Origin: Sporichthyaceae bacterium
GTDB lineage: Bacteria; Actinomycetota; Actinomycetes; Sporichthyales; Sporichthyaceae
Direction: 5' to 3'
DNA: 33,662 nt
Assembly (NCBI GenBank): GCA_036493475.1
Contig: DASXPS010000003.1
Span: 1 to 33,662 of the forward strand
The stretch's first letter is position 1. Each line of letters opens with the position of its first letter. The notes under the pieces were generated by a model. It was not told the DNA's origin, did no database searches, and was given only the letters and a program-made list of their open reading frames with translations. Both the position numbers and the translations under genes were made by a program. Positions 1-33,662 of the stretch are shown here, one piece after another.

Positions 1-1
1 C

Positions 2-1036
2 GCCGGCTTCGACATCGCGGTGATCTCGGTGCCGACGCCGCTGCGGGACGGCGCGCCGGACCTCTCCTACATCGGGTCCGCCTCCGACGCCCTCGCCCCG
101 CACGTGCGGCCGGGCGTCACGGTGATCCTGGAGTCCACCACCTACCCGGGCACCACCGAGGAGATCGTGGTACCCCGGTTGGAGGCGGGCGGCTCACTGC
201 GCGCCGGTCGCGACTTCAAGGTCGGCTTCTCCCCCGAGCGGATCAACCCGGGCGACCCGGTCTACGGGCTGCGGAACACCCCGAAGATCGTCTCCGGGAT
301 CGACGAGCCGTCGCTGGCCTCGGTGTCCGAGTTCTTCGGCGAGCTGGTCGACGAGGTGGTCCCGGTCAGCGGAACCCGGGAGGCGGAGCTGGCCAAGCTG
401 CTGGAGAACACCTTCCGGCACGTCAACATCGCGCTGGTCAACGAGCTTGCGGTACTCGCCCACCAGCTCGGCGTGGACATCTGGGAGGTCATCTCCGCGG
501 CGTCCACCAAGCCGTTCGGGTACATGCGGTTCACGCCGGGTCCGGGCGTCGGTGGGCACTGCCTGCCGGTGGATCCCACCTACCTGTCCTGGGTGGTGCA
601 GCGCGACCTGCACCGCACGTTCAAATTCGTGGACCTGGCCAACGACATCAACGACCACATGCCCGATTACGTGGTCGCGCGGTTGACCACCCTGCTGAAC
701 AACGACTGCAAGCCGATGCGCAACTCCACGGTGCTGTTGCTCGGGCTGGCCTACAAGCCGAACACCGGTGACATCCGGGAATCGCCCGCGCTGCGCATCA
801 TCGAGTTGCTGGGTGACGCCGGCGCGAACATCGAGGCGGTCGACACGCACATCGAGCCGCACCGGGCGCCGACCGGGGTGAAGCTCGTCGACCTGACCGA
901 ACAAACCCTGCGGCGGGCCGACGTGGTGGTGCTGATCACCGACCACTCCGACGTCGACTACGACCTGGTCACCACGCACGCGCGGGCGATCTTCGACACC
1001 CGCCACCGGTTGCTCGGGAACGTGGAGTACCTCTGA
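2..1036 (+). CDS. Nucleotide-sugar 6-dehydrogenase (UDP-ManNAc/UDP-GlcNAc dehydrogenase type), 5' truncated
   Basis: This NAD-dependent enzyme oxidises the C6 hydroxyl of a UDP-sugar to the uronic acid, supplying acidic sugars for surface polysaccharide. The reading frame is open to the left edge, and the GTG at 20 lies inside a conserved strand (AVISVPTPL), so the Rossmann N-terminus is outside the window. Visible family features are the PTPL loop, the FSPERINPGDP segment, and the active-site motif GVGGHCLPVDP with the catalytic Cys codon at 560-562. The C-terminal UDP-binding domain follows (GLAYKPNTGDIRES). The SPERINPGDP signature fits the WecC/WbpA/TviB group better than UDP-glucose dehydrogenases. 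The exact substrate (ManNAc or GlcNAc) cannot be told from sequence. Its TGA overlaps the ATG of the next glycosyltransferase by one base, so the two are translationally coupled. Confidence 0.9.
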   Translation, partial: AGFDIAVISVPTPLRDGAPDLSYIGSASDALAPHVRPGVTVILESTTYPGTTEEIVVPRLEAGGSLRAGRDFKVGFSPERINPGDPVYGLRNTPKIVSGIDEPSLASVSEFFGELVDEVVPVSGTREAELAKLLENTFRHVNIALVNELAVLAHQLGVDIWEVISAASTKPFGYMRFTPGPGVGGHCLPVDPTYLSWVVQRDLHRTFKFVDLANDINDHMPDYVVARLTTLLNNDCKPMRNSTVLLLGLAYKPNTGDIRESPALRIIELLGDAGANIEAVDTHIEPHRAPTGVKLVDLTEQTLRRADVVVLITDHSDVDYDLVTTHARAIFDTRHRLLGNVEYL

Positions 1037-2226
1037 TGCTCCCCGCACAACGACGGGTCAGCGTTTTCACCGAGACGCGATTCGGGCGCACCGAGGACGG
1101 TCGCTGGGCCGCCGCGGACTCCTCGGGTGCCCGGGAATCCTGGCTGGCCTACCTGCAGGCCGGCGCTCAGGTCACCCTGGTGGGTCGAGCCGACCCCGCG
1201 GACGGGCCGAACGCGGTCGGCCTGGACCCGGCCCTGACGCTTCGTCCGTTGCCCTACTACGTGGGCATCGGCGGATTCGCCCGAGCGGCCTGGCCGCTGC
1301 TCCGGGAGATCCGCCACAGCGTGCGGGATGCGGACGTGATCGTGCTCCGGCTGCCCGGCGCCATCGGGTCGACCGCCGCCATGATCTGCAAACTGACGGG
1401 GCGTGAGTACGTGGCTGACGTGCTCGGTGACCCCGCGGACGTGGCGAAGCAGGGGGCGCTGGGCAACCGAGCAAGAAAAGCAGTGCCGTTGCTGGCCGCG
1501 CAGATGCGCTGGCTGGTACGAAACGCGCGCGCCAGCCGCTACGTCACCCGCGAGGCGCTGCAGACGAGATACCCGGCCAGGCCGGGCACCGCGTCCACGG
1601 GCATCTCCGACGTGCGGATCACGCCCGAAACGTTGGCCCCGCAGGGCCGCACCCGGCGCGAGGGACGGCTGCACGTGGCGTTGATCGGCACCCAGGAGAC
1701 CACCTACAAGGGGCACGACGTGCTGTTCGCCGCGATGGCGGCGTTGCGGGCGGAGGGCATCCCGGTGACGGCCAGCCTGATCGGTGGTGGGCGGCTGGAA
1801 TGGGCCAACAAGGAACTGGCGGCCGGCCTGAACCTGGCCCAGCACACCAGCTTCGAGGGCAACGTGGCCTCCCGGGACGCGGTGATCGCGCATCTGGACT
1901 CCGCCGACGTGTTCGTGCTGCCGTCCCGTACCGAGGGCCTGCCCCGGGCGCTGGTCGAAGCGATGGCCCGGGCGCTGCCCGCGGTGGCCACCGACGTCGG
2001 CGGCAACCGTGAGCTGCTCGACCCGGAGTTCATCATCGACGTGGATGACCACGCCGCGCTGACCGACCGGCTGCGCCGGCTGTGGGCCGACGCCGAGCTG
2101 TGGCAGCAGCAGAGCGCGCGCAACCTGGCGGTCGCGCGCAGCTACTCCGCGGAACGACTCGACGCGGACTTCCAGGCCTGGTTCGCCGGGCTGCCCGGCC
2201 AACGCAAGGTCGGGATCATCAAGTGA
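1036..2226 (+). CDS. GT4-family glycosyltransferase
   Basis: This is a predicted cytoplasmic, membrane-proximal retaining glycosyltransferase of 396 aa with the GT-B fold, probably adding one sugar to an undecaprenyl-linked repeat unit. The C-terminal half carries the GT4 donor-site pattern: a VALIGTQE strand near residue 215, a GGG loop near 250, and the E-x7-E segment EGLPRALVEAMARALPAVATD near residue 298. The N-terminal acceptor domain is variable and gives no clue to the acceptor. The ATG at 1036 overlaps the upstream stop and the 3' end overlaps the next GTG start, so it sits inside a coupled operon. Donor and acceptor are unknown. Confidence 0.87.
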   Translation: MLPAQRRVSVFTETRFGRTEDGRWAAADSSGARESWLAYLQAGAQVTLVGRADPADGPNAVGLDPALTLRPLPYYVGIGGFARAAWPLLREIRHSVRDADVIVLRLPGAIGSTAAMICKLTGREYVADVLGDPADVAKQGALGNRARKAVPLLAAQMRWLVRNARASRYVTREALQTRYPARPGTASTGISDVRITPETLAPQGRTRREGRLHVALIGTQETTYKGHDVLFAAMAALRAEGIPVTASLIGGGRLEWANKELAAGLNLAQHTSFEGNVASRDAVIAHLDSADVFVLPSRTEGLPRALVEAMARALPAVATDVGGNRELLDPEFIIDVDDHAALTDRLRRLWADAELWQQQSARNLAVARSYSAERLDADFQAWFAGLPGQRKVGIIK

Positions 2227-3317
2227 CGGTCACATCAGGCGGGGGCCCGTTGCGGGTTGTGCATGTCTTCGGCACGTTGAACCGCGGTGGCGCGGAGAGC
2301 GTGGCGTTGGACCTGTGCCGCAGCATGCCGACCGGCGAGTTCGAGCAGCACTTCTGGTTGTTGGGCAAGGAAAAAGGTGTGCTGGCCGACCTGTTCCAAC
2401 AGGCCGGTGCGGTGATCTCGCTGTGCCGATTGCGCCCTGCGGTCACCTTCGTGCCGCGGCTGTGGCATCGGTTGCGCGTGCTGCGCCCGAACGTGATGGT
2501 CGCCCACGTCAGCGTGGTCAGCGGGTTGATCCTGCTGGTCTCCCGGTTGTCCGGGGTGCCCATCCGGATTGCCCACATGCACAGCGACGGTGACGCCCGC
2601 GGCAACGATCTACCGCGACGGGCCTTCCGCGCCGCCATGCGATGGCTGATCAAGCACAACGCCACCGACGTGGTCGGGGTGACCAGCGGCTCGATCGCCT
2701 TCGCCGGCGGCGAGCCGCGCTACCGGGTGCTGCCCAACGGCATCGACTTCGCGCGGTACGCCGGTGTGCGGGTGGAGGGAACTGACGCGACGTCAGTGGG
2801 CCCGGTGCTCATGCATATCGGCCGGGCCGCGCCGGAGAAGAACCGGGCGTTCCTGTTGCCGGTGCACGACGCGGCCAACGAGATCACCCCCGGCACCACG
2901 CTGGTGCTCGTCGGCCCCGGCGGCAGCGATGACCTCGGCCCGTCTGCCGCCCAACGACCGGGTCTGGAACTGGCCGGGGAAACCCGCGAGGTGGAAAAGT
3001 ACCTCGCCCGCGCCGACGCGCTTCTGCTGCCCTCGCATTGGGAGGGCCTGCCCGGCGTGGTGCTGCAGGCACTGGCCGCGGGCGTGCCGGTGGTCGCCAA
3101 CGACCTGCCCAGCACCCGCGACATCGCCGCGAAGTACCCCGGCCTGACGGTCCTGTCGACCGACGCGGGCCCCGAGGTGTGGGCGGTGGAGGCGTTGCGT
3201 GCCGCCGCGCTGCCCCGGCAGGAACGTCGATCGATCTCCGAGGCCATGTGCGCATCGGAATACCAACTGGACCGCTACGCGCAGGCCTGGAGGGCGCTGT
3301 GGACGTCACGCGCATGA
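2223..3317 (+). CDS. GT4-family glycosyltransferase (GTG start)
   Basis: This predicted 364 aa GT-B glycosyltransferase probably acts in repeat-unit assembly. The start is placed at GTG 2223, which overlaps the preceding TGA (GTGA). It leads directly into the typical first strand and Gly-rich loop, VVHVFGTLNRGGAE (residues about 11-24). An upstream in-frame start at 2082 would overlap the previous gene by 145 bases and is rejected. The C-terminal domain shows LMHIGRAAPEKN and the E-x7-E donor segment EGLPGVVLQALAAGVPVVAND (about residues 273-293). The NRGGAE loop is common in EpsF/capsular GT4 enzymes. The sugar specificity is unknown. The stop overlaps the ATG of the Wzy-like gene (ATGA). 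Confidence 0.87.
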   Translation: MTVTSGGGPLRVVHVFGTLNRGGAESVALDLCRSMPTGEFEQHFWLLGKEKGVLADLFQQAGAVISLCRLRPAVTFVPRLWHRLRVLRPNVMVAHVSVVSGLILLVSRLSGVPIRIAHMHSDGDARGNDLPRRAFRAAMRWLIKHNATDVVGVTSGSIAFAGGEPRYRVLPNGIDFARYAGVRVEGTDATSVGPVLMHIGRAAPEKNRAFLLPVHDAANEITPGTTLVLVGPGGSDDLGPSAAQRPGLELAGETREVEKYLARADALLLPSHWEGLPGVVLQALAAGVPVVANDLPSTRDIAAKYPGLTVLSTDAGPEVWAVEALRAAALPRQERRSISEAMCASEYQLDRYAQAWRALWTSRA

Positions 3318-4741
3318 TCGGCCGGGGGACCGGCCGACGCGGCGGGTTGACGCTGTTGGTGGCCCTGGTCGGGCTGTTCTCCTGGCACTTCCCACTCAGT
3401 ATCGACTCTCCCGCGCGCACCGCGGCCATCGTCACCGGTGTATGGGCGCTGTGCTTTCTGGCGCTGTCGCGCAGTGACGCCGTGGGCAGTTACCGGCCGA
3501 ACGCCATGTACATGCTGGTGTTCGGGTTGTTCCACGTGGGCTTCCTGATCGCCACCGCGGCGCGTGGCACCGACGCACTGCACGACGTGGACAGCGGCTG
3601 GTTCTATCGGGGCTACACCCCGCAGGCGTTGCACCTGGTGATTCTCGGCATGGTCGCGTTCACCCTGGCCGCACAGCTGATGACCTGGCGATCCGGCCCG
3701 CTCAGCACGATCGTCCCGTCGAGCCTCGCCGGCCCGGACGCCGACCGCTACCGGCAGAAGCTGGCCACCGTCGGTCTGCTGGTCGAGGCGATCAGCCTGT
3801 TGATCTTCTACAAGGAGGTCGTCCAGGACCGCGGCGGTGGCCTGTTCTCCGGTGGCTACGAGCAGTTCTCTTCCTCGCTTCAGTCCTCCGGCAACTCCAA
3901 CGGCTATGCGACGTTGGGCATCGGCGTCGGCGCCATCTTCGCCATCGTGGCCGGCGACCGCGCGCGGCTGTGGGGGTGGGCGTTGTTTCTCGGCTACGCG
4001 ATCCCCGCGCTGCCCATGGGCAACCGCGGTGAGGTGCTGTTCCCGCTGATCCCGATGCTGATCGTGGAGGCCCAGCACGGCCGCAAAGTCCGCAAGCTGT
4101 GGACGACGCTGGGCGTGCTGCTCTCGCTGATCGTCATCGGCATCGTGCGAACCGGGCGGACCACCGGCTACTCGGTGCCCACCGGCAAGCAGCTGCTGAC
4201 CTCGCCGATGGACGCCATCGCCGAGATGGGTTACTCGCTGCGGCCCACCGTCGAGGTGCTCGGCTGGACCAGTCACGGCGAGGGGTATCGGCACGGCGTC
4301 ACATTGGTCGCGGTGCCGCTGCGGCTGATCGAGAAGCTGACCGGGTGGCACGGCGGCCCGCCGGTGCCGGACGACCGGTTGTTCAACGTCGAGGTCGCAC
4401 ACCGGGTCGGCCCGATCGGTGGGTCACCGGTGGGCGAGGGGTATTACAACTTCGGCCTGCTCGGCGTGCTGCTGACGATGGGCGCGATCGGGCTGTTCGT
4501 GGGCTGGCTCAATCAACGCCCGCTGCGCATGCTCGACGCCCGCGTCGCGTTGCTCGTGCCGATGATGGGCAACGTCCGCAACTCTTTCGCCCAGGTGCCC
4601 GCGCAGCTCGTGGTCATCGCGGTGCTGCTGGTCGTGGTGCGGGTGTGGTCCAAGCGCGGTCAGGTGCACGTTCCCGTGGTCAAGGGGGTGCGCCATGCTC
4701 ACGGCAGGCAAGTTCCGGTACGCAATCACGCTTGGGGCTAG
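3314..4741 (+). CDS. Wzy-type O-antigen/capsule polysaccharide polymerase
   Basis: This polytopic membrane protein of about 475 aa is the best candidate for the polymerase that joins lipid-linked repeat units on the outer face of the membrane. Hydrophobic segments alternate with short polar loops through the whole chain, starting with [13 protein letters not shown] near the N-terminus. A central [14 protein letters not shown] segment and a long loop near residues 290-390 match the layout of Wzy-family proteins, which share topology more than sequence. The start is ATG 3314, overlapping the preceding stop; a GTG at 3299 is also possible. The 3' end overlaps the flippase gene by 47 bases. The assignment rests on topology, size and neighbours. 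A WaaL-like ligase is the main alternative. Confidence 0.72.
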
Positions 4742-6476
4742 CACGCTGCAGGCGGTGCTCAGTTCGGTGACCGCGCTGATCGCCACACGCGATCTGGGGG
4801 CGAGCCAGCGCGGCCTGGTGGTCATCGGCATGACCATCGCCTCGATCTTCGGCTTGGTCGCGGGTTCGGGGACCGGCTCGGCCTACCGGTTGCTGCTGCC
4901 CAGCCGGGACCCGCAGCTCCGACGCCGGCTGGCCCTCGCGTTCACCTGGTGCTCGCTGCTCGGCACCGTCGTGGTGGTGCCCGCCGCGATGCTGGCCACC
5001 AAGCTCTCCGCGCCGATGATCGACCCGGGCCTGGGGACGCACCATTTCTTGTTCGCCACCGGGGTCTACACCGCCGCGTCGGTCGCGCTCATCCAGATTG
5101 TCGAGGCGCGCTTCGCCGATGGGCAGTTCCGCCGCGGCGGCATCGCGGGCGGCACCATGGCGCTGGGCGGTTTGATCGGCGTCATTGCCGCTCTGTGCTA
5201 CGACCGCTCCGCCGCGCTGGCCCTGTTCGGTCAGGGCGCGGGCATCCTGGTGGGTGCCGCCGTCGAGGTGTGGGCGCTGCGTCGGGACGGCCTGGTCGAC
5301 TTCGGCGTGCCGGCGCCGGGGGAGCTCTCGGCGCTGTGGAAGCGCGGCGCACCCGCACTCGGCTTCACCATCGGATCGGCGTTGGCCTTCCGCGCCGACC
5401 GGTACGTGCTCGGTGCCTTCGCGGGCCCCGCCGCCGTCGGCATCTACTCGCTGGCCGCCACCTTCGGTGAGGTACCACGTCTGCTCTACACCGCGGTCGC
5501 GCAGTGGTTCCAGCGGCAGGCGGCGCTGGGCCGCCGGCACGCACCGCTGTTCAAGGCGATTCTGCTGGCCTGCGGTATCGCGGCGGTGGTCTCGGTGCCG
5601 ATCGCGGTGGTCGGGTGGGTGCTGATCGTCCCGGTGTTCGGGTCGGAGTTCGCCGCCGGCCGCTCACTGCTGCTGGTGCTGCTCGTCGCCGAGATCCTGT
5701 TCGCGCCGTACCTGGTTGCCGCCCGCGGGCTGCTCGGCCGTGGCTGGATCAAGACCGCGGGCTTGCTGGGTCTGGCGGGCAGCGGCGCCTCCCTGGCCTG
5801 CTACGTCGTGTCGGCCCGGGCCGGCGGCGCGATGGGCCTGGCCCTGGGCAGCGGGCTGCTCTATTTGGCTCTTTCTGTCGCGTCCACCGTGCTGTTCCGC
5901 GCGCGCAGCGCACGCGACGACGCGCCGGCCGACGACGTTCGCACCGTCTCTGGAGGCTTCGCGATGGTCAAGCGCATCTGGAGGTGGGCTCGGTGCGCCT
6001 ACCTGAGGAAGACCGACCCGATCGCCGCGGCGCGTGCCATGGGCGTACGGCTCGGTGAGGGGTGCCGCATTCTCTCGATGACCGGGGGGACCTTCGGCTC
6101 CGAGCCCTACCTGGTGACGCTCGGCAATCACGTGCAGGTGGGCATCGGGGTGCAGTTCCTGACCCATGAGGGCGGGGTTTGGGTGCTCCGCGAGGAGTTC
6201 CCGGACATCGACATCATGGCTCCGATCACCGTCGGCAATAACGTGATGATCGGCATCGACGCCATGATCATGCCGGGCGTCACCGTCGGCGACAACGTGG
6301 TGATCGGCGCTCGCTCCCTGGTCACCCGCGACGTCCCGTCGAATTCCGTGGTGGTCGGCCAGCCGGCCCGGGTGATCTTGACGGTCGAGGAGTACCGCGA
6401 GAAGGCGCTGCGGATGGCGGTGCACATCCCGCCCGCGCGTAAGCGGGAGTACCTGCAGCACACCTACGGACGCTGA
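4695..6476 (+). CDS. Polysaccharide flippase (Wzx/MATE-like) fused to a hexapeptide acyltransferase
   Basis: This single 593 aa frame encodes two proteins' worth of sequence. Residues 1 to about 400 form a multi-spanning membrane protein of the oligosaccharide flippase type, which would move lipid-linked repeat units across the membrane. After a charged linker ([12 protein letters not shown]) the frame continues into a cytosolic left-handed beta-helix acyltransferase, with hexapeptide repeats such as [20 protein letters not shown] and [13 protein letters not shown] and the tail [10 protein letters not shown] (about residues 500-560). These match the WbbJ/maltose O-acetyltransferase type. An internal ATG at 5964 has a GGAGG Shine-Dalgarno 7 bases upstream, so a separate acyltransferase of about 170 aa could also be made. 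The gene overlaps the end of the polymerase gene. Confidence 0.82.
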
Positions 6477-6521
6477 ATCGCGCCGTTCCCACCACGCCGC
6501 ACCGCCCACCGAGGGGAACCC

Positions 6522-7643
6522 ATGGAAACCGCTGCGCCTGCCGTTCGCGGTAAGAGCTCGCGCCTGACCCAACTGGACGCGCTGCGTGCGCTGGCTGCGG
6601 TCGCGGTGATGAGCTATCACTACACCCACCGGTTCCCGCAGCTGTACGTGCCGTCGGTGACGCCGCTGTTCACCAACTGGAACCTGGACTACCTGGCGAT
6701 CTCCACGTTCTTCATGATCAGTGGCTTCGTCATCTTCATGACCGTCGAACGCAGCGCCCGGTTGCGCGACTTCGTGCTCTCTCGGCTGCTGCGGCTCTAC
6801 CCGATGTACGTGCTGGCCATTGCCATCACCTTCGTCGCCATGCACGTGTTCGGCCCGGCGAACCGTGCGGTGGGGTGGAAGACAGTACTACGTAACCTGA
6901 CGCTGTTTCAGAACTGGTTGGGCGACGGCGGCCGCAACGTGGACGGCGTCTACTGGACCATCGGCGTCGAGGTCAATTTCTATGTGCTGATCTCACTGGC
7001 GTTTCTGTTCGGTTGGCTGCGTGGCCGTCGACTCGGCGTCACCCTGGGCAGCTGGATCGTGCTGTCGTACTACCTCGAGTCGCACTGGGGCGAGTGGGTG
7101 CCGGGCAGCATGTACTGGACCCGGGGCTTGGACACCTGGTGGTCGCAGTGCTTCATCTCCGGCATCTGCTGCTACCTGGTGTGGAAGAACGGCGGTCGGT
7201 ACACCAAGGGAACCGCCGCCGGGCACATCGGTTCGGTCGTGCTGGTCGGCATGCTGCGCAACACCACCATGGCAATTCTGCTGATGGCGCTGATCCTGCT
7301 GATGAACCTGGCCGCCAACAAGCGGATTCCGTTCCTGGGCACCGGCATCCTGCCCAAGCTCGGTGTCTGCACCTACGCGCTCTACCTGCTGCACCAGAAC
7401 CTCGGCTACACGCTGATGCTGCACCTGATGCCGCACACCGGTTACTGGTTCGCGCTGGCGTGCGCCTACACGATGGCCATCGGTCTGGCGCTGCTCGGCA
7501 CCCACCTGTGGGAGGAGCCGGTACGCGCCAAGGTGCGCGCCAAGCTCAAGGCCACCAAGTTCTTCAGTCCGCTGCCGACCGCCCCGCGTCCGCGTTCGGA
7601 GAGTGCACCGGTTATCCCGGAGGGAGTCCACACCAATGACTGA
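6522..7643 (+). CDS. Membrane-bound acyltransferase (acyltransferase 3 / OafA-like)
   Basis: This 373 aa integral membrane protein belongs to the acyltransferase-3 family, which transfers acetyl or other short acyl groups to sugars during or after polysaccharide assembly. The N-terminus carries the family hallmark LDALRALAAVAVMSYHYTHR (about residues 18-37) with the motif His. Roughly ten hydrophobic helices follow, with the internal segment VYWTIGVEVNFYVLISLAF typical of the family. A clear GAGGGGA Shine-Dalgarno precedes ATG 6522. The last codons overlap the start of the next gene by 8 bases. Together with the two cytosolic acetyltransferases nearby, it suggests a heavily acylated polymer. 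Confidence 0.9.
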   Translation: METAAPAVRGKSSRLTQLDALRALAAVAVMSYHYTHRFPQLYVPSVTPLFTNWNLDYLAISTFFMISGFVIFMTVERSARLRDFVLSRLLRLYPMYVLAIAITFVAMHVFGPANRAVGWKTVLRNLTLFQNWLGDGGRNVDGVYWTIGVEVNFYVLISLAFLFGWLRGRRLGVTLGSWIVLSYYLESHWGEWVPGSMYWTRGLDTWWSQCFISGICCYLVWKNGGRYTKGTAAGHIGSVVLVGMLRNTTMAILLMALILLMNLAANKRIPFLGTGILPKLGVCTYALYLLHQNLGYTLMLHLMPHTGYWFALACAYTMAIGLALLGTHLWEEPVRAKVRAKLKATKFFSPLPTAPRPRSESAPVIPEGVHTND

Positions 7644-8262
7644 TCGACCCAAGGTGCGCGAGCTGGTGCTCGCCGACGTGCACCGGTTGACCGGCCGACG
7701 TTCCTGGTTCGACGTGGTCAAGCTGACGATGTTCGGCGAGGTCTACCGGGTCAACGTCGCCTACCGCATCGCCAGCGTCTACCGGAGCCGCCGTGCCCCG
7801 CACGCGAAGGTGATCGCGCTGCTGGCCCGGTTGTGGCTGCGCCGGCTGCGGCGCAAGCTCGGCGTCAGCCTGCCGTGCACCGCGAAGGTCGGGCCGGGCC
7901 TGCTGATCGGGCACGCCGGGGTCACCTTCATCAGCCCCGGCGCGACCATCGGGCGGGACTGCAACATCGCGCAGAACGTGACCATCGCGCCGGGTAAGGG
8001 CGAGCACAACGGTGGCCAGCCGACGCTGGGGGACCGGGTGTACGTGGGGCCCGGGGCGGTGATCTTCGGAGGGGTGACCATTGGCGATGACGTCGCGATC
8101 GGCGCCAACTCGGTGGTCACCCGGGACATCCCGGCCGGGTGCACCGCGGTCGGCGCGCCGGCCCGGGTGATGCCGGGCCGGGGGTCGAGCGACTGGGTGA
8201 ACCGGGTGTCCGAGCCGCGGCCGCGGATCGCCCGGCAGGCGACTGCGGCGGACCGTGTTTGA
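7636..8262 (+). CDS. Serine O-acetyltransferase-like hexapeptide acyltransferase
   Basis: This 208 aa protein has a helical N-terminus and a C-terminal left-handed beta-helix of the CysE/LbH-SAT type. Visible features are GPGLLIGHAGVTFISPGATIG, the loop HNGGQPTLGDRVYVGPGAVI, and the capping VVTRDIPAGCTAVGAPARV. CysE-like proteins in polysaccharide loci usually acetylate sugars rather than serine, and the operon context favours that here. The start is ATG 7636, preceded by GGAGG at 7619-7623 and overlapping the previous stop by 8 bases. The last codons overlap the GTG of the next gene. A true cysteine-biosynthesis role is less likely because no cysK is nearby. Confidence 0.85.
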   Translation: MTDRPKVRELVLADVHRLTGRRSWFDVVKLTMFGEVYRVNVAYRIASVYRSRRAPHAKVIALLARLWLRRLRRKLGVSLPCTAKVGPGLLIGHAGVTFISPGATIGRDCNIAQNVTIAPGKGEHNGGQPTLGDRVYVGPGAVIFGGVTIGDDVAIGANSVVTRDIPAGCTAVGAPARVMPGRGSSDWVNRVSEPRPRIARQATAADRV

Positions 8263-9463
8263 CACCGACGCCGGCACCCGGCCACGGATCATGATCGTGG
8301 CCACGGTGCCGGTGTCGCTCTGCACGTTCTTCGCCGGCCAGCCGCGCTTCCTCGCCCAGCACTTCGATGTCACGTTGGTGAGCTCATCGGGTGTCGAGGT
8401 GGCGCAGATCGAGGCCGGTGAGGGAGTGCCGGTACGCACCGTGGACATGACCCGACAGATCTCGCCGGGTCGAGACCTGCGATCGCTGCGCGAGCTCACC
8501 GGGCTGATGCGTGCCGAGCGACCGGACCTGGTGCACTCCTACACCCCGAAGGCCGGACTGTTGGCCATGCTGGCCGCCCGGGCGACCGGGGTGCCGCACC
8601 GGTTCCACACCGTGCAGGGCATGCCGCTGGTCACGGCGGGCGGACCGAAGCGGCTGATCCTGAACGCTACGGAGCGGGCCACGTACCTGGCGGCGACGCG
8701 GATCTTCTCGTCCAGTCACAGCCTGTGCGAGCTGATCCCCGGCACGTTCCCGGCCCGACCGCCGGCGGTGATCGGGGGCGGTTCGGTGAACGGCATCGAC
8801 GGGACCAGGTTCTCCCCCGAAGTGGTGTCCGAGGCCGCGCGCAGGCACCTGCGCGCGGAGCTGGACATCCCGACGGGGGACCGCGTGCTGGTCTTCGTCG
8901 GCCGACTGGTCGGTGACAAGGGCGTCACCGAGTTGTTGCAGGCTTTCGATGCACTGGCCGATCCGGCAACCACGCTGCTGCTGGTCGGTGCTGAGGAGCC
9001 GGCGCTGGATCCGCTGCCCGTCGCCACCCGGGAACTGATGGACCGACACCCGAAGGTGCGACTGGCCGGCTGGGCCACCGACGTGCGCCCGTACATGTCG
9101 ATCTCCGACGTGCTGGTGTTGCCCAGCTACCGCGAGGGCTTCGGCATGGTGCTGGCGGAGGCCGGCGCGATGGGCGTGCCGGTGATCGCCACGGACATCC
9201 CCGGCTGCCGGGACGTGGTGATCGACGGGGTCAATGGGTTGTTGGTGCCGCCGCGGGATGTCGGGGCGCTCACCGAGGCGTTGGGCCGCGTGCTCGGCGA
9301 TAACCTGTTGCGCGCGACACTGGCCGCGGACGTCCGGTCGTCCATGTTGGATCGCTACGACCAGCCCATCGTGCAGGCCGCGATCCTGGCGCTATACCGG
9401 CAGACGCTGGGGCTGGACGTGTCCGCGGGCGAGGCCGGAGAGCCGCTGCGCCGGGCTGCTTAG
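8255..9463 (+). CDS. GT4-family glycosyltransferase (CapM/PglA-like)
   Basis: This predicted 402 aa GT-B glycosyltransferase is the last gene of the rightward polysaccharide operon. The acceptor domain contains SYTPKAGLLAMLAARATGV followed by RFHTVQGMPL (about residues 90-125). That pattern is seen in enzymes that add a sugar to an undecaprenyl-diphosphate-linked N-acetylated sugar. The donor domain shows LVFVGRLVGDKGV and EGFGMVLAEAGAMGVPVIATD (about residue 293 on). GTG 8255 overlaps the previous gene by 8 bases; an ATG at 8291 is the alternative start. Its resemblance to PglA-type enzymes fits the PglC-like transferase and the aminotransferase encoded on the opposite strand. The exact sugar is not determinable. 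Confidence 0.86.
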   Translation: MFDTDAGTRPRIMIVATVPVSLCTFFAGQPRFLAQHFDVTLVSSSGVEVAQIEAGEGVPVRTVDMTRQISPGRDLRSLRELTGLMRAERPDLVHSYTPKAGLLAMLAARATGVPHRFHTVQGMPLVTAGGPKRLILNATERATYLAATRIFSSSHSLCELIPGTFPARPPAVIGGGSVNGIDGTRFSPEVVSEAARRHLRAELDIPTGDRVLVFVGRLVGDKGVTELLQAFDALADPATTLLLVGAEEPALDPLPVATRELMDRHPKVRLAGWATDVRPYMSISDVLVLPSYREGFGMVLAEAGAMGVPVIATDIPGCRDVVIDGVNGLLVPPRDVGALTEALGRVLGDNLLRATLAADVRSSMLDRYDQPIVQAAILALYRQTLGLDVSAGEAGEPLRRAA

Positions 9464-9476
9464 CGCCGGCGCAACG

Positions 9477-9530
9477 TCGTCCGGCGTTTCGGGGCATCAG
9501 TAGGGCTCGATAGCCCGAAACACCGGACGA
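9477..9530. terminator. Bidirectional stem-loop between convergent operons
   Basis: The arms 9477-9493 and 9514-9530 form a 17-bp stem with one mismatch and a 20-base loop. A competing 5-bp hairpin (GGGCT/AGCCC, 9503-9516) lies inside it. It sits in the 74-base gap between two converging genes, as expected for a shared intrinsic terminator. There is no strong T tract, which is normal in high-GC actinomycetes. Confidence 0.75.
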
Positions 9531-9537
9531 GGTGGGG

Positions 9538-10530
9538 CTACATCGTCCGGTACCCGCCCCGATGCAACACCCCACGCTCGCCGAGCTCCGCGACATCCTC
9601 GTTGTCGACGAGGAGCTCTTGCCAATACCGCAGAACCGTCGCCTCCCGGATCTCGTATTGCGGCGCGGTCCCCTGCGTCAGCCAATCCGCGATCATCAGC
9701 GGCTCGTTGAACCCGCACAACGCCCGCGCAGCCGTCGTCCCCGAACACCGCGCGTTGATCTCGAACACGTACGGCACCCCGTCACGCACCCGCAGCTGCA
9801 CGTTGCACGGGCCGTGTGGCTTGATCAGCTCCATCACATCGCGTACGCAGGCCTCGATGCCCTCGTCGCGGACCGAGAAGCACTTGTGGGTGTCGCCGTG
9901 TCGCAGCGTACGGCGCATCACGATGACGCCCTGGCACTTGTCGTCCAGGGTCACCGAGCCGCAGGTGTAGTCCGCACCGTCGATGTACTCCTGAGCCACG
10001 AAGTCGCAGAGGTTGTCGATCGCGTCCAGTTCGGCGCGGGAGCGGATCGCATAGACATCGGCCGAGCAGCCGCCCTCGCGCCGCTTGAGGATGAAGGGGT
10101 ACGCGGGCAGGATCGCGTCGGCCGGGTAGTCGGCCATGTCGACGGTGTACGGCACCGGGATGCCGCCTGCCCGCAACGCGGTGTAGGTCCGGTACTTGTT
10201 GTCGGCAATGGCGACAACCTCGGGCGAGGAGACCACCGGGTAGACGCCGGCCGCGAGGAACTCATCGACGGCGTCGGACACGACCGCGAGTTCCGGGTCC
10301 AGGCCGGGGAAGAAGATGTCCACGCCCTCGGCAGAGCAGATCTCCAGCACCCGGTTCACGAAGTCGAAGGAACGTGCCATCGGGATTGTGTATGCAGTGC
10401 CGGTCGTGTACATGCCCGCGCCCAGTGGGCTGCTGTCCAGCGCGACCACCCGGTATGAGCCCGGGGCCAGGGCCTTGATGATGCTCTGCCCGACGGCGCC
10501 ACCGGCGCCGGAGACCGCGATTGCTGTCAT
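9538..10530 (-). CDS. ATP-grasp enzyme (carbamoyl-phosphate-synthase-like ligase)
   Basis: This 330 aa protein has the ATP-grasp architecture: a Rossmann-like pre-grasp domain (SGAGGAVGQSIIKAL, residues 7-21), an ATP-binding lysine strand (FILKRREGGCSADVY, about 146-160), an adenine-side segment QEYIDGADY, and the metal-ligand strand YVFEINARCSGTT (about 254-266, Glu257 and Asn259). Family members activate a carboxylate as acyl phosphate and join it to an amine or thiol. The start ATG 10530 has a GGGGGAA Shine-Dalgarno. Upstream in-frame codons would run through the aldo/keto reductase gene and are rejected. It is the last gene of the leftward operon. Joining an amino acid to an amino sugar made by the aminotransferase is plausible but unproven. 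Confidence 0.85.
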   Translation of the reverse strand: MTAIAVSGAGGAVGQSIIKALAPGSYRVVALDSSPLGAGMYTTGTAYTIPMARSFDFVNRVLEICSAEGVDIFFPGLDPELAVVSDAVDEFLAAGVYPVVSSPEVVAIADNKYRTYTALRAGGIPVPYTVDMADYPADAILPAYPFILKRREGGCSADVYAIRSRAELDAIDNLCDFVAQEYIDGADYTCGSVTLDDKCQGVIVMRRTLRHGDTHKCFSVRDEGIEACVRDVMELIKPHGPCNVQLRVRDGVPYVFEINARCSGTTAARALCGFNEPLMIADWLTQGTAPQYEIREATVLRYWQELLVDNEDVAELGERGVLHRGGYRTM

Positions 10531-10550
10531 TACCGTTCCCCCGTGTGTCC

Positions 10551-11438
10551 TCAGGCCGCCGAGGCCGCCGGATAGTCCATTGGCACCGTGTCCGAGGCGG
10601 TGATCTGGTTGGGGAAGTCCCGCCGGATCCACTCCACGTCCTCGACGTCCATTGCCCAGCCCAGCGCACCCAAGTTCTCCGCCAAGTGCTCCGGGGTCGC
10701 GCTCTTGCAGATCACCACGACGTTGCGCTGGGAGATCAGCCAGTTCAACGCGACCTGCGTAGGGGTGCGCCCGTAGCGCTGGGCGATGTCCCGAATCATC
10801 GCGGGCACCGGCAAGTGGCCGGCCTGCAGCGGACGCCACGCGACGAGCATCACGTCGTTGCTCCGGGCGTGCTCGACCACACCGCGTACCTCCGGCTCGC
10901 GGTAGCGCACGTTGTAGTGCACCTGGTTGCAGACCAGCCTGGCGGCAGAGTGTCGCTGCGCCTCGGCAAATCGACGGGGCGTCAGGTTGGCGCCACCGAT
11001 GTGACGCACCATGCCCTGCTCGATAAGCGCGTTGAACCCACGCATTGCCTCGGCGATGTCCATGCCGGGCTTCGGATAGGTGTGCATGAGGTACAGGTCG
11101 ATATGGTCGACGCCCAACTTCTTCAAGCTGTTCTGCGCGGCGCGCATGATGCCGTCGTAGGTCTGGTTGACCGCGGAGACCTTGGTGGCGATGACGAACT
11201 CGGCGCGGTCCCGGCCGGCCAGAGCGGCGCCGAGGAGTTCCTCCGCGTGCCCGGCTCCGTAACCCTGCGCGGTGTCGAAGTGCCGGATGCCCGCGTCCAT
11301 CGCCCGGTTCAGCGCGAAGATGTGCTCGCCGTCCCGGCTGTGATCGGCCTGCCAGCTACCGCCGCCGACCTCGGAGAGCCCGAAGCCGTAGGCAGGCAGG
11401 GAGAACCCGGAATTGAGGGTCTTCCACGGGATCCTCAT
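10551..11438 (-). CDS. Aldo/keto reductase
   Basis: This 295 aa TIM-barrel NAD(P)H-dependent oxidoreductase of the AKR superfamily has the full catalytic tetrad visible: Asp55 and Tyr60 in FDTAQGYGAGHAEELLG, Lys86 in FVIATKV, and His119 in DLYLMHTY. Length is normal for the family. The start ATG 11438 is preceded by an AGAGAGG Shine-Dalgarno. The stop is 20 bases from the ATP-grasp start and the upstream sugar-transferase gene ends 41 bases away, so it is part of the leftward operon. The family acts on many carbonyls. Reduction of a keto-sugar intermediate, or of a small precursor for the ATP-grasp enzyme, is inferred from context only. Confidence 0.88.
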   Translation of the reverse strand: MRIPWKTLNSGFSLPAYGFGLSEVGGGSWQADHSRDGEHIFALNRAMDAGIRHFDTAQGYGAGHAEELLGAALAGRDRAEFVIATKVSAVNQTYDGIMRAAQNSLKKLGVDHIDLYLMHTYPKPGMDIAEAMRGFNALIEQGMVRHIGGANLTPRRFAEAQRHSAARLVCNQVHYNVRYREPEVRGVVEHARSNDVMLVAWRPLQAGHLPVPAMIRDIAQRYGRTPTQVALNWLISQRNVVVICKSATPEHLAENLGALGWAMDVEDVEWIRRDFPNQITASDTVPMDYPAASAA

Positions 11439-11479
11439 GCGCGTGCCTCTCTGTCGTGCCCGATGACGTAGCTCACGGA

Positions 11480-12169
11480 TCACCCGTCCGCCTCCACGGT
11501 CGCGACCGGTAGGACCTCGCCCAGCGCGGCACGCGGACTCGGGAAGCCGGGGTTGATCCCGCCCGTTCCGACGATGCCGCCGCGGCACAGCACCGCGAGC
11601 ACGGTGCGCAGCAGGATTTTCAGGTCCAGGCTCAGCGAGCGGTGCTGGATGTACCACAGGTCGAGTTCGATGCGCTCCGGCCAACTGATTGCGTTGCGGC
11701 CGTTGATCTGCGCCCATCCGGTCAGGCCGGGACGCACCGTGAGGCGGCCGCGTTCCCGGCTGGAGTACATGGCGACCTGCTCGGGCAGGGTGGGTCGCGG
11801 ACCGATCACACTCATCTGGCCGCGCAGGATGTTCCACAACTGGGGCAATTCGTCCAGGCTGGCGGCCCGCAGTAGTCGGCCGGCGGTCGGCGTACGGGCG
11901 GCGTCGCTCTCGCCCGCGAACTTCTCCGCGCGCATGGTGCGGAATTTGGCCACCTGGAACACGCGGCCGTCACGGCCGGAGCGTGGCTGGCGGAACAACA
12001 CCGGGCGTCCCATCGTCAGCATGATGACCGCGGCCACCAGCACCAGCAACGGCGCCAGCAGGGCGGCCGCGAGCAGCGCGGTGATCACGTCGAACACCCG
12101 GCGCGCGATGCATCCGCTGCGCCGTACGTTGATCGTGTCGGTCTCTGGACGTGCTTGGTTGTTCGCCAT
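11480..12169 (-). CDS. PglC-type phosphoglycosyl transferase (initiating sugar transferase)
   Basis: This 229 aa monotopic membrane enzyme would start repeat-unit synthesis by moving a sugar phosphate from a UDP-sugar to undecaprenyl phosphate. It has one N-terminal hydrophobic re-entrant segment (about residues 28-52), the KFRTM motif at 75-79, the catalytic Asp-Glu pair at 106-107 in SLDELPQLWN, then MSVIGPRP and RPGLTGWAQINGR. The absence of a multi-helix N-terminal region makes it the short PglC type rather than the WbaP/WcaJ type. Start ATG 12169 has an unusually G-rich Shine-Dalgarno (GGGGGGGAA). The neighbouring aminotransferase suggests a diamino- or amino-deoxy sugar substrate. Confidence 0.93.
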   Translation of the reverse strand: MANNQARPETDTINVRRSGCIARRVFDVITALLAAALLAPLLVLVAAVIMLTMGRPVLFRQPRSGRDGRVFQVAKFRTMRAEKFAGESDAARTPTAGRLLRAASLDELPQLWNILRGQMSVIGPRPTLPEQVAMYSSRERGRLTVRPGLTGWAQINGRNAISWPERIELDLWYIQHRSLSLDLKILLRTVLAVLCRGGIVGTGGINPGFPSPRAALGEVLPVATVEADG

Positions 12170-12239
12170 GGTTCCCCCCCGAGAACTGCGAAATATCGGT
12201 GCTGAAGCGGTTTGTGTTGTGCTCGGTGCTGACGGTGCC

Positions 12240-13373
12240 TCAGAATCCCAGGGCCGCCCGTACCGCGTCGATGACGGTGCTCACCTCCTCGTCCCGCAGG
12301 GCTGATCCGCTCGGCAGCGTCAATCCGGTGGAGAACAGGTTTTCCGCGGTCCCGTCGACGAAGGCCCGCGCACCGGAGAACACCGGCTGCATGTGCATGG
12401 GCTTCCAGAGGTGACGCGCCTCGATGTCTTCCTCGGCCAGGCCCTTGATCACCGTGTCGGCGGAGATCGGGCACCGGGTGGGGTCCAGGGTGATGCAGGT
12501 CAGCCAGCAGTTGTCCTCGCGGTCACTACCCATCCCGGTACGACCGAGGAAGCGCAGGCCAGGGATGTCGGACAACCCGAGTACGTACTGAGCACGGATC
12601 TCCCGACGGCGGGCGATCATCGAGTCCAGCCGGCTCAGCTGCGCGCGGCCCAGCGCGGCGAGCAGGTTGGACAGCCGGTAGTTGTAGCCGACCTCGGTGT
12701 GCTCGTAGTGCGGCACCGGCTGACGGGCCTGGGTGGACAGGTAGCGTGCCCGGGCCAGCAGCGTCAGGTCGTCGGACAGCAGCATGCCGCCGCCGGAGGT
12801 GGTCATGATTTTGTTGCCGTTGAACGACAGCGCGGCGGCGCGGCCGAAGCTGCCCGCGGGCTTGCCGTGCTTCGACGCGCCGAGGGCCTCGGCGGCGTCC
12901 TCGATGAGCGGGATGCCGTGGTCGGCGAGTACATCGACCAGGGACGGATAGTCCACGCAGCGGCCGAACAGGTCCACCGTCATCACCGCGGCCACCGGGA
13001 TGCCCTCGGCCTGCAGGCTGTTCACCGCGGTCAGCAGTAGTTCGGGGGAGACGTTGCCGTCCTCGGCCAGCGCGTCCACGAAGACCGGGCTGGCCCCGGT
13101 GTAGACCACGGCGTTGGCCGACGCGGCGAAGGTCATCGTGGGCACCACGACCGCGGTGCCGCGTTGGGCCCCGACCTCGAGCAGGGCCAGGTGCAGCGCG
13201 GCGGTCCCGGAGGACAGGGCCAGGGCACCGGCGACGCCGCAGCGCTCGGCGATCTCGTCCTCGAACGACTCCACGTGCGGGCCCAACGGGGCCACCCACC
13301 CAGAGCGCAGCGCATCGAGGACGAATTGTTCCTCGACATCCGAGATGTCGGCTTTCGACAGATGAATCCGCAT
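12240..13373 (-). CDS. DegT/DnrJ/EryC1-family sugar aminotransferase
   Basis: This 377 aa PLP-dependent aminotransferase would convert a 4-keto- or 3-keto-nucleotide sugar to an amino sugar. Visible features are the SGTAALHLAL phosphate-binding segment (55-64), PTMTFAASANAV (78-89), the PLP-contacting Asp159 in LIEDAAEALGA, and the Schiff-base Lys188 in SFNGNKIMTTSGGG. It resembles PglE/LegC-type enzymes, and pairing with a PglC-like transferase and a PglA-like glycosyltransferase fits a bacillosamine-like sugar. No 4,6-dehydratase (PglF type) is present in the window. It is the first gene of the leftward operon, with a 350-base upstream region that must hold its promoter. The Shine-Dalgarno (GGCGGT) is weak. 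Confidence 0.92.
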   Translation of the reverse strand: MRIHLSKADISDVEEQFVLDALRSGWVAPLGPHVESFEDEIAERCGVAGALALSSGTAALHLALLEVGAQRGTAVVVPTMTFAASANAVVYTGASPVFVDALAEDGNVSPELLLTAVNSLQAEGIPVAAVMTVDLFGRCVDYPSLVDVLADHGIPLIEDAAEALGASKHGKPAGSFGRAAALSFNGNKIMTTSGGGMLLSDDLTLLARARYLSTQARQPVPHYEHTEVGYNYRLSNLLAALGRAQLSRLDSMIARRREIRAQYVLGLSDIPGLRFLGRTGMGSDREDNCWLTCITLDPTRCPISADTVIKGLAEEDIEARHLWKPMHMQPVFSGARAFVDGTAENLFSTGLTLPSGSALRDEEVSTVIDAVRAALGF

Positions 13374-13723
13374 CAGCCAATACCGCCGATTTCCATAATT
13401 TCTCCCGAAATGCGACTTTCGGTCTGGGCTGGTCTATCTAATTGCTGATGTGATGGATTCGCCCGTCGGAGCTAATTCAAGTTAGAGGTGATGCTGCGTC
13501 AGAGCTAAGAAGTTGCGCCGTCCGGTGACCGCGGATCCCCTTGCAAATGAAGCAAACCGCGCGATCACGCCTGCAACGCTAGACGAACCGGGCGGAAGTG
13601 AACACGTGCATCACTCACCTCTTGTGTAGGCGCAGTGAATTAATCCGAACGGCGCAACCGTTGAGGGTCGCCGCCGCGAATTGGACAACATGAGGACATA
13701 GCGTTTGTTCTGATCGGGGGGTC
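13374..13723. promoter_or_regulatory. Divergent intergenic region with dyads and direct repeats
   Basis: This 350-base non-coding stretch, less GC-rich than its flanks, lies between the aminotransferase (leftward) and DUF4012 (rightward) genes. It contains a perfect 10-bp inverted repeat (GTTGCGCCGT 13512-13521 and 13649-13658). It also has a second dyad, AGAGGTGATGC at 13484-13494 with an interrupted complement at 13608-13622, and a 7-bp direct repeat GAGCTAA at 13469-13475 and 13502-13508. No convincing -35/-10 pair could be assigned on either strand. Confidence 0.5.
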
Positions 13724-15511
13724 ATGTTTCACGAGTTTTCCCGGCGGGGGGGTCGGCTGGCCCGTCGACCGGCGACGTTGGGGCTCCTTTCGGCGGTCGG
13801 TTTGGCCGGGGTGTGGCTCGGGCTGACGGCCGTGCTGGCCCGGGCTCATCTGGAGCACGCGGCCGCGGACGCGTCGGCGATGCGGGCGCACCTCAGCGAC
13901 GGCAACCTGCCCGCAGCCCGGGCAGCGGCCGCCGACCTGCGTCTGCAGGTGGCCAGGGCGCATCACTGGACGGGCGGTCCGGTATGGGCGGCCGCGGCCC
14001 GGGTGCCGTCCGCGGGTGACCCGCTGCGCAGCGTGCGGGGCATCGCCGCGGCGCTGGATCAGCTGGGCGCCACTGCGTTGCCCCCGTTGCTGAACGCCGG
14101 CGCCAATCTGGACCCCACCACCGTGCGCACCGCGGACGGTGCGATCGACGTGGACCGGTTGACTTCGGTGGCGTCCCCCCTGCACACCGCTTCGACGGCC
14201 TTCGCCGCGAGCGCGGCCGCGGTTCGCGCCCTGCCGGGCAGCACCTGGTTGCCGCCGGTGAACGCAGCCCGGGCGGACCTGCTCACCGAATTGACGAAGA
14301 CCGCGGCCACTGCGCGCAGCGCCGCGGCCACCGCGGGGATCCTGCCCGAGTTGCTGGGCGTCGACGGCACCCGCACCTATCTACTCACTTTCTGCAACGA
14401 CGCGGAGGCGCGCGGCACCGGCGGCCTGCCCGGTGCGTTCATGGTTGCTTCGGTGCGCGATGGGCACATCGCCTTCCAGCACTTCGGCGGCGACCGCGCG
14501 CTGACCGGGGCATCCGCGAACGTCAACTTCGGGCCGGACTACGACCAGCTCTACGAGGACTCGGGCACCACGACGCTCTACGGCAACGCGAATTTGGGAC
14601 CGCATTTCCCCTACGCCGCACAGATCTGGGCCTCGATGTGGCAGCAGCGCTTCGGTCAGCGGGTGGACGGGGTGATCGCGCTGGACCCGACCGTGCTCAG
14701 CTATCTGCTGGCGGCAACGGGCCCGGCGAAGCTGCCGGACGGCTCGGTGGTCAGCGCGAGCAACGTAGTGCCGCTGACCGAGCGCGACGTCTACGCGCGT
14801 TACCCCGATGCGTACGGCCCGCGTGGCGATGCCGCCCGCCGGGCCTACCTGGGCGCGGTTGAGGAAGCGGTCAGTCAGCGGATCCTGGCACCGGGTGCGG
14901 ATGGCAAGAAGCTGCTGTCCGCGTTCGAGCGGGGGGTGACCGAGCGCCGACTGTTGGTGTGGAACTCGAACCCGGCGGTGCAGCGCGATCTGGAGACCAC
15001 CCCGGTGGCCGGGGTGATCCCCCGGACGAGCGCCCCGTACGCCGGGTTGTCCATCGTCAACGAGGGTGGCAACAAGCTCGACTACTACCTGGACCGGTCA
15101 TTGACCTGGCAGCGCACCGGCTGTGGTGCACAACGGGCGGTCACCGTCACCATCCGACTGACCAACAACGCACCGCCCACCGGGCTGTCCGACGTGGTCA
15201 CTTACCGGCACGACCGACACGGTTACCCGGTCAAGCGGGGGGACAACCGATTGACCGTCAGTTACTTCGCCACCAACGGTGCGCTGATGAAATCGGTGAC
15301 ACTGGACGGCAAACCGTGGTTCGCCCGGTCCGGTGCCCAGTTGGGGCACCCGGTGCTCACCGTGGACGTGGAAATGCCGCGGGGCACCACGCGCACGGTG
15401 GTGCTGCACCTGCTGGAACCCGCCGGCGGTGACGCCGCACCGATCGTGTTGCACCAACCGTTGGTACGGCCGTTGGCTGTACACCTCGACGACCAGCAGT
15501 GCGGACGGTGA
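13724..15511 (+). CDS. DUF4012 membrane protein of polysaccharide loci
   Basis: This 595 aa protein has an Arg-rich N-terminus, one membrane helix (about residues 19-40) and a large extracytoplasmic region. The region contains the DUF4012 signature: LLGVDGTRTYLLTFCNDAEARGTGGLPGAF, split around residues 208-238. The family occurs next to exopolysaccharide genes in actinobacteria and has no established biochemical role. By position it may assist export, anchoring or assembly of the polymer outside the membrane. ATG 13724 has a G-run just upstream. The 3' end overlaps the phosphatase gene, so the two are probably co-transcribed. Confidence 0.85.
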   Translation: MFHEFSRRGGRLARRPATLGLLSAVGLAGVWLGLTAVLARAHLEHAAADASAMRAHLSDGNLPAARAAAADLRLQVARAHHWTGGPVWAAAARVPSAGDPLRSVRGIAAALDQLGATALPPLLNAGANLDPTTVRTADGAIDVDRLTSVASPLHTASTAFAASAAAVRALPGSTWLPPVNAARADLLTELTKTAATARSAAATAGILPELLGVDGTRTYLLTFCNDAEARGTGGLPGAFMVASVRDGHIAFQHFGGDRALTGASANVNFGPDYDQLYEDSGTTTLYGNANLGPHFPYAAQIWASMWQQRFGQRVDGVIALDPTVLSYLLAATGPAKLPDGSVVSASNVVPLTERDVYARYPDAYGPRGDAARRAYLGAVEEAVSQRILAPGADGKKLLSAFERGVTERRLLVWNSNPAVQRDLETTPVAGVIPRTSAPYAGLSIVNEGGNKLDYYLDRSLTWQRTGCGAQRAVTVTIRLTNNAPPTGLSDVVTYRHDRHGYPVKRGDNRLTVSYFATNGALMKSVTLDGKPWFARSGAQLGHPVLTVDVEMPRGTTRTVVLHLLEPAGGDAAPIVLHQPLVRPLAVHLDDQQCGR

Positions 15512-16143
15512 TCGTGGAACAGGACAGTCGCGGTGAGTTCCGTGTGCTTTACGTCTGCACCGGCAATATCTGCCGGTCCCCATTCGCCGAGGTGCTCACC
15601 GCACACCTGCTCGCCCAGCACGGCCTGGCCGCGGTGGTCACTGTGAGCAGCGCGGGTACCGGGGCCCTGGTCGGGCATCCGATGCATCCGGCGAGCCAAC
15701 TCGAAGCGGTGCGTCGGGGCGTGCCCGAACCGTGGGTGGACGTTTTCGCAGCCCGGCAGTTGGGCCGGCGCATCGTCGGTGCCGCTGACCTGATCCTGGG
15801 CGCCACGCCGGCCCATCGTGCCGAGGCGGTGCGCATCTGGCCGCGCGCGCTGCCGGTGGCCTTCACCCTGCTGGAGTTCGCCCGGCTGGCCGCGCTGGTG
15901 AAGCTGTCCGGGCTGCCTGTCGACCCGGTGGACCGGGCCGGGGCGTTGGTGGCCGCCGCCCGCGCGCAGCGGGGGATGGCGCCCGGCGGTGGCCCGGACG
16001 CGGACACGATTCCGGACCCCTACGGCGGGCCTGCCGAGGCGCACGGCACCGCCGCGGCCATGGTGGCCGCGGCGGTGGACGCGATCGTGCGCGTGCTGGC
16101 CCCGGCTACGGATGGGGCGGGGCGGTCGGCCCGAACCCGGTGA
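15508..16143 (+). CDS. Low-molecular-weight protein-tyrosine phosphatase
   Basis: This cytoplasmic phosphatase of the Wzb/LMW-PTP family has 211 aa. The catalytic P-loop CTGNICRS begins at Cys17 (C-x5-R-S). The C-terminal general-acid region is TIPDPYGGP with the Asp-Pro pair. In Wzy-type loci such enzymes dephosphorylate the tyrosine kinase that controls chain length. No such kinase is in the window. It is longer than the usual 140-160 aa because of an insertion in the middle (about residues 110-160). The start is placed at GTG 15508, which overlaps the DUF4012 stop (GTGA). GTG 15499 and 15514 are possible. Its 3' end overlaps the convergent Hsp70-like gene by 38 bases. Confidence 0.88.
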   Translation: MIVEQDSRGEFRVLYVCTGNICRSPFAEVLTAHLLAQHGLAAVVTVSSAGTGALVGHPMHPASQLEAVRRGVPEPWVDVFAARQLGRRIVGAADLILGATPAHRAEAVRIWPRALPVAFTLLEFARLAALVKLSGLPVDPVDRAGALVAAARAQRGMAPGGGPDADTIPDPYGGPAEAHGTAAAMVAAAVDAIVRVLAPATDGAGRSARTR

Positions 16144-17890
16144 ACCGGGGCGCCTTCGGCTTGGCCGGAACCGCCGGGGCGTCATGGAACTCGGTGGACC
16201 CCGACGATGTGTTGTTCGCCGGTGCCGCCGCAGGCGCGGCCGGTGCCGGCGCGACCGGTGCGGCCGGCGCTCGCTGCGGCTGTTGTGCCGGACGCAGGGC
16301 GGTCCTGGTTTCCGGGGCCCGCCGCGGGGCCGCCTCGTCGGTAAGGGTCCGGGTTGCCCGGGTGGCCGCGGAGCTTCCCAGCGCCGGCCGGCTGTACGCA
16401 GCGCGCGGTGCGGGCCGGGTCAGCGCGGCCGGGGCGGAACCCTGAGCGGCCGCGCTCGGCGTCGGTGCGATCGCCGCGGCGGCATTGGGTCCGCCCACGA
16501 TCGGTGCGGCCTGCGGCCGGTCCTCCTGCAACTGCACTGTCTGCGCCGCCGGGGGGGCGTGCCGACCGTGCATCGGATTCAGCCCGTACAGCCAACCGCC
16601 GACCGCGGTGGCGGCCGTGAGCCCGACGACCAGTGCACTGCGGACCAGACGGGCGCGGCCACCGGAGCGGGCGGCCGGCACCGGCCGCACCAGTTCGAGG
16701 ACCTCGGCCTCGGGTCGGGCCGGCGCGGGGATCACCAGGGGTAGGTCGTCGCGGGTGGGTTCGTCATCTTCCTCGTCCCGGGCCACCGCCGCGACCGGCT
16801 CCGGTCGGGGCCGGGCGGCCACCGCCGCACCGAGCGCCACCGCCAGGGTCGGATCCAGGTCGCGGTCCAACCGCACTCCGGAACCCAGGTGGGCGGACAG
16901 CGCCTGGGTCACCAACGGAATCCGAGAGGAGCCGCCGGTGAGCAGTAGATGGGTGATCTCGTCCTCGGCGCCGAGCGAATCGAGCGCGGCGTCCAAGACC
17001 TCCACAGTGGCGGCAATGGCCGGGGAGATCATCGTTTCGAACTCCGCGCGGGTCACCCGCACGCTGGTGTTCAACGAGCCGAGCAGCACCGGCACGGTGG
17101 TCGCCGTGTCGACGGACAGCGCCTCCTTGGCGTCTACGCACTCCTGGCGCAGCCGGGCCAGAGCGGTGGTGACCATCTCCTCGCTCGGGTCCAGGCTGAC
17201 GTTGTCCGCGCCGAGGCTGTCCAGCACGTGCGCCAGGATCGCGTCGTCGAAGTCGATGCCGCCGAGGTCCGCCAGTCCCACCGGGCGGCCCACCGGGCGG
17301 AATCGCCCGTCGGGTGTCACGCGCAGCAGCGAGGCGTCGAAAGTGCCCCCGCCCAGGTCATAGACCGCCAGCAGCGCGTCCTCGGGTAGCCGGCCGGTAC
17401 TCGCGAAGGCGATTGCCGCGGCTTGCGGCTCACTGAGCAGGTCGACGTTGTCCAGCCCCAGGTCGGCCAACGATCGGGTGAGCAACTGGAGCTTGTGCGG
17501 CCCCCAGCCCACCGGATGGGTGACCACGATCCGCTCCGGGCCGCCGCCCTGACGCAGCGTCACCTGACCTACCACCCAGCTGATCATGCGGGCGGCCAGC
17601 GAGTGGGCGTGGTGGCGGGCGGCCTGTGCGCCGTTGCCGATGAGCAGCGGGGTCTCGTCACCGATGCGTCGTTTGAACCGGCGGACCACCCAATCGGGAT
17701 CGGTCAACGCTCGGCGTTCGGCGGCCTCGCCGACCAAGAACTCCCCGTCCGGGCCCAGATAGGCGACGGTCGGCATGGTGGCCGCCCGCGAGCCCAGTGG
17801 GACCGCGACCGGCGGTTCCTCGCCGACGGCGACGGCCGCCGCGGTGAACGTGGTCCCCAGATCCACGCCCAATACGTACTGTGCGCTCAT
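16106..17890 (-). CDS. Membrane-anchored Hsp70/DnaK-like ATPase without substrate-binding domain
   Basis: This 594 aa protein has an actin-fold ATPase (residues 1 to about 360) with phosphate-1 loop GVDLGTTFT (8-16), phosphate-2 loop VYDLGGGTFDASLL (176-189) and adenosine motif LLLTGGSSRIP (315-325). A linker with DDLPLVIP (381-388) resembles the Hsp70 interdomain linker. It is not followed by a beta-sandwich substrate-binding domain. Instead there is a basic stretch, a single membrane helix (about 417-435) and roughly 155 residues of Ala/Pro/Thr-rich, probably disordered and extracytoplasmic sequence. Start ATG 17890 has an AAGGGG Shine-Dalgarno. It is divergent from iniB. It may couple ATP binding in the cytosol to the envelope. 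A classic chaperone role is unlikely. Confidence 0.88.
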   Translation of the reverse strand: MSAQYVLGVDLGTTFTAAAVAVGEEPPVAVPLGSRAATMPTVAYLGPDGEFLVGEAAERRALTDPDWVVRRFKRRIGDETPLLIGNGAQAARHHAHSLAARMISWVVGQVTLRQGGGPERIVVTHPVGWGPHKLQLLTRSLADLGLDNVDLLSEPQAAAIAFASTGRLPEDALLAVYDLGGGTFDASLLRVTPDGRFRPVGRPVGLADLGGIDFDDAILAHVLDSLGADNVSLDPSEEMVTTALARLRQECVDAKEALSVDTATTVPVLLGSLNTSVRVTRAEFETMISPAIAATVEVLDAALDSLGAEDEITHLLLTGGSSRIPLVTQALSAHLGSGVRLDRDLDPTLAVALGAAVAARPRPEPVAAVARDEEDDEPTRDDLPLVIPAPARPEAEVLELVRPVPAARSGGRARLVRSALVVGLTAATAVGGWLYGLNPMHGRHAPPAAQTVQLQEDRPQAAPIVGGPNAAAAIAPTPSAAAQGSAPAALTRPAPRAAYSRPALGSSAATRATRTLTDEAAPRRAPETRTALRPAQQPQRAPAAPVAPAPAAPAAAPANNTSSGSTEFHDAPAVPAKPKAPRFTGFGPTAPPHP

Positions 17891-18312
17891 CGAGCCTGCC
17901 CCTTCCCTCGCACGCCCATCTGAATTGATCAGGACGGGTCGGGTCGCCCCGGGGGTGGGAAAGATTCTTTGACCCCTCCCGCAGTCAAGATCGGCTCCGC
18001 CGTCCCGGGGGTGGCTCGGACACCCGGGGATCGCCCCCATCTCCGGCGTCTTCGCAGGTCAGCGTCCTACAATGTGACGTTTGTCAGGGGTCGGCGGGGT
18101 TTGCGCGGCCTTGGTACTCCTGATTCGTCAAGCAACTTATGGGGTGTTTGTTACGGATGGTGCTTTTGGGACTGGCCTTCGATCCCCTAACGATTCCCTG
18201 ACGCAGGGGAGTTTTCCCCGATCCGCGGGGTGGCGCCGCGCTCCTAGCTTTCTGGCCATGGCGGTCCGTAACCCGACCGTCCGAGGGATCAACGACACGA
18301 AGGACGACGGCC
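17891..18312. promoter_or_regulatory. Divergent hsp70-like/iniB intergenic region
   Basis: This 422-base non-coding region lies between divergent genes. Besides the dyad near the Hsp70-like gene it holds TACAAT (18068-18073, a -10-like hexamer without a good -35 on the plus strand). A perfect dyad TGAC-GTTT-GTCA (18075-18086) follows immediately. Close to iniB are two adjoining hairpins, CCCTG-ACG-CAGGG (18196-18208) and GGGGA-GTTT-TCCCC (18206-18219). The two hairpins share bases and are mutually exclusive. Short ORFs here show no coding character. Confidence 0.5.
17961..17988 (-). promoter_or_regulatory. Candidate promoter with overlapping dyad for the Hsp70-like gene
   Basis: On the minus strand TTGACT (17988-17983) and AATCTT (17966-17961) are separated by 16 bases, about 70 bases before the gene start. 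A dyad TTGAC-N10-GTCAA (17969-17988) covers the -35 element and the spacer, as an operator would. The assignment is by eye only. Confidence 0.4.
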
Positions 18313-19224
18313 ATGGCGACCTCACTGCTCGACTGGATCATGACCCTGCTGACGAACAACGATGCCCGTGAGGCCTTCCAGGCCGACCCGAAGAACGCGA
18401 TGGCGGCCGCCGGCATGAGCTCGGTCTGCTCCTCCGACGTCCGGGATTCGCGGGCCTTCCTGGTGGACCACCCGCACGTCCGCGAGACCAATCACTTCCG
18501 CCCCACGGGCCAGCAGGCCCCGGCGCACGAGCACGTCAGCAACATCCTCAACCACTACACGGTCGACCGCGGCCACGGTCCGGTCGACAACGGGCACAAC
18601 GGCAACCACAGCCACAACCACGCCGACAAGGTGCACGAGCACCGCACCGAGTTGGAATCCCGCCACGAGTACCGCGGTGGCGACCACCTGGGCGACGCCT
18701 TCAATCGTCACCAGGACCACAGTTTCAATCGGCAGATCACCGACCTGACCAAGCACCAGGACGTCGGCCCGACGTCTGGTGACCGGACCACCGCTGCTGA
18801 CCAGCACGACTCCACGGTCGGCAACGACCAGTACTCGCAGGGTGGCAACAAGAACGTGCTGGGTGACAACAACGACACCTCGCACGACCAGCGGTACGAC
18901 AGCACGGTTTCCGGTGACCACAGCGCAGGGCGCGACGTCCACATCGAGCGTGGCGGCGCCGTGTTCGGTCAGGGCGTTGCCGGCGGCGACATCGACCACA
19001 CCGGCGGGCTGGTCGGTCTGGACCACACTGTCGACGTCGGCACGATCAACGTGCTCTCCGGCATTGCCAGCCCGGATGTTCTCTCTGGTCCGGGCACGCT
19101 GAACGAGCTGGGACACAACCTCGGTCAGAACCTCCTGCACGACGGGGCGGTGCACGACCTGCACGGAATCGCTCACGACATCCCGATCGACGACGTGCTG
19201 AACGGCCTGCACGTCCTCGCCTAG
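18313..19224 (+). CDS. iniB: IniB-like protein with His/Asp/Asn/Gly-rich repeat body
   Basis: This 303 aa protein has an N-terminal helix pair (SLLDWIMTLLTNNDAREAF, then NAMAAAGM, residues 4-35) matching the IniB N-terminal domain of mycobacteria. The rest has unusual composition. Residues about 70-150 are rich in His and Asn (e.g. NGHNGNHSHNHADKVHEH). Residues about 155-225 have an irregular Gly-Asp/Asn pattern suggesting beta-solenoid turns (e.g. GGNKNVLGDNNDTSHDQ). The last 70 residues are hydrophobic-polar with DVLSG and DVLNG. There is no signal peptide and no membrane helix. ATG 18313 follows AAGGA at 18299-18303. Order iniB-iniA-iniC is as in M. tuberculosis, but this protein is shorter and its body is unrelated to the Gly/Ala-rich mycobacterial one. 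The function is unknown. Confidence 0.8.
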   Translation: MATSLLDWIMTLLTNNDAREAFQADPKNAMAAAGMSSVCSSDVRDSRAFLVDHPHVRETNHFRPTGQQAPAHEHVSNILNHYTVDRGHGPVDNGHNGNHSHNHADKVHEHRTELESRHEYRGGDHLGDAFNRHQDHSFNRQITDLTKHQDVGPTSGDRTTAADQHDSTVGNDQYSQGGNKNVLGDNNDTSHDQRYDSTVSGDHSAGRDVHIERGGAVFGQGVAGGDIDHTGGLVGLDHTVDVGTINVLSGIASPDVLSGPGTLNELGHNLGQNLLHDGAVHDLHGIAHDIPIDDVLNGLHVLA

Positions 19225-19288
19225 CACCGAACTTCTCCGACACCACCGCCTCGGGGGGAACGAGGGGGACGGTGGATGTGGGGGGAAG

Positions 19289-19348
19289 CACCTCGATGCC
19301 CGCCTGCCCGCGGTCCGCGTCGCTCCGTCGACTCGACCTATCGAGGTG
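19289..19348 (+). repeat. 9-bp inverted repeat downstream of iniB
   Basis: CACCTCGAT (19289-19297) and ATCGAGGTG (19340-19348) are perfect complements separated by 42 bases, just upstream of the long stem-loop at 19352. Together they could fold the iniB-iniA leader into two stacked helices. Confidence 0.5.
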
Positions 19349-19351
19349 AAA

Positions 19352-19393
19352 GGATCGGCCCCGTCCCGGTACCCAGCCGGGACGGGGCCATCC
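19352..19393 (+). terminator. Strong stem-loop between iniB and iniA
   Basis: A perfect 13-bp GC-rich stem (19357-19369 with 19377-19389) closes a 7-base loop. With one bulged C (19356) it extends by GGAT/ATCC to 17 bp. It lies 41 bases before the iniA GTG. There is no T tract downstream. It is likely a terminator or attenuator that lowers iniA-iniC expression relative to iniB, or a processing/stability element. Confidence 0.7.
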
Positions 19394-19434
19394 GTGATTA
19401 ACGCACCCGCTCGCAGCGGTGGTGGGGGGAGTCC

Positions 19435-21273
19435 GTGTCGGACGTCGCCGAGCTCATCGAGGCCGCGTCGATGCTCGCCGCGGCGCGGCAGCGGGCCGAC
19501 CTCACCGGCCGACTGCAGGCCACTGCGGCGCGGCTGGCCGATGACCGGGTGCGGGTGCTGGTGATCGGGGAGTTCAAGCAGGGCAAGAGCCAACTGGTCA
19601 ACGCGCTGGTCCGGGCCAAGGTCTGCCCGGTGGACGACGACATCGCGACCTCGGTGCCCACCGCGGTCTCCTACGCGGACTCGCCCACGGTCACCCTGGT
19701 CAAGCACTCCGGCCGCGACTTCGACCACGACGACCCGGACGCGCCCGCGCCCGCGCACAGCGAGCGCACCGAGGTTTCGCTGGACGAGCTGGCCGCGCAC
19801 GTCGCGCACGTGGGCAACCCGGAGAACCGGGAGGGACTGTCCCAGGTCGAGGTCGGCCTGCCGTCCGCGTTCCTGCAGGGCGGCCTGGAACTGGTGGACA
19901 CCCCCGGCGTGGGTGGCCTGGGTTCGGTGCGGGCCACGGCCACGTTGGCCGCGCTGCCGGGTGCGGATGCGGTGCTGCTGATCTCCGACGCCGCGCAGGA
20001 GTACACCGCCGCGGAGATCGAATTCGCCAAGCACGCGGTGCGGTTGTGCCCGAACCTCACCTGCGTGGTGACCAAGATTGACCTGTATCCGGAGTGGCGG
20101 CGCATCCACGCGCTGAACGTGGAGCACCTGGCCAGGGCGGGGATCAAGGCCGAGGTCGTGCCGGTGTCCTCGACGCTGCGCTGGCTGGCGCTGGAGCACG
20201 ACGACAACGACCTCAACGTCGAATCCGGCTTCCCGCAACTGGCCACCCTGCTCACCGAGATCGTGGCGGACGCCGAGGCGCTCACCGGCCGGGTGGTGGC
20301 GAACTCCGTGCTGCGGGTCACCGAGCAGCTCTCCGCCGGGTTGAACGCCGAGCTGGGCGCCGCGGAGAACCCCAAGACGGTGGAGGCGATCACCCGCGAC
20401 CTGCGCGAATCGCGGTCCCGGGTGGCCGCGTTGCGCGACCGGTCCGCGCGCTGGCAGCAGACCCTGGCCGACGGCGTCAACGACCTGACCGCGGACATCG
20501 ACTACGACCTGCGCGACCGGATGCGGGAGATCCTGCGCAGCGCCGAGGACGAGATCGAACTGCTCGGTGACCCCGCCGTGGTCTGGGTGGAGTTCGCGCC
20601 GTGGGTGGAGGAGCAGGTGGCCTCGGCCGCCTCGGCGAACTTCGTCTGGGCGCACGAGCGTGCCCAGTGGCTGGCCGGGCAGGTGGCCGACCACTTTGCC
20701 GAGGACGGCCAACTCAGCCTGCCCGACCTGGCGCCCTCGACCGGCTCGGCGATGTTGGCCGAGATCCGCCCGATGACCTTGGACGACTCCGAGCCGACTC
20801 TCGGCGAGAAGGCGCTCACCGCGGTGCGCGGTGGGTACATCGGCACACTGATGTTCGGCATGTTCTCCACCGTGGCCGGGTTGGCGTTGCTCAACCCGTT
20901 CTCCGTCGGCGCCGGTCTGCTGTTGGGTGGCCGCAGCTTGCGCGAGGAGAAAAAGCGACAACTGACGCGGCGTCAGGCCCAAGCCAAACTGGCGGTGCGG
21001 CAATACGCGGAGGACGTGATCTTCCACGTGGGCAAGGATTCCCGGGACATGTTGCGCCGGGTGCAGCGCGAACTGCGCGACCACTTCACCGGCGTGGCCA
21101 CCGAGTTGGACCTGGCGCTGCAGGCCTCGGTGCGCACCGCCGAGGATGCGGCTCACGCGTCGTCGGCGGACCGGGATGCGTTGGTCCGCAAGCTGCGCGC
21201 GCAGGCGGAGGCGATCGCCGGGGTGGAGGCCGCCGCCCGGCGGCTGTCGAACGTGCCGGCCGCGGTTGGCTGA
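19435..21273 (+). CDS. iniA: IniA-like dynamin-family GTPase, membrane-associated
   Basis: This 612 aa bacterial dynamin-like protein has a GTPase domain with P-loop GEFKQGKSQ (45-53), a switch Thr near 72-76, DTPG (155-158) and TKID (213-216). Long helical stalk regions flank a hydrophobic hairpin (about 466-500, with GMFSTVAGLALLNPF) that should insert in or touch the membrane. The C-terminus is a long charged helix (about 540-605). Mycobacterial IniA remodels membranes in a GTP-dependent way and contributes to envelope-drug tolerance. Length is close to the M. tuberculosis protein. GTG 19435 is preceded by GGGGGGAG. The downstream gene follows at once, giving an adjacent dynamin pair of the kind bacterial dynamins often form. 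Confidence 0.88.
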   Translation: MSDVAELIEAASMLAAARQRADLTGRLQATAARLADDRVRVLVIGEFKQGKSQLVNALVRAKVCPVDDDIATSVPTAVSYADSPTVTLVKHSGRDFDHDDPDAPAPAHSERTEVSLDELAAHVAHVGNPENREGLSQVEVGLPSAFLQGGLELVDTPGVGGLGSVRATATLAALPGADAVLLISDAAQEYTAAEIEFAKHAVRLCPNLTCVVTKIDLYPEWRRIHALNVEHLARAGIKAEVVPVSSTLRWLALEHDDNDLNVESGFPQLATLLTEIVADAEALTGRVVANSVLRVTEQLSAGLNAELGAAENPKTVEAITRDLRESRSRVAALRDRSARWQQTLADGVNDLTADIDYDLRDRMREILRSAEDEIELLGDPAVVWVEFAPWVEEQVASAASANFVWAHERAQWLAGQVADHFAEDGQLSLPDLAPSTGSAMLAEIRPMTLDDSEPTLGEKALTAVRGGYIGTLMFGMFSTVAGLALLNPFSVGAGLLLGGRSLREEKKRQLTRRQAQAKLAVRQYAEDVIFHVGKDSRDMLRRVQRELRDHFTGVATELDLALQASVRTAEDAAHASSADRDALVRKLRAQAEAIAGVEAAARRLSNVPAAVG

Positions 21274-21289
21274 GGTGAGCAGACCGAGC

Positions 21290-22765
21290 ATGCGCGACCA
21301 GGTCGCGGCGCTGCTGCGCCGGGCCATGAGCGTGTACTCCGAGCAGCCCGAGGCGCGCGCCGAGGTGTTGCGCTGCCTGGAACGGTTGGACGGCCCGATT
21401 CGGGTGGCCATCGCGGGCAAGGTGAAGGCGGGCAAGTCCACGCTGCTCAATGCGCTGGTGGGGGAGATCATCGCGCCCACCGACGCAGGGGAGTGCACGC
21501 GCATCGTCACCTGGTACCGCGATGCCGAGGCCCCGCGCATCCTGCTGTTCCCGTCGGCCGGGCCGGCCCGCGACCTGCCGATCGTGCGCCAGGACGGCAA
21601 GCTGGAGATCGACCTGCAGGGCGCGTCTCCCGCCGAGGTGGACCGGTTGGTCATCGACTGGCCTAATTCCAGCTTGACCGCGATGACCCTGATCGACACC
21701 CCGGGCATCGCCTCCGTGGCGGTGGACACCTCGGCGCGCACCGAGGCATTCCTCACCCCGGGCACCGGTGCCGAGCCCGGTGGGGCAGACGCGGTGGTCT
21801 ACCTGATGCGCCACGTGCATGCCGACGACGTCGGGTTTTTGCAGGCCTTCCACGCCAACGCCGGCGTGGGTTCCTCGCCGGTGAATACGGTCGCGGTGCT
21901 CTCCCGGGCCGACGAGATCGGCGCGGGCCGGGTGGACGCGTTGGTCTCGTCCGGGCAGATCGCGCACCGCATGCGCGGCGATGAGACCATCCGGGCGCTG
22001 TGCCAGACCGTACTGCCGGTGGCCGGGCTGCTCGCGGAGACCGGGCGCACCCTGCGGCAGGCCGAGTTCAACGCCCTGGCCCAGTTGGCCGCCGTGGACC
22101 GGGACCTCGCCGACGCGATGCTGCTGTCCGCTGATCGGTTCGTGATCGAGGCCGGCGAGGCCGCCGCAGACGTGCCCTCGGTCGCGGTGCGCCGCGAGTT
22201 GTTGGCGCGGCTGGGCATGTTCGGCGTGCGCATCGCGCTGCCGCTGATCCGGCAGGGCTGCAACAACGCTTCCGCGCTGGCCGAGGAGCTGGTGCGGCGC
22301 AGCGGCCTGGCCGAGCTGACCGACTGCCTGGATGCCCTGTTCGCCGAGCGGGCCGACCTGCTCAAGGCGCGCTCCGGGCTACTCGGGTTGGACCTGGTGG
22401 TCCGCGCCTACCCCAATGACTCCTCGGAGGCCTTGCTCGGTGAGATCGAGCGGATCACCGCCGGGGCGCACGAGTTCGTGGAGTTGAGCCTGCTCGCCTC
22501 GTTGCGTGCGGGCACCGTGCCGTTGGATCCCGGGGAGATCGTCGAGGCGGAGCGGATGCTCGGCGGCTCCGGGCAGAAGCTGCACGTGCGACTGGGCCTG
22601 GAGGAGGACGCGGGCGCGGCGGCGTTGCGCGCCGCGGCCACGGATGCGTTGACCCGGTGGCGGCGGCGGGCGGAGAACCCGGTGTCGGTGCGCGCCGTGG
22701 CGGACGCGGCGCGGGTGATCGTGCGGACGTGTGAGGGCATCATCGCGGGGCTGCACGCGGACTGA
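21290..22765 (+). CDS. iniC: IniC-like dynamin-family GTPase
   Basis: This second bacterial dynamin-like protein has 491 aa, very close to M. tuberculosis IniC. The GTPase domain shows P-loop GKVKAGKST (43-51), a switch Thr near 70 (AGECT), DTPG (136-139), and SRAD (205-208) in place of the usual T/NKxD. The C-terminal half is helical with no clear membrane hairpin, unlike its IniA-like partner, so it may act as the soluble member of a heteromeric pair. The start is placed at ATG 21290, with GAGGTGA about 10 bases upstream that overlaps the iniA stop region. GTG 21275 is the alternative. It ends 10 bases from the convergent LuxR gene. Confidence 0.87.
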   Translation: MRDQVAALLRRAMSVYSEQPEARAEVLRCLERLDGPIRVAIAGKVKAGKSTLLNALVGEIIAPTDAGECTRIVTWYRDAEAPRILLFPSAGPARDLPIVRQDGKLEIDLQGASPAEVDRLVIDWPNSSLTAMTLIDTPGIASVAVDTSARTEAFLTPGTGAEPGGADAVVYLMRHVHADDVGFLQAFHANAGVGSSPVNTVAVLSRADEIGAGRVDALVSSGQIAHRMRGDETIRALCQTVLPVAGLLAETGRTLRQAEFNALAQLAAVDRDLADAMLLSADRFVIEAGEAAADVPSVAVRRELLARLGMFGVRIALPLIRQGCNNASALAEELVRRSGLAELTDCLDALFAERADLLKARSGLLGLDLVVRAYPNDSSEALLGEIERITAGAHEFVELSLLASLRAGTVPLDPGEIVEAERMLGGSGQKLHVRLGLEEDAGAAALRAAATDALTRWRRRAENPVSVRAVADAARVIVRTCEGIIAGLHAD

Positions 22766-22775
22766 GCTGTGCTCG

Positions 22776-24428
22776 CTACGACAGGTTCGCCCGCAGTAAG
22801 GAGAAGAGCTCGGCGCGGGAGCCGGCGGCGCAGCGTTGCCGGATACGCGCCACGTGGTGCTCGACGGTTTTCGCGGAAATGAACAGCCGCTCGCCGATGT
22901 CCTTATACGTCAGGCCGTCCAGCAGCAGGGCGGCGACCTCGCGTTCGCGGTCGGAGAGTTCGAGGCCGTCTGCCACGGGTGACAGCTCGTCAGTTTCGTC
23001 GGTGACCGGCGCCGGGCGCAGGCTGCGGGCGCAGCTGAGCAGGGCGGCCATCACGGTGCGGTCCTCGGCGCGCACCGCGGCCTGGCCGGCCAGCCGGGAG
23101 GCGTCCCAGGCGTGGCCGATGCGGTGCAGGCGCCGCGCGGCGCTGTCCACCTCGGCGGCGTCGATCTGCCCGGCCAGTACCGCCAACCAGCAGCGCCCGG
23201 CCGCGGCCAGTACCGCTGCGTGCGGGTAGCGTTCCGCGGCGCTCTCCAGTGCGGCCACATGGGGGGCCGCGGCCTCCGTGCGGTCGGCCAGGCCGGCGGC
23301 CTGCACGCCGTACCAGTGCATCGGCGCCGCCCAGAGTGGCGGGGACCCCAGCCGGTCCAGCAGCGCCCACATCTCGGCCACGTGTGGGGCGACCCAGTCC
23401 TCTTCACTCAGTCGCACCGCGCCCACCCATAGTTCGCCGACCGCATGCAGGGCGTAGAGGTCGACCGGGTGGCGCACGATCGCCTGCCGAGCGCGTTGCC
23501 AGGCCTGCTGCAGCAGACCCAGATCACCCTCCCGGCGGGCGATGCCCACCTCGATCGCGGCGGCGGTCAGCTCCTCCCGCGGCTCGAACTGACGATCAGT
23601 CAGCAACAAGCCGCGGGCCCGGTCCAGATCCCCGCGCTGCATGGCCGTCCAGGCCTGCAGCACGCGGTGCCGGGTCCGGGCGAACACCCCACCCAGATCC
23701 ACCTCGACCGCGCGGGTGAGCACCGATTCGGCAACCCCGAACTCGCCGACGTTCAGTGCCACCACGGCGGCCAACGCGGCCGGGGTGTCGGGCAACAACG
23801 TGTTCCGCGCGGCCGGCTCCAACAGCCCGGCCGCCCGGGTGAGCTTGGACAACGCCGCGGTGGGCGGTCCGGTGATGCTGTCCAACAGTCCCGCCGCCAC
23901 CAGCGACTCCACGCCGTCCCCGAGAGTCGGGATGCGGGAGGTCACCGGTGCCGCCGCGGCCCGTGCGCCGGCCAGGTCGCCGGTGCCGAGCAGGGCGGGC
24001 ACCGCGGCCGGGCACTGCTGCCCCGACGTCGCGGCGAACCAACGGTGCAGGTCGGCCGCCCGGCTCAACATGCCGCGCCCGGACAGCACCGCGGCGGCCA
24101 CCGCCACCGCGAGGTCCCGGTCGGCCGCGTTCGGATCGCCGACGGCAACGTCGGCCAGCCGCAGTGCGCCGTCGCGGTCCCCGGTCAGCGCGACCGCGCG
24201 GGCCAGTCGAGCGGCCACCCGATTCAGCGGAGTACCCGAGCGCACCGCGTCGGCCAGCATCGCGGCCAACCGGGCCGGGTCGACCTGCAGAGTTTCCGCG
24301 ATCAGCCCGTCTTCGACGCTCGGCGTGGCGTCCGCGCCGCCCAGCAGCGCATCGGTGTCCAGCGGTGCGGTTTCCTCCGCAACCGCCGCCCTGGTGCGGG
24401 GCACGATCAACGCCGGTGCCGGTGCCAC
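22776..24428 (-). CDS. LuxR-type transcriptional regulator with helical-repeat N-terminus
   Basis: This 550 aa protein has a C-terminal LuxR helix-turn-helix of about 65 residues (LSDREREVAALLLDGLTYKDIG, then ISAKTVEHHVARIRQRC). The preceding ~450 residues are Ala/Leu-rich helical hairpins resembling TPR-like repeats. No Walker A motif is visible, so it lacks the ATPase of large MalT/LAL regulators. GTG 24428 has a very good Shine-Dalgarno (GGGAGGG, 6-base spacing) and is preferred over an upstream TTG at 24476. Mycobacterial iniBAC is controlled by a LuxR-family regulator (IniR) encoded beside it, so this gene is a natural candidate regulator of the module. Its position after iniC rather than before iniB differs. 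Confidence 0.87.
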   Translation of the reverse strand: MAPAPALIVPRTRAAVAEETAPLDTDALLGGADATPSVEDGLIAETLQVDPARLAAMLADAVRSGTPLNRVAARLARAVALTGDRDGALRLADVAVGDPNAADRDLAVAVAAAVLSGRGMLSRAADLHRWFAATSGQQCPAAVPALLGTGDLAGARAAAAPVTSRIPTLGDGVESLVAAGLLDSITGPPTAALSKLTRAAGLLEPAARNTLLPDTPAALAAVVALNVGEFGVAESVLTRAVEVDLGGVFARTRHRVLQAWTAMQRGDLDRARGLLLTDRQFEPREELTAAAIEVGIARREGDLGLLQQAWQRARQAIVRHPVDLYALHAVGELWVGAVRLSEEDWVAPHVAEMWALLDRLGSPPLWAAPMHWYGVQAAGLADRTEAAAPHVAALESAAERYPHAAVLAAAGRCWLAVLAGQIDAAEVDSAARRLHRIGHAWDASRLAGQAAVRAEDRTVMAALLSCARSLRPAPVTDETDELSPVADGLELSDREREVAALLLDGLTYKDIGERLFISAKTVEHHVARIRQRCAAGSRAELFSLLRANLS

Positions 24429-24485
24429 GCGTGTCCCTCCCTGCCCGGAGTTGGATACGTTCAGCGCGCTGTTCAATCAGCGCAG

Positions 24486-24546
24486 CCCCAGTGTGAACAA
24501 CTGTCACTCAAATCCCATATGCCCCAATGGCAACGATCACCCCAAT
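24486..24546 (-). repeat. CCCCARY-type direct repeats upstream of the LuxR gene
   Basis: CCCCAGT (24486-24492), CCCCAAT (24522-24528) and CCCCAAT (24540-24546) lie on one strand with start-to-start distances of 36 and 18 bases. They sit just upstream of the regulator start, in the region shared with the pantothenate operon. A 6-bp hairpin (GACGGG/CCCGTC, 24565-24585) follows. They could be regulator half-sites. Confidence 0.4.
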
Positions 24547-24658
24547 AGTCACTTGGTAAAAGAAGACGGGGCGGGGGCTCCCGTCGGATGACGATCGCGA
24601 TTTAGACTGTTGCTTGCCCACAGACGTCCGGTACCCGAAGAGGACTGGAACGACGGCA

Positions 24659-25597
24659 ATGAACGAACTGCAACGGCGCCCCGCGCCCGCCGGCGCGGCG
24701 CACCGACCTGCCCGGCTGGCGGTCGGTGTGCTCGGCTCCGGGCGCGTGGGTGCGATCCTCGGTGCGGCCCTGGCCCGCGCCGGACACCGCATCGTGGCCG
24801 CCTCCGGGGTGAGCAAGGCCAGCCGCGAGCGGGCTGCCGCACTACTCGGGGTGAACGAGGTCTCCGACCCGTTGGCCGTGGCCGGGGCCGCGGAACTGCT
24901 GCTGCTCGCCGTGCCCGACGACGTGCTGCCCGCCCTGGTCGCCGGTCTGGCCGAGGCCGAGGCGGTCCGCCCCGGCACGCTGGTCGCGCACACCTCGGGC
25001 CGCTACGGCACCGCCGTGCTCGAGCCGCTCACCCGCCACGGCGCGCTGCCGTTGGCGTTGCACCCGGTGATGACGTTCACCGGCACCGCGGTCGACCTGG
25101 CCCGACTGTCCGGCGCCTGCTTCGGCATTACCGCGCCCGACCCGCTGCGCCCGGTGGCCGAGGCGCTGGTGGTGGAGATGGGCGCCGACCCGCAGTGGGT
25201 GGCCGAGGAGCACCGGGTGCTCTACCACGCAGCGCTGGCCAACGGTGCCAATCACTTGGTCACCCTGGTCGCGCAGAGCGCGGACCTGCTGCACACCGCG
25301 GGCGTCGAGGAACCCAACCGGTTGCTCGGCCCGTTGCTCGGCGCGGCCCTGGACAACTCCCTGCGTAGCGGCGACGCCGCACTGACCGGCCCGGTCTCCC
25401 GCGGGGACGCGGGAACCGTGGCCGCGCACGTCGAGGTGATCGCCGAGCAGTCCCCACAGGCGGCCGCGGCCTACGTGGCCATGGCCCGGCTCACCGCGGA
25501 CCGCGCGCTGGCCGCCGGAGGCCTGTCCGCCGACCGTGCCGAGGCTCTGCTGGATGCGCTGAGCGCGGCCCACCCGTTCGCCGGGGGCACCGCATGA
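24659..25597 (+). CDS. Rossmann-fold/DUF2520 oxidoreductase-like protein
   Basis: This 312 aa protein has an N-terminal dinucleotide-binding Rossmann domain ([17 protein letters not shown], about residues 22-38; [15 protein letters not shown] about 81-95). A C-terminal all-helical DUF2520 domain follows, introduced by [13 protein letters not shown]. The architecture resembles ketopantoate reductase and F420-dependent NADP reductases. The gene overlaps panC (ATGA), and it commonly precedes panC in actinobacteria. No panE is visible in the window, so a role in reducing a pantothenate precursor is plausible but unproven. ATG 24659 is chosen; TTG 24614 is in frame but lacks a Shine-Dalgarno. Confidence 0.85.
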
Positions 25598-26490
25598 CCA
25601 CCACTGTCCGCAACACCCTGGTGGCGCGTACCCGCGCCGATCTTGCCGCCGCGTTGGCTGCGCTGCCTGCTCCGCGTGGGGTGGTGATGACCATGGGTGC
25701 GTTGCACGACGGGCATGCCGAATTGATGCGCCGGGCGCGCACCGAATGCGCGAGCGTGGTCGCCACGTTGTTTGTCAACCCGCTGCAGTTCGGCGCCGGG
25801 GAGGATCTGGCCCGTTACCCGCGCACCTTCGACGCGGACCTCGCGATGTGCAATGAGACCGGGGTGGACGTGCTGTTCGCGCCGGGCGAGCCGGAGCTGT
25901 ACCCGAACGGCCGACCGGCCACCGCGGTCACCGCCGGTCCGTTGGGCGATGTGCTGGAGGGCGCCTCCCGCCCCGGCCACTTCGACGGCGTGCTGACCGT
26001 GGTGCTCAAGCTGCTGCACCTGACGGAGCCTCAGGTTGCTTACTTCGGCGAGAAGGACTACCAGCAGCTGACCGTGATCCGGCAGATGGTCACCGACTTG
26101 GACCTCGATGTGCGCATCGCCCCGGTGCCCACGGTGCGCGAGGCGGATGGCCTGGCGCGGTCCAGCCGGAACAGATTTCTGAGTGACGAGCAACGCGCTG
26201 CAGCACTCGCGTTATCGCGTGGACTGCTGGCCGGGGCCGCGGCCGGCTACGCCGGCGCCGAGGCCGTACTGGCCGCGGCACACGCGGAGATCGACGGGGT
26301 TCCCGGTTTGGAATTGGACTATCTCCAGCTTCGTTCTACTGGGTTGGCGGCGGATCCAACAAGCGGGCCGGCCCGCTTGTTGGTGGCCGCTCGCACCGGC
26401 CAAACCCGCCTCATCGACAATCTGCCCGTGGAACTGCTCGACCCGGATCGACAACACTCGGCCCTTACCCCTCGCGAAGGGACCAGCTGA
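25594..26490 (+). CDS. panC: Pantothenate synthetase
   Basis: This enzyme condenses pantoate with beta-alanine using ATP, through a pantoyl-adenylate, in the cytoplasm. The 298 aa protein carries the nucleotidyltransferase HIGH-like motif [13 protein letters not shown] (about residues 31-43), [33 protein letters not shown], the [10 protein letters not shown] segment and the KMSKS-equivalent ARSSRN. Length is normal. ATG 25594 overlaps the upstream stop (ATGA), and its own TGA overlaps the panD ATG by one base, so the three genes are translationally coupled. Confidence 0.97.
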
Positions 26491-26972
26491 TGTTCCGCAC
26501 CATGCTCAAGTCCAAGATCCACCGCGCGACGGTGACGCAGGCCGATTTGCATTACGTCGGCTCGATCACCATCGACGAGGACCTGTTGGACGCCGCGAAC
26601 CTGCTGCCCGGTGAGCAGGTGGCCATCGTCGACATCGACAACGGTGCCCGGCTGGAGACCTACGTGATCCCCGGTCCGCGCGGGTCCGGGGTCATCGGCA
26701 TCAACGGCGCAGCGGCCCGGTTGGTCGCGCCCGGCGATCTGGTGATCATCATCAGCTACATGGGCGTGAGCGATGCCGAGGCCCGCGAGCTCAAGCCGAC
26801 GGTAGTGCACGTGGACGGGCGCAATCAGATCGTGGTCATCGACGGTGACCCGGCGGCGCCGGTGCCCGAGTTCGGCGCGGCCCGCGGCGACGTGCGCGGG
26901 GACAGCATCAGCGGTGATCGCGCACCTGAATTTCACAGTTTGAATCGCCACGCGCTGCCGGTGCGCCCGTAA
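26490..26972 (+). CDS. panD: Aspartate 1-decarboxylase proenzyme
   Basis: This enzyme makes beta-alanine from aspartate for PanC. The proenzyme self-cleaves between Gly24 and Ser25 ([10 protein letters not shown]), leaving a pyruvoyl group. Other conserved features are the N-terminal [11 protein letters not shown] with active-site Lys9, [10 protein letters not shown] with the catalytic Tyr, and [12 protein letters not shown]. At 160 aa it is longer than most PanD (about 126-139). The extra residues form a polar C-terminal tail after [14 protein letters not shown]. An AAGGGA Shine-Dalgarno lies in the end of panC. Confidence 0.96.
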
Positions 26973-26974
26973 TC

Positions 26975-29536
26975 GTGTCCACCTTCGCCGCGCGACTGAC
27001 GGCCCCGGAACCCGGTTGGACCAGCGAGGCCGCCGTGGTCGTGGTGGGCTCGGGTATCGCCGGTCTCACCCTGGCGCTACGCGCGGCGGACCTGTTGCCG
27101 GATGCGGCCGGCGGCGTACTGCTGATCACCAAGGACGTGCTGTCCGCGGGCTCGACCCGCTGGGCGCAAGGGGGCATCGCCGCGGCGTTGGGGCCCGGCG
27201 ACAGTCCCGAGGAACACCTGCGGGACACCATGTTGGCCGGCGACGGCCTGTGCGACGCCGATGCAGTGCGGGTGCTCGTCACCGAGGGACCCGCAGCCGT
27301 CCGCCGACTGATCTCCTCCGGGGCCGTGTTCGACCGTGCCGCCGACGGCCAGTTGGCGCTGGGCCTGGAGGGAGGTCACCGCCGCAAGCGCATTGCGCAC
27401 GCGGGCGGGGACGCCACCGGCGCAGAGATCCAACGGGCGCTGATTCACGCGGTGCACGCGCAGCCGCGCATCGAGGTCATCGAGCACGCGCTTGCCCTGG
27501 ACCTGCAGCTGGCCGCGGACGGCGGGGTCGCGGGCATCACCCTGCACGTGATGGGCGTCGGCCAACGCGACGGCGTGGGCGCGGTCGCCTGCCGCGCGGT
27601 GGTCCTGGCCACCGGCGGACTGGGTCAGATCTACGCCGCCACCACCAACCCGGTGGTGTCCACCGGCGACGGCACGGCGATGGCGTTGCGGGCCGGGGCC
27701 ATCGTCCGCGACCTGGAGTTCGTGCAGTTCCACCCCACCGTGCTGTGGCTCGGTGAGCCGCACTCAGATGACACCGGCGGCGGGCGGCAGCCGCTGATCT
27801 CCGAGGCGGTGCGCGGCGAGGGCGCCTTCTTGGTGGACGCGACCGGCCGCCGTTTCATGCAGGGCGTGCACGAGCTCGCCGACCTCGCGCCGCGCGACGT
27901 GGTCGCCAAGCAGATCCTGCGCATCATGGAGGGCACCGGTGCGCCGCACGTGTGGCTGGACGCGCGTGGGTTCGGTGCAACGCGCTGGGCCGAGCGATTT
28001 CCCACCATCCTGGCCACCTGTCGCGACCACGGCATCGACCCGGTGACCGACCTCATTCCGGTGGTGCCCGCCTGCCACTACGCCTCCGGCGGCGTCCGCA
28101 CCGATCTGAACGGACGCTCCTCGGTGCCCGGCCTCTACGCGTGCGGCGAGGCCGCCTGCTCCGGCGTGCACGGTGCCAACCGGTTGGCGTCCAACTCGCT
28201 GTTGGAGGGCCTGGTGTTCGCCGAGCGCATCGCGGCTGACCTGGTCCGGGCGCTGCCGCCGCGGCGGGTGCCCGCCCCGGACCGCCGGCCGCGCGCGCTG
28301 CTCGATGGCGCGGTGCGGGGCGAGCTGCAACGGCTGATGAGCTCCGGCGCCGGTGTGCTGCGCAGCCGGGAGGGTCTGGCCCGTACCGCCGACGCACTCG
28401 GCGAGCTTGCCGCCGCTCATCCCGGATCACCCGGCGTGGAGGCCTGGCAGGCGACCAATCTGCACACCATCGCCACCGTGCTGGTGGCCGCGGCCGCTGC
28501 GCGGGAGGAGACCCGGGGATCCCATTGGCGGGAGGATTTCCCCGCGCGCGACGATGTGCACTGGCAACGTCACCTGGACGCGCACAGCGGCGGGGGAGCG
28601 GTACACATGGCGCTGAGCCCGATCGCTGCGCCCACCGCCGATCCGGCACCGTCCGCCGCGCTGCTCGCCGAGCTCGCCGATGCGGGTCTGGACTTCGTCG
28701 AGATCGAGGCGATCGTCGACCGCGCGCTGGCCGAGGATCTCGGTCCCGGTCGCGACGACGTGACCAGCGTGGCCACCGTGCCCGCCGGGCAGACCGCCCG
28801 CGCCGACCTGGTGGCCCGTGGCGACGGCGTTGTCGCCGGGCTGGCGGTGGCCCGCCTGGTCTTCGAGCGGGTGTCCGGCGGCGACGTGGTGGTGGAGCGG
28901 TTCGCCAAGGACGGGGAGTGGACGCACCGGGGCGAGGTGCTGCTCACGGTGCACGGGCACACCCGGCACCTGCTGGTCGCCGAACGCACCGCGCTGAACC
29001 TGCTCAGCCGCATGTGCGGGGTGGCCACCGCGACCCGGGCCTGGGCCGACGCGCTGTCCGAATCGGGCGCGAAAGTGCGCGACACCCGCAAGACCACACC
29101 CGGCCTGCGGGTGCTGGAGAAGTACGCGGTGCGCTGTGGCGGCGGGGTCAACCACCGGATGGCACTGTGGGACGAGGCGCTGATCAAGGACAACCACGTG
29201 TTGGCCGCGGGCGGGGTGGTGGCCGCGTTCGAGGCAGTGCGCCGCGCCTACCCCGCAGTGCCGGTGGAGGTCGAGGTGGACTCCCTGGACCAACTCGACG
29301 ACGTCCTCAAGGCCGGGGCCGATTTGGTGCTGCTGGACAACTTCACCCCCGCACAGATGCGGACAGCCGTAACCCGTAACGCCGGCCGGGCCCGGCTGGA
29401 GGCCAGTGGCGGTCTCACCCTGGCCGACGCGGCCGCGGTGGCCGCGACCGGTGTGGACTTCGTGTCGGTGGGGGCGCTCACCCACTCCGCGCCCGTGCTC
29501 GACGTCGCTCTCGACCTGCGCCCTGAGGACCTGTAG
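26975..29536 (+). CDS. nadB: Fused L-aspartate oxidase and nicotinate-nucleotide pyrophosphorylase (NadB-NadC)
   Basis: One 853 aa frame covers two NAD-synthesis enzymes. Residues 1 to about 535 are L-aspartate oxidase: FAD-binding VVVGSGIAGLTLAL, STRWAQGGIAAAL, RIAHAGGDATGAEIQ, the FAD-site ASGGVRTDLNG, and GANRLASNSLLEGLVF. Residues about 555-853 are quinolinate phosphoribosyltransferase: RDTRKTTPGLRVLEKYAV, GGGVNHRMALWDEALIKDNH and VEVEVDSLDQL. The first product, iminoaspartate, needs NadA before NadC can act, and nadA is not in the window. An internal ATG at 28607 with GGGGGAG upstream could yield a free 309 aa NadC. GTG 26975 lies two bases after the panD stop with no clear Shine-Dalgarno. 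Confidence 0.92.
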   Translation: MSTFAARLTAPEPGWTSEAAVVVVGSGIAGLTLALRAADLLPDAAGGVLLITKDVLSAGSTRWAQGGIAAALGPGDSPEEHLRDTMLAGDGLCDADAVRVLVTEGPAAVRRLISSGAVFDRAADGQLALGLEGGHRRKRIAHAGGDATGAEIQRALIHAVHAQPRIEVIEHALALDLQLAADGGVAGITLHVMGVGQRDGVGAVACRAVVLATGGLGQIYAATTNPVVSTGDGTAMALRAGAIVRDLEFVQFHPTVLWLGEPHSDDTGGGRQPLISEAVRGEGAFLVDATGRRFMQGVHELADLAPRDVVAKQILRIMEGTGAPHVWLDARGFGATRWAERFPTILATCRDHGIDPVTDLIPVVPACHYASGGVRTDLNGRSSVPGLYACGEAACSGVHGANRLASNSLLEGLVFAERIAADLVRALPPRRVPAPDRRPRALLDGAVRGELQRLMSSGAGVLRSREGLARTADALGELAAAHPGSPGVEAWQATNLHTIATVLVAAAAAREETRGSHWREDFPARDDVHWQRHLDAHSGGGAVHMALSPIAAPTADPAPSAALLAELADAGLDFVEIEAIVDRALAEDLGPGRDDVTSVATVPAGQTARADLVARGDGVVAGLAVARLVFERVSGGDVVVERFAKDGEWTHRGEVLLTVHGHTRHLLVAERTALNLLSRMCGVATATRAWADALSESGAKVRDTRKTTPGLRVLEKYAVRCGGGVNHRMALWDEALIKDNHVLAAGGVVAAFEAVRRAYPAVPVEVEVDSLDQLDDVLKAGADLVLLDNFTPAQMRTAVTRNAGRARLEASGGLTLADAAAVAATGVDFVSVGALTHSAPVLDVALDLRPEDL

Positions 29537-30325
29537 ATGCTGCTCACCATCGACGTCGGCAACACCCACACGGTGCTCGGCCTGTTCGAGGGGTCGACGA
29601 TCGTCGAGCACTGGCGCATCTCCACCGACGCCCGACGGACCGCCGATGAGTTGGCGGTCACCGTGGATTCGCTGCTGGCGCATTCCGACTCCGCCGAACA
29701 CGGCCAACGACTCAGCGGCATCGCGATCTGTTCCACCGTGCCCTCGGTGCTGCACGAGATGCGCGAGATGGTGCTCCGCTATCACGGTGCCGTGCCCACC
29801 GTGGTCGTCGAACCGGGTGTACGCACCGGGGTGCCGGTGCTGATGGACAACCCCAAGGAGGTGGGCGCCGACCGGATCGTGAACGCGTTGGCGGCCGCGC
29901 ACCTCTACGGCGGGCCGTGCATCGTCGTCGATTTCGGCACCGCCACCACCTTCGACGCGGTGTCCGCCAAGGGGGAGTACGTCGGCGGCGCGATCGCGCC
30001 GGGCATCGAGATCTCGGTGGAGGCATTGGGCGCCCGCGGCGCCCAACTGCGCAAGGTGGAATTGGCCCGGCCGCGTTCGGTGATCGGCAAGAGCACGGTG
30101 GAGGCCATGCAGTCCGGCATCCTTTACGGCTTTGCCGGTCAGGTGGACGGCATCGTGGACCGGATGGCCGGGGAGCTGTCCGACGATCCCGACGGCGTCA
30201 CCGTGGTGGCCACCGGCGGTCTGGCGCCGATCGTGCTGGGGGAGTCCACCAGCATCGACAAGCACGAGCCGTGGCTCACCCTGATCGGCCTGCGGCTGAT
30301 CTTCGAACGGAACACCACCGCCTGA
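29537..30325 (+). CDS. coaX: Type III pantothenate kinase
   Basis: This 262 aa enzyme phosphorylates pantothenate in the first step of CoA synthesis, continuing the pathway fed by panC and panD. It shows the actin-like ATPase motifs of CoaX: the N-terminal DVGNTHTVLGLF (residues 6-17), GADRIVNALAA, VVDFGTATTFD and GGAIAPGIEIS. Type III kinases are insensitive to CoA feedback. ATG 29537 immediately follows the nadBC stop. The Shine-Dalgarno is GAGGAC within the end of nadBC. Confidence 0.96.
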   Translation: MLLTIDVGNTHTVLGLFEGSTIVEHWRISTDARRTADELAVTVDSLLAHSDSAEHGQRLSGIAICSTVPSVLHEMREMVLRYHGAVPTVVVEPGVRTGVPVLMDNPKEVGADRIVNALAAAHLYGGPCIVVDFGTATTFDAVSAKGEYVGGAIAPGIEISVEALGARGAQLRKVELARPRSVIGKSTVEAMQSGILYGFAGQVDGIVDRMAGELSDDPDGVTVVATGGLAPIVLGESTSIDKHEPWLTLIGLRLIFERNTTA

Positions 30326-30391
30326 CGCGGGGCGTCAGCCGCGGCGTCGGGCGCCCGCGATGATCACGGCGCAGGCCGGCTGAGCTCCTTC

Positions 30392-30412
30392 GCAGAGGGA
30401 AGTACCCTCTGC
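30392..30412 (+). promoter_or_regulatory. Perfect hairpin directly before the lysS start
   Basis: GCAGAGGG (30392-30399) and CCCTCTGC (30405-30412) form a perfect 8-bp stem around AAGTA, ending 3 bases before the lysS GTG. The stem contains the only purine-rich Shine-Dalgarno-like sequence (AGAGGG). It could mask ribosome binding or act as a coaX-lysS attenuator. Confidence 0.6.
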
Positions 30413-30415
30413 CGG

Positions 30416-31900
30416 GTGAGCGAGGACGAAGAACTCCCGGAGCAGATGCGGGTGCGGCGGGAGAAGCTGGACCGGCTGCGCGCCGCCGGTGTCGACCCCT
30501 ACCCGGTGGGATATCCGCGCACCGCAACCATCGCCGAGGTAATCGAGTCCCACCCGGACCTGCCGGTCGACGTGGCCACCGGCGACATTGTGGGCATCGC
30601 GGGTCGGGTGCTGCTCTCCCGCACCGGCGGCAAGTTGTGCTTCGCCACGCTGCGCGACGGCACCGGCGATCTGCAGGTGATGTTGTCGCTGGACAAGGTG
30701 GGTGAGCAGCGCTTGGCCGCGTGGAAGAGCGATGTCGACCTCGGCGACCACGTCGGCATCACCGGTGAGGTGATCACCTCCAAACGCGGTGAACTGTCCG
30801 TGCTGGCACACGACTGGGCGCTGACCGCCAAGTGCCTGCGGCCGTTGCCGGACAAGCACAGGGGTCTGATCGACCCGGAGGCGTTGGTCCGGCAGCGCTA
30901 CGTGGATTTGATCGTGAACCCCGATGCGCGCCGCATGCTGACCATGCGGTCGGACATGGTGCGTTCGCTGCGCAACACGTTGGCCGACGCGGGATTCCTC
31001 GAGGTGGAAACCCCGATGCTGCAGGCCATCCATGGTGGTGCGAATGCGCGTCCGTTCATCACGCATATCAATGCCTACGACGCTCAGCTCTATCTGCGCA
31101 TCGCGCCGGAGTTGTATTTGAAACGGTTGGCCGTCGGCGGCGTGGAGAAGGTCTTCGAGATCAACCGGAACTTCCGCAACGAGGGTGTGGATGCCTCGCA
31201 CAATCCGGAGTTCACCATGCTGGAGGCCTACGAGGCCTACGGCGATTACAACAGCATGGCCGTCCTGACGCAGCGTCTGATTCAGACGGCTGCGGCGGAC
31301 GCATTGGGTGCCACGGTGATCCGCCACGGCGATGCGGAGTACGACATCGGCGGCGAGTGGCGGACGGTGACCGTCAACGAGGGCCTTTCCGACGTTCTCG
31401 GTACCCCGATCACTGCGGACACTGGGTTGCCCGAGTTGATCCGGTTGTGTGAGAAGGCCGAGGTGCCGACCGATCCATCCTGGAACCGCGGCCAGGTGAT
31501 TCTGGAGATGTACGAACGGCTTCTCGAGGAACACACCGTGCTGCCCACCTTCTACCGGGATTTCCCGACCGAGGTGTCCCCGCTCACCCGCGCGCACCGG
31601 GTGGATCCGCGGCTGGCCGAACGTTGGGACCTGGTGGCATTTGGTCATGAGATCGGCACCGCATATTCCGAGCTGATCGACCCCACTGAGCAGCGCGTTC
31701 GATTCACCGCGCAATCCTTGTTGGCGGCCGGCGGCGACCCCGAGGCCATGCAGCTGGACGAGGACTTCCTGCGCGCACTGGAGTACGCGATGCCACCCAC
31801 CGGAGGTATGGGAATGGGCGTCGACCGATTGCTGATGATGTTCACCGGTGCGAGCATCCGGCAGACCGTGTTGTTCCCGTTCGTGCGGCCGCAGAGCTGA
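30416..31900 (+). CDS. lysS: Lysyl-tRNA synthetase, class II
   Basis: This 494 aa class IIb synthetase charges tRNA-Lys. An N-terminal OB-fold anticodon-binding domain (about residues 55-150, VAGR/GKLCFATLRDG type) precedes the class II catalytic core, with motif 2 FRNEGVDASHNPEFTMLE and motif 3 GGMGMGVDRLLMMFTG near the C-terminus. GTG 30416 is favoured because the N-terminus (EELPEQMRVRREKL) aligns with actinobacterial LysS; the next ATG at 30446 would remove part of it. It is followed after 4 bases by the acetyltransferase gene. Confidence 0.96.
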   Translation: MSEDEELPEQMRVRREKLDRLRAAGVDPYPVGYPRTATIAEVIESHPDLPVDVATGDIVGIAGRVLLSRTGGKLCFATLRDGTGDLQVMLSLDKVGEQRLAAWKSDVDLGDHVGITGEVITSKRGELSVLAHDWALTAKCLRPLPDKHRGLIDPEALVRQRYVDLIVNPDARRMLTMRSDMVRSLRNTLADAGFLEVETPMLQAIHGGANARPFITHINAYDAQLYLRIAPELYLKRLAVGGVEKVFEINRNFRNEGVDASHNPEFTMLEAYEAYGDYNSMAVLTQRLIQTAAADALGATVIRHGDAEYDIGGEWRTVTVNEGLSDVLGTPITADTGLPELIRLCEKAEVPTDPSWNRGQVILEMYERLLEEHTVLPTFYRDFPTEVSPLTRAHRVDPRLAERWDLVAFGHEIGTAYSELIDPTEQRVRFTAQSLLAAGGDPEAMQLDEDFLRALEYAMPPTGGMGMGVDRLLMMFTGASIRQTVLFPFVRPQS

Positions 31901-31904
31901 ACCG

Positions 31905-32411
31905 ATGACCGCTGACGGTGTGGTGATCCGCCGCGCCCGGACCGCCGACGTACGCTCGATCGGCACGTTCATTGATGTCTACGCCGACGACCGGATCCTG
32001 CTGTCCAAAGCCACCGTCATGCTCTATGAGGATGTCCAGGAATTCTGGGTGGCCGAACTGGACAACGCGGTGATCGGTTGCGGGGCGCTGCACGTGATGT
32101 GGGAGGACCTCGCCGAGGTGCGCACGCTGGCCGTTGCCCCGGCGCACCGCCATCGCGGCATCGGTCATCTGTTGCTGGACCGGTTGATGACGGTTGCCCG
32201 TGAGTTGGGTGTACGAAAGGTGTTCTGCTTGACCTTCGAGGTCGACTTCTTCTCCCGACATGGATTCCGGATCATCGACGATGTTCCGGTAGATCCCGCC
32301 GTGTTCGCACAGATCCTGAAGTCCTATGACGAGGGCGTTGCGGAGTTCCTGGATCTGGAACGGGTCAAACCGAACACTTTGGGCAACTCGCGGATGTTGC
32401 TGGAGCTGTAG
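31905..32411 (+). CDS. argA: GNAT amino-acid N-acetyltransferase (ArgA type)
   Basis: This 168 aa single-domain GNAT protein has the acetyl-CoA motif A, LAVAPAHRHRGIGHLLLDRLM (split around residues 76-96), and a C-terminal VDFFSRHGFRII segment. It matches the short N-acetylglutamate synthase of actinobacteria (Rv2747-like), which acetylates glutamate in the first step of arginine synthesis. Length is the same as that group. The gene starts 4 bases after lysS and is followed by lsr2, a familiar actinobacterial order. Another small amine or amino-acid substrate cannot be excluded. Confidence 0.86.
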   Translation: MTADGVVIRRARTADVRSIGTFIDVYADDRILLSKATVMLYEDVQEFWVAELDNAVIGCGALHVMWEDLAEVRTLAVAPAHRHRGIGHLLLDRLMTVARELGVRKVFCLTFEVDFFSRHGFRIIDDVPVDPAVFAQILKSYDEGVAEFLDLERVKPNTLGNSRMLLEL

Positions 32412-32418
32412 ATCCCAT

Positions 32419-32476
32419 TCGCGCGGCGCAATTGCGCGATTCTGGAATTCCTGGTTTGCTTTTGATCGCGCGGCGC
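32419..32476 (+). repeat. Direct repeat and palindrome in the lsr2 leader
   Basis: TCGCGCGGCGC occurs at 32419-32429 and 32466-32476. The first copy overlaps a perfect 12-bp palindrome GCGCAATTGCGC (32426-32437). The spacer between the copies is AT-rich compared with its surroundings, which is the kind of DNA Lsr2 prefers. Confidence 0.5.
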
Positions 32477-32514
32477 GGCGGTGCGTCGGGGGACAGAGCA
32501 GAGGAATCTCACAG

Positions 32515-32853
32515 ATGGCATCCAAGACCCTGGTCATTCTCGAGGACGACCTTGACGGCGGAGCGGCCGACGAGACCGTGTCGTTCTCCTTGGATGGCGT
32601 CTCGTATGAGATCGACCTGTCCTCGAAGAACGCCACCAAGCTGCGTGATGCGCTGGCCTCTTATGTCGGTTCGGCCCGGCGTGTCGGGGGCCGCGCCGCA
32701 CGGGGTCGCGCCGGTTCGGCAAAAGGCGCACGCGCGGGCGCGGTGAACACTTCAGAGATTCGCGACTGGGCGCGCGCCAAGGGCCTGGACGTCTCCGAGC
32801 GCGGCCGAATTCCGGCCACGATCATTGAGCAGTACAACGCCGCGCACAAATAG
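32515..32853 (+). CDS. lsr2: Lsr2 nucleoid-associated protein
   Basis: This 112 aa histone-like protein bridges and silences AT-rich DNA, the actinobacterial counterpart of H-NS. The N-terminal dimerisation half (residues 4-55, with ETVSFSLDGVSYEIDLS) is followed by a basic Gly/Ala/Arg linker. The C-terminal DNA-binding domain ends in the AT-hook-like RGR (96-98) within SERGRIPATIIEQY. ATG 32515 has a GAGGAA Shine-Dalgarno with 8-base spacing. In mycobacteria Lsr2 represses iniBAC, so the module encoded earlier in this window could be one of its targets; that is inference. Confidence 0.96.
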   Translation: MASKTLVILEDDLDGGAADETVSFSLDGVSYEIDLSSKNATKLRDALASYVGSARRVGGRAARGRAGSAKGARAGAVNTSEIRDWARAKGLDVSERGRIPATIIEQYNAAHK

Positions 32854-32857
32854 TGCG

Positions 32858-33258
32858 TCATCCCGTGCCGTAGGCGTCGGTGACGGTCTCAAAGATCGAG
32901 ACCCCACTGGCCCCACTGGCGCCGGTGGCCCTTGCCCGCAATGACACGTTCCCCTTCGCCGGGTTGGAAATGCTGCTCACCCAGCGGTGCCCGCCCGGGC
33001 ACCAGTTTGACCGTGTGCCAGGTCTTGCCCTCGGTGGAATAGGCCGGCGTCACCGAGCGCACTGCCCTCAGCCCGATCGCCACCTGGGTCTTGCCGTGGC
33101 CAGGTTGACCAGTTTGGAGTCCAGCACCGCGGGCTGACCGGACCTGGTCAAACGCTGACCTTGACCGTGGCCGTGCCGGCGTCGGCAGCAGAAATCCCGA
33201 GCCCGGATGCGAGGACGGCGAGGGTGCCCAGCGCGGCGATCCGGGGACGGGAATGCAT
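32858..33258 (-). pseudogene. Frame-shifted remnant of a secreted protein
   Basis: On the minus strand a CAGGAGA Shine-Dalgarno and ATG 33258 start a clean signal peptide (AALGTLAVLASGLGISAADA), but the frame stops at 33148. Protein-like sequence continues in other frames: AVLDSKLVNLAT (stop at 33068), then VTPAYSTEGKTWHTVKLVPG (stop at 32889). It ends in the second frame again with HRWVSSISNPAKGNVSLRA and VSIFETVTDAYGTG, stopping at 32858. The tail resembles the C-terminal beta domains of secreted actinobacterial subtilases. At least three frame changes within 400 bases indicate decay. The catalytic domain is absent. It ends 4 bases from the lsr2 stop. Confidence 0.6.
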
Positions 33259-33444
33259 CGGTCTCCTGGTCCGTTGAAACCCCTGTACCCAAGAGTAAGT
33301 CTTCGCCCGGTTTGTCTCGTCATTCCTTCCGGTGAGCGCACTTGGGTGCTCCCTACGCCGGACCCCCGCCGGGGCTAGAGTTGCCAGCAGACGGTGGGTG
33401 GGTCCTCCATACACCGCCTCGCCCCGCTCTAAGGAGCACGCACG

Positions 33445-33662
33445 ATGTTCGAGAGATTTACCGACCGCGCCCGTCGCGTTGTGGTCCTGGCCCAAGAAGA
33501 AGCCCGGATGCTGAATCACAACTACATCGGCACCGAGCACATCCTGCTCGGACTCATCCATGAGGGTGAGGGCGTAGCCGCCAAGGCGCTGGAGAGCCTC
33601 GGCATCTCGCTGGAGGCCGTCCGCCAACAGGTCGAAGAGATCATCGGACAGGGCCAGCAGGC
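33445..33662 (+). CDS. clpC: ATP-dependent Clp protease ATP-binding subunit ClpC (N-terminal fragment)
   Basis: The first 72 codons of ClpC are present before the window ends. They encode the N-terminal Clp-N domain, with [20 protein letters not shown] followed by [13 protein letters not shown], which binds substrates and adaptors. The AAA+ modules lie outside the window. ClpC unfolds proteins for ClpP. ATG 33445 has an AAGGAG Shine-Dalgarno with 8-base spacing. The 186-base gap to the divergent pseudogene should hold its promoter; I could not identify a convincing -35/-10 pair or ClgR site. Confidence 0.96.

Follow-up and report, generated by a model that had tools for sequence, protein, structure and literature searches.

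In excerpts of two Neisseria papers (PMC11130364, PMC6959607), PglB2 is described as an "ATP grasp/phosphorglycosyl-transferase" and is responsible for GATDH; the PglC-PglD-PglB2 route to Und-PP-GATDH includes an aminotransferase, a phosphoglycosyltransferase (PGT), and an ATP-grasp function that replaces the acetyltransferase. Priming with diNAcBac is the work of PglFEDC in Campylobacter jejuni and EpsCNML in Bacillus subtilis (PMC10653937, in excerpt). In C. jejuni, the ATP-grasp domain of Cj1438 forms an amide on the surface glycan, and the phosphatase Cj1435 strips phosphate from the ligated group (PMC11800379, in excerpt).

We analyzed a stretch of 33,662 nucleotides from a Sporichthyaceae genome (the window), whose relevant features are:

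9538..10530, minus strand: carboxylate-amine ligase with a single ATP-grasp domain, at the end of its operon, 330 aa (PF02655, PF15632, PF21360)
10551..11438, minus strand: aldo/keto reductase (AKR), short 2,5-diketogluconate-reductase type, 295 aa (PF00248, 178 bits)
11480..12169, minus strand: PglC-like small PGT, 229 aa (PF02397, 205 bits)
12240..13373, minus strand: sugar aminotransferase of the DegT family, PglE-like, at the start of its operon, 377 aa (PF01041, 304 bits)
20..9463, plus strand: convergent polysaccharide operon (Pfam matches)
7603..8262, plus strand: hexapeptide acyltransferase (closest models are serine O-acetyltransferases, with scores under their cutoffs)
15499..16143, plus strand: low-molecular-weight phosphatase (PF01451, 61.5 bits)

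The four minus-strand genes follow each other closely from 9538 to 13373, with intergenic gaps of 70, 41, and 20 bp and GC3 values of 0.88 to 0.91, similar to those of neighboring real genes; the flanking genes on either side are on the opposite strand. They form a single operon, as the initial annotation had proposed from the same arrangement, and its reading is borne out by the Pfam matches, gaps, and GC3. Chance ORFs are ruled out because of the family scores, tight spacing, and codon use. The convergent operon holds a UDP-sugar dehydrogenase (cut by the contig start), three GT-type glycosyltransferases, Wzy, a Wzx-hexapeptide fusion, an acyltransferase-3, and a hexapeptide transferase.

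Like the Neisseria route, the four-gene operon combines an aminotransferase, a PGT, and an ATP-grasp gene; however, the PGT and ATP-grasp parts that are fused in PglB2 are separate genes here, with the AKR between them, and the two ATP-grasp domains are likened by description only. Because of this lack of fusion, we say that the operon works like PglB2, not that it is PglB2. The published fusion (PMC11130364 and PMC6959607, in excerpt) contradicts the earlier suggestion that a ligase is a nonstandard partner for such genes, and since the Neisseria version is already known, the operon is a variant of a known principle rather than a new kind of system. PglE- and PglC-type enzymes are common to this operon, PglFEDC, and EpsCNML, but the operon has no PglD/EpsM-like gene, and no PglF dehydratase was found in the window; ATP-grasp and AKR genes are present instead. 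We do not class it as a diNAcBac pathway because the operon encodes no PglD-type 4-N-acetyltransferase. A literature search for ATP-grasp together with bacillosamine found nothing, and one pairing it with aldo-keto reductases and glycans brought up a single paper that led no further. We consider it likely that the operon is a bacillosamine-type sugar-priming module in which the ATP-grasp ligase takes the acetyltransferase slot.

Gene identities, operon layout, PglE/PglC homology, and the slot comparison are read from the sequence. The top PDB match of the aminotransferase is 1o61 (2.4e-69), which, like 4ztc, we take to be a PglE structure; an NGNKIxTTSGGG stretch is common to both proteins, and alignment places the catalytic lysine at K188. 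Its score against the LegC family model TIGR04181 (326.6 bits) is under the cutoff of 420. The 1o61/4ztc match and the active-site stretch predict a PglE-type C4 aminotransferase of the kind used in Pgl/Eps priming. The PGT, whose possible true start is put at 12097 by the gene caller, best matches 8e37, an N,N'-diacetylbacillosaminyl-1-phosphate transferase (8.5e-46), shares NGRNAISW with it, and carries D106-E107 and a PRP motif; by the 8e37 match, it is a predicted PglC-type small PGT. A candidate UDP-GlcNAc 4,6-dehydratase, recognized by its PF02719 domain, is encoded in the same genome on contig C210, separate from the contig of the operon; the domain is 62 to 65% identical to three PglF catalytic domains from operons of aminotransferase relatives.

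In the proposed pathway, the C210 dehydratase would produce a UDP-4-keto-6-deoxy sugar (step 1), which the aminotransferase would convert to UDP-2-acetamido-4-amino-2,4,6-trideoxyglucose (UDP-QuiNAc4N; step 2); the ATP-grasp enzyme would then activate some small carboxylic acid with ATP and form an amide with the 4-amino group (step 3). The reductase would most likely supply the acid, for instance by reducing a keto acid to a hydroxy acid; this is the weakest step. The module's product would be the sugar with which a cell-surface polymer begins. We infer every substrate in this scheme, as well as the acid, the role of the reductase, and the order of the ligase step relative to the one numbered after it (step 4).

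Aminotransferase relatives occur in 20 of 393 class genomes at 1e-70 (own genome included). We fetched 13 loci from the other 19; the aminotransferases are 49 to 67% identical. Where loci of the analysis had low GC, six among them, genes were read as plain ORFs. Twelve loci encode a PglF-like dehydratase (two via weaker matches) and 11 a PGT, which lies within one gene of the aminotransferase in 10. The acylating gene is hexapeptide/PglD-like in six loci (with a PglD_N domain in all four that were scanned), GNAT/FemAB in two, and ATP-grasp in one; none was recognized in the remaining four. In the ATP-grasp case (L129, from actinomycete genome G374), the order is PglF-PglE-pyruvyltransferase-PglC followed by the ATP-grasp gene, which occupies the position of PglD in several relatives; L129 also contains a HAD gene. 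Because the operon resembles PglE/PglC systems and the acylating gene varies across these 13 loci, the 4-amino group of UDP-QuiNAc4N is the most likely acceptor for acylation by the ligase. The initial annotation had an ATP-grasp enzyme joining an acid to the new amino group, and the PglE/PglC likeness, along with the ATP-grasp gene in the PglD position of L129, suggests that this is probably correct.

With 268.9 bits against NF009402 ("carbamoyl phosphate synthase-like protein"), the ligase exceeds the curated cutoff of 218 and is predicted to belong to the PRK12767/NF009402 ATP-grasp family; K149, E257, and N259 are present. Its AlphaFold model (pLDDT 90.5) is closest in fold to 2pn1, a structure of this family (Z 31.0), and to the amide ligase PylC (Z 28.0). 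It lacks the adjacent phosphatase seen in its closest relatives and sits on a long branch of the tree, which is midpoint rooted and for which the program warns of long branches. The initial label "CarB-like" holds as an annotation name but not as an enzyme type: CarB has two ATP-grasp halves in about 1000 or more residues, and a true CarB is ruled out for a protein of 330 aa with one ATP-grasp domain.

At E up to 1e-12, ligase relatives turned up in 33 genomes of the class out of 393, counting the own one; two of the others carry a relative at least 50% identical. Of the matching genomes, G177, and G042 in one of the comparisons, stay outside the neighborhood counts. A pattern search of genome contigs gave 41 matches, with no relative among them, and tblastn of plasmids returned 84 records, all <60% identical and mostly from Sinorhizobium, one of which was inspected. 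Four of the five close relatives with complete flanks have a DegT aminotransferase in their locus; the fifth, from Amycolatopsis, is the closest (59% identical), and its locus is no recognizable sugar locus and has no aminotransferase. Across 37 loci, many with flanks of only 1.5 kb, amine makers comprise DegT in nine and an adjacent PIG-L deacetylase in five, while no sugar context was seen at 17 relatives of the f16 clade, whose flanks are mostly short. Mycobacterial glycolipids carry N-acylated amino sugars, and locus L075 might make one like them. In the excerpted text of PMC4403928, from the literature on mycobacterial glycolipids and kansosamine, neither "carbamoyl" nor "aminotransferase" appears.

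Conservation of the four genes together, which had been suggested as a check, fails: among the five close relatives of the ligase whose flanks are complete, none has a PGT nearby and one has an AKR. We also found the four-gene set in no examined locus of ligase (including a set of eight loci), reductase, or aminotransferase relatives, which represent a subset of the matching genomes. Counting for the priming-module reading are the amine makers near ligase relatives, the fold near PylC, and the PglB2 precedent; counting against it are the lack of a dehydratase in the window, the competing 7603-8262 transferase, the nonsugar Amycolatopsis locus, the 17 f16-clade loci, and the four aminotransferase loci with no recognized acylating gene.

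The 7603-8262 hexapeptide transferase is a rival candidate for the acylating step and could acetylate the amine, although Pfam finds no PglD_N domain in it at 1e-3 and it scores under the NeuD/PglB/VioB model cutoff. If it did acetylate the 4-amino sugar, the ligase might instead join a small amine to a glycan carboxylate (a uronic acid made via the neighboring UDP-sugar dehydrogenase). The adjacent operon holds both the dehydrogenase and the hexapeptide transferase, and Cj1438 is a precedent in which an ATP-grasp domain forms an amide on a glycan of the cell surface, as would be the case here; however, its domain is called TupA-like, a different ATP-grasp group, and acts on a glucuronic acid carboxyl (PMC11800379, in excerpt). 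In the window operon, the sugar likely carries the amine, and the ligase has no phosphatase next to it. The ligase shares its operon with the aminotransferase and not the dehydrogenase, the L129 gene is in the PglD position, and the hexapeptide enzyme is closest to serine O-acetyltransferase models, under cutoff; we find glycan amidation very improbable.

The AKR family hallmark is an Asp-Tyr-Lys-His tetrad, present here as D55, Y60, K86, and H119; together with the PF00248 score, this predicts an AKR family member, with 6kik and 5dan as closest PDB entries (about 5e-50). Its mechanical ORF extends to 11837. Relatives occur in 57 of 396 genomes at 1e-32 (own included). With the threshold at E ≤ 1e-40, the own genome was the only match among 393 genomes of the class, so the reductase does not count among the common housekeeping genes there. 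The best relatives (family f52) are 39 to 45% identical; the modeled sugar-gene families are absent from all seven loci fetched from 12 listed genomes, several of these being short contigs. The initial annotation would have been undermined by both genes lying away from polysaccharide genes in most relatives, and this applies to the reductase in the seven loci but not to the ligase, which has a DegT gene in the locus of four of the five close relatives. Position is what ties the reductase to the pathway, and the tie is weak. That it is a chance passenger serving general carbonyl detoxification, with the other three genes alone forming the pathway, is possible though doubtful: the seven loci and its presence near only one close ligase relative favor this, while its place between the PGT and ligase (gaps of 41 and 20 bp) and the lack of other class matches at 1e-40 argue against it. 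AKR-family enzymes do act on NDP-deoxysugars in antibiotic pathways, and an AKR in this operon might likewise act on a nucleotide sugar, reducing either the 4-keto intermediate or the completed sugar at one of its keto groups and giving two related sugars or one further modified. We think this unlikely, as the C4 reduction of nucleotide sugars is mostly carried out by SDR proteins, the closest AKRs are of the short 2,5-diketogluconate-reductase type, and none of the 13 aminotransferase loci has an AKR match.

Unexpectedly, of 36 ligase relatives examined, 33 have a phosphatase-family gene, with one of five unrelated folds, adjacent or one gene away. One clade accounts for 17 of these cases, and within it the Pfam check covered L053 only. 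Because the phosphatase queries were drawn from these same loci, the source loci match them by construction. Among PHP cases, Pfam supports L080, L059, L046, and L005 but not L060 (at 1e-3), and L042 and L044 were unscanned; L006 and L007, with truncated HAD-looking neighbors and no Pfam match, were left out of the count. Unlike its closest relatives, the window ligase has no adjacent phosphatase: the sole window match to seven queries is 15499..16143, 5 kb away in a different operon. The Amycolatopsis metallophosphoesterase had no match in the window's own genome, where both positive controls were detected; other phosphatases must exist there. In the loop that follows the ATP-binding lysine, the six closest relatives have an arginine in common that the window ligase lacks. 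We dropped the idea that it marks a phosphorylated substrate, because its presence does not go with the pairing: several relatives with phosphatase neighbors also lack it, among them Sinorhizobium (paired with PHP) and L035 (paired with a metallophosphoesterase), and L043 has glycine at this position.

For the ligase relatives, the donor may be phosphorylated; the window operon perhaps draws on a different one, supplied by the reductase. More specifically, though we regard it as quite unlikely, PRK12767-type enzymes could be "phospho-acid ligases" (joining, e.g., phosphoglycerate to an amine) whose product is dephosphorylated by a partner phosphatase of any of the five folds. The window would then be a derived case that lost its partner, the AKR delivering an unphosphorylated hydroxy acid, so that a 4-N-hydroxyacyl amino sugar would come first in an actinobacterial polysaccharide. 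A narrow literature search found no description of an ATP-grasp/phosphatase pair in amino-sugar clusters, and the pairing may still be published.

If the priming-module reading is true, the PglB2 idea, with ATP-grasp replacing PglD, would extend to actinomycetes as separate genes, and an unfused ligase would make the step easy to assay alone. The recurrent phosphatase beside ligase relatives is a testable hint to the acyl donor of such amide-decorated sugars, and perhaps to that of the glyceramide in Neisseria pilin sugars as well.

The initial annotation had recognized an aminotransferase, a sugar transferase, an aldo/keto reductase (AKR), and an ATP-grasp enzyme together in one operon. Gene identities and spacing bear this out: the operon is genuine, comprising four minus-strand genes that run from 13373 down to 9538 with intergenic gaps of 70, 41, and 20 bp, and both genes flanking it lie on the opposite strand.

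20-9463, left of the four-gene operon and tail to tail with it: polysaccharide operon whose UDP-sugar dehydrogenase gene is incomplete at the contig start; it also has three GT-type transferases, Wzy, an acyltransferase, and a hexapeptide transferase
4695-6476, within the polysaccharide operon: Wzx-type flippase with a fused C-terminal hexapeptide acyltransferase domain
12240-13373, minus strand, gene 1: DegT-family aminotransferase
11480-12169, minus strand, gene 2: small bacterial sugar transferase (PGT)
10551-11438, minus strand, gene 3: AKR
9538-10530, minus strand, gene 4: single-domain ATP-grasp protein (the ligase)
Right of the operon: DUF4012 gene and low-molecular-weight phosphatase gene

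Composition shows no sign of recent transfer, because GC content and GC3 of the operon are like those of its surroundings. Elsewhere in the window, a single gene (26975-29536) combines an FAD-binding/fumarate-reductase-like (NadB-like) part with quinolinate phosphoribosyltransferase domains and adjoins pantothenate-pathway genes; tandem dynamin-like GTPase genes (19435-21273 and 21146-22765) lie near an Hsp70-like gene on the opposite strand (16106-18040).

Our preferred reading of the operon is a priming module of the bacillosamine type whose ATP-grasp ligase fills the slot of the acetyltransferase PglD. The PDB entries nearest the aminotransferase are 1o61 and 4ztc, PglE of C. jejuni, which have the stretch NGNKIxTTSGGG in common with it; the entry nearest the PGT is 8e37, N,N'-diacetylbacillosaminyl-1-phosphate transferase (PglC), with NGRNAISW in common. 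Aminotransferase relatives (40 to 67% identical) occur in 19 other genomes of the 393 searched in the class, and we fetched 13 of these 19 loci. Our own models found a PglF-like dehydratase in 12 of the 13 (two via weaker matches), a PGT in 11 (at most one gene from the aminotransferase in 10), and an AKR in none. This layout is the bacillosamine-type priming set-up of C. jejuni and B. subtilis (PMC10653937). Within the family, four further genomes were searched: a single one has an aminotransferase relative at E up to 1e-30 (a partial-length match, 35% identical), and the ligase had no match in any of the four at E up to 1e-12.

No dehydratase was found in the window. Another contig of the same genome, C210, encodes a 722-aa protein (L081:1820-3988) whose N-terminal half is a PF02719 dehydratase, sharing 62 to 65% identity with the catalytic domains of PglF from loci L126, L129, and L131, and whose second half is another epimerase-type domain. 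The PglF-like domain of this fusion apparently lacks the transmembrane part, and the gene adjoins UDP-sugar dehydrogenase and Wzz/kinase genes.

The gene presumed to acylate the amine differs among the 13 aminotransferase loci. Hexapeptide models matched in six, and the PglD N-terminal domain was present in all four of these that were scanned (L126, L128, L131, and L134); two (L125 and L133) have a GNAT/FemAB protein, and in four remaining loci no acylating gene was recognized. L129 (genome G374) reads, over 4381-11047, PglF, PglE (55% identical to the window aminotransferase), polysaccharide pyruvyltransferase, PglC-like PGT, ATP-grasp, and HAD hydrolase. Its ATP-grasp protein thus occupies the PglD position with a phosphatase-family (HAD) partner. 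Since it is only distantly related to the window ligase (27% identical over the matched part), the slot was probably filled by ATP-grasp enzymes on more than one occasion. A further case is Neisseria PglB2, termed an "ATP grasp/phosphorglycosyl-transferase" responsible for GATDH in PMC11130364. Given L129 and PglB2, the proposal of the initial annotation that the ligase acylates the new amino group is reasonable; the same cases contradict its view of the ligase as a non-standard partner.

The ligase was modeled confidently (pLDDT 90.5), and the closest structures to the model are 2pn1, a carbamoylphosphate synthase large subunit by annotation, and the amide ligase PylC. The searches gave six relatives at 42 to 59% identity: those of Amycolatopsis bartoniae, Jiangella muralis, Phytoactinopolyspora limicola, a Mycobacterium sp., a Cyclobacteriaceae MAG, and a Thermoanaerobaculia MAG, whose contig stops inside the ligase gene, leaving five with complete flanks for neighbor counts. 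A DegT aminotransferase lies ≤5 kb away in four of these five, a PGT in none, and an AKR in one (Phytoactinopolyspora; 29% identical to the window AKR), and a metallophosphoesterase is adjacent or one gene off in all five. The Amycolatopsis ligase is sister to that of the window (support 95/95), with branch lengths of 0.16 versus 1.02. In its locus (L076:3151-9592), ligase and metallophosphoesterase follow genes for MlrC, FAA hydrolase, FAD-linked oxidase, and an Fe-S (CCG) protein; because these neighbors are not sugar related, the pair is also found outside sugar loci.

More broadly, among PRK12767-like ATP-grasp loci (L004-L006, L024, part of L029-L046, L051-L062, L072-L080, and L129), a phosphatase-family match lies next to, or one gene from, the ligase in 33 of 36 non-window loci; the exceptions with our seven queries were L006, L077 (contig end), and L078. 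By fold these were metallophosphoesterase (n = 7), PHP (n = 7), inositol-monophosphatase family (n = 17), HAD (n = 1), and low-molecular-weight phosphatase (LMWPc; n = 1), with partial Pfam support. Run against 318,760 bases of other loci, these queries matched once, not counting the phosphatase of the window itself. It is fair to say that five unrelated phosphatase folds recur next to this ligase family, worded modestly because all queries were drawn from these same loci and the 17 inositol-monophosphatase cases represent one lineage. On one reading, the ligase would take a phosphorylated acid and its partner would strip the phosphate, on the model of the Cj1435 phosphatase, which acts after the Cj1438 ATP-grasp enzyme (PMC11800379). 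No phosphatase adjoins the window ligase, and the Amycolatopsis metallophosphoesterase had no match in the window's own genome or the sole other genome of the genus, in a search that did pick up both positive controls. A loop arginine common to the six close relatives is absent from the window ligase; this is weak evidence, because among more distant relatives the arginine does not follow phosphatase pairing.

Another possible source of an amine in ligase loci is a PIG-L deacetylase, which adjoins the ligase in 5 of 37 loci (one PIG-L match among control loci); a DegT gene is present in 9 of 37. In the PIG-L loci, the ligase may acylate a deacetylation-derived amine. L005, L042, L044, L046, and L060 cluster PIG-L deacetylase, ATP-grasp, PHP-type, and GT2 genes, and in L005 and L060 the deacetylase is fused to response-regulator domains.

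The reductase retains the usual catalytic residues, and its closest matches are short AKRs of the 2,5-diketogluconate-reductase type. No relative besides itself was found among the 393 class genomes (E up to 1e-40); across 396 genomes of the phylum, its best relatives (39 to 45% identical) all fall in one family, f52. Sugar-gene models had no match in seven loci fetched from the 12 listed f52 genomes, several on short contigs. Going by operon position alone, our best guess is that the reductase supplies a hydroxy acid used by the ligase. Overall, the module is probably a variant on an already known priming theme.
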